Positions 1-64,000 of a stretch of 64,000 nucleotides of DNA are shown here, one piece after another; positions within the stretch are counted from its first letter, which is position 1, and every line of letters begins with the position of its first letter. The position numbers were made by a program, and so were the translations under genes. This DNA is from Bradyrhizobium sp. CCGUVB1N3. GTDB lineage: Bacteria; Pseudomonadota; Alphaproteobacteria; Rhizobiales; Xanthobacteraceae. The notes under the pieces are model-generated. The model was given only the letters and a program-made list of their open reading frames with translations. It was not told the DNA's origin and ran no database searches. The stretch is taken from positions 2,728,001-2,792,000 of the forward strand of contig NZ_JANADR010000001.1 of NCBI RefSeq assembly GCF_024199925.1, given 5' to 3'.

Positions 1-925
1 CCTTGATCGGGAACGGCTTCAGGTGGCCGCTGGCAAAGCCAGGGCCGAGATCGCGCAGCACCGCGCCGGTTGCGGCCGACGACAGGCCGAGCGTGTCGAT
101 GCCGACATAGGTGTGCTGGCCGCGATAGAATTCGAGGATATCGAACTGCACGATGCGATCGATCGCCGCGATGAGGATCTGGCGGCCGCGCAGGGCAAGC
201 GACTTGTGCGCGGCCTCGAAGTAGGGATCGCCGACCGTGTTGAAGACGATATCGGCGCCCTTGCCACCGGTGACCTCGCGCACGCGCGTGGCGACGTCGG
301 TGGCGGAGGCGTCGATCACCTCGACGGGCGCGTTGGTATGGCCTTCATAGGCTTCCGCCTTGCGCACCACGCCGATGACGCGCGCGCCCTGCCAGGTCGC
401 GATCTGCACTGCAGCCTGGCCGACCTTGCCGTTGACGCCCATCACCAGCACGGTCTCGCCGCTCCTCGGCAGGCCGGCACGACGAAAGCCTTCCATCGCG
501 GTGACGAAGGGCACGCCGATGCCGGCGGCCTCCTCCCAGGACAGCGCCTTCGGCTTCTCGACCACCGCCTCAAGCTCGACGACGAGATGCGTGGCATGGG
601 TGCCGTCGCGGCGGATGCCGAGATCGCCGGAGGAGCCGAACACCTCCCGGCCGATCGTACCGGCCGGGCCGTCGATCACCACGCCGGCATAATCACGGCC
701 CGGCGTGCGCGGGAACACGGCATAAGGCATCAGCCCAGTCGCAGCTTTCACGTCGGACGGATTGACGGCGGCGGCCTTCACCTCGATCAGGACGTCATTG
801 GCGCCACGAGCGAGCGTGTGATGCTCGACGCGAGGCGCAACCGCCGCCGCGTTCACGGCCTTGGCATCAAGGCGCACGCAGCGCGCGTCGACGGTTTTGG
901 ATGGCGTAGATTGGGCGACAGACAT
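1..925 (-). CDS. Zinc-type (MDR) quinone oxidoreductase, partial
   Basis: About 308 codons are visible, running from an ATG at 925 to beyond the left edge, so the C-terminus is missing. The N-terminal half is a GroES-like domain containing AAVNPSD and TPGRDYAGVV. The second half is a Rossmann domain with the nucleotide loop VMGVNGKVGQAAVQIA and a typical GGKGADIVFNTVG segment. This is the medium-chain dehydrogenase/quinone oxidoreductase pattern without obvious structural-zinc cysteines, so NADPH-dependent reduction of a quinone or enone is likely; the substrate is unknown. A 110-bp palindromic repeat separates it from paaK. A long plus-strand open frame across it is a shadow. Confidence 0.85.
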   Translation of the reverse strand, partial: MSVAQSTPSKTVDARCVRLDAKAVNAAAVAPRVEHHTLARGANDVLIEVKAAAVNPSDVKAATGLMPYAVFPRTPGRDYAGVVIDGPAGTIGREVFGSSGDLGIRRDGTHATHLVVELEAVVEKPKALSWEEAAGIGVPFVTAMEGFRRAGLPRSGETVLVMGVNGKVGQAAVQIATWQGARVIGVVRKAEAYEGHTNAPVEVIDASATDVATRVREVTGGKGADIVFNTVGDPYFEAAHKSLALRGRQILIAAIDRIVQFDILEFYRGQHTYVGIDTLGLSSAATGAVLRDLGPGFASGHLKPFPIK

Positions 926-1000
926 GGAGATACCCGCGACTTCTCAAGGCCTTGTCGCCGTTCGAAGCAGCCATGTCAATTGCAGCGAGCACCCTGCCTC

Positions 1001-1111
1001 CCCTCATCCTGAGGAGCCGCGAAGCGGCGTCTCGAAGGATGAAGGCCCCCGCTGCGGCAGCCGGGCCTTCATGGTTCGAGACGCGCCTTCGGCGCTCCTC
1101 ACCATGAGGGG
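1001..1111. repeat. Palindromic intergenic repeat, family A copy 1
   Basis: Two arms of about 45 bp form an imperfect inverted repeat. The left arm begins CCTCATCCTGAGGAGC and ends GGATGAAGGCC; the right arm begins GGCCTTCATGG and ends CACCATGAGG. Mismatches fall at fixed positions (for example CC against GG beside CTCAT), as in a folding element rather than random sequence. It lies between the paaK stop and the oxidoreductase start. Related copies are at 5440-5541 and, with the arms in the opposite order, at 7831-7950. Confidence 0.85.
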
Positions 1112-1117
1112 TGAGAG

Positions 1118-2449
1118 CTAGTCTTTCGGCCGCTTGTCGTAGAGACGCTTGGCCTTGCCGAGCGACCGTTCCAGCGTGGCCGGCGCGACCGCCCGCACCT
1201 TTGCCGTGATGCCGATCGTGTTCTTGATGTGGGTCGATATCCGCTCGGCGTGGTCGACGAGCCCGCGGCCGTCCCAACTCTCGGGACGCGCCTCCGCGAT
1301 GATGGTCAGTTCGTCCATCCGGCCCTCGCGGGTCAATTCCATGATGAAATGACCTCCGCACCACTCCGTCGCGAGCAGCACTTCCTCGATCTGGGTCGGG
1401 AAGAGGTTGACGCCGCGCAGGATGATCATGTCGTCCGAGCGCCCGGTCACCTTCTCCATCCGCCGCATTCCGGGACGAGCCGTGCCCGGTAACAGCCGCG
1501 TCAGATCGCGGGTGCGATAGCGGATCACCGGGAAGGCCTCCTTGGTGAGCGAGGTGAAGACCAGCTCGCCCTTCTCACCATCGCGCAGCACCGCGCCGGT
1601 CTCGGGATCGATCACCTCGGGGTAGAAGTGATCCTCCCAGATGTGCAGGCCGTCCTTGGTCTCGATGCATTCCTGCGCGACGCCCGGACCGATCACTTCG
1701 GACAGGCCATAGATGTCGGTCGCATCCATGTCGAAGGCCTCTTCGATCTCGCCGCGCATCGCGTTGGTCCAGGGCTCGGCGCCAAAAATGCCGACCTTGA
1801 GCGAGCATTGCCTGGGATCGAGCTTCTGGCGCTTGAACTCGTCGAGGATCGCCAACATGTAGCTCGGCGTCACCGTGATGATGTCGGGCCGGAAATCGTT
1901 GATGAGCTGCACCTGCCGTTCAGTCATGCCGCCGGAAATCGGCACCACGGTGCAGCCGAGCTTTTCCGCGCCGTAATGCACGCCGAGGCCGCCGGTGAAG
2001 AGGCCATAGCCATAGGCGTTGTGGATGATCATGCCCGTACGACCGCCGGCGGCGCGGATCGAGCGCGCCATCACCTCCGACCACGTCTCGATATCCGCTC
2101 TCGTGTAGCCGACGACGATCGGCTTGCCCGTCGTGCCGGAAGAGGCGTGCACGCGTACGAGTTTTTCGCGAGGGACCGCAAACATGTTGAAGGGATAGTT
2201 GTCGCGCAGATCCGTCTTCACCGTGAACGGAAACTTTGCGAGATCAGACAGCTCTTTGAAATCGGACGGATGCACCCCGGCCTTGTCGAACGCTTTGCGA
2301 TACTGCGCGACGTTGTCGTAGGCGTGCTTCAGCGACCAGGCCAGGCGCTGCGTCTGCAACGCCATGATCTCATCGCGCGAGGCGCGCTCATGCGCGTCCA
2401 TCTCGGCACTATAGGCGTTGCCACCTGCCTTCAGCCTGGTCAGAGCCAT
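1118..2449 (-). CDS. paaK: Phenylacetate-CoA ligase
   Basis: The 443-residue product is the usual length of PaaK, the cytoplasmic AMP-forming ligase that converts phenylacetate, ATP and CoA to phenylacetyl-CoA. Visible signatures are the ATP loop ASSGTTGKPIVVGYT, the adenylation motif DIYGLSEVIGPGVAQEC, and YRTRDL followed by RSDDMIILRGVN. The ATG at 2449 is preceded by GGGGAAACGAGG. It is the last gene of the minus-strand paa cluster, following paaI by 35 bp, so the ligase is co-transcribed with the epoxidase that uses its product. Confidence 0.95.
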   Translation of the reverse strand: MALTRLKAGGNAYSAEMDAHERASRDEIMALQTQRLAWSLKHAYDNVAQYRKAFDKAGVHPSDFKELSDLAKFPFTVKTDLRDNYPFNMFAVPREKLVRVHASSGTTGKPIVVGYTRADIETWSEVMARSIRAAGGRTGMIIHNAYGYGLFTGGLGVHYGAEKLGCTVVPISGGMTERQVQLINDFRPDIITVTPSYMLAILDEFKRQKLDPRQCSLKVGIFGAEPWTNAMRGEIEEAFDMDATDIYGLSEVIGPGVAQECIETKDGLHIWEDHFYPEVIDPETGAVLRDGEKGELVFTSLTKEAFPVIRYRTRDLTRLLPGTARPGMRRMEKVTGRSDDMIILRGVNLFPTQIEEVLLATEWCGGHFIMELTREGRMDELTIIAEARPESWDGRGLVDHAERISTHIKNTIGITAKVRAVAPATLERSLGKAKRLYDKRPKD

Positions 2450-2484
2450 CCTCGTTTCCCCACATCATTTGTTTGTTCTTGTGG

Positions 2485-2934
2485 TCACTGATCTTGCGTC
2501 GGCAGCCACGTGCCGGGAATGACACGCGAATGCCCACGGAATTCGGCGATGACGGTGTCGCCGGCGGTGACGCGCACGTCATAGATGCCGGAGCGGCCGC
2601 CGCGGGTAACCTCGCGCGCTCTTGCGACGAGACGATCGCCAAGCCTGCCCGGCTTGATGAAAGTGATCTGCCCCTGCGCCGCGACCACGCGCTCATTGCG
2701 CGAGTTGCAGGCGAACGCGAATGCGGAATCGGCAAGCGTGAAGATGAAGCCGCCATGGGCGATGCGCTGACCGTTGACCATATCCGGCCGCACCGTCATC
2801 GCCAGCGTCGCAAAGCCCGGGCCGATCTCGACGATCTCCATGCCGAGACCTTTCGAGGCATCGTCCTCCGACCACATCGCATCGGCGCAGGCGCGGGCAA
2901 TATCCTCGGGCGACAGGGCGGCTTTGACGTTCAC
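2485..2934 (-). CDS. paaI: Acyl-CoA (hydroxyphenylacetyl-CoA) thioesterase
   Basis: This 149-residue hot-dog thioesterase has the PaaI core NGQRIAHGGFIFTLADSAFAFACN, which includes the active-site HGG and the aspartate of LADSAFA (shown here as two overlapping motifs: NGQRIAHGG and LADSAFAFACN). In the phenylacetate pathway it hydrolyses dead-end CoA esters and frees CoA. The open frame extends well upstream, but a GTG at 2934 preceded by GGGAGAAGCGC gives a protein close to the family length and is the preferred start. It lies 116 bp after paaE and directly before paaK. Confidence 0.88.
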   Translation of the reverse strand: MNVKAALSPEDIARACADAMWSEDDASKGLGMEIVEIGPGFATLAMTVRPDMVNGQRIAHGGFIFTLADSAFAFACNSRNERVVAAQGQITFIKPGRLGDRLVARAREVTRGGRSGIYDVRVTAGDTVIAEFRGHSRVIPGTWLPTQDQ

Positions 2935-3050
2935 GCGCTTCTCCCGGCCAGGTATTTGTTCATCGAGCGTTTGCACATGATGTTCTGCCGGTTGGCTCAA
3001 CGTGTCAAATAACGCGACGCATTTGCATCGTCGGGGTCTGATGCGCCTGC

Positions 3051-4133
3051 TCAGACATGATCGTAGTCGACCACGACCCGCTCCGACGACGGCTTGGCCT
3101 GGCAGGTGAGGACGAAACCTGCCTTCAGCTCCCATGGCTCCAGCGAATAGTTGATGTCCATCGGCGCGTCGCCCTCGACCAGCTTGGCGCGGCAGGTCGA
3201 GCACATGCCGCCCTTGCAGGCAAACGGCAGATCGACGCCGGCGCGCAGCGCAGCATCGAGGATGGCCTCGTCCTCGGCGACCGGAATATCGCGGCGCTTG
3301 CCGTCGATGATCAGGGACGCGATGGCCTTGGGCGGCGCGTCGGCCGCGACCGCCTTCTTCGGTCGCGGCTTGCCGCCGAACTCGGACACGAAGCGCTCGA
3401 CGTGGATGCGGTCATCCGCAATGTCGAGGTCGCGGCAGGTCGCCTCGATCTCCTCGCTCATGCCTGATGGACCGCAGATGAAGACGTGATCGACGCTTGC
3501 GGCCGGCACCAGCGAACGCAGCAGCACCCTCACCTTCTCGCCGTCGAGCCGGCCATGCAGGATCGGGATGTCCTGCTCCTCGCCGGAGATGACGTGGAAG
3601 ATCGAGAGGCGATCGATGAACCGGTCCTTGAGTTCTTCGAGCGCCTCCAGGAACATGATGTTGTCAGTCGCACGGTTGCCGTAGAACAGGAAGAAGCGGC
3701 TCTTCGGCTCGCGCGCCAGTATCCCCTTCACGATCGACAGGATCGGCGTGATGCCCGAACCCGCGGCAAAGCCGACATGGACGCGCGCGGTGTCGCTTTG
3801 CGGGATCGCACCGAAGCGGCCGGTCGGTGTCATCACATCGAGTTCGTCGCCGCACTTCAATTCGTCCGCCGCCCAATTCGAAAACGCGCCGCCGTCGACC
3901 TTCTTCACGGCGATGCGGATCTCGCCGTCGTCGGGACCCGAGCAGATCGAATAGGAGCGGCGGACTTCTTCGCCGTCGAGCACGGTGCGGAGCGTGAGGT
4001 ACTGGCCGGGCGCGAACGCATAGTCGCTGGCGAGTTCACCCGGAATGACGAAGGTCATCGACACGGCGTCCGACGCTTCGCGACGGAGGTCGTTGACGGC
4101 GAGGCGATGAAAACGTGGTGCGGCTGCGGACAT
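3051..4133 (-). CDS. paaE: Phenylacetyl-CoA epoxidase reductase subunit PaaE
   Basis: The 360-residue iron-sulfur flavoprotein passes electrons from NADPH to the PaaABC diiron oxygenase. It has an N-terminal FAD-binding domain (RRSYSICSGPDDGE), a pyridine-nucleotide domain (GFAAGSGITPILSI) and a C-terminal plant-type 2Fe-2S domain with CKGGMCSTCRAKL plus a distal cysteine in VLTCQAK. The ATG at 4133 lies two bases after the paaD stop; a GTG at 4145 in the same frame is possible but would overlap paaD. It is the last of the paaABCDE structural genes. Confidence 0.93.
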   Translation of the reverse strand: MSAAAPRFHRLAVNDLRREASDAVSMTFVIPGELASDYAFAPGQYLTLRTVLDGEEVRRSYSICSGPDDGEIRIAVKKVDGGAFSNWAADELKCGDELDVMTPTGRFGAIPQSDTARVHVGFAAGSGITPILSIVKGILAREPKSRFFLFYGNRATDNIMFLEALEELKDRFIDRLSIFHVISGEEQDIPILHGRLDGEKVRVLLRSLVPAASVDHVFICGPSGMSEEIEATCRDLDIADDRIHVERFVSEFGGKPRPKKAVAADAPPKAIASLIIDGKRRDIPVAEDEAILDAALRAGVDLPFACKGGMCSTCRAKLVEGDAPMDINYSLEPWELKAGFVLTCQAKPSSERVVVDYDHV

Positions 4134-4135
4134 GG

Positions 4136-4633
4136 TCAATGACACTTGAAGTAGTCGAACGGTTCGCGGCAGGACTTGCAGCGCCAGAGCGCTTTGCAGG
4201 AGGTCGAGCCGAATTCGGACAACAACTCGGTATTCTCAGAGCCGCATTGCGGGCATGCGACGGCCTGCTCGCCGAACAGCGCGCGGCGCGAGCTTGAGGC
4301 TTGCGGCGGCGCAATGCCGTAGGCGCGGAGCTTCTGGCGACCTTCCTCGCTCATCCAGTCGGTAGTCCAGGCCGGCGACAGCACGGTGCGCACTCTTGGG
4401 CGATGGAAGCCGGCGCGTTCCAGCGCAACCTCGATCTCGAGCGCGATCATGTTCATCGCCGGGCAGCCTGAATAGGTCGGGGTGATCGCGACCTCGACGT
4501 GATCACCCAGAAGCGCAACGTCGCGCAACACGCCAAGATCGGCAATGGTCAGCACCGGGATCTCCGGATCGACCACGCTTGCCGCCGCGTCCCATGCACG
4601 CCGGCGGAGCTCGGTGTCGCTGTCGAGCGCCAT
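4136..4633 (-). CDS. paaD: Phenylacetyl-CoA epoxidase accessory subunit PaaD
   Basis: The 165-residue protein combines an N-terminal MIP18/DUF59-like domain (DPEIPVLTIADLGVLRD, TPTYSGCPAMNMI) with a C-terminal four-cysteine zinc-ribbon-like segment (CPQCGSEN and CKSCREPFDYFKC). This is the PaaD layout; the protein is thought to help mature or assemble the iron sites of the epoxidase complex. The ATG at 4633 overlaps the paaC stop as TGATG, which points to translational coupling; another in-frame ATG sits six bases upstream. Confidence 0.92.
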   Translation of the reverse strand: MALDSDTELRRRAWDAAASVVDPEIPVLTIADLGVLRDVALLGDHVEVAITPTYSGCPAMNMIALEIEVALERAGFHRPRVRTVLSPAWTTDWMSEEGRQKLRAYGIAPPQASSSRRALFGEQAVACPQCGSENTELLSEFGSTSCKALWRCKSCREPFDYFKCH

Positions 4634-5409
4634 CACCATGTCAGCCCCGGGAAGGTTCGTTGCATCGATTGCAGCTCGCTGAGCAGGTGACCGAGATGCT
4701 CGCTGTGCCGGCCCGCGCGGCCGCCCTGTTGCATCCAGTTGTTTTGCGGCAGCGTGAGCGTCGCCTCGCCGGCGACATTGGAGAGCGTCTTCAGCCAGCG
4801 ATCGCGCAACGTCGCCGGATCGATCGCGACGCCGGCCTCGATCAAGCCGCGCTCGCCGTCGTCGACGGCAAACATCTCGCCGGTGAACGCCCAGAGATGA
4901 TCGATCGCTCCTTGCGCGCGCGCGTGGCTCTCCTCGGTGCCGTCGCCGAGCCGGATGATCCATTCCGAGGCATGGCGCAGATGATAGGCGCTCTCCTTTT
5001 CGGACTTGGCGGCAATGGCGGCGAGCGTCGCATCGCGCGAGGTCATCATTGCGCGCCAGTAGAGATCGGCGAAGGCGGAATAGAAGAACTGCCGGACCAG
5101 GGTCTGGGCGAAATCGCCGTTCGGCTGCTCGACCAGCAGCAGGTTGCGGTACTGGCGTACGTCGCGCAGGTAGGCGAACTTGTCCTCGTCATTGTCCTTG
5201 CCTTCAACCCTGGCCGCATAGGTGTAGAGCTCGCGGGCCTGGCCGATGAGATCGAGCGCGATGTTGGAGAGTGCCATGTCCTCTTCCAGCATCGGCGCGT
5301 GGCCGCACCATTCCGACAGCCGGTGGCCGAGGATCAGCGCGTCATCGGCGCGGCGCAGGGTGTAGAGCACCAGCGGCGTCTCGGAGACCTGTATGTTGGC
5401 GACGGGCAT
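4633..5409 (-). CDS. paaC: Phenylacetyl-CoA epoxidase structural subunit PaaC
   Basis: The 258-residue protein is a ferritin-like helical subunit that pairs with PaaA in the phenylacetyl-CoA 1,2-epoxidase. Recognisable stretches are ALILGHRLSEWCGHAP, EEDMALSNIALDLIGQAR and RHASEWIIRLGDGTEES. In this family PaaC keeps the fold but does not bind the catalytic iron pair. The ATG at 5409 has only a weak Shine-Dalgarno sequence. A family A palindromic repeat is inserted between paaB and paaC, which may lower or insulate expression of the distal genes. Confidence 0.93.
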   Translation of the reverse strand: MPVANIQVSETPLVLYTLRRADDALILGHRLSEWCGHAPMLEEDMALSNIALDLIGQARELYTYAARVEGKDNDEDKFAYLRDVRQYRNLLLVEQPNGDFAQTLVRQFFYSAFADLYWRAMMTSRDATLAAIAAKSEKESAYHLRHASEWIIRLGDGTEESHARAQGAIDHLWAFTGEMFAVDDGERGLIEAGVAIDPATLRDRWLKTLSNVAGEATLTLPQNNWMQQGGRAGRHSEHLGHLLSELQSMQRTFPGLTW

Positions 5410-5439
5410 CTATTCAATCCATCTTGCCACTTGTTCCGA

Positions 5440-5541
5440 CCTCATCCTGAGGAGCCTGCGCAGCAGGCGTCTCGAAGGATGGGCTGCGAGTTAGGGGCCT
5501 TCATGGTTCGAGACGCCGCTTCGCGGCTCCTCACCATGAGG
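5440..5541. repeat. Palindromic repeat, family A copy 2, inside the paa operon
   Basis: This is a close relative of the 1001-1111 element. The left arm starts CCTCATCCTGAGGAGC and includes GCGTCTCGAAGGATG; the right arm includes TTCATGGTTCGAGACGC and ends TCACCATGAGG. It fills most of the paaB-paaC gap and ends 10 bp from the paaB stop. Because it lies within an evident operon, it would be transcribed and could fold into a long hairpin. Confidence 0.85.
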
Positions 5542-5551
5542 AGCGAGACCG

Positions 5552-5839
5552 CTACATGTGCCCCACTTCTTCCGGCACCTCGTAAAACGTCGGATGCCGG
5601 TAGATCTTGGATTCCGCTGGCTCGAACATCATGCCCTTCTCCGCGGGGTCGCTTGCGGTGATCGCGGTCGAGGGCACGACCCAGATCGACAGGCCCTCGC
5701 CTCTGCGGGTGTAGATGTCGCGCGCGGCCTGCAGCGCCATGGTGGCATCGCTCGCATGCAGCGAGCCGACATGCTTGTGCGCGAGCCCGTTGCGGCTGCG
5801 AATGAAGACTTCCCACAGCGGCGTGTTCGGCGTCGTCAT
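5552..5839 (-). CDS. paaB: Phenylacetyl-CoA epoxidase subunit PaaB
   Basis: The 95-residue product has the PaaB signature: [20 protein letters not shown] near the start, then [20 protein letters not shown] and a C-terminus rich in [11 protein letters not shown]. PaaB is a small structural subunit of the multicomponent ring epoxidase. The open frame runs upstream into paaA, but the ATG at 5839 is preceded by GGGAGGTGACG and gives the normal length. It begins ten bases after the paaA stop. Confidence 0.94.
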
Positions 5840-5849
5840 CGTCACCTCC

Positions 5850-6842
5850 CTACTCGGCAGCTTGCGCGGTCTGGCGATGCTGGCGCTTGGCCGCATAGCT
5901 GGCTGCCGCCTCGCGCACCCAGGCGCCTTCATCATGCGCCTTGCGGCGCGCGGCGATACGGTCGCGGTTGCAGGGGCCGTTGCCGGCGAGCACCTGCTTG
6001 AACTCGGTCCAGTCGATCTCGCTATAGCGCCAGTGCCCGTCGGCATCCTGCGTCATGCCGGGATCGGGAATGGTCAGGCCGAGATACTGCGCCTGCGGCA
6101 CGGTGGCATCGACGAACTTCTGGCGCAGCTCGTCATTGGAGAAGCGCTTGATCTTCCACTTTGTCGAGGTGTCGCTGTGCTGGCTCGTAGCATCCGGCGG
6201 GCCGAACATCATCAGCACCGGCCACCACCAGCGGTTCAGCGCATCCTGCGCCATCGCCTTCTGCTCGTCCGAGCCGCGGCACAGCGTCAGCATGATCTCG
6301 TAGCCCTGGCGCTGGTGGAACGACTCCTCCTTGCAGACGCGGATCATCGCGCGCGCGTAAGGGCCATAGGAGCAGCGACACAGCGGGATCTGGTTCATGA
6401 TCGCGGCGCCGTCGACCAGCCAGCCGATGGTGCCGATGTCGGCCCAGGTCAGCGTCGGATAGTTGAAGATCGAGGAGTACTTGGCCTTGCCGGCAAGCAT
6501 CGCATCGACCAGCTCCTCGCGCGATGAGCCGAGCGTCTCGGCGGCGGCATAGAGATAGAGCCCGTGGCCGCATTCGTCCTGCACCTTTGCGAGCAGCGCG
6601 GCCTTGCGGCGCAGCGTCGGCGCGCGGGTGATCCAGTTGCCCTCGGGCAGCATGCCGACGATTTCGGAATGAGCGTGCTGGGAGATCTGGCGGGTGAGCG
6701 TCTTGCGGTAGGCCGCCGGCATCCAGTCGTTCGGCTCGATGCGCTCCTCGGCATCGATGCGCGCCTGGAATTGCGCAGCCTTGGCGGCATCCTCGAGGCC
6801 GCGATCGTCCGCCTCGGCCGTGTTCAGCGCCTGGGTATACAT
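5850..6842 (-). CDS. paaA: Phenylacetyl-CoA epoxidase catalytic subunit PaaA
   Basis: This is the catalytic diiron subunit of the ring 1,2-epoxidase, about 330 residues. The ferritin-like core shows iron-ligand motifs in [17 protein letters not shown] and [13 protein letters not shown]. The start is decided by the ribosome binding site: GGGAGG touches the ATG at 6848 but is six bases from the ATG at 6842, so the latter is preferred. It is the first gene of the paaABCDE-I-K run and follows paaX across a 76-bp AT-rich gap with operator-like repeats. Confidence 0.95.
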
Positions 6843-6875
6843 GCGCATCCTCCCGATTTATTAAGAGGCAATATA

Positions 6876-6917
6876 TAACATAAATTAGATCATGCAAGAT
6901 ATTTCTGTAACATAAAT
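6876..6917. promoter_or_regulatory. paaA promoter region with paired direct repeats (candidate PaaX operator)
   Basis: The ten-base sequence TAACATAAAT occurs twice, at 6876-6885 and 6908-6917, exactly 32 bp apart (three helical turns). Between them lies a near-palindrome, ATCATGCAAGAT, at 6889-6900. The stretch is strikingly AT-rich and fills the gap between the paaX stop and the paaA start. PaaX proteins are known to repress paa catabolic promoters and to be relieved by phenylacetyl-CoA. Assigning these repeats to PaaX is inference. Confidence 0.55.
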
Positions 6918-6918
6918 C

Positions 6919-7785
6919 CTAGCTACCGAAACGTCGCTCCAGCAGCTTCCGCGCCAGCGGCAACGGCCCCTTCTCATTGGTTCCGTGGTCGTCAAGCCAT
7001 TGCTCTGATGGGGCCAGGAGCGCGCGATAGATCTCGCCGCAGAGCTCGCGAGCCGCCCTGCCCGGCCAGTCCGCCGGCAGCAATTCGCCCGGCAGCAGCG
7101 GATCGCGCAGCACGACGCGGCGATAGTAGTGGATCAGGAGAATGCGCGCGGTGAAGGCGTCGGCGTCGGAGAGGTCAGCGCCGCGCGCAATCGCGGCGCG
7201 CAGCGGCTCGAACATCGTCATGAATTTCAGATAGGCATCTGCGGTACGGTTCAGCGGCCAGCTCGCGCTGAGCAGACGGCGGCCGCTGTCATCCTCGGCC
7301 GAAACCTCGAGACGGATCGCGCCGGTAGCCTCGTCAGGCACCGGCACGCCCGATGGCGCGACCCACACGCCCGGCAGTGGACTGCCAAAGCCGGCATTAC
7401 GCAGCGCCTCACGCGAGGCGTCGCGGTCTTCGCCATTGCCGATCAGCAGAAGCTCGAAGCGGCCGGTCCAGTCGGATGGCGGCGGATCGTAGATGTGACG
7501 CGTCGCGGCCTCGAAGGTCTGACGACCCTTTGCGGCGAGGCGATAGAAGCTGTTACGTCCGACCTTTTCGCGCGTCAGCCAGCCGTCGGCGGCAAGCCGC
7601 GACATCGCCGTGCGAACGACGCCGCTGTCGATGTCGAGACCTTCAAAAAATTCGAGCAGCGTGCCAAGCCACACCGAGCCTCCGCGCGGCACGATGGCAT
7701 CGCCGAACACAGTGATGATGATGGAGCCGGTACGCGACGGCTCACGCTTGAGCTGGTCGATGATGCGGGAAAGCGGATGCGCCAT
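6919..7785 (-). CDS. paaX: PaaX-type transcriptional repressor
   Basis: The 288-residue product has the PaaX layout: an N-terminal winged helix (SIIITVFGDAIVPRGGSVWLG, then VRTAMSRLAADGWL and the wing RNSFYRLAAKGR), a central domain, and a C-terminal helical domain around HYYRRVVLRDPLLP. PaaX family proteins are GntR-like repressors that sense phenylacetyl-CoA. The gene is upstream of paaA in the same orientation, so it may be in the same transcript or simply precede the operon promoter. The ATG at 7785 has a weak ribosome binding site. Confidence 0.92.
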   Translation of the reverse strand: MAHPLSRIIDQLKREPSRTGSIIITVFGDAIVPRGGSVWLGTLLEFFEGLDIDSGVVRTAMSRLAADGWLTREKVGRNSFYRLAAKGRQTFEAATRHIYDPPPSDWTGRFELLLIGNGEDRDASREALRNAGFGSPLPGVWVAPSGVPVPDEATGAIRLEVSAEDDSGRRLLSASWPLNRTADAYLKFMTMFEPLRAAIARGADLSDADAFTARILLIHYYRRVVLRDPLLPGELLPADWPGRAARELCGEIYRALLAPSEQWLDDHGTNEKGPLPLARKLLERRFGS

Positions 7786-7830
7786 GCGTCAGGCATAGCG
7801 CGATTTGCGCTAATGCCAAAGCCGGGCTCG

Positions 7831-7950
7831 ATCCTTCGAGACGGCGCTTCGCGCCGCCTCAGGATGAGGTCGAACAGCTATCGCGGAGATTCAGGTCTCA
7901 ACCCTCACGGTGAGGAGCGCGGCAGCGCCGCGCGTCTCGAACCATGCAGG
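7831..7950. repeat. Palindromic repeats, family A copy 3 (arms in reverse order)
   Basis: Two hairpin-like units lie between paaX and the next minus-strand gene. Unit 7831-7870 reads ATCCTTCGAGACGGCGCTTC and ends CCTCAGGATGAGG. Unit 7902-7950 starts CCCTCACGGTGAGGAGCGC and ends CGTCTCGAACCATG. These are the same half-elements as at 1001-1111 and 5440-5541 but joined in the opposite order. Confidence 0.75.
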
Positions 7951-7955
7951 CCCGC

Positions 7956-8726
7956 TTAGCGATGCGGATCCGGATAGACCAGGCTCCGCCAGCCGCCGCG
8001 GTCGAAGGGCTGCCACTGGCCCTCCTTCTGCGCCAGACGATCGGCCACCGCGTAGACCGCCGCAGGGTGGTGACCCATGCCGCAATGGCTGCTCTCGACC
8101 TCGATGCTCTCGGTCTCAGCACCCGCCTTCTCCATGCAGCCCTGCCAGGCGCAGACGCCGTCGGTACGGCTGAAGATCGCGGTGGTCGGCACCGGCGGCG
8201 GGACGGCGAGCTCGCCGCCGAAGCGCGGATCGACCTCGTCGGCCTTGCGACCGCTCGCCCATTCATAGACGCGCCAAGCATTGGTCGAGTGCGGATCGCC
8301 CGCAAAGGGGCTGCCGAGCGTGATCACCTGGCGCACGCGCTCCGGCATCATCTTGGCGAGCTGGCGCGCGTAGAGACCGCCGAGGCTCCAGCCGACCAGG
8401 CTGATCTTGCGACCATGGGTGTCGCTGAGCTCCTGAACGAGGTCGACCATCGCATGCTGCACGCCCGGGCGCAGGCCATAGTTGCGGCCCTGGCGCCAGC
8501 CGCTGACGGCATACCCCTTACCCTTGAGGAACGACCGCAGCGGCCGCGTGGAAACGTCGGATGCGACGAGGCCGGGCAGCACCAGCACCGGATGGCCGTC
8601 GCCACGCGCCGCGAGGCTGAGAAGCGGCAGCGCGCCGAGGAAGGCGCCGAGCTCGTGGATCGCCCGCCCCTCCAGAAACATCAGGGTGCGGGACGGCGGA
8701 CGCAGCGTCTGGGCAGTAGCGGTCAT
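7956..8726 (-). CDS. Alpha/beta hydrolase (lipase/acyltransferase-like)
   Basis: This 256-residue alpha/beta hydrolase contains HPVLVLPGLVASD and the nucleophile elbow SLVGWSLGGLYARQLA, followed by VITLGSPFAGDPHSTNAW, a pattern of bacterial lipases and of PGAP1/lecithin acyltransferase-like proteins. The C-terminal SSHCGMGHHPAAVYAVADRLAQ carries the likely catalytic histidine. The ATG at 8726 is preceded by AGAGGAAACGTTG, which decides it over a longer frame. A clear paralogue lies at 20963-21763. No signal peptide is seen. The substrate is unknown. Confidence 0.85.
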   Translation of the reverse strand: MTATAQTLRPPSRTLMFLEGRAIHELGAFLGALPLLSLAARGDGHPVLVLPGLVASDVSTRPLRSFLKGKGYAVSGWRQGRNYGLRPGVQHAMVDLVQELSDTHGRKISLVGWSLGGLYARQLAKMMPERVRQVITLGSPFAGDPHSTNAWRVYEWASGRKADEVDPRFGGELAVPPPVPTTAIFSRTDGVCAWQGCMEKAGAETESIEVESSHCGMGHHPAAVYAVADRLAQKEGQWQPFDRGGWRSLVYPDPHR

Positions 8727-8912
8727 CAACGTTTCCTCTGAAGGCACCGGCCGCGATGCCGGTGGATGGGCATGAATTCCAAGACGCCGGCTTCTTGATC
8801 GTTCCGCAGCGCAACATGAATCAGCTAGGCGGCCGGTTCCCGACATTCAAGCCGGTGAACACGGGAGCGACAATAGGCCCGCGCGTTAATGCTAACGGCC
8901 GTGACGCAAAAG

Positions 8913-10205
8913 TCACAGCAATCGAAGCAGGAATTCTACGGAGTAGAGCGTGAGGCCCGCGAGCCCGCCGATCAGCGAGCCGTTGAAGCGGATGTATTGC
9001 AGGTCGCGGCCGATGTTGATTTCGATCAGCGAAATCAACTGCGTCATATTCCACGACTTGACCTGGTCGGAGATGAAGGTCGAGACGCCGCTCTTCTGGT
9101 CGGCGATGAAGCTGCGCAGCACCGTGACCAGGCCTTTGTTGATTTCGCCGCGCAGCTCCGCATCGCCCGCGAGCGCCTCGCCGGCCGCGACGAACATTCC
9201 CGCGAGATGATGCTGGAGCACCTGCGTCTCGCCCGAGGCACTACGCTCGATGAAGGCGCGCGTGTTGGCCCACACTGTGCGCGCAAGATCAGCAAGTTCG
9301 GGCCGCGCCAGCAGATCCCGTTTCAGACCGTCGATGCGGTCAATATAGGTCTGGTCGGTGCCGAGCCGGTCGACGAAGGTCAGCACCATGCGATCGAACT
9401 CGCCGCGGAACGGATGCTTGGGATCACCGCGAACCTCCTCGAAGAAGGCGCTCGCGGACGCCACGATCTTGTTCACCAGAAACTTGTCGGCGCGATAGAG
9501 CCGAAGCAACGTCGGCAGCTCCGCACGCACCTTCTCGCGGATCATCGCCATGGTCTCCTTCCCCGTCAGCGTGTCGTGCATGACGCGCAGGAGATCGTCG
9601 AACAGGACCTGGTGCCGCCCCTCCGCCACGAAGCCGCGCAGCGTGCCGGCCGCGAGCGGCGCGAGATCGATGGCCTGGAGCTGCGAGGACATGCGGCGGA
9701 TGATGAAGGTCATCAGGCCCGAGCTTTCCGTTGCGGAGAAAGCCTCCGGCAACAGCCGCAGCGCAAAGCGCGCGAGATCGTCGCTGCGCTTGCGATCGCG
9801 CAGCCAGTCGGCAACGAAGGAGCCGAAGTCGATTTCCTTCAGCTTCGCCTCGACCGGACCCGCCTCGAGGAAATGCACCTGGATGAATTCGCCGAGCTTG
9901 TCGGCGATGCGGGCCTGATTGCTCTGGATGATCGCGGTGTGCGGAATCGGCAGGCCCAGAGGCCGCTTGAACAGCGCGACCACGGCGTACCAGTCGGCAA
10001 GGCCGCCGATGGTGGCGGCTTCCGCGAAGGCCGCGATGAAGCCGAATACGGGGTGCACGTTCAACAGCCATTTCGCGACCACGAACAGCCCGAGCGTCGC
10101 GGCCAGCACGAACGTCGCCAAGGCCTTGACGCGGCGCAACTCGGCCGCGCGTTCGGCGTCGCCGGGGGCGTCGAAGGAGAAGGTGGTTGGCACAGTCATG
10201 GGCAT
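8913..10205 (-). CDS. DUF445 family membrane-associated protein
   Basis: The 430-residue protein matches the DUF445 (YjiN-like) family. It has an N-terminal hydrophobic segment (TFVLAATLGLFVVAKWLL), the characteristic EAATIGGLADWYAVVALF motif, a long helical middle (HTAIIQSNQARIADKLGEFI), and a final hydrophobic segment (GSLIGGLAGLTLYSVEFLL) that anchors the C-terminus. The function of the family is unknown. Two in-frame ATGs (10205 and 10199) are available, neither with a strong ribosome binding site. The gene stands alone, with repeat B1 upstream of it. Confidence 0.88.
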   Translation of the reverse strand: MPMTVPTTFSFDAPGDAERAAELRRVKALATFVLAATLGLFVVAKWLLNVHPVFGFIAAFAEAATIGGLADWYAVVALFKRPLGLPIPHTAIIQSNQARIADKLGEFIQVHFLEAGPVEAKLKEIDFGSFVADWLRDRKRSDDLARFALRLLPEAFSATESSGLMTFIIRRMSSQLQAIDLAPLAAGTLRGFVAEGRHQVLFDDLLRVMHDTLTGKETMAMIREKVRAELPTLLRLYRADKFLVNKIVASASAFFEEVRGDPKHPFRGEFDRMVLTFVDRLGTDQTYIDRIDGLKRDLLARPELADLARTVWANTRAFIERSASGETQVLQHHLAGMFVAAGEALAGDAELRGEINKGLVTVLRSFIADQKSGVSTFISDQVKSWNMTQLISLIEINIGRDLQYIRFNGSLIGGLAGLTLYSVEFLLRLL

Positions 10206-10229
10206 GCAACTTAGCTTGCCGACCCTTGC

Positions 10230-10361
10230 GTGTCCCGGACGCGATGCAGCGCGTAGCGTTGCGTCGCTGAGCCGGGACCCAGAAAAGCAAGCAACCAGAT
10301 GGACCCCGGATCAGCAGTGCACCACGCCGCAAGGGCGGCGCGCTGCACTGCATCCGGGGAA
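10230..10361. repeat. Palindromic repeat, family B copy 1
   Basis: The element begins TGTCCCGGACGCGATGCAGC and contains GAGCCGGGACCCAG, then GGACCCCGGATCAGCAGTGC and its partner GCACTGCATCCGGGG. It consists of two nested hairpins built on CCCGG/CCGGG stems. Related copies are at 31601-31730 and 34428-34557. It occupies most of the gap between the phasin terminator and the DUF445 gene. Confidence 0.75.
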
Positions 10362-10369
10362 CGCAATCG

Positions 10370-10400
10370 GCAAAAAACAAAGGCCCGCCGAAGCGGGCCT
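10370..10400 (-). terminator. Rho-independent terminator of the phasin gene
   Basis: Read on the minus strand, a GC-rich stem GGCCCGC-TTCG-GCGGGCC (10382-10399) is followed by TTTGTTTTTTG (to about 10371). It lies about 35 bp beyond the phasin stop codon and is in the right orientation for that gene. Confidence 0.85.
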
Positions 10401-10433
10401 TAAGAACTCAGTTTCTCAACTTAGGCGCACACA

Positions 10434-10889
10434 TCAGGCGGTCTTGTTGTAGACCTTCGCGAAATTGTCCTGAGCGGACTTCGCGCCGTTGGCGGCGAGC
10501 TTGCCGAGATAGTCGGTGGTCGCCTTGGCGCGCGAGACGAACACTTCGCTGCGGGCACGGAGCAGGCCGGACTGGATCTCGACGGCTTCGCTGATCGACT
10601 TGGCCGAAGCGAGCTTGTCGATGCCGGAGAAGAACGCCTCGGCGTCCTCGTAGATCGCCTGCTGGATGTTGCGGCTGATCTTGCCGGCCTCGGAGACGGA
10701 ATCGGTCACCGCGTTCTCGATGGCGGCGGTCACCCGCTCGGAGCCAGCGAAAACCTCGGCAGCACGGTCCTTGGCGGTGTTGGCAGTCTTCTTGACGAAA
10801 TCGCGGGCAGCCTCGGGAACTTCCAGGTTCTGGATGTTCTTGAACGCGTCCTTGAAGCCCTCGAAAGCGGTATTGGTCTCGGTCGTCAT
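10434..10889 (-). CDS. Phasin family protein (PHA granule-associated)
   Basis: The 151-residue, almost entirely helical, alanine- and lysine-rich product contains MTTETNTAFEGFKDAFKN at the start, then ETVAIENAV-like and SEAVEIQSGLLRARSEVFVSR segments typical of the Phasin_2 family (the exact visible motif is VEIQSGLLRARSEVF). Phasins coat polyhydroxyalkanoate granules and control their size. The ATG at 10889 is preceded by GGAGAGAGACCCC. A rho-independent terminator follows the gene, and a promoter region with paired TGC-N3-GCA-like sites lies upstream. The nearby phaE-phaC operon supports the role. Confidence 0.9.
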   Translation of the reverse strand: MTTETNTAFEGFKDAFKNIQNLEVPEAARDFVKKTANTAKDRAAEVFAGSERVTAAIENAVTDSVSEAGKISRNIQQAIYEDAEAFFSGIDKLASAKSISEAVEIQSGLLRARSEVFVSRAKATTDYLGKLAANGAKSAQDNFAKVYNKTA

Positions 10890-10978
10890 GGGGTCTCTCT
10901 CCATCCTCAATTGTCTGAGCTATGGGCTCACCCCGTCCGGATTGGCCCGGGGCACGGCTTATATGGCATAGTTAATTG

Positions 10979-11006
10979 TGCGATGCAACAATCGTATTGC
11001 AGTGCG
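10979..11006. promoter_or_regulatory. Phasin promoter region, paired TGC-N3-GC(A/G) sites
   Basis: TGCGATGCA at 10979-10987 is a perfect TGC-N3-GCA dyad; TGCAGTGCG at 10998-11006 is a one-mismatch copy starting 19 bp further on. Both sit in the AT-rich tract about 90-120 bp upstream of the phasin start. PhaR repressors of alphaproteobacteria bind TGC/GCA-type dyads in front of phasin genes, so a PhaR site is plausible. The rest of the 235-bp gap holds no gene. Confidence 0.4.
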
Positions 11007-11124
11007 ATATCACTAAATCGTGATCAGCCTTAACGAGAGGCAACATGATGCCTCCCCAGGCATCGCCGGGCAGCGCTGCCTTTGTGCCGGTTGCCGGACG
11101 GCGCTTTCGTGCTGGGAGATGCTT

Positions 11125-11718
11125 CTAGTGCTGGACGGCGCCTGGCAGCCCATAGGCCTCCATCTGGGCCTGGACCTGCGCGATGTTGTGCCCGAGCACG
11201 ACGATGTCGTGGGTCTTGCCGCCGACATCCCGGACATGGTCGCGAAGCAGCGCCTCGGCCTTGAAGCCGAGGCTCTCGAACAGGGCGATCGCCGCCTGCT
11301 GGTCGACCGTCATCTGGACCGAGAGCTTTTCGAGGCCGGCACCAAGCGCGAGCGCAAAGGTCTCCTGCGACAGCGCCCGCCCGACCCCCTTCCCGCGGAC
11401 GTCCTGCGACACCACCATCCGGATCTCGCCGACATGGGGCGACCAGGAGTGGGGATCGCGCACCAGCGTGCCGCAGCCGACGACCTTTCCGTCCTTCACC
11501 GCGAGCAGGCTCGTGATCGCGCCGCGCTCGATCTCCTTGACCCAGGCCGACAGCACCTTCGGCTCGCTGATATTGCGCGGCAGGAACAACAGGTCATGCG
11601 TCGGCAGTGCCTTGCCGAAGGCAAGCACTGCGGGCTCATCGGCCGGCGACATCAGGCGAATCTCGATATCGCCCGCATCCGTCCTGACGTTACGCGGATA
11701 GGAACGCGCTTCACTCAT
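11125..11718 (-). CDS. GNAT family N-acetyltransferase
   Basis: The 197-residue protein shows the GNAT fold: IEIRLMSPADEPAVLAFG at the start, the strand-4 segment VGEIRMVVSQDVRGKGVG with the acetyl-CoA-binding R/Q-x-x-G-x-G/A loop, and LSVQMTVDQQAAIALFESLGF near the end. The acceptor is unknown. The ATG at 11718 overlaps the phaC stop as ATGA, so it is translated with phaC and may act on the PHA machinery or a metabolite linked to it; that is inference. Confidence 0.85.
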   Translation of the reverse strand: MSEARSYPRNVRTDAGDIEIRLMSPADEPAVLAFGKALPTHDLLFLPRNISEPKVLSAWVKEIERGAITSLLAVKDGKVVGCGTLVRDPHSWSPHVGEIRMVVSQDVRGKGVGRALSQETFALALGAGLEKLSVQMTVDQQAAIALFESLGFKAEALLRDHVRDVGGKTHDIVVLGHNIAQVQAQMEAYGLPGAVQH

Positions 11719-12797
11719 GTCGATCTCTTCCCCAGCCAGGTGTCCAGTTTCGGCCACAGCCGCTTGATCGCGTTGGCACCTGCGACGAGAGAGACGTGGC
11801 CGCCCTTCAGCATCACCTCTTCCTTGTCCTCGGACCCGATCTTCGTGATCAGATGCCTTGCGGCGTCATAAGGCACGATGTGATCATGCTCGGCGACCGC
11901 ATGCAGGATCGGCACCTTGATGTTCTCCAGCTTTGCCGCGCGTCCCCCCACCGACATGGTGCCGTTGAAGAGCTTGTTGTCCCACATCAGGTCCTTGGTG
12001 ATGGCGCGGAAATATTCGCCGGCGAGCGGTAGCGTGTCGGTCGCCCAGCGGTCGAACATCCGGTAGGATTTCACGAACTCGTCGTTCCAGATGTTCTCCC
12101 AGAGCTGGATCTGGCTCACGGTGCGCGAGGCCGGGCGCAGCATCTCGAAGGAGGAGAGAATCATCTCGGGTGGGACGTTGCCGACGCTGTCGACGAGACG
12201 ATCGACGTCGAAATAGCGGCGGTCCGAGAAATTCGAGAACAGCTTCATCTCGCGAAAGTCGATCGGCGTGGTGAAGCAGATCAGATTCTTCATCGGCCCG
12301 TCCTGAAAGATCGAGCCGTAGAGCAGCGACAGCACCCCGCCGAAACAATAGCCGATGACCGAGACGTCCTGCTCGCCGGAATCCTCTTGCACGCGGCGGA
12401 TGCAATCCGGGATGAAGTCGAGGACATAGTCCTCCATCGCCAGGCTCTTTTCCTCGGGCCGCGGCGCGGTCCAGTCGAGCATGTAGACGTCGTAGCCACG
12501 CTTCAGGAGAAACTCGATGAAACTTTGGCCCGGCACGAGATCGAGGATGTAGCCGCGGTTGGTGGTTGCCATCACGATCAGCACCGGCACGCGGTAGATC
12601 TCGTCCGACATCGGGCGGTAGTGATAGAGGCTCATCGTGCCGCGCGAATGCAGCACGTCCTTCGGCGTCGACCCGAGCGTGGGTCCGGAAGTCGAGAAAT
12701 ATTCGACGCCCTTGATGCTGCGCATGACGGCACGCTGCACCTCGGACTGGATGCGCTCCGGGATCTCTGCGAAATCAAGTCCCGTCGGCGCGTTCAT
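11715..12797 (-). CDS. phaC: Class III-like poly(3-hydroxyalkanoate) synthase catalytic subunit
   Basis: The 360-residue protein matches the short class III PhaC, which polymerises hydroxyacyl-CoA into PHA granules. The lipase-like box is GYCFGG with the nucleophile Cys151; the likely partners are Asp305 (AEHDHIVP) and His334 (KGGHVSL). YDVYMLDWTAPRPEE upstream is also typical. The ATG at 12797 overlaps the stop of the preceding phaE-like gene by ATGA, and its own stop overlaps the acetyltransferase start, so three genes are tightly coupled. Confidence 0.9.
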   Translation of the reverse strand: MNAPTGLDFAEIPERIQSEVQRAVMRSIKGVEYFSTSGPTLGSTPKDVLHSRGTMSLYHYRPMSDEIYRVPVLIVMATTNRGYILDLVPGQSFIEFLLKRGYDVYMLDWTAPRPEEKSLAMEDYVLDFIPDCIRRVQEDSGEQDVSVIGYCFGGVLSLLYGSIFQDGPMKNLICFTTPIDFREMKLFSNFSDRRYFDVDRLVDSVGNVPPEMILSSFEMLRPASRTVSQIQLWENIWNDEFVKSYRMFDRWATDTLPLAGEYFRAITKDLMWDNKLFNGTMSVGGRAAKLENIKVPILHAVAEHDHIVPYDAARHLITKIGSEDKEEVMLKGGHVSLVAGANAIKRLWPKLDTWLGKRST

Positions 12798-13174
12798 TTT
12801 TGCTCTCCGCCTTCAGGCGGCGGGCGCTTGGTGCGGGGCGGCCGCGGCGCCGCCCCTGCCTGCGACACGCCTGATCCGGCCGACATCTGGGTCAGCATCG
12901 ATCTGATCTCGCCGAGCTGGCCTTCGATGGATTGCAGCCGTTCGGCAATGCCGGTCATCTGCTCGCGGCTCGGCAGATTCATCGAGAGAAGGTATTTCTC
13001 CATGACGTCGCCGAATTGCTTCTGAGCACCCGCAGCAACGCCGCCGGCCCGGTTCATGGCCTGCGAGAATTCTGGCGTCTCCATCGCTTTGGTGGCGAAC
13101 GAGTTGAAGCCTTTCTCCATCTCGCCAATCATCTGCTGCCACAAGGCGACCGGATCGGTGATCTTGTCGGTCAT
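12794..13174 (-). CDS. phaE: Small PhaE-like subunit of class III PHA synthase
   Basis: The 126-residue protein is mostly helical (MIGEMEKGFNSFATKAMETP, then a coiled segment IAERLQSIEGQLGEIRSM) and ends in a proline/arginine-rich tail. It resembles the conserved end of PhaE, the non-catalytic partner of class III PhaC, but is about a third of the length of the classical protein. The ATG at 13174 is preceded by GGAGGACGCCG. The overlap with phaC makes a partner role likely; the symbol is given by context as much as by similarity. Confidence 0.7.
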   Translation of the reverse strand: MTDKITDPVALWQQMIGEMEKGFNSFATKAMETPEFSQAMNRAGGVAAGAQKQFGDVMEKYLLSMNLPSREQMTGIAERLQSIEGQLGEIRSMLTQMSAGSGVSQAGAAPRPPRTKRPPPEGGEQK

Positions 13175-13341
13175 CGGCGTCCTCCAGGTCGAGGGCTGTG
13201 TTGCCCTTCTTTTCCCGCCATACCACACCGTTGTGACGGGCGGGTCAACCCACGAGCGGCGGCCCGATGTCGCGCACGCGGCTTCTTTGCGGCGGCAAAC
13301 CGTGCGATACAACGCTGACTGCCAGCAAGGGGAACACGCCC

Positions 13342-14262
13342 GTGAATGCTTCCGCTCATCAGCCGCCGCAGATCGTCCGCGCCAACGGCATCGACATCTG
13401 CTACGAGATTTTCGGCAACGACAACGCCGAGCCTCTGCTGCTGATCATGGGGCTCGGTGCCCAGATGATCCACTGGGACGACGCCTTCTGCGAGCAGCTC
13501 GCCGCGCGTGGCTTTCGCGTGATCCGCTTCGACAATCGCGACATCGGCAAGTCCAGCCATCTGACCGGCGGCAAGCGGCTGACGCCATTCGAGCTGTTGA
13601 AGCTGCGCTTCCTGAAGATTCCGGTGGCCGCCACCTACAGGCTGATCGACATGGCCAGGGACACGGTCGGCCTGATGGACGCGCTCGGGATCAAGTCGGC
13701 GCATCTCGTCGGCGCCTCGATGGGCGGCATGATCGCACAGGAGATCACGCTGTCGTTTCCGCAGCGCGTGCGCTCGCTCACCTCGATCATGTCGACGACC
13801 GGCAATCCGCGCGTACCGCCGCCGACCCGCGAGGCGGCCGCCATGCTGATGGCGCCGCCACCGCGCAGCAAGGAGGAATTCATCGTGCGCTACGGCCAGA
13901 CCTGGAAGGTGCTGCGCGCCGGCCATTTTCCGGAGGAAGAAGCGCTCGATCCCAGCCGCGCCGAACGCGTATTCGCACGCGGGCTGAATCCGGCCGGCGT
14001 CGGGCGGCAGTTGCGCGCCGTGCTCGCCTCCGGCAGCCGCAAGGAACGCTTGCACAACGTCAAGACGCCGACGCTGGTCATCCACGGCACCGTCGATCCG
14101 CTGGTGCGCCCCGAAGGCGGCAAGGACACCGCGGCATCGATCCCCAACGCGACACTTCTGATGGTCGATGGCATGGGCCACGCACTGCCGATGCGCTTCT
14201 GGCCGCAGATCATCGACGCCGTCGACAAGCACGCGCATGGAGCGGCGGCGAAGGCGGCCTAA
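13342..14262 (+). CDS. Alpha/beta fold hydrolase
   Basis: This 306-residue alpha/beta hydrolase has the oxyanion-hole strand LLLIMGLGAQMIHWDD, the strand-helix FDNRDIGKSSH, the nucleophile elbow LVGASMGGMIAQE (Ser), a likely acid in TLVIHGTVDPLVRPEGG and the catalytic histidine in GMGHALP. The pattern is close to the aclacinomycin methylesterase/haloperoxidase-like group, but the substrate is unknown. A GTG at 13342 after AAGGGGAACACGCCC is preferred to an ATG 75 bp upstream. It is divergent from the phaE operon and converges on the spermidine synthase-like gene with a 4-bp overlap. Confidence 0.85.
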   Translation: MNASAHQPPQIVRANGIDICYEIFGNDNAEPLLLIMGLGAQMIHWDDAFCEQLAARGFRVIRFDNRDIGKSSHLTGGKRLTPFELLKLRFLKIPVAATYRLIDMARDTVGLMDALGIKSAHLVGASMGGMIAQEITLSFPQRVRSLTSIMSTTGNPRVPPPTREAAAMLMAPPPRSKEEFIVRYGQTWKVLRAGHFPEEEALDPSRAERVFARGLNPAGVGRQLRAVLASGSRKERLHNVKTPTLVIHGTVDPLVRPEGGKDTAASIPNATLLMVDGMGHALPMRFWPQIIDAVDKHAHGAAAKAA

Positions 14263-14933
14263 CCCTTCCTCGCGATCCAGATCACATGGCGCGCGCCACC
14301 ACCTTTTCCGGTGGCGCGGACGTTGACTTCGTTGACATCGAAACCTGCCGCACGAAGATGCCGTGAAAATTTCGCATGCGGCCCGGACGACCAGACCGCG
14401 AGCACGCCGCCCCGCCGCAGCGCCGTGTGGGCCATTTTCAACCCGGCGACATCGTACAAGGCGTCATTGGCCTTGCGGGTGAGGCCTTCCGGGCCATTGT
14501 CGACGTCCAGCAGGATCGCATCGAACCCGAGCGGATGCCGTTCGATCAACTGCCCAACATCCGTTTCACGGATATCAACGCGAGCGTCGTTGAGACTGTC
14601 GCCAAAAATCTCGGCCATCGGACCTCGCGCCCATGCCACCACGGCAGGGACCAGCTCGGCCACCACGATTTGCGCCTTGCTTCCGAGCACGGCGAGCGCC
14701 GCACGTAGCGTAAAGCCCATACCCAATCCGCCGATGAGGACGACGGGTTTGGCGACCTTCTCGATCTGTTTGGCCGCAAGCGTCGCGAGTGCGGCCTCCG
14801 AGCCCGACAGGCGGCTGTTCATCAGCTCGTTGGTGCCGAGCATGATGGAGAACTCCTTGCCGCGGCGCATCAGGCGAAGCTCGCCATCGGAGCCGGGTAT
14901 CCCGGCGGTATCGATTTTTTCCCAGGGAATCAT
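14259..14933 (-). CDS. Spermidine synthase-like methyltransferase-fold protein
   Basis: The 224-residue product has a Rossmann-type fold with LIGGLGMGFTLRAAL as the nucleotide loop, VVAELVPAVVAWARG, and the acidic DAILLDVDNGPEG, as in spermidine synthase-like proteins. It lacks the N-terminal beta-hairpin domain of true SpeE, so polyamine synthesis is doubtful. The ATG at 14933 (MIPWEKID) is chosen over a TTG six bases upstream. It converges with the upstream hydrolase gene and overlaps it by four bases. Confidence 0.8.
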   Translation of the reverse strand: MIPWEKIDTAGIPGSDGELRLMRRGKEFSIMLGTNELMNSRLSGSEAALATLAAKQIEKVAKPVVLIGGLGMGFTLRAALAVLGSKAQIVVAELVPAVVAWARGPMAEIFGDSLNDARVDIRETDVGQLIERHPLGFDAILLDVDNGPEGLTRKANDALYDVAGLKMAHTALRRGGVLAVWSSGPHAKFSRHLRAAGFDVNEVNVRATGKGGGARHVIWIARKG

Positions 14934-14963
14934 GCCCAAGGTTTAGCATGATCCGGCCGGCGG

Positions 14964-17900
14964 TTACCCACCCGCCCAGACGTCGAGCACGTAGCGGTTC
15001 TTGGTGCCCAGCTCCTCGATCCAGCGCGCGCCGGCGGCAGCGTCGCCGCCGCTCTTCTCGCGGTAGATCGCCACCAGCGCCGCCTTCACGTCGGGCTCCA
15101 TCTTGCCGCCATCGCCGCAGACATAGATGATCGCGCCCTGCTCGATCAGGCTCCACGCCTTGTCCTTCTGCGCGGCGAGGACGTGCTGCACATAGGTCTT
15201 CGGTCCATCGGCGCGCGAGAAGGCGGTGAGGAGCTCGGTGATGCCGCTCGCGGCCAATGCTTTCAATTCATCGGCATAGAGAAAATCCTGATCGGGGTGG
15301 CGGCAGCCGAAGAACAGCATCGCGGGTCCCAGAGCCGCCCCCTTGGTTTTCCGCGCGGCGCGCTCCTGGAGGAAGCCGCGGAACGGCGCTAGCCCCGTGC
15401 CTGGGCCGATCATGATGATCGGCACCGATGAATCATCCGGCAGGCGGAAGCCGGCCTTGGTCTCACGCACCGTGGCGTAGATCGTGTCGCCAGTTCGGCG
15501 ATCGCTGAGATAGTTCGAGCAGATGCCCTTGTAGATGCCGCGGCCCGATGCGGCCGGCCCACCGACCACACCGACGGTGACGCTGCATCGTGCCGGATCG
15601 ACCGACGGCGAGGACGAGATCGAGTAGTAGCGCGGCGCCAGCAGCGAGAGCATTTCGAGATAGGCATGGAACGGCAGCTCGCAGGCCGGATATTCGATCA
15701 GGAGATCGAATACCGATTTGCGCTTGGCCAGGATCTCGCTGCGGTAGCGCTCGCCGGCCTCCGCGTCGTCACCGACGAAGGCGAGCACCTTCGGTTTGGT
15801 CACCGGGCAGCGCGTGTGCTCCGACATGATCTGGATCTGCTTGCGCGTCGCGACCTGCTGGAGCTCGACGAAATCGGTGAGGAGCTGACCAACCGACACG
15901 CTCGCGCCGACCGGCAATTGCGCGCGGCGGCCTTCGGCCACCGCGAGCTTGATCTGGTCGGCGGGCAGGAAGCCGAAGCGGCGCGCAACTGCTTCAACCA
16001 GCGCAGGATCGTTGCGCGGCACCACGCTGAGATGGTCGCCGACGCGGTAGCTCGCGCCCTGCGGCAACTGCACCTCGATATGGCGCGTCGAGCGCTCGGA
16101 CGGGTTGGGACCGCTCTTGCTCTGGAGCTCGTCGTTGACCAGCACCCTCATCGCCGCCGTGCCGCCGAGCGCAGCGATCGCGTTGACCGCACCGGGTGCG
16201 ACCGGCTCGACCTTGTAGAGCGGCTCGTCGTCGGCGTTGCGGCTGAAATCCGCCGTCAGCCCCCACTCCTTCACGGCGGCCGGTGCGGCGGCGGCGAACC
16301 ATTTCTCGAACTGGCCGTCGAGATCGCTCCGCGCATCGCCCTCCCCGCGCGCATAGAGGCTGCGCGCGCCATGGGCCGAAAGCTGCTCGTCGATGAAGCG
16401 CGGCACGGATTGATAGGTGGCGGCCCAATCGCTGTTGCCGCAACCGAACACGGCGTAGCGCACCTTTGAAAGCGCGTCCTTCGGCATGTCGCCATGGAGC
16501 CATTTGACGAACTGCGTGGCATTGTCCGGCGGCGCGCCGTTGTAGGAGGCGCAGAAGATCAACACGCCGCCCTCCCCCGGCAGCTTGTCGGCGTACTCGT
16601 CCAGCGGCGCAAGCTTGCTGGCAAAGCCATTGACCTGTGCAAGATCGGCAACCCGCGTCGCCAGCTCTTCAGCCGTGCCGAGATTGGAGCCGTAAAGCAC
16701 CAGCAGCGGCGTGTTGTGACCGGGGCGCGTGGTGGCGCGTGGTGCAGCTGCGCCGGGACTCGTGGTCGCTGCCGCAGGGCCGGAATGGGCGCCGCGCTCG
16801 CGATCGGTGCGGGGGCGGACCTTGATCTTGAATCCTTCCGGTTTGATGGTCAGCGTTTCCTTCAGGTGCATCTGGTAGCGCTGGTGATCGTTCAGCCTGA
16901 AGCGCTGGAGGATCATGCCGAGCGCAAGCGCGGCCTCGTGCATGGCAAAGCCGCGGCCGATGCAGGCGCGCTGGCCATTGCCGAACGGCTTCCAGGCATT
17001 GACGGGGCGCTTGGCCTCCGCCTCGCGGCTGAAGTTCTCGGGATCGAAGGCATCTGGGTTCGGTCCCCAGATGCTGGGGTCGCGATGCAGCGCCGTCACC
17101 AGGATCGTTGTGAAGGTACCCTTCTTCAGCTTGTACTTGCCGCCACCGATGGTCTCGTCCTTCAGCGGCGAGATGCCGTAGGCCGGCGCCGGCGGCCACA
17201 GCCGTAGCGCCTCTTTCAAAACCTGCGTGATGTAGGTCAGCTGCGTTACCTGCTGATAGGTCGGCTTGGCATTGACGTCAGGACCGAAGACGCGGTCGAC
17301 CTCGTCATAGGCCTTCTTGAGAATGTCCGGGTGCTTGAGCAGCGCATAGATCGTGTAGGACAACAGGCCGCTGGTGGTCTCGTGTCCCGCAATCAGGAAC
17401 GTGTTGATCTGGTAGCGGATGTTGACGTCGTCGAGCTGCTCGCCGGTCGTGCGATCGACGCCGGTCATCATAGCCGCGAGCATGTCCTTCTTGTCGTCCG
17501 AACCTTCCGCGCTCTTGCGCCGCTCGGCGATGATCTCGTCGACCATCTTGTTCATGAAGGCGACGTCTTCGGCGAGAGTCTTCCGCCGCTTCTGCATCCA
17601 GAGCTGCTCGAACGGCAGGCCGCGGGTCATCATGATGGTTTCGAGCGAGCGCACCAGCGACTCGACGAAGGGATGGTAGTCGCGCCGGTAGAAGGAATTG
17701 AAGCGGTAGTCGAAGCCGCAGAGACCGATCGTATCAAGCGTCAGCGCGGTCATGTCGTGGACGACGTCGATCTCGTCGTCGGCGTTGAGCCGCTCCCATT
17801 TCTTGACGAGCTGCTCGGCGATATCGACCATGCTCGGATGATAGGACTGCATGGCCCGGTTGCCGAAGGGCTGGAGCAGGATGTTGTGGGCCTTGCTCCA

Positions 17901-18200
17901 GTTCGGTTCGCTGGTATCGGCCGTGAAGAGGCCATCGCCACCGACGGCGCGCACGCGCCGCAGCGCGCCGCGCACCACCTTGTCGAAGCGCTTCTCGTCG
18001 GAGAGCTCGTCGACGAGATCATGGCCGGAGACGATGACGATCGGCGACCCCATCATGTCGAGCCAGAAGATCGGGCCGAGCTCCTTGGCGAGACGCGTCA
18101 GGTGCTGCACGGGCGCGGCCGAATCCAGCGACAGCATATTGCCGACCACCGGCTTGGTCGGCGGATGCGGGATCGGGTCCAGACGGTTCTTGGATGACAT
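14964..18200 (-). CDS. CYP102-type cytochrome P450/NADPH-P450 reductase fusion
   Basis: The 1078-residue protein is a self-sufficient monooxygenase of the P450-BM3 type. Residues 1 to about 470 are the heme domain, with the I-helix motif AGHETTSG (271-278), ExxR in EALR, and the heme loop FGNGQRACIGRG with ligand Cys413. After a linker rich in Ala/Pro come a flavodoxin domain (LLVLYGSNLGTAEELA) and a ferredoxin-reductase-type FAD/NADPH domain (RYYSISSSP, GPGTGLAPFRGFLQ), ending DVWAGG. This family typically hydroxylates or epoxidises fatty acids. GGGGGAAG precedes the ATG at 18200. It lies downstream of epoxide hydrolase and WS/DGAT genes. Confidence 0.96.
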   Translation of the reverse strand: MSSKNRLDPIPHPPTKPVVGNMLSLDSAAPVQHLTRLAKELGPIFWLDMMGSPIVIVSGHDLVDELSDEKRFDKVVRGALRRVRAVGGDGLFTADTSEPNWSKAHNILLQPFGNRAMQSYHPSMVDIAEQLVKKWERLNADDEIDVVHDMTALTLDTIGLCGFDYRFNSFYRRDYHPFVESLVRSLETIMMTRGLPFEQLWMQKRRKTLAEDVAFMNKMVDEIIAERRKSAEGSDDKKDMLAAMMTGVDRTTGEQLDDVNIRYQINTFLIAGHETTSGLLSYTIYALLKHPDILKKAYDEVDRVFGPDVNAKPTYQQVTQLTYITQVLKEALRLWPPAPAYGISPLKDETIGGGKYKLKKGTFTTILVTALHRDPSIWGPNPDAFDPENFSREAEAKRPVNAWKPFGNGQRACIGRGFAMHEAALALGMILQRFRLNDHQRYQMHLKETLTIKPEGFKIKVRPRTDRERGAHSGPAAATTSPGAAAPRATTRPGHNTPLLVLYGSNLGTAEELATRVADLAQVNGFASKLAPLDEYADKLPGEGGVLIFCASYNGAPPDNATQFVKWLHGDMPKDALSKVRYAVFGCGNSDWAATYQSVPRFIDEQLSAHGARSLYARGEGDARSDLDGQFEKWFAAAAPAAVKEWGLTADFSRNADDEPLYKVEPVAPGAVNAIAALGGTAAMRVLVNDELQSKSGPNPSERSTRHIEVQLPQGASYRVGDHLSVVPRNDPALVEAVARRFGFLPADQIKLAVAEGRRAQLPVGASVSVGQLLTDFVELQQVATRKQIQIMSEHTRCPVTKPKVLAFVGDDAEAGERYRSEILAKRKSVFDLLIEYPACELPFHAYLEMLSLLAPRYYSISSSPSVDPARCSVTVGVVGGPAASGRGIYKGICSNYLSDRRTGDTIYATVRETKAGFRLPDDSSVPIIMIGPGTGLAPFRGFLQERAARKTKGAALGPAMLFFGCRHPDQDFLYADELKALAASGITELLTAFSRADGPKTYVQHVLAAQKDKAWSLIEQGAIIYVCGDGGKMEPDVKAALVAIYREKSGGDAAAGARWIEELGTKNRYVLDVWAGG

Positions 18201-18226
18201 GTAGTTACGCTTCCCCCAATTGCATT

Positions 18227-18322
18227 ATTCCGGGGCGATGCGACGGGACCGCAAGCGCGGCCCGGAGCATCGAACCCGGAATCTCGAGATTCCGGATTCG
18301 CCCCTCGGGCGCTCCGGAATGA
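18227..18322. repeat. Palindromic intergenic repeat, family C
   Basis: The element carries CGGGGCGATGC and its partner near GAGCATCGAACCCGG, then a perfect 20-bp palindrome CCGGAATCTCGAGATTCCGG at 18276-18295, and ends GCGCTCCGGAATGACG. It fills most of the 144-bp gap between the epoxide hydrolase and the CYP102-type gene and would be transcribed if these are one operon. Confidence 0.7.
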
Positions 18323-18344
18323 CGTCTGTCTCTCGACTGCGTCC

Positions 18345-19343
18345 TCAGCCGAACCGCCTTCTATGCCATTCGATCAGCTTGGCGCTGACCTCTTCCGGCT
18401 TTTCCTGCTGCGTCCAATGTCCGCTATCCCTGACCAGATATTTTTCGAGATCCGGCACCAGCTTCTCCATGCCGTCGGCGGCCGAGGGTGGCAGCACCGC
18501 GTCGTTCTCGGCCATGATCATCAGCGACGGCACGCGCACGTGATGGTCCAGCCCCTTGGAGTTCTGCCAGTTGCGGGTGAAGTTGCGGTACCAGTTGATG
18601 CCGCCGGTGAAACCGGTCTTCGTGAAGGTGTCGACGAACACCTTCTTCTCCTCCGCCGACAGGATCGGCGTGCGCGGATCATGCCTGGCATCGTAATTCG
18701 CAATCATCTGCGGAAATGCCAGATTGATCCGCGGTGAAGCCCCGACGCCCGCGATCGGTTCCTCCGCCGGCGCGCCAGGAGGCCGCGCCGCCGGCTTGCG
18801 CATGAAGGCATCGAAGGTCTCTTCGACACGGCTGCCAAAAATCCTGTCCGGCTCGCGCGCGGGGTCCTGGAACTGCACGATGTACATCTGATCGCCGAAC
18901 CGCTTGCGGAACAGCTCGATCGGATCGGCCGGCGCACGGTCCCAATGCGGCGTGTTCACGCCGACGACACCGGCGACGCGCGAGAGGTGCCGCAGCGGCA
19001 TCTGCCAGACGATGAAGCCGCCCCAATCGTGGCCGACGAAGATCGCCTTTTCGATGTTCAGATGATCAAGGAGCCCGACCAGATCGCCGGTCAGATGCTC
19101 CATGTCGTAGTCCTCGACCGGCTCGGGCCGATCGGTCGCGCCATAGCCGCGCTGGTCCGGCGCGATCACGCGGATGCCGGCCTCGCTCAGCGCCTTGATC
19201 TGGTGACGCCAGGAAAAGGCGATCTCCGGCCAGCCATGGCAGAGCACCATCGGCGGCTTGTCGCTCTTCGGGCCTGCCTCGTAATAGCCCATGCGGATGC
19301 CGTTCGTCTGCACGAACTTGAGCGGCGGCATTTCAATCATCAT
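18345..19343 (-). CDS. Epoxide hydrolase-like alpha/beta hydrolase
   Basis: The 332-residue protein has the soluble epoxide hydrolase pattern: oxyanion motif CHGWPEIAFSW, nucleophile Asp106 in FVGHDWGGFIVW, a lid with WYRNFTRNW, an acid in MIMAENDAVLPP and the catalytic His in DSGHWTQQEKPEE. GYGATDRPE is also typical. It would open an epoxide to a diol, or act as a dehalogenase-like relative. Two adjacent ATGs at 19343 and 19340 follow an AGGA; the first is used. It lies between WS/DGAT (20 bp upstream) and CYP102, suggesting processing of P450-made epoxides. Confidence 0.9.
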   Translation of the reverse strand: MMIEMPPLKFVQTNGIRMGYYEAGPKSDKPPMVLCHGWPEIAFSWRHQIKALSEAGIRVIAPDQRGYGATDRPEPVEDYDMEHLTGDLVGLLDHLNIEKAIFVGHDWGGFIVWQMPLRHLSRVAGVVGVNTPHWDRAPADPIELFRKRFGDQMYIVQFQDPAREPDRIFGSRVEETFDAFMRKPAARPPGAPAEEPIAGVGASPRINLAFPQMIANYDARHDPRTPILSAEEKKVFVDTFTKTGFTGGINWYRNFTRNWQNSKGLDHHVRVPSLMIMAENDAVLPPSAADGMEKLVPDLEKYLVRDSGHWTQQEKPEEVSAKLIEWHRRRFG

Positions 19344-19363
19344 AAGATTCCTGGCAAACTTTC

Positions 19364-20914
19364 CTATTCGGCGGCGCCCTTGATGTCGGCCGCTGGCGGC
19401 GCGTAGGCCGCTTCCAGCGCGGCGAACTCCTCCGGCAGCATGTCGCACATCACCTGCACGTGCGGGATGATGTTGGCGCCGACGATGAAGCCGAAATCGA
19501 GCTGGTCGCGATAGCTCTGCACGGTGATGTTGAGCGCCTGCCCGTGGGTGGAGATCGACACTGGATAGATGTGCAGCAGCTCGGCACCTGCAGCATAGAG
19601 TGTCTGCCGTGGCCCCGGCACGTTGGAGACGGTGACGTTGGCCGCCGGCGGCAGCACGTCCGACAGGTTCGAGCGGCTGTAGAGCAGCGCCAGGATCTGC
19701 ACCATCATCGGCGCGCCCAGCATCGAGATGTTGGAGACCTGCGGCATCAGCGCGCGCAGCGGATGCGACATCTCCTTGGCCTTGGTCGACTGCGCAATGA
19801 TCGCCTCCAGCCGTCCCTTGGGATCGTCGACATTTGTGGCGATCGAGCAGATCATGCCGAACACCTGGTTGTTGGCCTCGGTATTGCCCTCCTCGCGCAG
19901 CGAGATCGGCACCGCCGCGGTCAGCGATTTCGCGGGCAGCGTGCCGTATTGCTGGAGATAGCGTCGCACCACGCCGGAGGCGAGCGCGAGCACCACGTCA
20001 TTGAGCTTGCCGCCGGCCTGCTTGGCGAGCGCCTTGGCGCGCGACAGCGGGATCGAGACGCCGGCAAAGCTGCGCTCGGAGGAGATCGACTTGTTCAACA
20101 TGGTCGGCGGCGAGACCATGCTGGCAAGGCTCTCGCGCGAGTTCGGATCGGAGATCTTGCCGAGCACGTCCGAGACGCTCTTCAGCACGGTCGGGATGTT
20201 GCCGGCAAAGCGCACCGCGCTTTCGATCTGGTACATCGCATTGTCGAACAGGATCGAGCCGATATCGCTCTTGCCCGTGCGCGGCAGCTGCAGGTTCTTG
20301 GCGGCTTGCGAGGCCTCAAGCGGCTGGGTGAAGAGCTGCTGGTAGGAATCGAGCAGATTGGCCGCGATGTCGCGCGGCTCTTGGCCTGGCTTCGCGCCGG
20401 CCACCGGCGGATCGACCTGTCGCGGGATCGGCGAGATGTCGTAGATCATGTTGGTCAGCGCCGCGCCGGCGCCGCCGTCGATGGCGGCATGGTGCATCTT
20501 GGAATAAAGGCCGACCTCGTTGTGCTTCATGCCCTCGAAGACGTAGAACTCCCAGAGCGGACGGGCGCGGTTCAGCAGCTTGGCATGCATCCAGCCGACG
20601 ATGCGCTCGAGCGTCGCGCGGTCGCGCGGCGCGGGCAGGCTGGCGCGGAAGATGTGGCGATCGATGTCGAACTGGTCGTCCTCGACCCAGGAGGGATGGT
20701 CGATGTCGAGTGGCGCCTTTTCGAGCCGTGCTTTCAGGATCGGCGCGATGTGCAACCGCGAGGCGATCATCGCCTTGAAGTCTTCGAAGAAGTCGCCCTT
20801 GTAGTCGTCAGGCAGGCGAAAGATCGCCATGCTGCCGACATGCATCGGCATTTCCGGCGTCTCGAGATAGAGAAACGACGCGTCCAGCGACGACAGCTTC
20901 TTACCGTCACCCAT
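19364..20914 (-). CDS. Wax ester synthase/diacylglycerol acyltransferase (WS/DGAT)
   Basis: The 516-residue protein matches the bacterial WS/DGAT family. It begins LSSLDASFLYLETPEMPMHV, carries the catalytic HHxxxDG motif as KMHHAAIDGGAGA, and has the C-terminal NVTVSNVPGPRQTLYAAGA stretch. It joins acyl-CoA to an alcohol or diacylglycerol to make neutral lipid at the inner membrane. The ATG at 20914 has a strong GGAGGGAACT site. It follows the hydrolase gene by 48 bp and precedes the epoxide hydrolase. Confidence 0.94.
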   Translation of the reverse strand: MGDGKKLSSLDASFLYLETPEMPMHVGSMAIFRLPDDYKGDFFEDFKAMIASRLHIAPILKARLEKAPLDIDHPSWVEDDQFDIDRHIFRASLPAPRDRATLERIVGWMHAKLLNRARPLWEFYVFEGMKHNEVGLYSKMHHAAIDGGAGAALTNMIYDISPIPRQVDPPVAGAKPGQEPRDIAANLLDSYQQLFTQPLEASQAAKNLQLPRTGKSDIGSILFDNAMYQIESAVRFAGNIPTVLKSVSDVLGKISDPNSRESLASMVSPPTMLNKSISSERSFAGVSIPLSRAKALAKQAGGKLNDVVLALASGVVRRYLQQYGTLPAKSLTAAVPISLREEGNTEANNQVFGMICSIATNVDDPKGRLEAIIAQSTKAKEMSHPLRALMPQVSNISMLGAPMMVQILALLYSRSNLSDVLPPAANVTVSNVPGPRQTLYAAGAELLHIYPVSISTHGQALNITVQSYRDQLDFGFIVGANIIPHVQVMCDMLPEEFAALEAAYAPPAADIKGAAE

Positions 20915-20962
20915 AGTTCCCTCCGACTTAATCTTGGACAGGCGCCTTACCGGCGCTTCTTG

Positions 20963-21763
20963 TCAGGCCGATACTGTAGGGTCCGGCGGGGCATATGCAA
21001 TGGCAAACGGGCCCGCCCGGTCAAATGGCCAGAACTCCCCTTCCGGTTGCGCCAGCCGATCGGCCACGGCCCAGAGCGCCGCGGGGTTGACCCCGAGCCC
21101 GATATGGCTCGCGAAATAGACCTCGATGTTCTCGGCACGCTCGGAAGGATGCAGCAGGCAGGTCTTCCAGTTTACGATGCCGTCGCTGCGCGAAAAGATC
21201 GAGCTGTTGGGCACCGGCAGGTCGCCGGCGATGGCCTCGCGCAACTCGGAAAAGTCCTCGACCCGTTCGCCCGACAGCGCCTCATAGAGCCGCGTCGCAT
21301 TGGTAGCCCGCACGTCGTTGGCGAAAGGGCTGCCGAGCGTGACGACATAGCGGACCATGTCGGGCGCCTGCAGCGCGAGGTCGCGGGCATAGACGCCGCC
21401 TAGGCTCCATCCGACGAGGCTTACCTTGCGCCCGGTCGCCGCATGAATTTCCGCCAGACGGACACGCAGCGCGTCCCGGACGCGCGCCAGCCCGCCGAGA
21501 TTGCGGCCCATCCGCCAGGCTTGGGCGTCATAGCCGAGCTCGTGCAGATAGCGGCGCATCGGCGCCATCGACAGGTCGCTGGCGAGAAAGCCTGGCAGCG
21601 CCAGCACCGGATGACCGTCGCCCTTGGGAGCCCGCATCAGAAGCGGCGACAGGAACAGGCTGGCGTTGAATTCGAACAGGCCGCGCGCTTCCGCGAGCAG
21701 GAGCCCGAGGCCCGGCGGACGAAGCCGGGGCGACGGCTCTGCTCCGTCCCGCTCGCCCGGCAT
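20963..21763 (-). CDS. Alpha/beta hydrolase, paralogue of the 7956-8726 product
   Basis: The 266-residue protein repeats the architecture of the hydrolase at 7956-8726: HPVLALPGFLASDLSM, the elbow SLVGWSLGGVYARDLA, VVTLGSPFANDVRATNA, SSIFSRSDGIVNWKTCL and a C-terminal SHIGLGVNPAALWAVADRLAQ with the likely catalytic His. The shared C-terminal ADRLAQ block with a PFDR tail shows a close family relationship. The ATG overlaps the upstream stop as TAATG. Its position before WS/DGAT suggests a role in acyl-ester or lipid handling (inference). Confidence 0.85.
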   Translation of the reverse strand: MPGERDGAEPSPRLRPPGLGLLLAEARGLFEFNASLFLSPLLMRAPKGDGHPVLALPGFLASDLSMAPMRRYLHELGYDAQAWRMGRNLGGLARVRDALRVRLAEIHAATGRKVSLVGWSLGGVYARDLALQAPDMVRYVVTLGSPFANDVRATNATRLYEALSGERVEDFSELREAIAGDLPVPNSSIFSRSDGIVNWKTCLLHPSERAENIEVYFASHIGLGVNPAALWAVADRLAQPEGEFWPFDRAGPFAIAYAPPDPTVSA

Positions 21764-22020
21764 TACTTCTTCTTGTCGCCGCTACGCGGCCCGCCGAGAC
21801 CGGCCATCGTCACGAACATGTTCTGAAACTGCTCGGCGAGCTTCGGATCGAAGGTGAACCAGCTCTGGATCAGCGATTCCGGCGAGACCTTTTCGATGTT
21901 GCTCAACACCTGCTGCTGCAACTTGTCCATCACCGCCGTCTGCATCGGCCCCACGTCGGGCAACCCAAAGAACTGGCGGGCCTCGAGGGGGGTGCAGTCG
22001 ATTTCGATGTTAACCTTCAT
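21763..22020 (-). CDS. Small DUF6489-type protein
   Basis: The 85-residue product starts MKVNIEIDCTPLEARQFFGL, which is the hallmark of a small conserved alphaproteobacterial family (DUF6489) of unknown role. The middle is helical (MQTAVMDKLQQQVL) and the C-terminus is basic (GDKKK). The ATG at 22020 is used because the family begins there and GGAGGGGACC precedes it. It is the first gene of the run leading to the hydrolase, WS/DGAT, epoxide hydrolase and CYP102, and its stop overlaps the hydrolase start. Confidence 0.8.
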   Translation of the reverse strand: MKVNIEIDCTPLEARQFFGLPDVGPMQTAVMDKLQQQVLSNIEKVSPESLIQSWFTFDPKLAEQFQNMFVTMAGLGGPRSGDKKK

Positions 22021-22330
22021 GGTCCCCTCCAGATCGGATTCGAGCGGCCTTACTGTAGTATCACCGCGAGTTGTGGTGCGACGCAAGCGACCAGATGCGA
22101 GGCGCCGCGTGCCCCCTCCCGCATTCGGCCAATATGGTCAATCAAAAGTCGAATGTCGCCGGCGGGCGATCTGTCGGAGTATCGGTCAGCATTGCTGCAC
22201 AGCGGCGCAGGTTGGCGCGTTCCTTGCTGGAAGGGCGCTTGCACGGTGCAAAAACTCTGGGCAACATGGATACATCAGCCCGGCCGAACAATCAAAAATC
22301 ACGGCACGGGCAGAGTGGAGAGGGTCAAGA
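22021..22330. promoter_or_regulatory. Divergent intergenic region with a 13-bp perfect dyad
   Basis: This 310-bp gap separates the minus-strand DUF6489 gene from the plus-strand peptide-transport operon, so it must hold both promoters. The only clear signal is TTGCACGGTGCAA at 22239-22251, a perfect inverted repeat with one central base, 80 bp upstream of the binding-protein start. No convincing gene was seen in the gap. Confidence 0.5.
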
Positions 22331-23932
22331 ATGTCGGTACGTCAGGGTTTTCTAGCGATGACGCTTGCGTCGGCGCTTGCGTTTGCGGTCTCACCGGCCA
22401 TGAGCCAGACGCTGCGCTACGCCAACCAGGGCGAGCTCAAATCACTCGACCCCTACACGCTCAATGAAAGCACCACCCACGCCCATCTCGGCCATGTCTA
22501 TGAGGGCCTCGTCGAGCGGGACAAGGACCTGAAGATCATCCCGGCGCTGGCCGAAAGCTGGGAGACGCCGGAGCCGACCCGTTGGCGCTTTCATTTGCGC
22601 AAGGGCGTGAAATTCCACAATGGCGATCCCTTTACCGCCGACGACGTGGTGTTCTCCGCCGAGCGCGTGCGTGCCCAGGGTTCGAACCTGCAGAACCGCC
22701 TCCCCGCCGACGCCAAGGTCGTCAAGGTCGACGACTACACCGTCGACTTCGTTCTCAGTTCGCCCAATCCCATCCTCCTGGGGCAATGGGACGTCTGGTA
22801 CATCATGGACAAGAAGTGGGCAGAAGCGAACAACGTTGTGGCACCGACGCCGGTCGCCGCCACGACGCCGAGCTATGCCTCGCTGCACGCCAATGGCACC
22901 GGCCCCTTCATGATCGACAGCCATCAGCCCGGCGTGAAGACCGTGTTCAAGGCCAATCCCAACTACTGGAAGAAGCCGGAACATAACCTGAAGGAGATCG
23001 TGTTTACCCCGATCGCATCGGACGCCACGCGCGTGGCGGCGCTTCTGTCAGGCGAGGTCGATGTGATCGAGCCCGTTCCGATCCAGGATATCCAGCGCGT
23101 CAACGCGAGCCCCAATGCGACGGTGCTGTCCGGACCGGAGCTCCGCACCATCTTCATCGGCATGGATGAGTTGCGCGACGAGCTCCTGTTCTCGAACGTC
23201 AAGGGCAAGAACCCGTTCAAGGACATCCGCGTCCGCGAGGCCTTCTACAAGGCGATCGACGTCGAGCTGATCAAGAATCGCGTCATGCGCGGGCTCTCCA
23301 CGCCGTCCGCCTTGATGGTCGCACCGGAGCTCTATCCGCTGTCGAAGGAATTCACGCGGCCGAAATTCGATGTTGACGGCGCCAAGAAGCTGCTGACGGA
23401 AGCGGGCTATCCCGATGGCTTCGAGCTCACGATGGACTGTCCGAACGATCGCTACGTCAATGACGCCGCGATCTGCCAGGCCGTGGTCGGCATGCTCGCG
23501 CGCATCGGCGTCAAGGTGAGCCTGCTGGCGCAGCCCAAAGCGCAATATTTCGCGAAGGTGCTGAAGCCCGGCGGCTTCAAGACCTCCTTCTACCTGTTGG
23601 GCTGGACGCCGGCCACGATGGACTCCCAGAACGTGCTGCACGACATCATGGGCTGTCGTGACGATCCGAAGGATCCCAACCGCGGCGAAGCCAATCTCGG
23701 CGGCTACTGCAACAAGCAGCTCGACGACCTTACGGACAAGGTTCTGGTAGAGCCCGACATGACCAAGCGCAATCTGCTCATCAAGGAGGCCTTCGAGGTC
23801 GCCAACAAAGACTACGCCTACATCCCGCTGCATCAGCAGGCGCTGGCCTGGGGCGTATCCAAGAAAGTGAAGCTGGTTCAGCGCGCGGACAACCAGGTCC
23901 TGCTCTACTGGGCCACCAAGCAGGAAGAGTAA
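22331..23932 (+). CDS. Peptide-type ABC transporter substrate-binding protein (system 1)
   Basis: The 533-residue protein belongs to the SBP family 5 (DppA/OppA/NikA-like). It has a signal peptide (hydrophobic core LASALAFAVSPAMS, cleavage near Ser-Gln) and mature motifs GELKSLDPYTL, HLGHVYEGLV, LAESWETPEP and GVKFHNGDPFTADDVVFS. It binds a peptide or similar solute in the periplasm. The ATG at 22331 follows GGAGAGGGTCAAGA; the open frame extends upstream without support. It is the first gene of the operon with two permeases and two ATPases. Confidence 0.93.
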   Translation: MSVRQGFLAMTLASALAFAVSPAMSQTLRYANQGELKSLDPYTLNESTTHAHLGHVYEGLVERDKDLKIIPALAESWETPEPTRWRFHLRKGVKFHNGDPFTADDVVFSAERVRAQGSNLQNRLPADAKVVKVDDYTVDFVLSSPNPILLGQWDVWYIMDKKWAEANNVVAPTPVAATTPSYASLHANGTGPFMIDSHQPGVKTVFKANPNYWKKPEHNLKEIVFTPIASDATRVAALLSGEVDVIEPVPIQDIQRVNASPNATVLSGPELRTIFIGMDELRDELLFSNVKGKNPFKDIRVREAFYKAIDVELIKNRVMRGLSTPSALMVAPELYPLSKEFTRPKFDVDGAKKLLTEAGYPDGFELTMDCPNDRYVNDAAICQAVVGMLARIGVKVSLLAQPKAQYFAKVLKPGGFKTSFYLLGWTPATMDSQNVLHDIMGCRDDPKDPNRGEANLGGYCNKQLDDLTDKVLVEPDMTKRNLLIKEAFEVANKDYAYIPLHQQALAWGVSKKVKLVQRADNQVLLYWATKQEE

Positions 23933-23948
23933 GTGTCGACGAGTTGTG

Positions 23949-23978
23949 AAGTCCCGGAAGCCTCGGCTTCCGGGACTT
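23949..23978 (+). other. Perfect 14-bp intercistronic hairpin
   Basis: AAGTCCCGGAAGCC is followed after two bases by its exact reverse complement. The element sits 17 bp after the binding-protein stop and 55 bp before the first permease. There is no T-tract after the stem, so it is probably not a full terminator. Such hairpins often protect the binding-protein message and lower downstream expression. Confidence 0.7.
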
Positions 23979-24032
23979 GCCGTTTAGGGCTACGCGATGA
24001 TGCGCGCCTCTGAAGAGACCTGAAAGGAACCG

Positions 24033-25013
24033 ATGCTCGCTTTCACTCTTCGCCGGGCAATCCAGGCCGTCGGCGTCATGATCGCCGTCGGGATCATTTC
24101 GTTCTCGATGTTCCGCTTTGCCGGCGATCCCGTGAACCAGATGGTGTCGCTGGATACATCCGGCGCCGAACGCGCCGCGATACGCCAATCGCTCGGGCTC
24201 GACGATCCCGTCATCGTGCAGTTCGGCCGCTATGTCGCCAATGCTGCGCAGTTCAAGTTCGGCATCTCCTACCAGTTCCGCCTTCCGGTCACGAGCCTCT
24301 TGATGGAGCGGATGCCGGCAACGCTGGAGCTCGCGATCTGCGCCACCATCTTCGCGATGGTCGGCGGCATCCTGATGGGCGTCTATTCGGCGCTCCGCCG
24401 CGACAGCTTGCTGGCTCACGCATTCCAGGCGATCTCGCTGATCGGCATCTCGCTGCCGACCTTCCTGATCGGCATCCTGCTGATCTACCTGTTCTCGGTG
24501 ACGCTGGGCTGGTTGCCCTCGTTCGGGCGGGGCGAGGTCGTGCATATCGGCTGGTGGACGACGGGGCTGCTCACGCTCTCCGGGTTGAAGGCGCTGATCA
24601 TGCCCTCGATCACGCTCGGGCTGTTCCAGATGACGCTGATCATGCGCCTGGTGCGCGCCGAGATGCTGGAGGTGATGCGCACCGACTATATCCGCTTCGC
24701 CCGCGCCCGCGGGCTCACGACGCGCGCGATCCATTTCGGCCACGCGCTGCGCAACACGCTGGTTCCCGTCATCACGGTGGCCGGCCTGCAATTTGGCTCG
24801 GTAATTGCTTTCGCAATCATCACCGAGACCGTGTTCCAGTGGCCGGGCATGGGTTTGTTGTTCGTCCAGGCCGTGCAGAATGTCGATATCCCGATCATGG
24901 CAGCCTATTTGATGATGGTGTCCCTGATCTTCGTCACCATCAATCTCATCGTCGATATCCTCTACACCATCGTCGATCCGCGTCTGCGCTCGACGGTCAG
25001 CCGGGCACACTGA
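24033..25013 (+). CDS. Peptide-type ABC transporter permease B (system 1)
   Basis: The 326-residue inner-membrane protein is a DppB/OppB-type permease with several hydrophobic segments. It starts MLAFTLRRAIQAVGVMIAVG and contains LRNTLVPVITVAGLQFG and the family segment TETVFQWPGMGLLFVQAV. The ATPase-coupling EAA region reads DYIRFARARGLTTRAI. An AAAGGAACCG site precedes the ATG. It lies downstream of the binding protein and ends one base before the next permease gene. Confidence 0.93.
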   Translation: MLAFTLRRAIQAVGVMIAVGIISFSMFRFAGDPVNQMVSLDTSGAERAAIRQSLGLDDPVIVQFGRYVANAAQFKFGISYQFRLPVTSLLMERMPATLELAICATIFAMVGGILMGVYSALRRDSLLAHAFQAISLIGISLPTFLIGILLIYLFSVTLGWLPSFGRGEVVHIGWWTTGLLTLSGLKALIMPSITLGLFQMTLIMRLVRAEMLEVMRTDYIRFARARGLTTRAIHFGHALRNTLVPVITVAGLQFGSVIAFAIITETVFQWPGMGLLFVQAVQNVDIPIMAAYLMMVSLIFVTINLIVDILYTIVDPRLRSTVSRAH

Positions 25014-25014
25014 G

Positions 25015-25986
25015 ATGAGCGAGGCCGTCGTCCAGCACAAAACGGAAGAGCCCCTCGCGCGCGCTGCGGCCCGTTCCGGCTGGTTCAAGCGCGCCATCGA
25101 GAGCGACCTGTTCTATTCCTTCCGCCGCTCCAAGATCACCATGATCGCGGCTGCGATCACGCTGCTGTTCTTCCTGCTGGCGATCTTCGCCTCGTTGCTC
25201 GCCGTACAGAATCCGTTTGATCCGGCGCAGCTCCAGCTCCTGAATTCGCGCATCTCGCCGCTCTGGACCGCGGACGGCCAGAGCCCGTTCCTGCTCGGCA
25301 CCGACGAGCAGGGCCGCGACGTGCTTTCGGCGATCCTCTACGGCTTGCGGATCTCTCTCCTCGTCGGCATCCTCGGCGTCGTGTTCTCCGGCGCGCTCGG
25401 AATCCTGCTTGGCCTCACGGCCGGCTATTTCGGCGGCGCCGTCGACGGCCTAATCATGCGCGTCGCCGACGTGCAGCTCTCCTTCCCCGCGATCCTGATC
25501 GCGCTTCTGATCAACGGCATCGCCAAATCGCTGCTCGGCAACAAGCTCGACGAGATGAGCATGCTCGGCGTGCTGGTGCTCGCGATCGGCCTGAGCTTCT
25601 GGGTGCAATATGCCCGCACGGTGCGCGGCTCGGTCATGGTCGAGAAGAACAAGGACTATGTTGCCGCCGCGCAGCTGATCGGCCTGCCCGCGCCCGTGAT
25701 CATGCTGCGCCACGTGCTGCCGAACACGATGGGGCCGATCCTGGTGATTGCCACCATCAACCTGGCGCTCGCCATCATCACCGAGGCGACGCTGTCGTTC
25801 CTCGGCTCGGGCATGCCCGAGACCATGCCCTCACTCGGTACGCTCATTCGCATCGGCAACAACTATCTGTTCGCCGGCGAATGGTGGATCGTCGCCTTCC
25901 CGGGCCTCGCGCTCGCCGTGCTGATCCTCTCCATCAACCTGCTCGGCGACTGGCTGCGCGACGCGCTCAATCCCAAGCTCAGGTGA
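25015..25986 (+). CDS. Peptide-type ABC transporter permease C (system 1)
   Basis: The 323-residue DppC/OppC-type permease has a long cytoplasmic N-terminus, then FLLGTDEQGRDVLSAILYG, the hallmark of this subfamily. The EAA loop is KDYVAAAQLIGLPAPVIM, followed by TEATLSFLGSGMPE and LLGDWLRDALNPKL at the C-terminus. It pairs with the upstream permease in the importer. One base separates it from the preceding stop codon. Confidence 0.93.
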   Translation: MSEAVVQHKTEEPLARAAARSGWFKRAIESDLFYSFRRSKITMIAAAITLLFFLLAIFASLLAVQNPFDPAQLQLLNSRISPLWTADGQSPFLLGTDEQGRDVLSAILYGLRISLLVGILGVVFSGALGILLGLTAGYFGGAVDGLIMRVADVQLSFPAILIALLINGIAKSLLGNKLDEMSMLGVLVLAIGLSFWVQYARTVRGSVMVEKNKDYVAAAQLIGLPAPVIMLRHVLPNTMGPILVIATINLALAIITEATLSFLGSGMPETMPSLGTLIRIGNNYLFAGEWWIVAFPGLALAVLILSINLLGDWLRDALNPKLR

Positions 25987-25999
25987 GTCCACCTCGTTC

Positions 26000-26986
26000 A
26001 TGACCGATACAGTTCTCTCCGTGCGTAACCTTCAGGTGGAGTTCGCCTCCCGCCGCGGCACGCTGCGCGCGATCGACGGCGTCTCCTTCGACATAGCCAA
26101 GGGCGAGGTGCTGGGCGTGGTCGGCGAGTCCGGTGCCGGCAAGTCGGTCACCGGGCTCGCGGTGATCGGCTTGATCGATCCGCCCGGCCGTATTGCCGGC
26201 GGCGAGATCCAACTCGCGGGCACGCGGATCGACAACCTGCCACCGGAGGAGATGCGCCGCGTCAGGGGCAAGCGGATCGGCATGATCTTCCAGGATCCGC
26301 TGACCTCGCTCAACCCGCTGTACAAGATCGGCGACCAGATCGTGGAGACGATCCGCACACATCTGAATCTGTCCGAGCAGGCCGCGCGCCGCCGCGCCAT
26401 CGATCTCCTCGCCGAGGTCGGCATCCCCGCGCCGGAGAAACGCATCGACGGCTATCCGCACGAATTCTCCGGCGGCATGCGCCAGCGCGTGGTGATTGCG
26501 CTCGCGATCTGCGCCGAACCCGAGCTGATCATTGCGGACGAGCCGACCACCGCGCTCGACGTTTCCGTGCAGGCGCAGATCATCTCGCTGATCAAGCGGC
26601 TCGGGCGCGACCACGGCACCGCGGTGATGCTGGTGACCCACGACATGGGCGTGATCGCGGAGGCCTCCGACCGCGTCGCGGTGATGTATGCCGGCCGTGT
26701 CGCCGAGATCGGCCCGGTGCAGGACGTCGTGAAGAATCCGCTGCACCCCTACGCCAAGGGCCTGATGGGTGCGATCCCGACGCTCGCCGGCGAGGACAAG
26801 CGCCTGGTACAGATCCCCGGCTCCATGCCGCGCCTGTCGGCGATCCCGCGCGGCTGCTCGTTCAATCCGCGCTGCGCCTTTGCCTTCGACCGCTGCCGCG
26901 TCGAGCGGCCCGAGCCGCTTGCCCGAGGCGCACAATCGGTCGCCTGCCACCTCTATGACAACGTCCCCGCGGAGAGCGCAGCATGA
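26000..26986 (+). CDS. Peptide-type ABC transporter ATPase D (system 1)
   Basis: The 328-residue ATPase has Walker A GESGAGKSVTG, signature FSGGMRQRVVIA, Walker B LIIADEPTTALD, and the switch histidine in MLVTHDMG. The C-terminal oligopeptide/dipeptide extension (PRGCSFNPRCAFAFDRC) with its cysteines is typical of DppD/OppD. Its stop overlaps the next ATPase start as ATGA, so the two nucleotide-binding subunits are coupled. Confidence 0.95.
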   Translation: MTDTVLSVRNLQVEFASRRGTLRAIDGVSFDIAKGEVLGVVGESGAGKSVTGLAVIGLIDPPGRIAGGEIQLAGTRIDNLPPEEMRRVRGKRIGMIFQDPLTSLNPLYKIGDQIVETIRTHLNLSEQAARRRAIDLLAEVGIPAPEKRIDGYPHEFSGGMRQRVVIALAICAEPELIIADEPTTALDVSVQAQIISLIKRLGRDHGTAVMLVTHDMGVIAEASDRVAVMYAGRVAEIGPVQDVVKNPLHPYAKGLMGAIPTLAGEDKRLVQIPGSMPRLSAIPRGCSFNPRCAFAFDRCRVERPEPLARGAQSVACHLYDNVPAESAA

Positions 26987-27972
26987 GCGCGCCGTTCGTC
27001 CAGGCCAGGAACCTGCGCCGCGTCTTCGACGTCTCGAAGCCATGGCTCAACCGGGTGCTCGAAGGCGGGCATCTCGAATATCTCAAGGCCGTCGACGGCG
27101 TCACCTTCGACATCAACAAGGGCGAGACCTTTGCGCTGGTCGGAGAATCAGGCTCAGGCAAGACGACCGTCGCACGGATGATCGTCGGGCTGCTGCCGCC
27201 AAGCTCGGGCCAGGTGCTGATCGACGGCGTCTCGATGACCGACCCGAGGCAGGCGCCGGCGCGCCGCCGCCTGCGCCGCCGCATCCAGATGATCTTCCAG
27301 GACCCCTACGCGAGTCTCAATCCACGCTTCCGGGTCGACGCCATCATCGCCGAGCCGATCCGCGCCTTCGACCTGATCCAGGGCGAGCGCGACATCCAGG
27401 CCCGGGTCGGCGAATTGTTGAGCCTGGTGGGGCTGCATCCAGACGACCGGCTGAAATACCCGCACGAATTCTCCGGCGGTCAGCGCCAGCGCATCGCGAT
27501 CGCGCGTGCGCTGGCGTCCGACGCCGAGTTCATCGTCTGCGACGAGCCGACCTCGGCGCTCGACGTGTCCGTGCAGGCGCAGATCCTCAATCTGATGCGT
27601 GACCTCCAGGACAAGTTCGGCTTGACCTACATGTTCATCAGCCACAACCTCGCGGTCGTCCGCCACATGGCGAGCCGCGTCGGCGTGATGTATCTCGGCC
27701 GCATCGCCGAGATTGCCGAAGGCCGCGAGCTGTTTGCGCGCCCGCGCATGCCGTACACGAAGATGCTGCTCGGCGCAGTGCCGGATCTCGCGATGTCCGG
27801 CCGCCAACGGATTCCGGTCAAGGGCGAGATCCCGAACCCGATCGATCCGCCGCCGGGCTGCGCGTTCAATCCACGCTGCCCCCTTGCGTTCGATCTCTGC
27901 CGGAAGGAGACGCCGCAACTGATCGACGGCGTCGCCTGCCACGCCGTCAACACCGCCCCGGTGCCGGCGTGA
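26983..27972 (+). CDS. Peptide-type ABC transporter ATPase F (system 1)
   Basis: The 329-residue ATPase carries Walker A GESGSGKTTVA, signature FSGGQRQRIAIA, Walker B FIVCDEPTSALD and switch HNLAV. The C-terminal extension has PPGCAFNPRCPLAFDLC. This is the DppF/OppF pattern and completes importer 1. The start overlaps the preceding stop by four bases. The gamma-glutamyltransferase-like gene follows after 88 bp. Confidence 0.95.
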   Translation: MSAPFVQARNLRRVFDVSKPWLNRVLEGGHLEYLKAVDGVTFDINKGETFALVGESGSGKTTVARMIVGLLPPSSGQVLIDGVSMTDPRQAPARRRLRRRIQMIFQDPYASLNPRFRVDAIIAEPIRAFDLIQGERDIQARVGELLSLVGLHPDDRLKYPHEFSGGQRQRIAIARALASDAEFIVCDEPTSALDVSVQAQILNLMRDLQDKFGLTYMFISHNLAVVRHMASRVGVMYLGRIAEIAEGRELFARPRMPYTKMLLGAVPDLAMSGRQRIPVKGEIPNPIDPPPGCAFNPRCPLAFDLCRKETPQLIDGVACHAVNTAPVPA

Positions 27973-28060
27973 CGCGTGCGTGCCATGCCGCCCGCGCAAT
28001 TGGCAGCGGGTCACGCCTGTGATCAATTGCGCCCGCCGCAAACAAGAAAAGCGATCTCCC

Positions 28061-29866
28061 ATGGCCAGCAACGTCAATCCGGATCCCTTCACGACGAGGC
28101 CCGAGATCGAAGGAACGTTCGGGGTCGTCGCCAGCACGCACTGGATCGCGACCGCCGTCGGCATGGCCATCCTCGAAAAAGGCGGCAACGCGTTTGATGC
28201 CGGCGTCGCGACCGCCTTCACGCTCCAGGTGGTCGAGCCGCATCTCAACGGCCCCGGCGGCGACGTGCCCATCATCGTGCATGACGTCAAGCGCGGCCGC
28301 ACCGAGGTGATCTGCGGCCAGGGCCCGGCCCCGGCGCGCGCCACCATCGCCCACTACAAGAGCGAAGGGCTCGACATGGTGCCGGGCACCGGCCTGCTCG
28401 CGGCCTGCGTTCCCGGCACCTTCGAATCCTGGATGATGCTGCTCCGCGACTACGGCACGATGCGCGTGCGCGACGTGCTGGAGCCAGCGATATCCTACGC
28501 ATGCGACGGCTATCCGCTGGTCGAGCGCGCCTGCGCGACGATCAAGACCGTCGAGCAACTGTTCCGCAGGCACTGGCCGACGTCGGCCGCGGTTTACCTG
28601 CCGAACGGCGAAGTCCCGAAACCCGGCACGCTCTTCACCAACAAGACGCTCGCCGCCACCTATTCGCGCATCCTGAGCGAAGCCGAAAGCGGCGGCGGTG
28701 GCCGCGACGCCGAGATCGAGCGCGCGCGGAACGCCTGGTCGAAAGGCTTCGTCGCCGAGGCCATCGACAAGTTCTGCCGGACCCAGGAGGTGATGGACGT
28801 CAGCGGCTCGCCGCATCGCGGCGTGCTCTCGGCCGACGACATGGCGCGCTGGCAGCCGACCATCGAAACGCCGCTGACCTATGATTACGGCCGCTACACC
28901 GTCTGCAAGGCCGGCGTCTGGAGCCAGGGTCCGGTCACCTTGCAGCAGCTTGCGCTGCTCAAGGGCTTTGCCCTCGACGGGCTCGATCCGACGGGCCCCG
29001 AATTCATCCATCTCCAGATCGAATGCGCCAAGCTTGCTTTCGCCGATCGCGAAAAGTTCTACGGCGATCCCAAGTTCAACGAGATCCCGGTCGCGACGCT
29101 ACTGTCGGATGCCTACAACGACGAACGCCGCAAGCTCGTCACCGACAAGGCCTCGCTCGACTTCCGGCCCGGCTCGGTCGAAGGCTTTGGCGGGGTCGTC
29201 AAGCTGCGCCGCGCCGAAGGCCAACGCGAGGCCGTCGGCGCGCTGGGCGCCGGCGAGCCCACCGTCGGTCGGTTCGGCGAGGTGCGCGGCGACACAGTGC
29301 ATTTCGACATCATCGACAAGGCCGGCAACATGGTGTCCTCGACGCCGTCGGGCGGCTGGCTACAATCCTCGCCGATCATTCCGGAGCTAGGCTTCTGTCT
29401 GGGCAGCCGCGCCCAGATGTTCTGGCTGGAGGAGGGTCACCCCGCCTCACTCGCGCCGGGCAAGCGTCCGCGCACCACGCTGTCGCCGACCATGGCGCTG
29501 CGCGACGGCGAGCCGTATCTCGCCTGGGGATCCCCGGGCGGTGACCAGCAGGATCAGTGGATCACCCAGTTCTTCCTGCGGCATATCCATTGCAACCTCA
29601 ATCTGCAGGAGGCGATCGACGCGCCGGCCTGGCATTCCGAGCATTTCCCGATCTCGTTCTGGCCGCGCACGGCGCGTCCCGGCGTGCTCGTGGTCGAGAA
29701 CCGCGTGCCCAAGGCGACGATCGAGAATTTGCGCGAGCGCGGGCATATCATCGAGGTCGGTCCCGACTGGTCCGAAGGCCGCCTCACCGCCGCATCGCGC
29801 GTCGGGGTGCGCCGACGCGCTGCCGCGAATCCACGGGGCATGCAAGGTTACGCGGCAGGACGCTGA
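28061..29866 (+). CDS. Gamma-glutamyltransferase-like Ntn-hydrolase
   Basis: The 601-residue protein has the gamma-glutamyltranspeptidase layout: GVVASTHWIATAVGMAILEKGG near the start (given in two parts: VVASTHWIA and AILEKGGNAFDA), LNGPGGDVP, and an autocleavage site before Thr412 in GDTVHFDIIDKAGNMVS. The oxyanion loop GSPGGDQQD is present. At the position of the lid Asn of the E. coli enzyme there is Gly in TPSGG, and no signal peptide is seen, so it is probably cytoplasmic and may have other substrates (acylated amines or amides). The ATG at 28061 replaces a longer frame. It lies between two peptide importers. Confidence 0.88.
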   Translation: MASNVNPDPFTTRPEIEGTFGVVASTHWIATAVGMAILEKGGNAFDAGVATAFTLQVVEPHLNGPGGDVPIIVHDVKRGRTEVICGQGPAPARATIAHYKSEGLDMVPGTGLLAACVPGTFESWMMLLRDYGTMRVRDVLEPAISYACDGYPLVERACATIKTVEQLFRRHWPTSAAVYLPNGEVPKPGTLFTNKTLAATYSRILSEAESGGGGRDAEIERARNAWSKGFVAEAIDKFCRTQEVMDVSGSPHRGVLSADDMARWQPTIETPLTYDYGRYTVCKAGVWSQGPVTLQQLALLKGFALDGLDPTGPEFIHLQIECAKLAFADREKFYGDPKFNEIPVATLLSDAYNDERRKLVTDKASLDFRPGSVEGFGGVVKLRRAEGQREAVGALGAGEPTVGRFGEVRGDTVHFDIIDKAGNMVSSTPSGGWLQSSPIIPELGFCLGSRAQMFWLEEGHPASLAPGKRPRTTLSPTMALRDGEPYLAWGSPGGDQQDQWITQFFLRHIHCNLNLQEAIDAPAWHSEHFPISFWPRTARPGVLVVENRVPKATIENLRERGHIIEVGPDWSEGRLTAASRVGVRRRAAANPRGMQGYAAGR

Positions 29867-29884
29867 AGGACTGACGAGCACGAC

Positions 29885-30591
29885 ATGACCTGGTCGATCA
29901 TCGCGCGAGATCCTGCCACCGGCCAGTTCGGCATCGCGGTTGCGACGCGATTCTTCGCCGTCGGCGCGCGCGTACCCTTCATCGCCGCCGGCCTTGGCGC
30001 CATCGCGACGCAGGCTTTCGTCAATCCCTATTATGGCATCGACGGCGTCAAGCTGTTGCGCGAAGGCCTGAATGCGCATGACGTGCTCGCGGCGCTGCTC
30101 GCGACCGATGATGGCCGTGAAAGCCGCCAGATCCACATCATGGATGCCAGCGGTGAAGTCGCGGCGCACACCGGCCGCGACTGCGTCGACTGGTGCGGAC
30201 ACACGGCGGGAAGCGGCTTCTCCATTGCCGGCAACATGCTTGCCGGTCCCGACGTCCTCAGCGAGACGGCAAAGACCTACATCGCCAATGACAGCCTGCC
30301 CTTCCCGCGCCGCCTGCTCGCGGCAATGCGCGCCGGCGAGGCCGCCGGCGGCGACAAGCGCGGCAAGCAATCTGCTGCACTCCTCATTCATGGCGAGGAG
30401 GAATGGTCCGCGCTCGACCTGCGCGTCGACGATCATCCAGATCCGCTTGCCGAGCTGGCACGGCTCGAGCAGGTCAGCAACGAGCTCTGGGTGCATTTCC
30501 GCGCCTCGCTGCCGACCCGCCGGAATCCTGCGGGGATCACCGACCGCGCCGTGATCGATGCCCGCATCGCGGCGGCCCGCGCGACAGAGCA

Positions 30592-30595
<4 letters not shown>
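29885..30595 (+). CDS. DUF1028 family protein (Ntn-hydrolase-like)
   Basis: The 236-residue protein starts MTWSIIARDPATGQFGIAVAT and contains VGARVPFIAAGLGAIATQA, the conserved DUF1028 N-terminus, and SIAGNMLAGPDVL. DUF1028 proteins share an Ntn-hydrolase-like fold, but no reaction has been firmly assigned. Here the gene follows the gamma-glutamyltransferase-like gene by 18 bp and overlaps the next ATPase gene as ATGA, so it is part of the peptide-transport operon and probably acts on the imported compound. Confidence 0.9.
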
Positions 30596-31581
<986 letters not shown>

Positions 31582-31600
31582 TGGCGCTGCTCTCTCCTCT

Positions 31601-31730
31601 CGTGCCCCGGGCGCAGCGCAGCACGAGCGCAGCGCAGTGGTGCGCTGCTGAACCGGGGCCCATTTTGCGACGAGCTGGGTCCCGGTTCAGCGTCGCAACA
31701 CTTCGCGTTGCGCCGCGCCCGGGACACGAG
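31601..31730. repeat. Palindromic repeat, family B copy 2, inside the ABC operon
   Basis: The element begins CGTGCCCCGGGCGCAGCGCA and ends GCGCCGCGCCCGGGACACGAG, its inverted partner. Internal hairpins carry AACCGGGGCCC and GGGTCCCGGTTCAGCGTCGC. The right half is nearly identical to the right half of copy 3 (34428-34557). It separates the two ATPase genes of importer 2. Confidence 0.85.
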
Positions 31731-31756
31731 ACAACTCCTCGCGCGGAGCAGATGCG

Positions 31757-32866
31757 ATGACCGCGCTGCTCGAGGTCGAAAATCTGGTCAAGCATTTCGT
31801 TGCCGAACGTTCGCTGCTCGGCAGACCCAAGGCCCTCGTCAAGGCTGTCGACGGCGTGAGCTTTACGCTCGACGCCGGCAAGACGCTGGCGCTGGTCGGC
31901 GAATCCGGCTGCGGCAAATCGACGGTCAGCCGGCTGGTGCTGCGGCTGATCGAGCCGGATGCCGGCAGCGTTCGCTTCGAAGGTCGCGATCTGCTCGCGC
32001 TCGACCCCAATGCGCTGCGCGCCTTCCGCCGAAAGGCCCAGATCATCTTTCAGGATCCTTACGCCTCACTCAACCCGCGCATGACGGTTAGCCAGATCCT
32101 GACCGAGCCGCTCGCACTGCATGACCTCGTCCCGTCATCGCGCCGGCGCGAGCGGGTTGCGGAACTTCTGCAACTCGTCGGGCTGGAGCCGCGCCTCGCG
32201 CGCCGCTATCCGCATGAATTCTCCGGCGGCCAGCGCCAGCGCATCGCGATTGCCCGTGCGCTGGCGGTCGAGCCCAGGCTGATCATCTGCGACGAGCCGG
32301 TCTCGGCGCTCGACGTGTCGATCCGCTCGCAGATCCTGAACCTGCTGCGCGAATTGCAGGATCGGCTCGGCCTAGCCTACATTTTCGTGTCCCACGACCT
32401 TGCCGTGGTGAAGCACATCGCCGACCGCGTCGCCGTGATGAATCTCGGCCGCATCCTCGAGACGGCCGAGGCCGACGCGCTGTTCGCCGCACCGCGCCAT
32501 CCCTATAGCCGCGCGCTGCTGTCCGCGATTCCCCTGCCGCAGCCGCACGCAAAGCGAGGCACCATCCTGCTCAAGGGCGAGATGCCGAGCGCGCTCGATC
32601 CGCCGGCAGGATGCCGCTTCCACACCCGCTGCCCGTTCGTGGTCGACCGCTGCCGCAGCGAGGCACCGCAACTTCTGGCAGACAGCAGCGGCCACGCCAC
32701 GGCATGTCACCGCGTCGCGGAGCTGCCCCCGGCCGACGCCATCCTGCCCGCCCCGCACGCCTTGTCGCCGGCGCTCGCGAAATTGGTTGCCGCCTTCAGC
32801 CGAAAGACGGAAGGCGCTGGCCCCTCCGGGGTTGGTATACAAGATGCGCCGGCAACACCGAGATAG
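31757..32866 (+). CDS. Peptide-type ABC transporter ATPase F (system 2)
   Basis: The 369-residue ATPase carries Walker A GESGCGKSTVS, signature FSGGQRQRIAIA, Walker B LIICDEPVSALD, switch SHDLAVV and the C-terminal extension PAGCRFHTRCPFVVDRC. It is about 40 residues longer than its system-1 counterpart because of an extra proline/alanine-rich tail. It belongs with the system-2 binding protein that starts 36 bp downstream. Confidence 0.94.
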   Translation: MTALLEVENLVKHFVAERSLLGRPKALVKAVDGVSFTLDAGKTLALVGESGCGKSTVSRLVLRLIEPDAGSVRFEGRDLLALDPNALRAFRRKAQIIFQDPYASLNPRMTVSQILTEPLALHDLVPSSRRRERVAELLQLVGLEPRLARRYPHEFSGGQRQRIAIARALAVEPRLIICDEPVSALDVSIRSQILNLLRELQDRLGLAYIFVSHDLAVVKHIADRVAVMNLGRILETAEADALFAAPRHPYSRALLSAIPLPQPHAKRGTILLKGEMPSALDPPAGCRFHTRCPFVVDRCRSEAPQLLADSSGHATACHRVAELPPADAILPAPHALSPALAKLVAAFSRKTEGAGPSGVGIQDAPATPR

Positions 32867-32902
32867 CCGCCAGCCATGTCAGACAGTTTTGGGGATGATG
32901 CA

Positions 32903-34411
32903 ATGAAGATGTTCCGTCTCGCGGCGACCGCCGCCACATTGCTGATGTCACTCGGCGCCGCGCAGGCCCAGACCACGCTGCGCATCGGGCTCGCCGAGGA
33001 CCCAGATATCCTCGATCCGACCATGGCGCGCACCTATGTCGGGCGTATCGTGTTCGCCGCATTCTGCGACAAGCTGTTCGACATCGACGAGAAGCTGAAC
33101 ATCGTGCCGCAGCTCGCGCTGTCCAGCGAGACGGCCGATGACGGCAAGGCGCTCGTCATCAAGCTCCGCCCCGGCGTGAAATTCCAGGATGGCGAGCCGT
33201 TCGACGCGGAGGCCGCAAAGTTCTCCCTTGAGCGACACCTCACCTTCCCGGGCTCGTTCCGCAAGCCCGAGCTCGCCTCGGTCGATCACGTCGAGGTGGT
33301 CGATCCCCTCACCGTCAGGCTGGTGCTGAAGGCACCGTTCTCGCCGCTGCTCGCGCAGCTCACCGATCGCGCCGGCATGATGGTGTCGCCGAAAGCGGCG
33401 AAAGCCGAAGGCGACAAGTTCGGCCTGCATCCGGTCTGCGCCGGTCCCTACAAATTCGTCGAGCGCGTGCAGCAGGACCGCATCGTGTTCGAGAAATTCG
33501 CCGACTATTGGAACAAGGACAATGTCTTCATCGACCGCGTCGTGTTCCAGCCGATCGTCGACTCCACCGTGCGGCTTGCCAATCTGAAATCCGGCGGGCT
33601 CGACCTGATCGAGCGCGTGCTCGCGACCGACCTGAAGGACGTGCGGGCCGACTCGCGACTGAAGGTCGCGACCGCCATCGAGCTCGGCTATCAGGGCGTC
33701 ACGCTCAACATCGGCAAGGACAAGGCCAAGGGGCCGCTCAGCCAGTCCGCCAAAGTCCGCCAGGCACTCGATCTCGCTATCGACCGCGAGGCGATCAACC
33801 AAGTCGTCTTCAACGGCGAGTTTCAGCTCGGCAATCAATGGGTCAATCCCGACCATCCCTACTATCAAAAGGCTGTTCCGGTCCGCGCCCGCAATGTGGA
33901 GAAGGCCAAGGCACTGCTGAAGGAAGCCGGCGTGACGCCGCCTGTCAGCGTCGATTTCCTGGTGCCGAAGGGCGCGGAAACGGAGACGCCGGCGCAGGTG
34001 ATCCAGTCGATGGCGGCAGAAGCCGGATTCGACATGAAGATCCGCGTCACTGAGTTTGCGACCGGGCTGAAGCAGGCCGAGGCCGGCGATTATCAGGCCT
34101 TCGTGCTCGCCTGGAGCGGCCGCGTCGATCCCGACGGCAATTCCTACATCTTCCTGCACGGCGACGCCCCGCAGAACTATGGCGCCTGGAACAATGCACA
34201 GGCCGACAAGGCGCTCGAGGAGGCCCGGCTCGTCAGCGATCCCGACAAGCGCAAGGCGATCTATGAGACTCTGGCGAAGCTGGTCCAGGACGAAGTGCCG
34301 ATCCTCTATCTCTACCACCGCCGCATCATCATCGCCCACACGACCAAGCTTGAAGGTTACAAGCAGATGCCTGATGGACTCGTGCGCGTCGTCGGCCTCA
34401 AGCTGAAGTGA
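32903..34411 (+). CDS. Peptide-type ABC transporter substrate-binding protein (system 2)
   Basis: The 502-residue family 5 binding protein has a signal peptide (MKMFRLAATAATLLMSLGAA, cleavage after AQA) and the mature features LRIGLAEDPDILDPTMA, KLRPGVKFQDGEPFDA and HPVCAGPYKFVERV. An ATG 27 bp upstream is possible, but the ATG at 32903 is preceded by GGGG and gives a proper signal peptide. It differs clearly from the system-1 protein, so the two importers probably bind different solutes. Confidence 0.92.
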   Translation: MKMFRLAATAATLLMSLGAAQAQTTLRIGLAEDPDILDPTMARTYVGRIVFAAFCDKLFDIDEKLNIVPQLALSSETADDGKALVIKLRPGVKFQDGEPFDAEAAKFSLERHLTFPGSFRKPELASVDHVEVVDPLTVRLVLKAPFSPLLAQLTDRAGMMVSPKAAKAEGDKFGLHPVCAGPYKFVERVQQDRIVFEKFADYWNKDNVFIDRVVFQPIVDSTVRLANLKSGGLDLIERVLATDLKDVRADSRLKVATAIELGYQGVTLNIGKDKAKGPLSQSAKVRQALDLAIDREAINQVVFNGEFQLGNQWVNPDHPYYQKAVPVRARNVEKAKALLKEAGVTPPVSVDFLVPKGAETETPAQVIQSMAAEAGFDMKIRVTEFATGLKQAEAGDYQAFVLAWSGRVDPDGNSYIFLHGDAPQNYGAWNNAQADKALEEARLVSDPDKRKAIYETLAKLVQDEVPILYLYHRRIIIAHTTKLEGYKQMPDGLVRVVGLKLK

Positions 34412-34427
34412 CGCGCTTGGCAACCCG

Positions 34428-34557
34428 CTCGTGTCCCGGACGCGGCGCGGCGCGCGAGCGCTGCACCGCAGAGCCGGGACCCAGAGCCCCAAACAATGAT
34501 GCATGGGTCCCGGTTCAGCGTCGCAACATTGCATGTTGCGCCGCGCCCGGGACATGG
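34428..34557. repeat. Palindromic repeat, family B copy 3, abutting a permease gene
   Basis: The element starts CTCGTGTCCCGGACGCGGCG and ends GCCGCGCCCGGGACATGGGAG. Its right half (from GGGTCCCGGTTCAGCGTCGC) matches copy 2 almost base for base. The end of the element supplies the GGGAG that acts as ribosome binding site for the permease ATG at 34566. Confidence 0.85.
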
Positions 34558-34565
34558 GAGCGTCC

Positions 34566-35507
34566 ATGCTGAACTTCCTCGCCCGCCGTCTCGCGCAGAT
34601 CGTGCCGACGCTGTTCTTCGTGTCGGTGCTGATCTTCTCGCTCCAGCAACTCCTGCCGGGCGATCCGGCGCTGGTGATGGCCGGCGAAGAGCGCGATCCC
34701 GCCGTGATTGCGCAGATCCGCCAGCAATACCGGCTCGATCAGCCGATCCCCGTCCAATACGCCTATTGGGTCAAGGGCGTTTTGACCGGCGACTTCGGCG
34801 AGTCCCTGCGCAACAAGATACCGGTGCGCGCGCTGATCGCGCAGAAGCTGCCGGTGACGCTGCAACTCGCATCGATGGCGATCCTGATCGCATTCCTGAT
34901 CGGCATTCCCGCCGGCATCGTTTCAGCGGTGAAGAAGGGCACCGCCTGGGACTACGGCGCCAACCTGTTCGCGCTGTGGGGCATCTCGACGCCGAACTTC
35001 TGGCTCGGCATCATGCTGATCTTCCTGTTCTCGATCGAGCTGGGCTGGCTGCCGGCCTCCGGCTATGTGCCGCTGACGGAGAACTGGCGCGCGAGCCTTG
35101 CCGCCACGATCATGCCGGCCTTCGTGCTCGGCAACGCCATCGCCGCGATCCTGATGCGGCATACGCGCAGCGCCATGCTCCAGGTGCTGGAAAGCGACTA
35201 TGTCCGCACCGCGCGCGCCAAAGGCCTCCTGGAGCGGACCGTCATCCTCAAGCACGCTATGCGCAATGCGCTGACGCCGGTGATCACGCTCGGCGCGCTC
35301 GAGCTCGGCACGCTGTTGTCGGGCGCGGTGCTGACCGAGCAGATCTTTTCCATTCCCGGCTTCGGCAAGCTGATCGTGGATGCCGTGTTCAACCGCGACT
35401 ACGCGGTCGTGCAGGGCGTCGTGCTGGTCACCGCGACGATCTACATCACGCTCAACCTGATCGCCGACATCGCCTACATCCTCGTCAATCCGCGGCTGAG
35501 GGGTTAG
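34566..35507 (+). CDS. Peptide-type ABC transporter permease B (system 2)
   Basis: The 313-residue DppB/OppB-type permease begins MLNFLARRLAQIVPTLFFVS and has PVPVQYAYWVKGV-like (QPIPVQYAYWVKG), the EAA loop SDYVRTARAKGLLERTV, LGALELGTLLSGAVLTEQIF and SIPGFGKLIVDAV. The frame extends upstream into repeat B3, but the ATG at 34566 has a GGGAG site and starts at the family N-terminus. Its stop is four bases from the next permease ATG. Confidence 0.93.
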   Translation: MLNFLARRLAQIVPTLFFVSVLIFSLQQLLPGDPALVMAGEERDPAVIAQIRQQYRLDQPIPVQYAYWVKGVLTGDFGESLRNKIPVRALIAQKLPVTLQLASMAILIAFLIGIPAGIVSAVKKGTAWDYGANLFALWGISTPNFWLGIMLIFLFSIELGWLPASGYVPLTENWRASLAATIMPAFVLGNAIAAILMRHTRSAMLQVLESDYVRTARAKGLLERTVILKHAMRNALTPVITLGALELGTLLSGAVLTEQIFSIPGFGKLIVDAVFNRDYAVVQGVVLVTATIYITLNLIADIAYILVNPRLRG

Positions 35508-35510
35508 GTC

Positions 35511-36398
35511 ATGGCCGACACCGTGCTCTCGGCCAATCCCGTCACTGACGCGAGCGAGCTCGACAGTCCCGCACGCCGCGCCCGGCGGCGCCTGTTCAGG
35601 CGCAAGGCCGCGGTCGCGGGGCTCGTCGTGATGACGGCGTTCATCCTGCTGGCCCTGCTGGCGCCGCTGATCGTTCCCTATGATCCCGTCGCCACGAGCT
35701 GGAGCCTGGTGCGAAAAGCCCCCACCGCGCTACACTGGTTCGGCACCGACGAGCTCGGCCGCGACATTCTGAGCCGCGTCATCTACGGCGCGCGTGCCTC
35801 GCTGCTCGCCGGCGCAATCTCGGTGGCGATTGCGCTCGGCATCGGCGTGCCGCTCGGCCTGCTCGCCGGCTATCGCGGCGGTTTCACCGACGCACTGATC
35901 AGCCGGATCACCGATGCAATGCTCGCATGCCCGTTCCTGATCCTGGCTATCGCGCTCGCAGCGTTCCTGGGTCCAAGCCTCGGCAACGCCATGATCGCGA
36001 TCGGCATCTCGGCGACGCCGGTATTCATTCGCCTGACCCGCGGGCAGGTGCTGAGCGTCAAGGCCGAGGACTATGTAGAAGCCGCGCGCGCCCTCGGCAA
36101 CCCGTCCTGGCGGATCGCATTCGCCCACATCCTGCCGAACATCCTGCCGGCGCTCCTGGTTCAGGCGACGCTGTCGATCGCCGCGGCCATCATCGCGGAA
36201 GCCGCATTGTCGTTTCTCGGCCTCGGCCAGCAGCCGCCGGCGCCGTCCTGGGGCAGCATGCTCAACGCCGCCCAGCGTTTCCTGACGCAGGCGCCGTGGA
36301 TGGCGATCTGGCCAGGCCTTGCGATTTTCCTGGTGGTGCTGTCCCTGAACCTGCTCGGCGACGGCCTGCGCGACGCACTCGATCCGCGCCAGCGCTAG
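35511..36398 (+). CDS. Peptide-type ABC transporter permease C (system 2)
   Basis: The 295-residue DppC/OppC-type permease has the arginine-rich N-terminus ARRARRRLFRRKAAVAG, then HWFGTDELGRDILSRVIYG, the EAA loop EDYVEAARALGNPSWRI, AEAALSFLGLGQQPP and LNLLGDGLRDALDPRQR at the end. It completes importer 2. Its stop codon overlaps the stop of the minus-strand unknown gene at 36395, so the two transcripts converge head-on with no spacer. Confidence 0.93.
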   Translation: MADTVLSANPVTDASELDSPARRARRRLFRRKAAVAGLVVMTAFILLALLAPLIVPYDPVATSWSLVRKAPTALHWFGTDELGRDILSRVIYGARASLLAGAISVAIALGIGVPLGLLAGYRGGFTDALISRITDAMLACPFLILAIALAAFLGPSLGNAMIAIGISATPVFIRLTRGQVLSVKAEDYVEAARALGNPSWRIAFAHILPNILPALLVQATLSIAAAIIAEAALSFLGLGQQPPAPSWGSMLNAAQRFLTQAPWMAIWPGLAIFLVVLSLNLLGDGLRDALDPRQR

Positions 36399-37138
36399 AT
36401 CACGACCTCGCGCACCACGCGCCGGCAATCCATCTCGAATTCGAGATCCACCACCGGTGGCCGCGCAAAATGCCAGGTGAGGCCGGAGCGCAGCGCCCCG
36501 CGACGCACCAGCTCGTCGGTCAGGGCGTGGTGGAAATTGCGGATCGAATAGGCCTGCACGGCCGTCGTCTCCTTCCAGCCGAAGCCGAATGCCGCAAGGC
36601 GGCTCTCCATCTGCGAGGTGGTGAAGCGGACCTTCTCCGTGATGCCCTCCGGGCTGAGGTCGCGATAACGCACGGTGCGCTCGACATAGCTGCCGCTTCC
36701 CTCCCGCGCCTCGGCGCCGCCGGCGATCACGAAACTCGGCGTGCTCGACCGCGTCGGCCGTGTGAAGGAGAACGCATGGAAGGACGGCTCGGCGGGTGGA
36801 TCGATCTCGGGACAGACATTGCTGCGCGCCACCGGATTGGTGGTGCCGTCGAAGATGCCCCACTCGGACAGCGTCTTGACGTAGTGCAGATTGAAATTCC
36901 GGAAGCCTTCTTCCGTGAACGCGGCCGGTGAGCGCAGCTCGCAGGCACAGAACGCCGTCAGCGGACGCCCGGCCTCGCGGATGAATTTTGCGGCGAGCGC
37001 AAATCCTTCGGCGAGAGGCACCAGACGATCGAAGCGAACCCGCTCGATTTCGTAGCCGGGATCGGCGGCGGCGCCCGCCGAATACTGGAACACGGACGGA
37101 ATGAAGCGATAATTGCCGGCGGCGAATTCGCGGGTCAT
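36395..37138 (-). CDS. Conserved protein of unknown function, weakly RidA-like
   Basis: I do not recognise this 247-residue protein with confidence. It has no signal peptide or membrane segment. The region RPLTAFCACELRSPAAFTEEGF and a following NLHYVKTLSEWGI vaguely recall RidA/YjgF-like proteins. The C-terminal half is mixed alpha/beta. The ATG at 37138 follows AGGGATTCGAAA and lies 10 bp after the cyclase gene stop, so it is the last gene of the binding protein-kinase-cyclase operon. Its role in that pathway is unknown. Confidence 0.65.
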   Translation of the reverse strand: MTREFAAGNYRFIPSVFQYSAGAAADPGYEIERVRFDRLVPLAEGFALAAKFIREAGRPLTAFCACELRSPAAFTEEGFRNFNLHYVKTLSEWGIFDGTTNPVARSNVCPEIDPPAEPSFHAFSFTRPTRSSTPSFVIAGGAEAREGSGSYVERTVRYRDLSPEGITEKVRFTTSQMESRLAAFGFGWKETTAVQAYSIRNFHHALTDELVRRGALRSGLTWHFARPPVVDLEFEMDCRRVVREVVI

Positions 37139-37148
37139 TTTCGAATCC

Positions 37149-38402
37149 CTATTCCAGTTGCATGCGGACGCCCTTGGCGCCGTTGAGCAGGCGCCTGAGG
37201 TGGAAGCCGGCCAGCGCATCGTCTGCGTGCATGCCGACCAGCGCGGCGAAGGCCGGCATCGCCGCGACGTCACCGGCTTCAAGCTTGGCGAAGGCTTCGG
37301 AGTATTGCGTCGTCAGAGGTGTTTCGAATCTTGCCGGCGGGAGCGGTTCGAAGGCCCGCAGCGGCTCGCTGCGGCCGCGCAGCAAGAGGTCGCCCACTGG
37401 CCGCCCCTGGAAATTCGCCGCGCTCTTGGCGACGCTGGCGCTGACGCAGATGCGCGTGCCCAGATACTTGTTGGCGGATTCCAACCGCGCCGCCGTGTTG
37501 ATGGTGTCGCCATAGGCGGTGTAATCGAAGAAGCGGCTACCGCCGAAATTTCCGACCAGCGCCGGCCCGGCATGGACGCCGATGCGTGTCGTGCCGAAAT
37601 TGACGCCCTTGTCCTTCCAGCGCTGGCGAAAGCCCTCGGCCCATATATCGAGATCGTGGGCGCAGGCGACCGCACGCGTCGCGAAATCTGGCTGATCGCC
37701 GGGCGCGTTGAACAGCACCTGGATGGCATCGCCGATGATCTTTGCAACGGTGCCTTCGTGCTCGAACACGATGTCGGTCATCCCGCCGACATAGGTGTTG
37801 AGGAGCTCGCCCAGCGTTTCCGGCGCCGCGCTCTCGACCAGCGTCGTGAAGCCGGTGATGTCGGTGAAAATGGTCGCGACGTCGCGCCACTGCACCTCCA
37901 TGCCGTCGCTCTCGCCGCTCGCCGCGGCCAGACGCTTGGCGATCTCGGGCGAGAAATAGCGCGACAGCGAGGCATGGGCGCGCTCGGCCTCCGCCTGCCG
38001 TCGCCGCGCCTCGCGCAGCGTCTCGACGTGGCGGATGGTCTTCTGGATCGTGGTCTCCAGATCCGCGAAGTCGATCGGCTTGGTCAGGAAGTCGAAGGCA
38101 CCGCGATTCATCGCGGTTCGGATGTTGCTCATGTCGCCATAGGCCGAGACGATGATGGTCGACTTCTTGTCCTCGGCCTCCTGGAGCTTCTGGAGCAGCG
38201 ACAGCCCGTCCATCCGCGGCATGTTAATGTCGGACACCACCAGATCGACATCCGGATGCAGCTCGAGCGATTGCAGCGCCTCGACGCCGTCATGGGCAAA
38301 CATGAAGCTGACGAGCCCCTCGCGAATCTGCCTGCGAAACTTCTGGAGGACCAGCGCCTCCAGATCGGGCTCATCATCGACAACGAGAATCGTGGATGTC
38401 AT
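37149..38402 (-). CDS. Response regulator-class III adenylate cyclase fusion
   Basis: The 417-residue protein has an N-terminal REC domain (phospho-acceptor Asp58 in VVSDINMP, Lys108 in TKP), a short coiled linker (ETLREARRRQAEAERAH) and a class III cyclase domain. The cyclase has metal Asp181 (FTDITGF) and Asp225 (GDAIQ), adenine-selecting Lys221 and Asp299 (AYGDT), and transition-state Asn302 and Arg306 (NTAARLES). All are present, so it should make cAMP when phosphorylated. The start overlaps the upstream regulator stop as ATGA. It is the natural output of the kinase at 38785-41367. Confidence 0.92.
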   Translation of the reverse strand: MTSTILVVDDEPDLEALVLQKFRRQIREGLVSFMFAHDGVEALQSLELHPDVDLVVSDINMPRMDGLSLLQKLQEAEDKKSTIIVSAYGDMSNIRTAMNRGAFDFLTKPIDFADLETTIQKTIRHVETLREARRRQAEAERAHASLSRYFSPEIAKRLAAASGESDGMEVQWRDVATIFTDITGFTTLVESAAPETLGELLNTYVGGMTDIVFEHEGTVAKIIGDAIQVLFNAPGDQPDFATRAVACAHDLDIWAEGFRQRWKDKGVNFGTTRIGVHAGPALVGNFGGSRFFDYTAYGDTINTAARLESANKYLGTRICVSASVAKSAANFQGRPVGDLLLRGRSEPLRAFEPLPPARFETPLTTQYSEAFAKLEAGDVAAMPAFAALVGMHADDALAGFHLRRLLNGAKGVRMQLE

Positions 38403-38788
38403 GCCGCTTGCTCGAGCCTGGTGTCGATCTCCTGCCGCAGCAGCGCAAAATCGATCGGCTTGGTCAGAAGCCCGACCGCGCCGCGCTCGATCGCCTTCCG
38501 CCGTGTGTCCGCATCGCCGTAGGCCGTGATCATGATCACGGGTACATCCGGGCGTTCCGCGCGCACCTTCGGCAGCATGTCGAGCCCGCTCATGCCGGGC
38601 ATGTTGATGTCGGACAGGATCAGGATCAGCGAGGGATCGCGCACCGCAACCGCACGCTCGATCGCCACCGGCGCGGACGGCGCAAACTCCATCTGGAAAC
38701 GGCCCGCGCGCAGATCGCGCCGGAACTGCTGACGAAACAGCGCCTCAACGTCGGGCTCGTCGTCGACGACAAGGATGTAGACGTTCAA
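38399..38788 (-). CDS. Single-domain response regulator
   Basis: The 129-residue REC-only protein has acidic DDEPD near the start, phospho-acceptor Asp60 in LILSDINMPGM and Lys110 in LLTKPID. It has no output domain and could act as a phosphate sink, a relay, or a competitor of the neighbouring REC-cyclase. The start is unusual: no ATG fits, but a TTG at 38788 lies six bases after a GGAGG inside the kinase gene and overlaps the kinase stop as TTGA. Confidence 0.9.
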   Translation of the reverse strand: MNVYILVVDDEPDVEALFRQQFRRDLRAGRFQMEFAPSAPVAIERAVAVRDPSLILILSDINMPGMSGLDMLPKVRAERPDVPVIMITAYGDADTRRKAIERGAVGLLTKPIDFALLRQEIDTRLEQAA

Positions 38789-41367
38789 TTCCTGCCTCCG
38801 GTATCGCCTTCTGCCAGCATGCGCGGCAGCGTAATGATGAATTCAGTGAATGCACCCGGCTCAGTCATTACGTCGACCGTGCCGCCGTGCTGTTTCACCA
38901 CGATGTCGTGACTCATGGACAGGCCAAGCCCGGTTCCCTCGCCGGCCGGCTTGGTGGTGAAGAAGGGATTGAACATTTTTTCCTTCACCTCGGGCGGGAT
39001 GCCGGTGCCGTTGTCGCGGATCCTGATTTCGACCTTGTTGCCGAGATTCCTGGTGGACGCGCTCAACGTCGGCTCGAACGCGCCGCCCTCGCTCTCCTTG
39101 CGCTTGGTCGCGGCATAGAAGCCGTTCGAGATCAGGTTGAGGAAGACGCGGGTGATCTCCTGCGGATAGATATCGAGCATGCCGGCGGCCGGATCGAGGT
39201 CGCGCTTGAGCGAGATGTTGAAGCCGGGCTTTTCGGCGCGCGCGCCATGATAGGCAAGGTTGAGGCTCTCCTCGACGAGCGCGTTGATGTCGGCCGGGCG
39301 ACGCTCGCCCGCCCCTTCGCGCGAATGCAAGAGCATGTTCTTGACGATGGAATCGGCGCGCTTGCCGTGCTGAACCACCTTCTCGAGATTACCCTTGAGC
39401 ATATGGGTGAGTTCGGCGACCTCCTCCTTGGTCTTGTCGTCGAGGCCTACCGATTGCAGGACCTCGTTGAGCTCGTCGATCAACTCCGTCGACACCGAGG
39501 AGAAATTGTTGACGAAGTTGAGCGGGTTCTTGATCTCGTGCGCGATACCGGCGGTGAGCTGGCCGAGCGAGGCCAGCTTCTCGGTCTGGATCAGGCGATC
39601 CTGGGCGGTGCGCAGCTCGTCGAGCGATTGGGAGAGCTCCTTGGTGCGCTCCTGGACCTGCTCGAACAGGCGCACATTCTCGATCGCAATGACCGCCTGG
39701 TCGGCGAAGGTCTGGACGAGATCCATCTGGCGCTGGCTGAAGGGGCCCGGATCGGGCCGTCCCAGCAGAAGAACACCTTCAACCGCCTTGTCGCGCATCA
39801 GCGGCACGGCGAGCACGGCACGATAGAGGCCGATCACAGGCGCCTGTCCGAAATTATACTCGGAGTCCTCGCGAATGTCGGGAACGTGAACCGGCTTGCC
39901 GTCCATGAAGACGCGGCCGGTGATGGTCTCACGTCCCGGTCTGATCGGGTGAGCCTCCATGAAATCGATGAAGGCTTGCGTGCAGCCCGACTCGGCCTTG
40001 AGCCGCATCACCTCGCCGTCGCGGAGGCAGATGATGCCGAGCGTGGCGCCGCACAGCGCCTGTGCTGATTCAGTCAGCGTCGTCAGCACGGATTTCAGAT
40101 CGAACGCGGAACGGCTGATGACCTTGAGCACGTCGGCGGTTGCCGTCTGCTGCTGGAGGGACTCGCTCAATTCCGCCGTGCGCTGCTCGACCTTGTTTTC
40201 CAAATCCGCGTAGGATTCCTGCAAGCGCGCGCCCATGTCGTTGAACTGGTTGGCGAGCCCTTCCAGCTCGTCGCCGGTCCGAATCGAGATGCGCTGCGAG
40301 AAGTCGCCGCCGCCGATGCGCTCGGCGCCGGTGCGCAGTGCCTGGATCGGGCCGACCATGCGCCGCGCCAGGAAAATCCCCGCGAGCACTGCGAAGATGG
40401 ATGCTGCGAGCAGCACGATGGCGAGACGCTGCAGGGAGGCATAGAGCGAGGCATAGGCTTCCTCGACCGGAAGCTCCACGAACATGGTCCAGCCCAGCGG
40501 AGCGATCGGCGCGGACGCGGTCAGCACCTTCTGTCCCTGGATATTCGTCGCCTCCTGCAACGAGTCAGGCATGGTCCCGCCGCCGGCCTGCGCGGCGCGC
40601 ACCTGCTCGAGCCTGGACATGTCGGTGTTGCGCAATACCAGGCTGATGTCGGGATGCGCGATCAGCCGGCCCTGCGAGGCCACCACATAGGCATGCCCGC
40701 GCTCGCCGACCTTGATCTGCGAGACGACGTCCCAGATCAGCTTGAGATTGACTTCCGCGATGCTGACGCCGGCGTCCTTGCGCGTGCCGGCGAGCGCCAG
40801 CGTCATGTAGGGCTCGGACTCCCGCCGGAAATAGACCGGCCCGTAATAGACCTTATGCGCAACGGCCTCGGTGAATTTCGCATCATTGGAGAGGTCGATC
40901 CCGCTATCGACGACGTCCATCGCCAGGCGCGAGACGCGCAGGCGCTCCTTGCCGGTCGAATCGACCTGGGCGAGTTCGGTGATCGCCGGAACCTGGCGCA
41001 GAAGCCGCAGCGCATCGAAGCGGCGCTGCTCGATCGAGCCCGCCGACCACGGCAGTTGCGTGGTCCAGCCAAGCTGGCTCTCGATCTCCTTGACGAACTG
41101 GCTGATCTTGGCGGCAGCCGCCTCGGCCTGCTCGCGCTGAACACGGATCAGCGCGGCCTTGTGCTCGCGATAATAGAAGAACACCTCGAAAAGACCGTTG
41201 GCGAGCAGCGCAACGGCCACCACAGCCACGAACAGGGCGACATATTTGGTAAAGAGCCGGGTCCGGATCCCGGGCCGCCGGCCCTGCCCGGAAGCGGCAT
41301 CGCCCGCCGCTGCGCTACCAGGCAACGACCGGCCCTGCGGCGTGTCGGGATGGAGGGAAATGCTCAT
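38785..41367 (-). CDS. dCache-HAMP-GAF sensor histidine kinase
   Basis: The 860-residue membrane kinase has a first membrane helix at about 41-66, a periplasmic dCache-type domain to about 305 (GHAYVVASQGRLIAHPDIS), a second helix at about 314-335, HAMP, a coiled coil, a GAF domain at about 420-565, and a kinase core with phospho-acceptor His610 (TAGIAHEIKNPLNFV), N box VFLNLISNG, RDNGTGIP, MFNPFFTTK and GEGTGLGLSMS. It senses a periplasmic ligand and a cytoplasmic signal. It lies 54 bp downstream of the binding-protein gene and is coupled to two response regulators. Confidence 0.94.
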   Translation of the reverse strand: MSISLHPDTPQGRSLPGSAAAGDAASGQGRRPGIRTRLFTKYVALFVAVVAVALLANGLFEVFFYYREHKAALIRVQREQAEAAAAKISQFVKEIESQLGWTTQLPWSAGSIEQRRFDALRLLRQVPAITELAQVDSTGKERLRVSRLAMDVVDSGIDLSNDAKFTEAVAHKVYYGPVYFRRESEPYMTLALAGTRKDAGVSIAEVNLKLIWDVVSQIKVGERGHAYVVASQGRLIAHPDISLVLRNTDMSRLEQVRAAQAGGGTMPDSLQEATNIQGQKVLTASAPIAPLGWTMFVELPVEEAYASLYASLQRLAIVLLAASIFAVLAGIFLARRMVGPIQALRTGAERIGGGDFSQRISIRTGDELEGLANQFNDMGARLQESYADLENKVEQRTAELSESLQQQTATADVLKVISRSAFDLKSVLTTLTESAQALCGATLGIICLRDGEVMRLKAESGCTQAFIDFMEAHPIRPGRETITGRVFMDGKPVHVPDIREDSEYNFGQAPVIGLYRAVLAVPLMRDKAVEGVLLLGRPDPGPFSQRQMDLVQTFADQAVIAIENVRLFEQVQERTKELSQSLDELRTAQDRLIQTEKLASLGQLTAGIAHEIKNPLNFVNNFSSVSTELIDELNEVLQSVGLDDKTKEEVAELTHMLKGNLEKVVQHGKRADSIVKNMLLHSREGAGERRPADINALVEESLNLAYHGARAEKPGFNISLKRDLDPAAGMLDIYPQEITRVFLNLISNGFYAATKRKESEGGAFEPTLSASTRNLGNKVEIRIRDNGTGIPPEVKEKMFNPFFTTKPAGEGTGLGLSMSHDIVVKQHGGTVDVMTEPGAFTEFIITLPRMLAEGDTGGRN

Positions 41368-41421
41368 CCTGCCGAGCCTAGCAAGAAGGCCGTGGCTTGT
41401 CTCTTGCCGCAGTGCACAAGG

Positions 41422-42405
41422 CTATTCGATGACTTCGTCGGCGAGCGCCAGCAAGGTCGGTGGAATCTCGAGTCCGGTGGCCTTCGCCGTCTTGAGATTG
41501 AGCACGAGGGGATAGCGGGTCGGCTGCTCGAACGGCAGATCACCGGGGTTCGCGCCGTTGAAAATGCGGGCGACCAGTGATGCTGCCCGCTCGAAGGATT
41601 CCGACACGTCCGGTCCGTAGGACATCAGCCCGCCGTCGCGGGCGAGGTCGTCATTTTCGTAGATCGCCGGCAGCTTTCGGACGGCAGCGAACTCGAACAC
41701 CCGCTTGCGATTGAGAATGGTGAGCGCGTCCGCCACCATCAGGATGCCATCCGGCAGATCGCCATTCATCACTGAGAAGGCCTCGTCGAAGTCGTCGGGT
41801 TCGCGGACGCCGAGCGCCTGCACGGTCAGCCCAAGCGCCTGCGCGGCCTTCGCCGATGCCTGATAGCGCATGGTCATGCCGAGGTCGTCCTTGTTCCAGA
41901 GCATGGCGACCTTGGTCAGTTTCGGCGACATCTCTTTCAGCAACGCCAGCCGCTTGGCACTGAGCGTCGCCGCGACGTCCGAAATGCCGGTGATGTTGCC
42001 GCCGGGATGGGCAAGGCTCTCGATGAGCCGGGTCTCGACGGGATCGCCGATGCCGCTGGCCGCAACTGTCGGGAGGCCCACCGCCTTGGCGGCCATGGCC
42101 GTCGGATAGCCAATAATCACGATGGCGTCGACGCCCCTGGACTTCAGCTCGGCGACCAGCGAGGGGAGTTTTGCGACATCGCCGGCCGCGCCGCGAGGCT
42201 CAAGGGTCAGGTTCTGACCGAGGCGAAACCCGCGCTCACCAAGCGTCCTGATCAGTATCTTGCCGCGTGGACTGGTCTCTGCAATCGGCGCGATCGGCGT
42301 CAGCGTGCCGAGATGGTAGGTCCTGCCGCCCTGGGCTGCCGCCGAGCCGGGCCACAACAGCGAAGCGCAGCCGAGCCCTCCCAGGAATTCGCGCCGCCTC
42401 ATCAT
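41422..42405 (-). CDS. Orphan ABC-type periplasmic binding protein (TrpX-like)
   Basis: The 327-residue protein belongs to the ABC substrate-binding group PF04392 (TrpX/YtrX-like). It begins with a Tat-type signal (RRREFLGG, then a hydrophobic run ending SAAAQ) and has TLTPIAPIAE, VAELKSRGVDAIVIIGYPTA and HPGGNITGIS, which line the cleft in this family. No permease or ATPase gene is adjacent; instead a histidine kinase follows, so it may present the ligand to the kinase. The ATG at 42405 follows GGGAAGAC. Confidence 0.88.
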   Translation of the reverse strand: MMRRREFLGGLGCASLLWPGSAAAQGGRTYHLGTLTPIAPIAETSPRGKILIRTLGERGFRLGQNLTLEPRGAAGDVAKLPSLVAELKSRGVDAIVIIGYPTAMAAKAVGLPTVAASGIGDPVETRLIESLAHPGGNITGISDVAATLSAKRLALLKEMSPKLTKVAMLWNKDDLGMTMRYQASAKAAQALGLTVQALGVREPDDFDEAFSVMNGDLPDGILMVADALTILNRKRVFEFAAVRKLPAIYENDDLARDGGLMSYGPDVSESFERAASLVARIFNGANPGDLPFEQPTRYPLVLNLKTAKATGLEIPPTLLALADEVIE

Positions 42406-42454
42406 GTCTTCCCTGCCCTGGCGCAACAGCGCGCCGTTGCAAGTCTAGCACGGG

Positions 42455-42494
42455 ACAACAAAAAAGCGGCAATGGCGATGGCCATTGCCGCTTT
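42455..42494 (-). terminator. Rho-independent terminator of the RND efflux operon
   Basis: On the minus strand a 14-bp perfect stem (arms 42463-42476 and 42481-42494, four-base loop) is followed by TTTTTGTTG. It lies 21 bp beyond the RND pump stop codon and is the natural end of the tetR-MFP-RND transcript. It also separates that operon from the binding protein-kinase operon, which runs in the same direction. Confidence 0.9.
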
Positions 42495-42514
42495 GCATCC
42501 TCGATCGAACGGCC

Positions 42515-45500
42515 TCAGGTCGGCCGCAGCGCGCTGGAGCCGATATCCAGCGCCTCGATCTGCTTGTTCCGCTCGGACTCGGTCTCGGCGCGGTGGTCGG
42601 TCGCGAGCACAACGTAGACCGCCGGCAGCACGAACAACGTGAACAGCGTGCCGATCGACATGCCGGCCACGACCACCAGGCCGATCGAGAAGCGGCTGGC
42701 CGCACCGGCGCCGGTTGCTGTCAACAGCGGGATCAGGCCGGTGACCATCGCAGCCGTCGTCATCAGAATCGGACGCAGCCGGATGCGAGCCGACATTTCG
42801 ATCGCCGAGCGGCGATCGAGCCGTTCGTTGACCTGGAGCTCGTTGGCGAACTCCACCATCAGGATGCCGTGCTTGGTGATCAGGCCAACGAGCGTCAGCA
42901 GGCCGACCTGGGTGTAGATGTTCATCGTCGCCACGCCGAAGAACAGCGGGATCAGCGCGCCGACGATCGCCATCGGCACCGAGATCATGATGACCAGCGG
43001 ATCGCGCAGGCTCTCGAACTGCGCCGCCAGCACCAGGAAGATGATGATCAGCGCGAAGCCGAAGGTAATCGCGAGCTGATTGCCTTCCTGCACGTACTGC
43101 CTACTGTCGGCGAGGTAGTCGTGGCTGAAGCCTTGCGGGAGCTTCTTGGCCTCGCCTTCGAGGAAGTCGACCGCAGCGCCAACGGTCACGCCGGGCATCG
43201 GCACGGCCGAGAAGGTCGCCGAGTTCAGCTGATTATAGTGCGTCAGCGAGTTCGGCTCGGTCGAGGTCTCGATCGACAGGACGGTGGACAGCGGAACCTG
43301 CTGGCCGGTGTTGGTCGTGACGTAGTACCCATCGAGCGCCTCCGGGGAGAGCCGCTTCTCGCGCGGAACCTGCGGGATCACCTGGTAGGAGCGCCCCTCC
43401 AGGTTGAAGCGATTGATGTAGTTGCCGCCGAGCAGCACCGCCAGCGCACTGCCGACATTCTGCATGCTTATGCCGAGGTCCTGCGCCTTGGTGCGATCGA
43501 TCTTCACCTTCACCGTCGGCTGGTTGAAGTTGAGATCGCTATCGGAGACGATGAACATGCCGCTCTTGCGCGCGGCGTCCTTCAGCTTCTCCATCTGCTC
43601 GTAGACGGTCTGGAAGCCCGCGGTCGAATTGATCACCATCTGCACCGGCAGGCCGCCCGGCCCACCGGGCAGCGGCGGAAGGTTGAAGGCGAAGGCCTGC
43701 ACGCCCTCGATCTTGGAGAGCTCGGCCTGCACCAGCGGCTTCAACTTGATCGACGAACGCTGGCGCTCATCCCAGGGCTTCAGCAGCATGCCGGCGATGC
43801 CGCCCTGCGGGCCGTTGATGCCGTTCAGCACGAAGCGCAGATCGGTCTCGGGGAAGCTCTGGAACTTCTTGTCGAGCTTTTCGCCATAGAAATCGAGATA
43901 ATCGATATTGGCGTATTTCGGCGCCTTGGTCACCGCGAACACGATACCCTGGTCTTCTTCCGGCGCCAGCTCCTTCGAGGTGTGCATATAGAGGAAGCCG
44001 ACGAGGCCGAGGATCGTCAGCGCGAACAGGCCCGTTACTGCCTTGTAGTCGAGCGAGCGATCGAGCCGGCGGCCGTACCAGCGCGTCACCGCGCCGAACA
44101 CCTTGTTCACGAGCTTGGCGAAGCGGCCCTCTTCGGTGTTCTTCAGCAGCACCGAGCACATCATCGGCGACAGCGTCAGCGCGATGACGCCGGACACGAT
44201 CACCGAGCCGGCCAGCGTGAAGGCGAATTCGCGGAACAGCGAGCCGGTGAGGCCGCCGAGGAAGCCGATCGGGGCATACACGGCGGCGAGCGTGATGGTC
44301 ATCGAGATGACGGGGCCGACGATCTCGCGCGCACCTTCGAGCGCGGACTGCACCGGCGTCTTGCCCTCCTCCAGATGGCGGTGGATGTTCTCCACCACCA
44401 CGATGGCGTCGTCGACGACGAGGCCGATGGCGAGCACCATGGCGAGTAGCGTCAGCAAGTTGAAGCTGAATCCCAATGCGAGCATCAGCGTACAAACGCC
44501 GATCATCGACAGCGGGATGGTGACGACGGGAATGATCACCGAGCGGAACGAGGCCAGGAACAGGAAGATCACCACGATGACGATAATCACGGCCTCGCCC
44601 AGCGTCTTCTCGACCTCGTCGATCGAGGACTGGATGAACTTGGTCGAGTCGTAGGCGACCTTCATCTTCATCGACGGCGGCAGGTTGCGCTCGAGCTCGG
44701 GGAACAGCGCGCGCACGCCCTTCACCAGCGTCAGCGGATTGCCTTGCGGGGTGGCCTGCACGCCGATGAAGATCGCATGCTCGCCGTTGAAGGCAACGCT
44801 CGCATCCGTGCTCTGCGCGGCAAGCTCGACGGTCGCGATGTCCTCCATCCGGACGAAGCCGCCATCCTTGGCTTTGACGATCATCTTCCTGAACTGATTG
44901 ACGTCGGTCAGGCCCGTGTTCGTCGAGATGTTCGAGACGATCAGATAGCCCTTGGTCTGGCCGGCCGCCGACTGGAAGTTGTTGGCGGTGATCGCGGCTG
45001 CGACGTCGCCGGGCGACACGTTGCGGCCGGCCATCTTCACCGGATCAAGCCACAGCCGCATCGCAAAGGTCTGGCCGCCCAGGATGTCGGCCGACGCCAC
45101 GCCGTCGACGGTCGACAGCACCGGCTGCACCACGCGCGTCAGATAGTCCGAGATCGCCGACCCCGACAGTTCCTCCGAGGAGAAGCCGAGATACATCACG
45201 GCCGTGGTCTGGCCCGTCGTCTTGGTGACGATCGGGTCGTTCGATTCCTTCGGGATCAGGTATTTGACCGAGTTCACCTTGGCGAGCACCTCGGTGAGCG
45301 CCTGGTTCGGGTCGAAGTTCAGCTTGATGTAGATCTGGATCGTCGAGGTGCCCTGCACCGAGGACGAGGTGATGTAGTCGACGCCCTCGGCCGAGGCGAC
45401 CGCCTGCTCGATCGGCGTCGTGATGAAGCCCTGGATCAGGTCAGCGGACGCGCCGGGATACACCGTCGTGACGTTGACGACCGTGTTCGACAGTTTCGGA

Positions 45501-45610
45501 TATTGCCGGATCGGCAGCACCATCGCCGCGCGCAGGCCGATCAGCAGGATCAGCAGACTGACGACGACCGACAGGACCGGTCGCTTGATGAAGATATCGG
45601 TAAAGGCCAT
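42515..45610 (-). CDS. RND multidrug efflux pump, AcrB/MexF-type (HAE1)
   Basis: The 1031-residue inner-membrane pump begins MAFTDIFIKRPVLSVVVSLL and has the expected 12-helix layout with two large periplasmic loops. Family marks include QYPKLSNTVVNVTTVYPGAS, the proton-relay acidic pair in GLVVDDAIVVVENI, and the second-half GLITKHGILMVEFANELQ. HAE1 pumps expel drugs and solvents through an outer-membrane channel. It lies downstream of its membrane-fusion partner and TetR regulator; no outer-membrane factor gene is in the window. Confidence 0.95.
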   Translation of the reverse strand: MAFTDIFIKRPVLSVVVSLLILLIGLRAAMVLPIRQYPKLSNTVVNVTTVYPGASADLIQGFITTPIEQAVASAEGVDYITSSSVQGTSTIQIYIKLNFDPNQALTEVLAKVNSVKYLIPKESNDPIVTKTTGQTTAVMYLGFSSEELSGSAISDYLTRVVQPVLSTVDGVASADILGGQTFAMRLWLDPVKMAGRNVSPGDVAAAITANNFQSAAGQTKGYLIVSNISTNTGLTDVNQFRKMIVKAKDGGFVRMEDIATVELAAQSTDASVAFNGEHAIFIGVQATPQGNPLTLVKGVRALFPELERNLPPSMKMKVAYDSTKFIQSSIDEVEKTLGEAVIIVIVVIFLFLASFRSVIIPVVTIPLSMIGVCTLMLALGFSFNLLTLLAMVLAIGLVVDDAIVVVENIHRHLEEGKTPVQSALEGAREIVGPVISMTITLAAVYAPIGFLGGLTGSLFREFAFTLAGSVIVSGVIALTLSPMMCSVLLKNTEEGRFAKLVNKVFGAVTRWYGRRLDRSLDYKAVTGLFALTILGLVGFLYMHTSKELAPEEDQGIVFAVTKAPKYANIDYLDFYGEKLDKKFQSFPETDLRFVLNGINGPQGGIAGMLLKPWDERQRSSIKLKPLVQAELSKIEGVQAFAFNLPPLPGGPGGLPVQMVINSTAGFQTVYEQMEKLKDAARKSGMFIVSDSDLNFNQPTVKVKIDRTKAQDLGISMQNVGSALAVLLGGNYINRFNLEGRSYQVIPQVPREKRLSPEALDGYYVTTNTGQQVPLSTVLSIETSTEPNSLTHYNQLNSATFSAVPMPGVTVGAAVDFLEGEAKKLPQGFSHDYLADSRQYVQEGNQLAITFGFALIIIFLVLAAQFESLRDPLVIMISVPMAIVGALIPLFFGVATMNIYTQVGLLTLVGLITKHGILMVEFANELQVNERLDRRSAIEMSARIRLRPILMTTAAMVTGLIPLLTATGAGAASRFSIGLVVVAGMSIGTLFTLFVLPAVYVVLATDHRAETESERNKQIEALDIGSSALRPT

Positions 45611-45682
45611 CGCGGCAATCTCGAATTCGTTTTGCTTGAGTGGCGTGATCCGGCGTCAGGCCGGATCACGCGAGCGCGTCAA

Positions 45683-46873
45683 TCAGTAACGCGGCGGTTT
45701 GGCCGGAATCGCCGGCGCCGGATCGGACGAAATGGCTACCGCCGCACCCGGTTGCAGCTTGAGCTGGCCGACCGCGACGACTTTGACGCCCGGCTTCAGG
45801 CCCTTGAGGATCTCGACCCGTCCTTCGACCCGCTTGCCGGTCTGCACGAAGGTGCGCACCGCGGAGAGGCTGGTCTTGCCGTCATCCTCCTTCTTCTCGG
45901 TGATGACGAACACCGAGTCGCCATAGAGCGTGTAGTCGACCGACGTCTCGGGAACGGTGATCACCGGCGGAGTATCGGGCAGCACGACGGTGGTGGTCAC
46001 GAACATGCCGGGCTTCAGGATCTTCTCGGGGTTCGCAATCGTCGCCTGCACGCGGATGTTGCGGGTGTCGCTGGCGATCTGCGGCTCGATGGTGGTGATC
46101 TTGCCCTCGAAGACGCGGCCCGGATAGGCATCGACCCTCAGCCGCACGGCCTGGCCGACCTTGAGATTGCCAGAGTCCTTCTCGGTCACCGTGAAATTGG
46201 CCCACAGCACCGACAGATCCGTCAGCGACACGATGGCCGTGCCCGCGGTGAGATACTGGCCAACCTCGACCTTGCGCACGCCGAGATCGCCGGAGAACGG
46301 CGCCCGCACCAGCTTCTGCGAGATCAGCGCTTCCGTCTTGGCAATGCCTGCCAGCGCCTGGTCATAGGAGGCTTGCGCCTGGTCGACGGTCGCCTGCGGA
46401 CCGAACTGGCGCGAGGCGAGCTGCTTGGCGCGGTCGAGCGAGAGCTGCGCCACCGTTGCCTGCGCCTTGAAGTTGGCGAGGTCGCCCTGCTCCGGCGCGT
46501 CGAACAGCTGCACCAGCGGCGTGCCTTCCTCGACATGCGCGCCCGGCTCGAACTTGATCTCGGTGACACGGCCGTTGACGTCGGCGGTGACGTTGACCTG
46601 ATGCACGGCGGCAAGCTCGCCGACCGCGGTCAACAAGTTCGGCACCACCTCGCTCTTCGCCTCGGCCGCACTGACGCTCATCGGCGGCGGCTTGTTGTTG
46701 GCAAAGAACTGCTTGATCATCTGGCCACGGAACGAATTGAACCAGACCAGCCCGCCGACGAGTGCGCCGAGCAGCAAACCGACAATGATGAACCAGCGCA
46801 CCGGCTTCACCGGGCGCTTGGGCGCTTTATCAATCGGTTCGCCCGATATTTTATGTTCAGCCACGATGTTCAT
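45683..46873 (-). CDS. RND efflux membrane-fusion (adaptor) protein
   Basis: The 396-residue adaptor has one N-terminal membrane helix (WFIIVGLLLGALVGGLVWF), a lipoyl-like half (VTADVNGRVTEIKFEPGAHV and LVRAPFSGDLGVRKVEVGQY), a coiled-coil hairpin between them, and a beta-barrel/membrane-proximal domain (TIEPQIASDTRNIRVQATI). It links the inner-membrane RND pump to an outer-membrane channel. The ATG at 46873 is one base after the tetR stop (TGACATG), implying translational coupling; a longer frame upstream overlaps tetR. Confidence 0.93.
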   Translation of the reverse strand: MNIVAEHKISGEPIDKAPKRPVKPVRWFIIVGLLLGALVGGLVWFNSFRGQMIKQFFANNKPPPMSVSAAEAKSEVVPNLLTAVGELAAVHQVNVTADVNGRVTEIKFEPGAHVEEGTPLVQLFDAPEQGDLANFKAQATVAQLSLDRAKQLASRQFGPQATVDQAQASYDQALAGIAKTEALISQKLVRAPFSGDLGVRKVEVGQYLTAGTAIVSLTDLSVLWANFTVTEKDSGNLKVGQAVRLRVDAYPGRVFEGKITTIEPQIASDTRNIRVQATIANPEKILKPGMFVTTTVVLPDTPPVITVPETSVDYTLYGDSVFVITEKKEDDGKTSLSAVRTFVQTGKRVEGRVEILKGLKPGVKVVAVGQLKLQPGAAVAISSDPAPAIPAKPPRY

Positions 46874-46874
46874 G

Positions 46875-47576
46875 TCATGCACTTTCTGCAATCGCCGTCT
46901 CGCCTGCACCCGTCGCCAAAGCGCGGCCCAGATGCGAAGCAATTGCGGCGTCGTTAAGTCCGATACCTCTCAGGAGAAACTCACAGAGCTGCCGCTCCAG
47001 ATCGTCCGCCTTGCCGTAAGCGAGGCAGGGCGTGGCCGGCAGCCTGGTCAGCGCAGCCGTCATCACCGAATGGTGCGCGAACCAGAACAGGTTGAGTGGC
47101 GCCGTTACGCAGGGCCTCGCATCACCAGCTGCGACTGCACGCTCCAGCGATGCAACGAAGACGGCTCCAATCAGATGTTCGATCTTGGCATATAGCAGGC
47201 GGGCGAATTCGCCATCATCCAGATGGCTAGTAACCATCAGCCGCAGGCGCTGCGCCTCTTCCTGATCCGGGCTGTCGGCGACCTGCATGAAGTGCTGGAC
47301 CATGCCGCGGATCAGCTCGACCAGGGTGGCCGTCGAGGGCTCCCGCTCCAGAAGCTCCATCAGCGCCGGATCGGCCTCGCACTCATCGCTGAGGATCTCG
47401 GCATAGAGAGCCGCCTTGGACGGGAAATGCTTGAACAGCAGCGCTTCGGAAATGGCAGCGGCGGCCGCCACGCTCTTGGTCGTGGTGCCGGTATACCCGT
47501 GACGGGCAAAACAACGTTTAGCGGCACCGAGGATGAGTTGCCTCCTCAGGTCGCTGGTCATACGCAATGAGCTCAT
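46875..47576 (-). CDS. TetR family repressor of the RND operon
   Basis: The 233-residue protein has an N-terminal TetR helix-turn-helix (LILGAAKRCFARHGYTGTTT, then FKHFPSKAALYAEIL) and a ligand-binding C-terminal half. It is the first gene of the tetR-MFP-RND operon and very probably represses its own promoter until a pump substrate binds. The ATG at 47576 is used; an ATG at 47561 (MTSDLRRQ) is also possible because neither has a good ribosome binding site. A palindrome at 47581-47596 lies just upstream. Confidence 0.88.
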   Translation of the reverse strand: MSSLRMTSDLRRQLILGAAKRCFARHGYTGTTTKSVAAAAAISEALLFKHFPSKAALYAEILSDECEADPALMELLEREPSTATLVELIRGMVQHFMQVADSPDQEEAQRLRLMVTSHLDDGEFARLLYAKIEHLIGAVFVASLERAVAAGDARPCVTAPLNLFWFAHHSVMTAALTRLPATPCLAYGKADDLERQLCEFLLRGIGLNDAAIASHLGRALATGAGETAIAESA

Positions 47577-47580
47577 GCTA

Positions 47581-47596
47581 GTGAGTAAGCACTCAC
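47581..47596. promoter_or_regulatory. Candidate TetR operator upstream of the efflux operon
   Basis: GTGAGTAAGCACTCAC has perfect 6-bp arms (GTGAGT/ACTCAC) around a 4-bp centre and ends five bases from the tetR start. Size, symmetry and position fit an autoregulated TetR repressor site. Assignment to this repressor is by position. Confidence 0.55.
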
Positions 47597-47648
47597 CCAC
47601 GCAAAAGTCAAGCCATTCGCTGCATTGCAACCGGCGTGAGGTGGAATT

Positions 47649-48317
47649 TTAGCGCGCCCCGACGATCGCGAATCCCCGAGCACGGAGGCCGCGTCGATCC
47701 GCGTCCAGCGAGCGGAGAAGACGATCCCTTGTATCGCGCACGTGCGCAGCGGATTCACGAGCGGCCTCCTCGGGTTGCCGGCTCCGGATATGGCCGAGGA
47801 TGCGCCGGTGCTCGCTCCAGGCCTGCTCGCGTGAGGACTCGGTCCAGACCTCGAGCCAACGGGCTCGCGAGAGTCTGGTCATAACGCCCTCAATCGCCGT
47901 CACGAGAAATTTATTGCCGCTGAGGCGGGCGATCTCGACATGGAAGTCGGTGCCGACCTTGTGCCACTCCTCACGCGGCACGTCGGGGCGGCAGGCGTTG
48001 AGCATCTCTTCGATGGCATCGAGATCCGAGGGTGTCGCGCGCGCGCAGGCAAGCCGGACCGCGGTCACCTCGAGGGGTTCGCGGAATTCAGCCAGGGCTT
48101 CAAGTTCGCCGAGATCGATCGGGGCGACGGTCCAGTTCCGCCCCTCCCGCTGCACCAGGCCCTCGCCTTCCAATCGGGCCAGCGCCGCGCGAATGGGCGT
48201 GCGCGAGCTCTGGAAGCGACCTTCCAGCCAGCGCTCACTCAGACGCTCGCCGGGCCCGAGATCCAGCGAAAGAATCATCTCCCTGAGCTGATCGTGGATC
48301 AGCAGCATCTGCGACAC
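47649..48317 (-). CDS. GntR family (FadR/FCD) transcriptional regulator
   Basis: The 222-residue protein has an N-terminal GntR winged helix (LREMILSLDLGPGERLSERW, then SRTPIRAALARLEGEGLV) and an all-helical FCD ligand-binding domain (FHVEIARLSGNKFL; SREQAWSEHRRIL with the metal-binding His set). It starts with GTG at 48317 after GGAGATTTCGGC. It is divergent from an EamA transporter gene, and four TGGTATCC-like boxes lie between them, so it probably controls that transporter and itself. Confidence 0.9.
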   Translation of the reverse strand: MSQMLLIHDQLREMILSLDLGPGERLSERWLEGRFQSSRTPIRAALARLEGEGLVQREGRNWTVAPIDLGELEALAEFREPLEVTAVRLACARATPSDLDAIEEMLNACRPDVPREEWHKVGTDFHVEIARLSGNKFLVTAIEGVMTRLSRARWLEVWTESSREQAWSEHRRILGHIRSRQPEEAARESAAHVRDTRDRLLRSLDADRRGLRARGFAIVGAR

Positions 48318-48368
48318 GCCGAAATCTCCAGCCTTCCGCGCGCGCTATACGCTCGCAATTGTGAATGA

Positions 48369-48427
48369 TGGTATCCTTTTTTGGTATCCCACTCAACCGT
48401 ACTTTGGTATCCCAAAATGGTATTCCA
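48369..48427. promoter_or_regulatory. Four TGGTATCC boxes between the GntR gene and the EamA gene
   Basis: TGGTATCC occurs at 48369-48376, 48382-48389 and 48405-48412, and TGGTATTCCA at 48418-48427. Start-to-start spacings are 13, 23 and 13 bp, so the boxes form two matched pairs 36 bp apart. Copies 3 and 4 are dyads (TTGGTATCCCAA, ATGGTATTCCAT). FadR-type GntR proteins commonly bind TGGTATACCA-like dyads. The 127-bp gap contains little else. Confidence 0.65.
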
Positions 48428-48444
48428 TGGAAGGACGGTGAGGA

Positions 48445-49413
48445 ATGACGACGGCCACGGACAAAGAAGATATGCCGGGCGCAGTCAGCACCGCCCGCCC
48501 GGTGTCCGCCGCTCATAACCTCGTTGGTGTCGGCCTCGCGGCCGTCGCGGCGATCGCGTTTTCGCTCCGCGCGATCTTCGTCAAACTTGCCTATGAGGAC
48601 ATGAGCGATCCCGTCACGCTGCTCGCGCTGCGGATGATCTTCTCATTGCCGTTCCTGGCAGCGGCGCTGGCGCTTCATCGCCGTTCCTCAGCCGCTCCGG
48701 CCCCGCTCACAAGACGCGACGCGCTGGCCCTCGCGGCACTTGGTTTCATCGGCTACTACCTGTCGAGCTTTCTCGACATGTTCGGACTGCAATTCGTGGC
48801 CGCCGGGATCGGCCGCCTGCTGCTGTTCCTGTATCCGACGATCGTGGTGATCATTTCCGCGCTGGTTTTGGGCAAGCGAATTTCGCAGCGCGAAGTCGTT
48901 GCGCTGCTCGTCACCTATGCGGGCGTTGCATTGGTGCTCTCCGGCCAGTTCGACAAGCCGAACCCAAACTTCTGGCTCGGCGCTTTGCTTGTGATGCTCA
49001 GCGCAGTCACCTTCTCGGTCTATCTCGTCGGCAGCGGCGAAGTCGTCGCCAGGCTCGGATCGATCCGTTTCACGGCTTACGCGACCGCAGCAGCCAGCGT
49101 CTATTGCATCGCGCAATTCCTGCTGCTGCGACCGTTGAGCGCGCTCGTGCTGCCCATTCGCGTCTACGAGCTCGCGCTTGCCATGGCGGTGTTCTCGACC
49201 GTGATGCCCCTGTTCATGATGGCGGAGGCACTGCGTCGTATCGGCGCGAGCCGCGTCGCGATGATCAGCGCACTGGGACCGGCCGCAACCGTCGTCTCCG
49301 GCTATCTCGGCCTCGACGAACGGATGACATGGATGCAGTCGATCGGCGGTGTCCTGATCGTGTCGGGCGTGCTCATCGTCGCCGCTCACGTCCGCAAGCT
49401 GGACGGGAAGTGA
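48445..49413 (+). CDS. EamA/DMT superfamily transporter
   Basis: The 322-residue inner-membrane protein has about ten hydrophobic segments arranged as two EamA repeats. The first repeat shows LAAVAAIAFSLRAIFVKLAYE and RLLLFLYPTIVVIISAL; the second shows VTFSVYLVGSGEVVARLGS and RVAMISALGPAATVVSGYL. This family exports or exchanges amino acids and other metabolites; the substrate is unknown. GGTGAGGA precedes the ATG. The divergent GntR gene is its likely regulator. Confidence 0.9.
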   Translation: MTTATDKEDMPGAVSTARPVSAAHNLVGVGLAAVAAIAFSLRAIFVKLAYEDMSDPVTLLALRMIFSLPFLAAALALHRRSSAAPAPLTRRDALALAALGFIGYYLSSFLDMFGLQFVAAGIGRLLLFLYPTIVVIISALVLGKRISQREVVALLVTYAGVALVLSGQFDKPNPNFWLGALLVMLSAVTFSVYLVGSGEVVARLGSIRFTAYATAAASVYCIAQFLLLRPLSALVLPIRVYELALAMAVFSTVMPLFMMAEALRRIGASRVAMISALGPAATVVSGYLGLDERMTWMQSIGGVLIVSGVLIVAAHVRKLDGK

Positions 49414-49429
49414 CCGGCTGGGCGGCGAG

Positions 49430-50020
49430 CTAGATCGGCGGGAACCCGAGGTCGCCGCGCAGCCGGTTGACGATGTAGGTGCCGTCGCGCGTGGGCAGGA
49501 TCCGGGGCAGCTCGGCGCTGTCGATCTTCACATTGGCAAAGCGGGGTCCGCTCCTGACGTCATGAACGGACGCGGCGAAGCTCTCGACCTCCGCCATGGT
49601 GGAGATCGCCTGGCTATCCCTGATGCCGCAGGCCTTGGCAACGCCGACGAGATCGGCAGCGGCCGAGGTGTGGCTGGTCTGGCCGCCGGTCTCGCCGTAG
49701 CGCTCGTTGTCCAGCACCACGATCGAGAGGTTGGCGGGCTTCTGCAGGCCGATGGTGGCAAGGCTGCCCATCCCCATCAGCATCTCGCCGTCGCCGGTGA
49801 TGACGAGCACCGGCAGTTTTGGTTGGGCCAGCGCCAGCCCGAGCCCAATCATCGCGGCGCCGCCCATGCCGCCCCAGAGATAGAAGTTGCGCGCATGGTC
49901 ACCGGCGGCAGAGATGTCGTTGGTCGAGGCCCCTAAGCCACCGATCGCGACCACCTCCCTGCGGTTCGCAAGCAGCGCGGTGACGACCTGACGGCGATCG
50001 AGGAGATTGGTCTTGCTCAT
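49430..50020 (-). CDS. TPP-dependent decarboxylase beta subunit (sulfopyruvate/phosphonopyruvate type)
   Basis: The 196-residue protein is the TPP-pyrophosphate-binding half of a split decarboxylase. It has the GDG-N motif: ITGDGEMLMGMG (Gly76-Glu79) to LDNERYGETGGQ (Asn105). The pattern is that of ComE-like and phosphonopyruvate decarboxylase beta chains. The ATG at 50020 overlaps the alpha-subunit stop as ATGA. It converges with the EamA transporter gene, whose stop is 16 bp away. Confidence 0.85.
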   Translation of the reverse strand: MSKTNLLDRRQVVTALLANRREVVAIGGLGASTNDISAAGDHARNFYLWGGMGGAAMIGLGLALAQPKLPVLVITGDGEMLMGMGSLATIGLQKPANLSIVVLDNERYGETGGQTSHTSAAADLVGVAKACGIRDSQAISTMAEVESFAASVHDVRSGPRFANVKIDSAELPRILPTRDGTYIVNRLRGDLGFPPI

Positions 50021-50556
50021 TTGGTGAAAACCTTGGCACCGATCAGGCGCTGCGACAGGAGGACGGCGGTCGGCGTCAGCGCGTTGTAGGCCTGCGCCGC
50101 GGCAGCTTCCAACACGACCGGCACTTCGGCGGCATGCGATGCGCGCAGCACCTGGACGCCGGAGAGTTCGAATACGCCCTGCGTGGTCGATCCCATCGGC
50201 ACCTGCCAGGGATTGAACTCGCCCCATTCGCCACGCATCGTCACCAGCGTGAGGAACGGAAAGCGCAGGATCGGGATCAGCGACAGCATGTTGATGCAGT
50301 TGCCGACCCCGCTCGACTGCATCAGAAGCACGCCGCGCTGTCCGCCGGCCCAGGCGCCGGCGAGCAGCGCCACGCCCTCCTCCTCGGTCGTGAGCGGAAT
50401 GCCGCGCATGGCCGAGGACGCGAGCACGCGCCTGATGAGTTGGGAGTGTCCGGCATCGGGCACATAAGGCACCTGCCGGACCTCGAAGCGCTCAAGGACC
50501 GCGAAGATATCGTCAGGCCATGACGGCGGGGCATCAGCATCAGTGCGCGCGTGCAT
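50017..50556 (-). CDS. TPP-dependent decarboxylase alpha subunit (sulfopyruvate/phosphonopyruvate type)
   Basis: The 179-residue protein is the pyrimidine-binding half: VPYVPDAGHSQLIRRVL, then LTTEEEGVALLAGAWAGG, whose Glu58-60 cluster includes the glutamate that activates TPP, and LMQSSGVGNCINML. Together with the beta chain it should decarboxylate a 2-oxo acid such as sulfopyruvate or phosphonopyruvate, which cannot be told apart here. The ATG at 50556 replaces a longer frame that overlaps the P450 promoter. Confidence 0.83.
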   Translation of the reverse strand: MHARTDADAPPSWPDDIFAVLERFEVRQVPYVPDAGHSQLIRRVLASSAMRGIPLTTEEEGVALLAGAWAGGQRGVLLMQSSGVGNCINMLSLIPILRFPFLTLVTMRGEWGEFNPWQVPMGSTTQGVFELSGVQVLRASHAAEVPVVLEAAAAQAYNALTPTAVLLSQRLIGAKVFTK

Positions 50557-50660
50557 TTTGGTGTCCAGTCGGCTAGCAAGTCGGAAGAAGTCTAGACGGA
50601 CGCATGCATCGTTCGAAGAACAATAACGGCATATCGGCTTTAACCGGTGAGTATAACGGG

Positions 50661-51893
50661 ATGGACGCACACGCGAGAGAGCTGGCTGCGAGCTTCGACC
50701 TGGAGCGGCTGACGCCCGAGTTCTACGACAACCCCTATCCGACCTATCGTGCACTGCGGGAAAACGAGCCGGTCAAGCGCCTGCCGAACGGCACGGTGTT
50801 CCTGACGCGCTATGACGATCTCGTCACCACCTACAAGAACACGAGATCGTTCAGCTCGGACAAGAAGAAGGAGTTCGCGCCGAAATACGGCGCCTCCCTG
50901 CTCTACGAACACCACACCACGAGCCTGGTCTTCAACGATCCGCCCGCGCACACCCGCGTGCGGCGCCTGATCATGGGCGCGCTGTCGCCGCGCGCGATCG
51001 CCAGCATGGAGAGCGACCTGGTCGCGCTGGTCGACCGCTTGCTGGACGCCATCGCCGCCAAGGGCAACTGCGAGTTGATCGGCGACTTCGCCGCCTCCAT
51101 CCCCATCGAGGTGATCGGCAACCTGCTCGACGTCCCCCATGACGAGCGCGAGCCGCTGCGCGACTGGTCGCTGGCGATTCTCGGCGCACTCGAGCCGGTC
51201 ATCTCGCCGGACGCCTTTGCGCGCGGCAATCAGGCGGTGAAGGGTTTCCTCGCCTATCTCGAAACGCTGGTCGCGCGGCGCCGCCGGAAGCCCGGCAACC
51301 CCGAGCGCGACGTGCTGACGCGCCTGATCCAAGGAGAAGGTAGCGGCGAGGACAATGGCGAACGACTGACCGAGACCGAGCTGCTGCACAATTGCATCTT
51401 CCTGCTCAATGCCGGCCACGAGACCACCACCAATCTGATCGGCAATGGCCTCGTGGCACTCGACCGCCACCCGGACCAGAAGCAGCGGCTGATCCAGAAC
51501 CCCGACCTGATCAAGACGGCGGTCGAGGAGATGCTGCGCTACGAGAGCTCGAACCAGCTCGGCAACCGCATGACCACCGAACCGGTGGAACTCGGCGGCG
51601 TGACGCTGGAGGCCGGCACGTCGATCACGCTGTGCATTGGCGCCGCGAACCGCGATCCAGCGCAATTTCCTGATCCTGAAGTCTTCGACATCGCGCGCAC
51701 GCCGAACCGCCATCTCGCCTTCGCCACCGGCGCGCATCAATGTGCCGGCATGGCGCTGGCGCGGCTGGAAGGCACGATCGCGATTTCGCGCTTCCTCGCG
51801 CGCTTCCCGAACTATGCCTTGAGCGGGAAGCCCGTACGTGGTGGCCGCGTCCGCTTCCGCGGCTTCCTCAGCGTGCCGTGCACGATCGGTTGA
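50661..51893 (+). CDS. Cytochrome P450 (single-domain, soluble)
   Basis: The 410-residue protein is a bacterial class I P450. The I-helix motif is NAGHETTTN (250-258), ExxR appears as EMLRYES, and the heme loop is FATGAHQCAGMALARLE with ligand Cys361; the usual FG start of the loop is FA here. It needs separate ferredoxin and reductase partners, which are not in the window. The ATG at 50661 fits the family N-terminus; a start 57 bp upstream is possible. It is divergent from the TPP decarboxylase genes. Confidence 0.92.
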   Translation: MDAHARELAASFDLERLTPEFYDNPYPTYRALRENEPVKRLPNGTVFLTRYDDLVTTYKNTRSFSSDKKKEFAPKYGASLLYEHHTTSLVFNDPPAHTRVRRLIMGALSPRAIASMESDLVALVDRLLDAIAAKGNCELIGDFAASIPIEVIGNLLDVPHDEREPLRDWSLAILGALEPVISPDAFARGNQAVKGFLAYLETLVARRRRKPGNPERDVLTRLIQGEGSGEDNGERLTETELLHNCIFLLNAGHETTTNLIGNGLVALDRHPDQKQRLIQNPDLIKTAVEEMLRYESSNQLGNRMTTEPVELGGVTLEAGTSITLCIGAANRDPAQFPDPEVFDIARTPNRHLAFATGAHQCAGMALARLEGTIAISRFLARFPNYALSGKPVRGGRVRFRGFLSVPCTIG

Positions 51894-51909
51894 TACAGGC
51901 GAGGATTCC

Positions 51910-51960
51910 ATGAAGATCGAGAGCTTGCGCGATCGCTGGGCCGATCCCCTGCTGCACTGA
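51910..51960 (+). other. Out-of-frame N-terminal fragment of the ion channel gene
   Basis: An ATG at 51910 with a good GAGGATTCC site encodes MKIESLRDRWADPLLH and then meets TGA at 51958. The next frame, without a start of its own, reads LTGLLVVMM straight into the channel ORF. The two pieces would join into one hydrophobic N-terminus if a small deletion at about 51957-51960 were restored (for example the codons for Trp-Leu). Confidence 0.6.
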
Positions 51961-51977
51961 CGGGGCTTCTCGTCGTC

Positions 51978-52580
51978 ATGATGTTTGTCGTTGCACCGTT
52001 GCAGGCACTCGGGATCTTCGCCTTTCAGGTCTCCGAGCTCGTGCTCGCCCTGCTGCTCGTTTGCGGCATCTTCATCATCTCGGCGAGTCCGATCGCGGTC
52101 GGGGCGATGCTGCTCGCACTCGTCATGATCGTCACCGGCGCCGTCCTGCGATTCCACTCGCCCTCGCTGCTCGACCTCAACCTCTTCGCCGGCGCCTGGT
52201 TCATCGTCGGCGTCACCATGGCCTGGGCGGTGGCGCGTGCGACCTTCGGGCCTGGACGCATCAACTATCATCGCGTCGTCGGCGCCGTTCTGCTCTACTT
52301 CACGGTCGCCGTGATCTTCGCAGCGCTTTTCACCTTTATCGGATCGCTCGTGCCGGAGGCCTTCTCGGGCATGAAGGTCGAGGATAGTCCGGCGCTGGCA
52401 AGCCAGGTGATCTATTTCAGCTTCGCGACGATGACGACGACCGGCTACGGCGACGTCTCGCCGGTGCACCCCATCGTTCGCAGCCTTTGCAATCTCGAGG
52501 CCATATTCGGACAGCTCTATCCCGCGACCCTGCTGGCGAGGCTGGTGACGCTGGAGCTCGAGCACCGCGACAAGGAGTGA
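51978..52580 (+). CDS. Two-pore-helix potassium channel-like protein, N-terminus shifted
   Basis: The 200-residue membrane protein has several hydrophobic segments and the K+ selectivity filter TTGYGD at residues 154-159, preceded by the pore helix QVIYFSFATM. It therefore looks like a Kch-type potassium-selective channel of the inner membrane. The ATG at 51978 lacks a ribosome binding site; the natural start seems to be the ATG at 51910 in another frame. The gene is either frameshifted, translated by reinitiation 18 bases after the stop, or affected by a sequence error. Confidence 0.75.
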   Translation: MMFVVAPLQALGIFAFQVSELVLALLLVCGIFIISASPIAVGAMLLALVMIVTGAVLRFHSPSLLDLNLFAGAWFIVGVTMAWAVARATFGPGRINYHRVVGAVLLYFTVAVIFAALFTFIGSLVPEAFSGMKVEDSPALASQVIYFSFATMTTTGYGDVSPVHPIVRSLCNLEAIFGQLYPATLLARLVTLELEHRDKE

Positions 52581-52643
52581 GTTTGAACATGTCGCGCATT
52601 TTCGGCTAGAATGCGTGAGGCTGACAAGCTGGAGTGACGAAGG

Positions 52644-53861
52644 ATGAGCAATCCGCCAGTCGCTGATTTCATCGCGAGAGAGGCGCGTTTCGGCGCCCGC
52701 AATTACGAGCCGCTCGGCGTCGTCTTGTCGCGCGGCGAAGGCGTCTTCGTATGGGACACCCAGGGCAACCGCTATCTGGATTGCCTCTCCGCCTATTCGG
52801 CTCTCAACCAGGGCCACTGCCACCCGAAGATTCTGGCCGCCATGGTCGAGCAGGCGGGCCGACTGACCCTGACCTCGCGTGCATTCCACAACGACCAGCT
52901 CGCCCCGTTCTACGAGGAGATTGCGGAGCTGACCGGCTCGCACAAGGTGCTGCCGATGAACAGCGGGGCCGAGGCGGTGGAGAGCGCGATCAAGTCCGTG
53001 CGCAAATGGGGCTATGAGGTGAAGGGGGTGCCGGACGGGCAAGCCGAGATCATCGTCTGCGCCAACAATTTCCACGGACGCACGCTTGGTGTGGTCGGCT
53101 TCTCGACCGATCCGGCAACGCGCGGACACTTCGGACCGTTCGCACCAGGCTTCAGGATCATTCCATTTGGCGATGCGGCAGCCCTCGAGGAGGCGATCAC
53201 GCCGAACACCGTCGCCTTCCTGGTCGAGCCGATCCAAGGCGAAGCCGGCGTCATCGTTCCGCCGGCAGGCTATTTCACAGGGGTCCGCGAGCTCTGCACG
53301 ACTCATGAGGTGATGCTGATCCTTGACGAGATCCAGACCGGGCTCGGCCGCACCGGCAAGCTGCTCGCAGAACAGCACGAAGGCATCGAGGCGGACGTGA
53401 CGCTGCTCGGCAAAGCCTTGTCAGGCGGTTTCTATCCCGTCTCGGCCGTGCTTTCGAACAACGAAGTCCTCGGCACGCTGAAGCCTGGCCAGCACGGCTC
53501 GACGTTTGGCGGCAATCCGCTCGCATGTGCCGTGGCGCGCGCAGCGCTCCGCGTGCTCGTCGAGGAAGGGATGATCGAGAACGCCGCGGTGCAGGGCGAA
53601 CGTTTTCTGGAAGGCCTCAGAAGCATCCGCGCCAACACCGTCCGCGACGTGCGCGGACGCGGACTGATGCTGGCGGTCGAACTACATCCGGAGGCCGGCC
53701 CCGCGCGCCGCTACTGCGAGGCTCTGCAGGTTGAAGGCATCCTCGCCAAGGATACCCATGAGCACACGATCCGTATCGCTCCGCCACTGGTGATCACCAG
53801 TGATCAGGTCGACTGGGCGCTGGAACGCTTCGCCACCACACTGACGCGGGATTTTCCCTGA
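52644..53861 (+). CDS. rocD: Ornithine aminotransferase
   Basis: The 405-residue class III PLP aminotransferase matches ornithine-oxo-acid transaminase: [20 protein letters not shown] near the start, [31 protein letters not shown], and PLP-binding Lys257 in [30 protein letters not shown] follows. It converts ornithine to glutamate-5-semialdehyde, linking arginine breakdown to proline and glutamate. The ATG at 52644 follows GGAGTGACGAAGG. No arginase or ornithine regulator gene is adjacent. Confidence 0.92.
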
Positions 53862-53891
53862 GGCGGCCTGCGTCGGAAAACCGCAAGGCAG

Positions 53892-53918
53892 GTTGTCGTT
53901 GACAACGAACGATATCGT
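53892..53918. promoter_or_regulatory. Two adjacent palindromes upstream of the LTXXQ gene
   Basis: GTTGTC-GTT-GACAAC at 53892-53906 is an inverted repeat with a 3-bp spacer, and ACGATATCGT at 53909-53918 is a perfect 10-bp palindrome three bases further on. They lie in the 110-bp gap between rocD and the next gene, 55-80 bp upstream of its ATG, where an operator would be expected. Confidence 0.4.
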
Positions 53919-53971
53919 CACCTGCGCGTTGAACGATTGCGGGCGACGGGGACGAGCGTGGAGTTGCGATC

Positions 53972-55648
53972 ATGCTTCCGCGTGGTGTTTGCTTTTCGGC
54001 GTTTTTGGTTAGTGTCTCGATAGTCGCGGCGAGCCTCAGTGCGGCCGCCCAGGACCACCATGGAAGGGGTGGACCACCGGCACCGGCTGCGCGCCCAGCC
54101 GCGCCACCTGCGATGGCCCGTCCGGCGGCGCCGCCAGCCATGGCGCATCCCGCCGCGCCGGCGTTCCATCCACCGGCCATGCCGCAGCGCCCCGCGATGG
54201 CGCCACATCCGGCGCCTCACATCGCCTCACCGCCGCCGCGTCCGACCCCACACTTCGCTGCGCCGCCGCCGCGAGCTGCCCCGCACGTGGCGGCCCCGCG
54301 ACCTGAATTCCATCACCCGCAAGCAGCGCCACAGCGTCCGGCCATGGCGCCGCGGCCGACGCCGCATATCGCCGCCCCCTCACGCCCAAGCGCGCCACCG
54401 ACCGTGAGCGCGCGGCCGTCGCGACAGGAGCAGATGGAACAGCGCGCGCAACAGCACCAGCAGCAGATCCAGCAGCGCCAGCAAATGGTTCAGCAACGGC
54501 AGCGCGACGCGCTGTCGCGCCAGAGCGCGGAGCGTCAGACCCGCATCGATCGGATGCAACAGCGCGTCCAGCAATTGCAGTCGCAGAAGCCGGAAGGCAT
54601 GCGGGCGCAACGTGCACAGGAGCGGATGCTGCAGACGCAGAATCGCCTACTCCAGCGCGAGCAAGGCATGCAGCAGCGCGATCAGGCGCGCCTGCAGCGG
54701 TTGGGACCTGAGCCCGCGGCAGCTGGGCGAGCCGCCGCCGTGCAGGCCGCCGAGCGCGGGCGATTTGCGCAACGCTTCCGCGAGCAGGCTACTGCGCAAA
54801 GCCAGGCGGCGCTCATCACCCGCCAGAGCGGCTGGGCTCCCCGGCAGGCATGGCGGCACCGCCATCCTGCGGTCTTCGTGGCGTGGCTGGGGCCGGTGTT
54901 CTGGCCGTATGCCTACTCCGACATTTTTGACTACACGTTCTGGTCCTACGCGTACGAACCCGGCTACTGGGCCTATGCCTACGACGACTTCGTCGACACC
55001 GTGTTCTGGGGCGGGGATGGCGCCTATTCCGCCTATGCCAGCACCAACCCGTATGACTATCCGCAGACCGGTGGCAGCTACCGCGCGCGACGGGGCACCA
55101 GCGCAAGCCCGCAGGCGCTACGGCAATTGTGCGACGCTCCGGACAAGGGCGTGACTGCCTGGCCGATCGCGTCGATCACGCAGGCGGTCCGGCCGACGCC
55201 CGAGCAGCGCAGCCTGCTCGACGACTTGAAGGCCGCGGCGGCACAGGCTGCCGATGCATTCAAGCAATCCTGCAACGATTCCTATGCGCTGACGCCGCCC
55301 GGCCGCCTGCGCGCGATGACGAGCCGCGTCAGCGCCACGCTCGAGGCGGTGAAGATCGTTCGGCCGGCGCTCGAGAAATTCTATGGTTCGCTCAGCGACG
55401 AGCAGCAGGCGCGTTTCAACGCGCTCGGTCCCAATGTCGGCGAGCCTTCGCAACAGCAACCCCAGCAGCAGGAAGCAAATGCTCAGCCCGGGAACTGCGG
55501 CGATCCGAAATCAAGCCTGACGCAGCTGCCGATCGAACGGATCGACGCAGTGGTACAGCCGGCCGGGCAAGCAGAAGGAAGCGCTCGACCGCCTGAGCGA
55601 CGCGACGAAACAAGCGGTTCAAGGGCTGCAAGCTGCCTGCCCGGATGA
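53972..55648 (+). CDS. Secreted Pro/Gln-rich protein with LTXXQ-like domain, C-terminus frameshifted
   Basis: The 558-residue product has a signal peptide (hydrophobic LVSVSIVAASLSAAAQ), a low-complexity region of Ala/Pro/His repeats, a Gln/Arg-rich coiled segment (about 150-290), a Tyr/Trp-rich patch (WSYAYEPGYWAYAYDD) and one LTXXQ-like helical domain (ALTPPGRLRAMTSRVSATLE, EKFYGSLSDEQQARF). A second copy of that domain follows in another frame. One extra G in GGG at 55565-55567 accounts for the shift; without it the protein would have 613 residues and end at 55814. Probably a periplasmic envelope protein. Strong GGAGTTGCGATC site before the ATG. Confidence 0.7.
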   Translation: MLPRGVCFSAFLVSVSIVAASLSAAAQDHHGRGGPPAPAARPAAPPAMARPAAPPAMAHPAAPAFHPPAMPQRPAMAPHPAPHIASPPPRPTPHFAAPPPRAAPHVAAPRPEFHHPQAAPQRPAMAPRPTPHIAAPSRPSAPPTVSARPSRQEQMEQRAQQHQQQIQQRQQMVQQRQRDALSRQSAERQTRIDRMQQRVQQLQSQKPEGMRAQRAQERMLQTQNRLLQREQGMQQRDQARLQRLGPEPAAAGRAAAVQAAERGRFAQRFREQATAQSQAALITRQSGWAPRQAWRHRHPAVFVAWLGPVFWPYAYSDIFDYTFWSYAYEPGYWAYAYDDFVDTVFWGGDGAYSAYASTNPYDYPQTGGSYRARRGTSASPQALRQLCDAPDKGVTAWPIASITQAVRPTPEQRSLLDDLKAAAAQAADAFKQSCNDSYALTPPGRLRAMTSRVSATLEAVKIVRPALEKFYGSLSDEQQARFNALGPNVGEPSQQQPQQQEANAQPGNCGDPKSSLTQLPIERIDAVVQPAGQAEGSARPPERRDETSGSRAASCLPG

Positions 55649-55814
55649 GGTACCGTTGACACCAGTCGGGCGGCTGGAAGCGATGCAGAAGCGACTCGAA
55701 GCCATGCTGGAGGCGGCCAATCGGGTGCAGCCTGCGTTGGACGAGTTCTACGCGACGCTGAGCAGCGAGCAGAAGGCGCGCTTCAACACGATGCCCCGGA
55801 CGGCAAGCCAGTGA
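55566..55814 (+). pseudogene. Out-of-frame second LTXXQ-like domain of the preceding gene
   Basis: This segment reads 82 residues with no start of its own. It contains PLTPVGRLEAMQKRLEAML and DEFYATLSSEQKARFN, which repeat PLTPPGRLRAM...EKFYGSLSDEQQARF of the first domain. It is the natural C-terminus of the gene at 53972, shifted by one base at 55565-55567. Confidence 0.75.
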
Positions 55815-55843
55815 TTGCCACCAGCGTTGCTTGAGACATGATT

Positions 55844-56707
55844 CTAAACCACGGTCCGGTGCCGCGCGATGCAGGTGCGCAGCACCTCATCCATCGGCTT
55901 GTCCCACCAGCCGTTGGAGAATATCTCAATCTCGGAATAGCCGGCGTAGCCTTGAGCCTCAACCGCGTCGCGCAACCGCTTGATGTCGATGACGCCGTCG
56001 CCCATCATGCCGCGGTCGTTGAGGATGTCCTTGGTCGGCACCAGCCAGTCGCAGACATGGAACGCAAGCAGGCGGTCCCGGCCCGCGCGCGCGATCTGTG
56101 CCATCAGCTCGGGATCCCACCAGATGTGATAGACGTCGAGCGCAACGCCAAGCATGCCGCTGCGACCTGGGTCGAGCCGATCGCAGATGTCGAGCGCCTG
56201 TTTTGTCGTGTTCACACAGGCGCGGTCAGCGGCATAGGCCGGATGCAGGGGCTCGATCGCAAGCGGCAGTTTTGCCTGCCTGGCATAATCGAGCATTTCA
56301 CCGAGAGCATCCTCGACCTGCGCACGCGCTGCGACGATATCTTTCGAGGCGCCACTGCCCGGCCGCGAATATTGCGGCAGGCCGCCGACGACCAGCACAA
56401 TGCAGGAGGCGCCGAGCGACTTGGCTTCGTCCACGCAGCGGCGATTGTCGTCGCGCACCTCCGCGCGGCGCGCAGCGTCGGACGTGAACATGCCGCCGCG
56501 GCAATAGCCGGAGAGTTCCAGCCCGGCGTCGCGCACCGCTTGTACGGCGCGATCGAGCCCGACGGCGGCGACCTGATCGCGCCAGGGATCGATGGCGCGG
56601 ATGCCGTGCCGCGCGCAGGCATCGATGATGGCGACGAGGTCGCCCTGCTTGCGGACCGTTGCCGTGTTCAGCGACAGCCAGCGATGATCAGAAGAGAAGT
56701 CGCGCAT
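55844..56707 (-). CDS. Sugar phosphate isomerase/epimerase-like TIM-barrel protein
   Basis: The 287-residue protein matches the xylose isomerase-like TIM-barrel (AP endonuclease 2) family: IIDACARHGIRAIDPWRDQV, LAIEPLHPAYAADRACVN, LGVALDVYHIWWDPEL, LAFHVCDWLVP and YSEIEIFSNGWWDKP, which supply the Glu, Asp, His and Glu metal ligands. It probably isomerises or epimerises a keto sugar or related acid. The ATG overlaps the DUF993 stop as TGATG. It is the last gene of the four-gene catabolic operon. Confidence 0.85.
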   Translation of the reverse strand: MRDFSSDHRWLSLNTATVRKQGDLVAIIDACARHGIRAIDPWRDQVAAVGLDRAVQAVRDAGLELSGYCRGGMFTSDAARRAEVRDDNRRCVDEAKSLGASCIVLVVGGLPQYSRPGSGASKDIVAARAQVEDALGEMLDYARQAKLPLAIEPLHPAYAADRACVNTTKQALDICDRLDPGRSGMLGVALDVYHIWWDPELMAQIARAGRDRLLAFHVCDWLVPTKDILNDRGMMGDGVIDIKRLRDAVEAQGYAGYSEIEIFSNGWWDKPMDEVLRTCIARHRTVV

Positions 56708-57897
56708 CAGGCTTCGATTCCGCGCGAGGCCATCACGGTCTTCATCCGCTGTGTCGCGGCTTCCGGATTGGCGAGCAGCCCGGCCTGATCGGCGAGCCGG
56801 AACAGCTCGGCCAGATGCAATGTCGAGCGCGCGCTCTCCTGGCCACCAACCATCGTGAAATGATCCTGATGACCATTCAGATAGGCCATGAAGACCACGC
56901 CGGTCTTGTAGAAGCGCGTCGGCGCCTTGAAGATGTGACGCGACAGCAGCACCGTCGGCCCGAGCACATCGTGGAAGCCGGCCTCATCGCCGGCCGCCAG
57001 CCGCGACAGCGCATAGGAGGCCGCCGGCGCGATCGCATCGAAGATGCCGAGCAGTGCGTGCGAAAAGCCCTGCGCGTCGCCGGCGATCAGCTCCGCATAG
57101 TTGAAGTCATCGCCGGTATACATCTTGATGCGCTTGTCGAGGCGACGGCGCATGTCGATCTCGCGCTGCTTGTCGAGCAGCGAGACTTTGACGCCATCGA
57201 CCTTGGCGGCATTGCCGTTGATGATCGCGACGGCGGTGTCCATCGCCTTGTCCAGATCCTGGGTGCCCCAATAGCCCGTCAGGGCCGGATCGAACATGTC
57301 GCCGAGCCAGTGGATGATCACGGGCTCGCGGACTTGCGACAATACGCGGTCATAGACCTTGGCGTAGTCCTCGGCATTGCGGCCGAGCTTTGCCAGCGCG
57401 CGCGAGGCCATCAGGATGATGCGGCCGCCGATCTTCTCGATTGCCGCAATTTGTTCCTCATAGGCGCGGATCACATCGTCGATGCCTTTGGCATCCTCGA
57501 CCGCGAGGTGATCGGTGCCCGCCCCCGAGAACACCAGCGCATTGCGCGGCTTTGCGGCCGCAACCGAACGCGTGATCAATTCCAGCGAGGTCGGCCAGTC
57601 CAGCCCCATGCCGCGCTGCGCAGTGTCCATGGCTTCGGCAACACCAAGGCCGAGATCCCAGACGTGCTCGCGGAAGGCAATGGTCTTGTCCCAGTCGATG
57701 GCGGCGGAGAGCCAGGGATCGTTGTCGGCGAGCGGATCGGCCACCATGTGCGCGGCCGAGAACGCAACGCGGTTCAGCGTACCCTCGAGCTTTGCAGGGA
57801 AACTGCGCGAGGCGGCGAGCCGATAGGTCTCGATCGAGCGATCGGCCCTGGGCAGCTTGAGCGACAAAGACGACATCGGCGGGACTGGCTTGTTCAT
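56707..57897 (-). CDS. DUF993 family DapA-like aldolase/dehydratase
   Basis: The 396-residue protein belongs to DUF993, related to the dihydrodipicolinate synthase superfamily. Visible features are AFSAAHMVADPLADNDPW, GLGVAEAMDTAQRGMGLDW, ALVFSGAGTDHLA and PVIIHWLGDMFDPALTGYWG, with KVDGVKVSLLDK containing the probable Schiff-base lysine. The reaction is unknown; in this superfamily it would be a retro-aldol or dehydration of a 2-keto acid. A strong GAGGAGGGAGCC site precedes the ATG. It sits between the dehydrogenase and isomerase genes. Confidence 0.85.
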   Translation of the reverse strand: MNKPVPPMSSLSLKLPRADRSIETYRLAASRSFPAKLEGTLNRVAFSAAHMVADPLADNDPWLSAAIDWDKTIAFREHVWDLGLGVAEAMDTAQRGMGLDWPTSLELITRSVAAAKPRNALVFSGAGTDHLAVEDAKGIDDVIRAYEEQIAAIEKIGGRIILMASRALAKLGRNAEDYAKVYDRVLSQVREPVIIHWLGDMFDPALTGYWGTQDLDKAMDTAVAIINGNAAKVDGVKVSLLDKQREIDMRRRLDKRIKMYTGDDFNYAELIAGDAQGFSHALLGIFDAIAPAASYALSRLAAGDEAGFHDVLGPTVLLSRHIFKAPTRFYKTGVVFMAYLNGHQDHFTMVGGQESARSTLHLAELFRLADQAGLLANPEAATQRMKTVMASRGIEA

Positions 57898-57907
57898 GGC
57901 TCCCTCC

Positions 57908-59059
57908 TCAGAGTTTGATCGGTGCGACGTCGATCCAGCGCCGCTCCTTCCAGCTCTTCAGCGCACATTCGGCGAGCTGCACGCCCTTGGCGCCTTCGAG
58001 CAGCGTGAACTTGTACGGCGCATCCTCGAAGACGTGCCGGATGTACATCTCCCACTGCTCCTTGAAGCCGTTGTCGTAGGAGACGTTGTCCGGCAGCTTC
58101 TGCCAGTCGCCATAGAAATCATGCAGCCGCTTCTCGTCGGGATTCCACACCGGCCGGGGCGTCGCCTGGCGTGCCTGGATCACGCAGTCGGTGAGGCCCG
58201 CCACCGCAGAGCCAAGCGTGCCGTCGACCTGGAAGGTGACGAGATCATCGCGATAGACGCGCGTTACCCAGGACATATTGATATGGGCGATGATGCCGCC
58301 CTTGAGCTGGAAGGTGGCGTAGGCGGAGTCATCGGCCGTCGCCTTGTACTTCTGTCCCTGCTCGTCATAGCGCTCGGGGATGTCGGTATTGCCGATGCAG
58401 ACCACGCTTTCGACGTCGCCAAAGAGGTTGTCGAGCACGTAGCGCCAGTGGCAGACCATATCCAGGATGATGCCGCAACCATCCTCATTGCGATAGTTCC
58501 AGGATGGCCGCTGCGCCTCCTGCCAGCCGCCTTCGAACACCCAATAGCCGAACTCGCCGCGCACCGAGAGGATGCGGCCGAAGAATCCGGAATCGCGCAG
58601 GAATGCGAGCTTCTTCAATCCCGGCAGGAACAGCTTGTCCTGCACCGTGCCGTGCTTGACGCCCTTCGCGTTGGCGAGCCGCACCACTTCGACGGCTTCC
58701 TCGAAATTGGTCGCAATGGGCTTCTCGCAATAGACGTGCTTGCCGGCGTTGATGGCGCGGGTCAGCAGGTTCGGCCGCGCCTGCGTGGTCGCGGCGTCGA
58801 AGAACACGCTATCGTTCTTGTCGGCGAGCGCCGCATCGAGATCGGTGGTCCAGCGCGTGATGTTGAACTGTCTGGCCAGCCGCTCGACCTTGTCGGCACT
58901 ACGGCCGACCAGGATCGGATCAGGCATCACGCGGTCGCCGTTCTTCAAGCGGACGCCGCCCTGGTCGCGGATCGCGACGATCGAGCGGATCAGATGCTGG
59001 TTGAGCCCCATGCGGCCGGTGACGCCGTTCATGATGAGGCCGAGGCGTTGCGTGGTCAT
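57908..59059 (-). CDS. Gfo/Idh/MocA family oxidoreductase
   Basis: The 383-residue protein has an N-terminal NAD(P)-binding domain (LGLIMNGVTGRMGLNQHLI) and the family motif EKPIATNFEEA, where the Lys-Pro pair is characteristic. The C-terminal domain contains GRILSVRGEFGYWVFEGGW, DMVCHWRYVLD with the likely catalytic His, and HINMSWVTRVYRDD. It should oxidise a sugar, cyclitol or sugar acid with NAD. The ATG at 59059 overlaps the enolase-superfamily stop as ATGA. Second gene of the operon. Confidence 0.9.
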   Translation of the reverse strand: MTTQRLGLIMNGVTGRMGLNQHLIRSIVAIRDQGGVRLKNGDRVMPDPILVGRSADKVERLARQFNITRWTTDLDAALADKNDSVFFDAATTQARPNLLTRAINAGKHVYCEKPIATNFEEAVEVVRLANAKGVKHGTVQDKLFLPGLKKLAFLRDSGFFGRILSVRGEFGYWVFEGGWQEAQRPSWNYRNEDGCGIILDMVCHWRYVLDNLFGDVESVVCIGNTDIPERYDEQGQKYKATADDSAYATFQLKGGIIAHINMSWVTRVYRDDLVTFQVDGTLGSAVAGLTDCVIQARQATPRPVWNPDEKRLHDFYGDWQKLPDNVSYDNGFKEQWEMYIRHVFEDAPYKFTLLEGAKGVQLAECALKSWKERRWIDVAPIKL

Positions 59060-60465
59060 GCCAATTGCTCCTGAAGTGATCCTGGCTGTTCGAGCGGTGC
59101 CAGCGCCGACCAGTCCGGATGGACCGACGTCGCAAAGCCCGGTGTGGCGAGCGATCCCGTCAGGAGATCGCCGTCGTGAATCTTGAGCCGGACGCCTTGG
59201 CCGGTATCGGCATAGAGATCGGGATGCGCAGCGGCGAAGGCTTGTGCCTCGGCCGCAGGCGCATCGCCAAAGCCGTCGACATAATGATGGCCGTTGCGCT
59301 CGGCATGGGCGATGCCGATGAACGCGCCGAGCGCGAGATCCTGCTGCACGGCCAGGCCCGCCTGGCAGGTCAGATCCTCGCTGGTGATGAAAAACCGCTC
59401 CCCACCGGCGCTCCACTTCGCCGCGCGCGTCGCGTTGATGATCGACTTGTAGAGGCCCTTGCAGGATTTCGACGAAATGCCGCGATAGCCCAGCGCCCGT
59501 GCCGCGGGGAAGGCGTCGTAGGCATCGTCAGCTTCGTCGATGATGAAATTGCGTGCCGCGAGCGAGCCGAGCGGCGTCTGCCGGCTGATATCGCGGGGCA
59601 TCGGCTGCTCGATGTAGAGCAGTTGTGCCGCGATCGGCCGCAGCGCCGCGTCCCGGTCGAGACGATCGAGCAGCGCACGGAGCGCGGCGAGATCGGCGTA
59701 TTGTTCGTTGGCGTCGAGCGAGACCTTGTAGCCATGTCCGCGCGCCGCAAGCTCGGTGCCGATGCGCGCCAGCCGCCTTGCATCATCTTGCGGATCGCCG
59801 GAAAGCTTGAGCTTGAAATAGCGCGCCCCGCCGTTTTCCTGCGCATCAGCGACGCCGCCCTTCCCTTCGATATTGTCGTCGAGACCAACCGTATGCCTGA
59901 CCGCGACCCGCGGCAGCGGCTTACGGTCGCCCAGGAATTTTGCGATGTCGGCGCGGACCAGTTCGGGCGCAAGCCGGGCATCGACGCCGGCGATGTTCTC
60001 GGCCATGCCATCGAAGAAATTCGTCCCGGCTGCCCGCAGCAGCGCATCGAGGATGGCCTTGTCGATCTCGGCGGGGCCATAGGCAGCCGCGAGCGCTGGG
60101 ATGTCACCTTTCGCGCAGGCGGCAACATGTGCACCGATACAGGCGGCGTGCAGGCCGAATGCGGTATGGAATCCGGATTGCGCCAGATAGAGCCCTCGCG
60201 CGATCCCGAGCGAACGCCTGAGCTCATCGACCGTCTGCTCCGGCGACAGCTCGGGCCGCTTGTCGAACCATTTCGGCACCATCAGCTCGGCACTGGCGCC
60301 GACTGCGGTTCCCTCACCCGTCCCCTTGCCCTCGACCTCGATCTCGACCCGGACGAAGATCTGCGGCGTTGCGTTGACCGTAACAGCGCCAAAACGGAAC
60401 GGCCGCGCGAAGCGCACGGGCCGTTCGAAGAATGCGAGGTCTCGCAGCTTCAGGCGCACAGGCAT
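59056..60465 (-). CDS. Enolase-superfamily (mandelate racemase-like) enzyme
   Basis: The 469-residue protein has the enolase-superfamily two-domain form. Catalytic features are the KxK pair Lys218/Lys220 (YFKLKLSGD), metal ligands Asp251 (SLDANEQY), Glu286 (LYIEQPMP) and Asp310/Glu311 (IIDEADDAYD), and SSKSCKGLYKS (Lys333/Lys336). It probably dehydrates or epimerises a sugar acid or related carboxylate. The ATG at 60465 is chosen because the family begins there; the frame runs on upstream into repeat D. It is the first gene of the coupled four-gene operon. Confidence 0.88.
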   Translation of the reverse strand: MPVRLKLRDLAFFERPVRFARPFRFGAVTVNATPQIFVRVEIEVEGKGTGEGTAVGASAELMVPKWFDKRPELSPEQTVDELRRSLGIARGLYLAQSGFHTAFGLHAACIGAHVAACAKGDIPALAAAYGPAEIDKAILDALLRAAGTNFFDGMAENIAGVDARLAPELVRADIAKFLGDRKPLPRVAVRHTVGLDDNIEGKGGVADAQENGGARYFKLKLSGDPQDDARRLARIGTELAARGHGYKVSLDANEQYADLAALRALLDRLDRDAALRPIAAQLLYIEQPMPRDISRQTPLGSLAARNFIIDEADDAYDAFPAARALGYRGISSKSCKGLYKSIINATRAAKWSAGGERFFITSEDLTCQAGLAVQQDLALGAFIGIAHAERNGHHYVDGFGDAPAAEAQAFAAAHPDLYADTGQGVRLKIHDGDLLTGSLATPGFATSVHPDWSALAPLEQPGSLQEQLA

Positions 60466-60513
60466 GGTCCCAGGGCATATGGAGTTGATGGAGACAGATT
60501 GAGCCGCGATGAC

Positions 60514-60646
60514 GGTGCACCTCTCCCGCTTGCGGGAGAGGTCGGCGCGTAGCGCCGGGTGAGGGCTTTCTCCTCTTGGGGGTTCTCGATTGCGGATGCA
60601 CCCTCTCCCCAACCCTCCCCCGCAAGCGGGGGAGGGAGCGCACCGT
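60514..60646. repeat. Palindromic intergenic repeat, family D
   Basis: Two strong hairpins are present: CCTCTCCCGC-TT-GCGGGAGAGG at 60520-60541 and CCCTCCCCCGC-AA-GCGGGGGAGGG at 60612-60635. The ends carry the inverted pair ACGGTGC/GCACCGT, so the whole 130-bp unit can fold as one cruciform. It lies between the ABC importer ATPase stop and the sugar-acid operon start. Confidence 0.75.
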
Positions 60647-60682
60647 TCTTGTGGTCGCGATCAAAAGACATCACATCAAGCC

Positions 60683-61531
60683 TTAGTCCAGCGACCCCTG
60701 CGTAAAGAAATGCTTGCGGATGCGTTGCACGAGTTCGGTGAAGACGGGATCGGCCATCACGTCGAGCGAGCGCGGGCGCGGCAGCGGCACGTCATAGATC
60801 GCCGCGATCGCGCCAGGCCGCTCGGTCATGACCAGGACGCGATCGGCGAGGAACACGGCCTCCGGAATCGAATGCGTGATCAGCAGCACCGTCTTACCGG
60901 TCTCGCGCTGGATCCGCATCAGCTCCACATTCATGCGCTCGCGCGTCAGGGCATCGAGCGCACCGAACGGCTCGTCCATCAGCATGATCTTGGGATCGTG
61001 CACCAGCGCGCGGCAGATCGAGGCGCGCTGCTGCATGCCGCCGGAGAGCTGCCAGGGCAGCTTCTTCTCAAAACCTTCAAGGCCGACCAGCTTCAATAGT
61101 TGCTTTGCGCGCTCGAGATATTTCGCCCGCGGCAGCCGCTTCATGTCGATCGGCAGCATCACGTTGGAGAGGATGTTGCGCCAGGGCAGCAGCAGCGCGT
61201 TCTGGAAGACGATGCCGACATTGCCGTGCGGCTTCGTCACCGTCTCGCCGTCGACCTGGATCTCGCCGCTCGACGGCGGCAAGAGCCCGGAGATCAGTTT
61301 CAGCAGCGTGGACTTGCCGCAGCCGGACGGGCCGACCACGACGAAGAATTCGCCCTCGTTGATGCGGAAGTCGAGGGGCTTGAGCGACGGCACGTCGCCG
61401 TCGCGCGATCTGTAGGTTTTGGACACGCCGGACAGCGTAATGCCCGATGCTTCGCTGCCGGCCCGGTCGCTCACCAGTCGCAGATGAGCGGCCGGCTGCA
61501 CGGCGTCGCTTGGTCTGGCCGCCGATTTCAC
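60683..61531 (-). CDS. NMT1/taurine-type ABC transporter ATPase
   Basis: The 282-residue ATPase matches the SsuB/TauB/ThiZ group: Walker A GPSGCGKSTLLK, the Q-loop VFQNALLLPWRN, signature LSGGMQQRASICRA, Walker B IMLMDEPFGALD and switch ITHSIPEA. It powers import with the permease at 62576-63385. The start is GTG at 61531, overlapping the binding-protein stop as GTGA. The solute (sulfonate, pyrimidine precursor or similar) cannot be read from the sequence. Confidence 0.93.
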   Translation of the reverse strand: MKSAARPSDAVQPAAHLRLVSDRAGSEASGITLSGVSKTYRSRDGDVPSLKPLDFRINEGEFFVVVGPSGCGKSTLLKLISGLLPPSSGEIQVDGETVTKPHGNVGIVFQNALLLPWRNILSNVMLPIDMKRLPRAKYLERAKQLLKLVGLEGFEKKLPWQLSGGMQQRASICRALVHDPKIMLMDEPFGALDALTRERMNVELMRIQRETGKTVLLITHSIPEAVFLADRVLVMTERPGAIAAIYDVPLPRPRSLDVMADPVFTELVQRIRKHFFTQGSLD

Positions 61532-62520
61532 GAGTCGCCCTTCGGCAGGTAGTCGTTGGTGTAGAACGCCTTCGGGTTCTCCTTGGCCTTGGCGTCGAGA
61601 CCGCCATAGTCGACCAGCAGGTTGACCGTATCGGTCATATTCTGGTCGGTGACCTGGAACGGGCGCTTGTTCTTGGTCTCCGGCGTGCGGTAGAGCGGAA
61701 TGGTCAGCTCGAAGCCCTGCGTCAGCGTGTCGATCTTGCCGCCCTTCGGATTGGCGTCGAGGATCGACTGCGCGGCAGCTTTTGGGTCCTTCTCGGCGGC
61801 TTCCACCGCCTTGGTCGTCGCCGACATGAAGCGGCGGACGAGATCTGCATGGGCCTTCACGTAGTCCGCGTTGGCGATGATGCCCGAGGAGACCATGTTG
61901 ATGCCGTAGTCGGCGAACTTGATCGGATAGACGTCCTTGCCGGTCGCATCCTTGATCTTCATCGACTGGTCCATGACGTAGCCGAGGAGGAGATCGGCCT
62001 GGCCGTTGACGACGGCGTTGAGCTTGGTCTGGCCGTCACCGGCAACGGTCTGGAACTCGCTCTCCTTCAGGCCCGTCTTCTTCAGGAACAGCGGCCAGAT
62101 CTGCGTCATCGAGTCCGCGGGCGTGATCGCCACTGTCTTGCCCCTGATGTCCTCGGGCTTCCTGATGTTCTTGTCGACGAACCCCATCGCCGACATCGGG
62201 CTGGTCTGGAGCAACACGCCGGTCGCGATCACAGGCGCGCCCTTGATCGCGGCGCGCATCATGGTGGGCACGTCGACATAGCCGAAGTCGGCGGTCTTGG
62301 CCGCAACGGCCTGCGTTGTTGCCGCCGAGCCGCGGCCTTCCTGGATCTCGAGGTCGATGCCTTCGGCGGCGTAGATGCCCTTGGCCTTGCCGTAGTAGAA
62401 CGGCGCGTGCTCGCCATAGACGTACCAGTTGAGCATCAGCACGACCTTGTCGGCGGCCTGCGCCGGCGCGACGCCGAGCGCCATCAGCGCCACCGAGACA
62501 GCTCCTATCAACCGCTTCAT
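61528..62520 (-). CDS. NMT1/THI5-like ABC transporter substrate-binding protein
   Basis: The 330-residue binding protein has a signal peptide (LIGAVSVALMALGVAPAQA) and the NMT1/THI5-like core VVLMLNWYVYGEHAPFYYGKAKG, given in two parts: LMLNWYVYGEHAPF and YGKAKGIYAAEGIDLEI. GFVDKNIRKPEDIRGKTVAI and ITPADSMTQIWPLFL follow. The ATG at 62520 has GGAGGAGTAGCG before it, which decides it over the longer frame. It lies between permease and ATPase. Confidence 0.92.
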   Translation of the reverse strand: MKRLIGAVSVALMALGVAPAQAADKVVLMLNWYVYGEHAPFYYGKAKGIYAAEGIDLEIQEGRGSAATTQAVAAKTADFGYVDVPTMMRAAIKGAPVIATGVLLQTSPMSAMGFVDKNIRKPEDIRGKTVAITPADSMTQIWPLFLKKTGLKESEFQTVAGDGQTKLNAVVNGQADLLLGYVMDQSMKIKDATGKDVYPIKFADYGINMVSSGIIANADYVKAHADLVRRFMSATTKAVEAAEKDPKAAAQSILDANPKGGKIDTLTQGFELTIPLYRTPETKNKRPFQVTDQNMTDTVNLLVDYGGLDAKAKENPKAFYTNDYLPKGDS

Positions 62521-62575
62521 CGCTACTCCTCCCACTCCCTTTTTTGGCTTCGGCCGTTGCTGGCCGCTGGTTGGC

Positions 62576-63385
62576 TTATGAGGCGAAAATGACATCCTCG
62601 CGCTGGCTGACATGCCAGGGAATGACGAGGCGCTCGATGCGGTCGACGATCCAGAACAGCACCACGCCGAGCAGCGCCAGGATGACCAGCGCCGCGAACA
62701 TCGTCGGCAGGTCGAACGTTCCGATCGAGCGCTGCATGACGTAGCCGATGCCGGAATTGGAACCGACGAACTCGCCGACCACGGCGCCGACCACGGCGAG
62801 GGTCACCGAGACTTTCAGGCCGGAGAAGATCGCCGGCAGCGCATGCGGCAGGTTCACCGCGAGGAACACCTGGAAGCGGCTGCCCTGCATGGCGCGGGCG
62901 AGATCGACCATGTCAGGATCGACCGATTTGAAGCCCTGCACGGCGGAGACAACGACGGGGAAGAACCCGAGCAGGAATGCGGAAATCACTTTTGGAATGA
63001 TGCCGAAGCCGAACCAGACCACGAACAAGGGCGCGATCGCGATCTTCGGCACGGACTGCGAGAACACCAGAAGCGGATAGACGTAGCTCTCCACCGTCTT
63101 CGAGCCCGCGATCAGCATCGCCACGGGAATGCCGAACAGCGCGGACAGCAGGAAGCCGCAGATCGTCGCATAGGTCGTCGGCCAGGACTGCCGCAACAGT
63201 TCCGGCCAATCGGTGCGCAGCACGGCGACGACGTCGGCCGGTGCCGGGATCTGGTAGGCGGGGATCCTGAACAGCCGGATCGCGAGATCCCAGGCAATGA
63301 CGACGAACACCAGGAACAGGAACGGCCGCACCCAGGCGGCATTCAGCATCTTCGACAGCGCGCCTTGCGGTCTGACCTCCGCCAC
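62576..63385 (-). CDS. NMT1/taurine-type ABC transporter permease
   Basis: The 269-residue permease has about six hydrophobic segments, including FLFLVFVVIAWDLAIRLF, and the family loop LARAMQGSRFQVFLAVNLPHALPA (given as MQGSRFQVFLAVNLPHALPA). It carries substrate with the ATPase and binding protein downstream. The start is GTG at 63385, preceded by GGGAGTGAGAC. It is the first gene of the importer operon. Confidence 0.93.
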   Translation of the reverse strand: MAEVRPQGALSKMLNAAWVRPFLFLVFVVIAWDLAIRLFRIPAYQIPAPADVVAVLRTDWPELLRQSWPTTYATICGFLLSALFGIPVAMLIAGSKTVESYVYPLLVFSQSVPKIAIAPLFVVWFGFGIIPKVISAFLLGFFPVVVSAVQGFKSVDPDMVDLARAMQGSRFQVFLAVNLPHALPAIFSGLKVSVTLAVVGAVVGEFVGSNSGIGYVMQRSIGTFDLPTMFAALVILALLGVVLFWIVDRIERLVIPWHVSQREDVIFAS

Positions 63386-63693
63386 GTCTCACTCCCGGTC
63401 TTCTTTTTCGTTCTCGGGAGAAATTAACTTGTTGGATAAATACTGTCCAGCGCTTTCCCTGTGGCGTTTTGTGGCGCCTGCCCGACCCGGCATTCCGAGA
63501 GCTTGATCGGATATCAAGGGCGATCGACGGGTTCCGCTCCGTTCGCCCGCTCCTGCGCATGTCGATGATCGCGCGCTGCTGATTTGCCCGACGCGTCAAA
63601 GGCTTCGCGCAACGCGCAAGGCGTTGGACCGGCGGCCGCCGGCTACTTTGCATGGGGTTGTTTTCGAGGTTTGGTTTGCCGTCGCGTCGGACG
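63386..63693. other. 308-bp gap upstream of the importer operon
   Basis: No gene is supported here. The most distinctive part is an AT-rich tract at 63419-63446, including the partial dyad TTAACTTGTTGGATAA at 63424-63439, about 40-55 bp upstream of the permease start. It is a plausible promoter/operator for the importer operon, possibly for the neighbouring TetR-type regulator. The remaining sequence shows no repeat or hairpin that I trust. Confidence 0.35.
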
Positions 63694-64000
63694 CTAGACC
63701 GGCTGGTGCTGCGGGACGCGCCGTTTCGACGCCTTGACCATGCCGAACAATTCCGCCGAGCGCCCGGTCAGCGCCGCCAGCACGAGACCGATCATATGCG
63801 CGAGCCGCTCCTCCTTGGCGTCTTTCCCGAGCAGGTCGCGGCCGAAAATCACGCTCAGCGTGGCGCTGTTGGAGAGATAGAAGAAGGTGAGCGCCGCGAT
63901 CGAGATGTAGAGCTGCACCGGATCGACCGCGATCTGGAAGTCGCCGCTCTCGACGCCGCGGCGAACCACGGTGCGGATCATCTCGACGAAGGGCGAGTGC
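63694..64000 (-). CDS. TetR family regulator, C-terminal part only
   Basis: About 102 residues are visible up to the window edge; the DNA-binding N-terminus is outside. The part present (SPFVEMIRTVVRRGVESGDF, then DPVQLYISIAALTFFYLSN) is the typical C-terminal ligand-binding half of a TetR family protein, ending in a basic tail (KASKRRVPQHQPV). It is upstream of the NMT1-type importer in the same direction, so it may control that operon. Confidence 0.75.
   Translation of the reverse strand, partial: HSPFVEMIRTVVRRGVESGDFQIAVDPVQLYISIAALTFFYLSNSATLSVIFGRDLLGKDAKEERLAHMIGLVLAALTGRSAELFGMVKASKRRVPQHQPV

Follow-up and report, generated by a model that had tools for sequence, protein, structure and literature searches.

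A candidate cAMP-signalling operon in Bradyrhizobium: fixed output, exchangeable inputs

LuxP–LuxQ is a familiar sensor kinase activated by a solute-binding protein (SBP). The accessible part of PMC9602780 names chemoreceptors, sensor kinases, c-di-GMP enzymes and Ser/Thr kinases as receptors known to be activated by binding proteins. Among the kinases it names are BctC–BctE and XylFII–LytS; these and LuxP–LuxQ resemble the locus described here most closely, since there too an SBP gene lies beside a kinase gene and docking on the extracytoplasmic domain is proposed. The present locus differs in that its binding protein belongs to an orphan PF04392 subclass, its output is likely a cyclase reached through a receiver, and its SBP is optional and sometimes encoded in arrays. 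Rhodoplanes, also an alphaproteobacterium, has a comparable expansion of orphan binding proteins near kinases, with TctC-family proteins near 14 of 22 kinase genes (PMC5994714); that SBP family is a different one, and the accessible part of the paper ties it neither to one receptor subfamily nor to cAMP. Adjacency is no proof of contact, and for one SBP–kinase pair no interaction was found, according to the part of PMC11113362 available.

The locus lies in a window of 64,000 nucleotides from Bradyrhizobium sp. CCGUVB1N3, this being the whole stretch of DNA analysed. Coordinates together with Pfam and NCBIfam scans of the window place five tightly packed genes on the minus strand, encoding an orphan PF04392 binding protein, a sensor histidine kinase, a REC-only response regulator, a REC-adenylate cyclase and a CnbZ-family protein. 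Gaps of 54 nt (SBP to kinase) and 10 nt (REC-cyclase to CnbZ-type gene) and two 4-nt overlaps (kinase/REC-only and REC-only/REC-cyclase) agree with the close one-strand spacing described in an earlier note on this DNA, and its domain assignments for the SBP, the dCache/HAMP/GAF kinase, the REC-only protein and the REC-cyclase are each backed by Pfam matches. Upstream of the SBP lies an RND pump gene, separated from it by a terminator-like hairpin on the same strand (42494–42463), with 14 base pairs in the stem and a T-rich tail after it; the region holds 6 terminator-like sites against 5.0 expected, but the stem of this one is much the longest. At the other end, two oligopeptide-type permease genes on the plus strand (34503–36398) end at the CnbZ-type gene, which overlaps the end of the permease gene running towards it, and oligopeptide-type ATPases are encoded at 30592–32866. 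The remark that no permease or ATPase lies nearby is therefore literally wrong, and it holds for PF02653 permeases, none of which is close; the adjoining oligopeptide transporter belongs to another family, served by SBP_bac_5 binding protein(s) of its own.

The most constant part of the locus is its output. Kinase matches at E ≤ 1e-200 were found in 99 of 146 genomes of the genus; the loci retrieved from this search exclude contig-edge partials (G218, G283) and second copies (in G202, G277, G258, G138, G267). Outside the window, genes were called by a small codon-usage script and domains were labelled with profiles built from the loci themselves; core order and residues refer to 68 loci, SBP and CnbZ gene-set counts to 80, and the synteny tree to 91. 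The order kinase–REC–REC-cyclase occurs in 62 of the 68. The REC-only protein (38399–38788, minus strand, TTG start; Response_reg 82.8 bits) has the phospho-Asp, Thr/Ser switch and Lys of a receiver, and the Asp and Lys are kept in 64 of 64 relatives, with 63 T and 1 S at the switch position; such conservation would be compatible with a phosphate sink, a relay or a separate output.

Class III adenylate cyclases are characterized by two metal-binding Asp residues, a Lys/Thr or Lys/Asp adenine pair, an Asn and an Arg. The REC-cyclase (37149–38402, minus strand; Response_reg 85.0, Guanylate_cyc 71.1 bits) has as its best PDB match the adenylate cyclase chain 1wc0, which we take to be Spirulina CyaC. 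Its two Asp, Lys, Thr, Asn and Arg all align with 1wc0, so the full catalytic set reported earlier is indeed present, and these residues persist in 68 of 68 relatives except at the Thr (60 T, 7 S, 1 A). The protein is a likely cAMP maker, with ATP preference predicted from its residues. It shares with 1wc0-like class III enzymes the catalytic residues, including the Lys/Thr pair, and differs from 1wc0 as a separate receiver-cyclase in one operon with a kinase and a REC-only partner. Gene order, together with the retained receiver and catalytic residues, supports by comparison the proposed path from kinase to REC-cyclase. The idea of a conserved five-gene unit did not survive: a full SBP accompanies the other four genes in only 10 of 80 loci, one further locus (L054) has an SBP remnant with those four, and the CnbZ gene is absent from 50. 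Judged by these sequence comparisons, conservation extends to the trio of kinase, REC and REC-cyclase and not to all five genes.

The last gene (36395–37138, minus strand, 247 residues), to which the earlier note had assigned no known role, matches the NCBIfam equivalog model for CnbZ, 2-amino-5-chloromuconate deaminase (NF049982, 382.9 bits, cut-off 220). It lies beside the core in 30 of the 80 loci, those of RND-type synteny. A check for a 2-aminomuconate-type context, confined to the scanned neighbourhood, found signalling genes and an oligopeptide/gamma-glutamyltranspeptidase cluster. Most likely the gene is metabolic, sharing the location of the core without being part of it. This homology, like the GAF cassette exchange discussed below, was absent from the earlier note.

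The inputs of the kinase (38785–41367, minus strand; 860 residues, dCache-HAMP-GAF-HisKA-HATPase by Pfam) are far more variable. Identity profiling and cassette typing delimit a 185-residue GAF cassette of type 1 (39613–40167), flanked by repeated RTx(E/D)LSxS linkers; the search for cassette donors described below matched this span as well. Comparison covered 91 loci, namely 142 kinases with a cassette call minus 26 identical ones and then minus 25 without an upstream RND gene; types were defined by a 70% single-linkage cut, and two GAF units (345 and 5 aa) are badly split. The kinase flanks average about 88% identity against a mean of 44% between different GAF types, and among syntenic kinases the GAF is swapped, absent or multiplied. 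On the 91-locus flank tree GAF labels require at least 44 changes (200 shuffles: mean 54.5, minimum 49), a number possibly inflated by the type cut and by a quick tree in which 21 of 88 inner branches fall under 80 support; average-linkage cuts give 28–36 changes over the 83 rows with none or one GAF. SBP presence changes 9 times on the same tree, against a shuffle mean of 21.4.

From these sequences the GAF domain is read as an exchangeable cassette between repeated linkers. Differential loss from an ancestral tandem GAF array, pruned lineage by lineage, is a less probable though still serious account of the same pattern. It fits the kinases with two or three GAFs, which mostly carry types also found singly (0, 1, 2, 4, 6 and 12; not 8, 21 and 23) and include the combinations 4+0 and 4+8+1. 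It also fits the finding that same-type cassettes diverge about as the flanks do in protein (89.6 vs 89.7%) and somewhat more in DNA (type 0, for example: 81.4 vs 86.4%), and that in only 4 of 720 same-type pairs does cassette similarity exceed flank similarity by more than 5 points. Against pruning stand the window and L025, whose flank DNA is 94.4% identical and whose cassettes are of types 1 and 5, and locus L249, which resembles L034 in its flanks (97.6%; cassette 82.3%) and L041 in its cassette (95.4%; flanks 89.2%), as replacement predicts. No donor of the L025-type cassette was found in the genome of the window, where the best match outside this kinase reaches 37% over the full cassette and 46% over a 114-residue part. 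L093 encodes a GAFx8 kinase whose GAF units are 75–78% identical to types 7 and 12.

The second variable element is the binding protein (41422–42405, minus strand). It scores 126.9 bits against PF04392 (ABC_sub_bind; gathering cut-off 25.9), its N-terminus MMRRREFLGG looks by eye like a Tat signal, its mature form is modelled by AlphaFold with a pLDDT of 96.1, and its solved relatives by sequence are 6hni, 3lft and 3lkv. TrpX-type importer proteins (NF041285) have the Pfam family and solved sequence relatives in common with it; the window's SBP differs in lacking an adjoining cognate permease and ATPase and in scoring far below that equivalog's cut-off (111.6 vs 390 bits). No PF02653 permease with ATPase is present in its operon, and the nearest of the 96 PF02653 genes in the genome lies about 64 kb away. 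Importer-type PF04392 proteins, defined here by scores above 300 bits, pair with PF02653 permeases: permease and ATPase adjoin all 7 such strong matches in genomes of the order (ATPases recognized by eye from Walker A), and in the window's own genome an orphan class at 85–161 bits contrasts with an importer class at 311–362. The SBP is an optional part of the locus, present in 24 of 91 syntenic loci (three of them partial) and missing from the site in 67, with up to eight PF04392 hits around the single kinase locus L052.

The proposed docking site is the periplasmic dCache domain (residues 60–305, 40453–41190), which scores above the Pfam cut-off for dCache_1 and has a double-Cache fold; the SBP gene thus adjoins a kinase with an extracytoplasmic sensor domain, the gene context expected of an SBP-activated sensor kinase. 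When the own genome was queried with this dCache, three clear relatives appeared besides the kinase itself, and two of them (49% and 45%), in a hybrid kinase and a dCache-HAMP-cyclase, sit directly downstream of a PF04392 gene. A dCache-only search of 297 order and 289 class genomes found PF04392 in the locus of 20 of 23 relatives at 42–71% identity, one by a weak match of 23 bits; with seven more testable relatives (43–72%) the count became 23 of 30 at 42–72% overall. These relatives near PF04392 have three outputs: kinase, hybrid kinase and cyclase. Seven dCache loci have no adjoining SBP (L308, L322, L329, L334, L335, L339, L343), L336 was excluded at a contig edge, and G009 has no PF04392 match anywhere in its genome. 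Closer orthologues (85–92%), left out of this count, have PF04392 in only 3 of 9 cases (L300, L302, L306). In a dCache class at 36–38% identity, PF04392 was found in none of the 8 loci examined, five further members (G573, G549, G508, G122, G086) lying outside that sample.

Across 31 genomes, dCache and SBP occur together in 9, SBP alone in 1, dCache alone in 1 and neither in 20 (Fisher 4.8e-6), with matches set aside in six genomes: G001, G006, G013 and G018 (a single gene in an MFS cluster) and G022 and G037 (22.8 and 28.4 bits). Counting all six against the association gives 0.006. An SBP lies within 3 kb of 14 of 18 non-syntenic dCache kinases and of 1 of 24 kinases without dCache (70 pairable triads). 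By these comparisons, genes of the dCache subfamily recur next to those of orphan PF04392 binding proteins.

Viewed from the binding-protein side, the association is looser. Of 54 surveyed regions in which an orphan SBP was called, only 7 have a dCache receptor within 700 nt, and most have neither receptor nor permease; the survey omits L133, L172 and L190, where gene calling gave no SBP, as well as seven regions of the MFS-cluster kind. This recount refuted a general rule that orphan SBPs adjoin receptors. Nor do the SBPs beside dCache receptors form one clade: each of the own genome's three has its nearest relative among the remaining orphan SBPs (42, 46 and 38% at best) and not in either of the other two. 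SBPs adjoining similar dCaches often share less than 40% identity, and SBP and dCache distances correlate only weakly (Spearman 0.256; 3 of 2000 permutations; 32 pairs).

The reading preferred here, which seems somewhat probable, is that the operon signals through cAMP, its output staying fixed while its inputs can be exchanged. In the periplasm, the SBP would close on a small molecule and, loaded with ligand, would dock on the dCache domain; this signal, passed through HAMP, would set kinase activity together with a signal from the cytoplasm that the GAF cassette reads. Phosphate from the kinase would then pass to the REC-cyclase, changing cAMP, and also to the REC-only protein, tuning or branching the flow. 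A wider proposal, offered tentatively, is that the expanded orphan PF04392 family all docks on one dCache subfamily wired to cAMP, with GAFs recombining at the linkers; the wiring would run through kinase and REC-cyclase or from dCache straight to a cyclase. The 7/54 count and the weaker co-occurrence value lower the odds of both.

The suggested input from SBP to kinase is supported by comparison, through the 23/30 count and the co-occurrence; the many SBP-less syntenic loci speak against it. Those loci, in which the dCache is equally conserved, fit a rather unlikely alternative in which the dCache binds the small molecule itself and the PF04392 protein is an accessory (a ligand competitor or buffer) or an easily lost passenger. 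In relatives of known structure, the dCache binds small molecules directly, amino acids and GABA among them, and 63 dCache positions, including FRxxSEPY and PDxSLVLR, are invariant over 17 rows. Amino-acid-binding dCache domains have a characteristic motif; by eye it is not evident in the kinase's dCache. The association of the subfamily with PF04392 across genera and outputs, and its absence from the 8 loci examined of the 36–38% class, argue against this alternative. A relaxed dCache constraint after SBP loss was tried and rejected: a rough initial ratio (0.67 vs 0.85) was not borne out, since the difference in dCache/kinase divergence ratio is reached in 391 of 2000 shuffles and reverses once one 14-row clade is omitted.

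That the SBP instead feeds an importer encoded elsewhere, the kinase merely sensing the same nutrient, is improbable: the 96 genomic permease genes, the importer operons of all seven strong matches and L164 (three weak-class SBPs behind an apparent liv-type permease/ATPase set on the same strand) favour it, and against it stand the separate score classes and, as a weak argument given that most regions lack a receptor too, the scarcity of PF02653-type permeases, which come within 3 kb of the SBP in just 2 of the 54 regions, L164 and L129 (there on the other strand).

Among open-access full texts, no title or abstract opening on PF04392 sensing or kinase GAF cassette exchange was found. The turnover of GAF types provides natural chimeras that differ in sensor domain and share about 95% identity in the flanks, useful for learning what kinase GAFs sense and how linkers tolerate exchange. 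Since PF04392 genes are paired with dCache-HAMP-cyclase genes, SBP activation of adenylate cyclases is directly testable. cAMP is known to regulate the symbiosis of Sinorhizobium, according to the accessible part of PMC13001267. If the wider proposal is true, binding-protein-activated adenylate cyclases would be a receptor class outside the list given in the accessible part of PMC9602780.

The operon occupies the minus strand of a 10.4-Mb genome (window, G000:C1:2728001-2792000) and runs in the order PF04392 binding protein (SBP; 41422-42405), dCache-HAMP-GAF histidine kinase (38785-41367), REC-only protein (38399-38788), REC-cyclase (37149-38402) and CnbZ-family protein (36395-37138). Gaps of 54, -4, -4 and 10 nt bear out the close or overlapping packing on one strand described in the earlier note, and a terminator-like hairpin of 14 pairs lies between the upstream RND pump gene and the operon start. 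Up to the CnbZ-family gene, the plus strand carries an ABC cluster of oligopeptide type that also includes gamma-glutamyltranspeptidase and DUF1028 genes. Two such clusters surround these genes at 22400-36398, convergent with the operon, and their oppABC part adjoins the operon in most loci with RND-type synteny (RND pump gene upstream of the kinase) among the best 80 of 561. The adjoining cluster has its own SBP_bac_5 binding proteins and is therefore not the missing transporter of the PF04392 protein; the earlier statement that no permease or ATPase lies nearby is nonetheless inaccurate as worded. In the proposed working, the SBP would dock on dCache, the periplasmic sensor domain of the kinase, which would pass phosphate to the REC-cyclase and so alter cAMP, with a putative ligand acting on GAF. 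The REC-only protein may be a sink, a relay or a separate output, and the CnbZ-family gene is best regarded as a metabolic neighbour.

The conserved core consists of kinase, REC-only protein and REC-cyclase. The nearest named relatives of the REC-cyclase are from Bradyrhizobium (B. iriomotense, 97%), and matches at E <= 1e-80 occur in 13 of 149 family genomes. In a scan of named genomes, the order HK-REC-REC-cyclase is kept in 62 of the 68 loci with a full-length REC-cyclase among the best 80 of 561, as far as Methylobacterium, Mesorhizobium, Rhizobium, Sinorhizobium, Ruegeria and Roseovarius. Across these 68, the only receiver and catalytic residues to vary are the adenine-pair Thr of the cyclase (60 T, 7 S, 1 A) and, in the REC-only protein, one switch residue. 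Two of 64 REC-only alignments have a gap where the N-terminal Asp pair would stand. The kinase input varies, from dCache-HAMP with zero or more GAF domains to GAF arrays without dCache and other sensors. CnbZ adjoins the core in 30 of the best 80 loci, namely those with RND-type synteny.

Counted from the receptor, SBP and dCache are often associated. Besides the kinase itself, the dCache query finds three proteins in its own genome: at 49% identity a hybrid kinase, at 45% a dCache-HAMP-cyclase and at 37% a dCache-HAMP-GAF-cyclase. Orphan PF04392 genes lie directly upstream of the dCache-HAMP-HK-REC-Hpt hybrid kinase (L131:5324-9111; 4-nt overlap) and of the dCache-HAMP-cyclase (L136:5542-8281; 7-nt gap), and none directly upstream of the 37% protein. 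The query matches in 19 of 297 order genomes and 7 of 289 class genomes. Of the relatives at 42-71% identity, 23 have a locus, including the two at 49% and 45%; PF04392 is present in 20 of these loci (13 upstream and 3 downstream in the same orientation, the latter including a weak 23-bit match, 2 divergent, 2 convergent) and absent from 3. Seven further testable relatives (43-72%; 31 family genomes) have it in three cases and lack it in four, giving 23/30 pooled, or 26/39 with nine orthologues at 85-92% that were kept apart (3/9, one on the other strand). The receptors lead to kinase, hybrid kinase-REC or cyclase outputs. The 36-38% class has PF04392 in none of eight examined loci (L296, L323-L326, L340-L342), which form a separate dCache-HAMP-GAF-cyclase class with open frames of 826-880 aa. 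Among 70 pairable triads of the best 80 of 561, an SBP lies within 3 kb of 24/46 dCache kinases versus 1/24 other kinases. Across 31 genomes (30 genera), weak PF04392 and dCache occur together in 9, SBP only in 1, dCache only in 1 and neither in 20 (Fisher, 4.8e-6). SBP calls exclude four genomes whose single PF04392 gene lies with an MFS protein in another conserved cluster and two with weak partial matches; scoring all six as SBP-only gives 0.006, and just the latter two 9.6e-5.

Counting from the binding protein instead gives a thin link. In 54 surveyed regions with a called weak-class SBP, a dCache receptor lies within 700 nt in 7, another cyclase gene within 1 kb in 4 and a PF02653-type permease within 3 kb in 2; the majority show no such neighbour. 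At the syntenic Bradyrhizobium site, 24 of 91 unique loci match (21 long, two partial and one 45-residue remnant, L054:7194-7328, a trace of loss) and 67 do not, with RND-dCache distances of 227-362 nt in the latter versus a median of 1260 otherwise. Because dCache in these 67 SBP-less loci shows no measurably lower constraint, either the SBPs act in trans, as may be so in a genome (G024) without an SBP at the site but with eight near-full-length PF04392 genes, or direct sensing by dCache occurs as well. Solved relatives of this dCache bind small ligands themselves. One published study warns that an SBP gene beside a kinase gene does not necessarily imply a functional link (PMC11113362); another reports that in Rhodoplanes 14 of 22 kinase genes have TctC-type SBPs nearby (PMC5994714).

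PF04392 proteins themselves fall into classes. Strong ones (>300 bits) in order genomes adjoin a permease and an ATPase (the latter identified by eye) in 7/7 cases; the weaker class numbers 19 in the own genome (85-161 bits). Four SBPs stand in a row there (L130:5349-10252), in a 16-kb region where neither a dCache receptor nor a PF02653-type permease is labelled. Elsewhere (L164, G011), two PF02653-type permeases and genes of 234 and 241 aa precede three weak-class SBPs, all on the same strand, and may form an importer set with them. A distinct conserved cluster (L154-L156, L192-L195) joins a PF04392 SBP to a large MFS protein, with HAMP-SpoIIE and HATPase_c_2 genes near it in L192, and is perhaps a binding-protein-linked partner-switching system. 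Around single kinase-REC-cyclase triads, several divergent SBPs occur (L052, with up to eight matches, L049, L057, L076, L059). Since dCache is more conserved (mean pairwise identity 61%, 17 aligned rows) than the SBPs (36%, 42 rows), and array SBPs diverge (32-73% mutual identity), the sequences fit one dock that would serve several binding proteins.

The second input, GAF, behaves as a cassette. In 28 RND-type kinases, identity to the window is 85-98% for dCache plus HAMP and 83-98% for the kinase core; GAF is 99%, 86-88% or 23-43% identical, or absent (5 kinases). Against L025, a syntenic locus, DNA identity is 88-100% in the flanks and mostly 37-57% in GAF, whose boundaries fall at about residues 400 and 565. 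In the kinases inspected, a subset, each unit opens with LxxQTA and closes with an RTx(E/D)LSxS linker; where GAF is absent, the two linkers are joined cleanly. The 91 loci carry 0 (17), 1 (66), 2 (6) or 3 (2) units, and all 116 unique kinases yield 24 types at 70% identity; pairwise identity is bimodal, with only 7 of 2145 pairs at 70-80%. On the flank tree, cassette labels need at least 44 changes versus a shuffled mean of 54.5 (minimum 49, 200 shuffles), SBP presence 9 versus 21.4, and GAF presence 12 versus 15.9. Labels differ in 38 of 75 pairs with flank DNA identity >= 91%. Some cassettes look replaced, judging by L034/L249 (flanks 97.6%, cassette 82.3%) and L249/L041 (89.2%, 95.4%). Since cassette identity exceeds flank identity by more than 5 points in only 4 of 720 same-type pairs, differential loss from older GAF arrays probably contributes.

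Every part of the system is of a known kind. In the open-access literature, as covered by titles and abstract starts, neither GAF cassette exchange nor an orphan PF04392 family combined with one dCache subfamily and with cAMP output was found. What the sequences show, in gene order, domain make-up, residue conservation, counts of association and cassette turnover, is best read as a cAMP module in which a fixed output would be served by exchangeable inputs.
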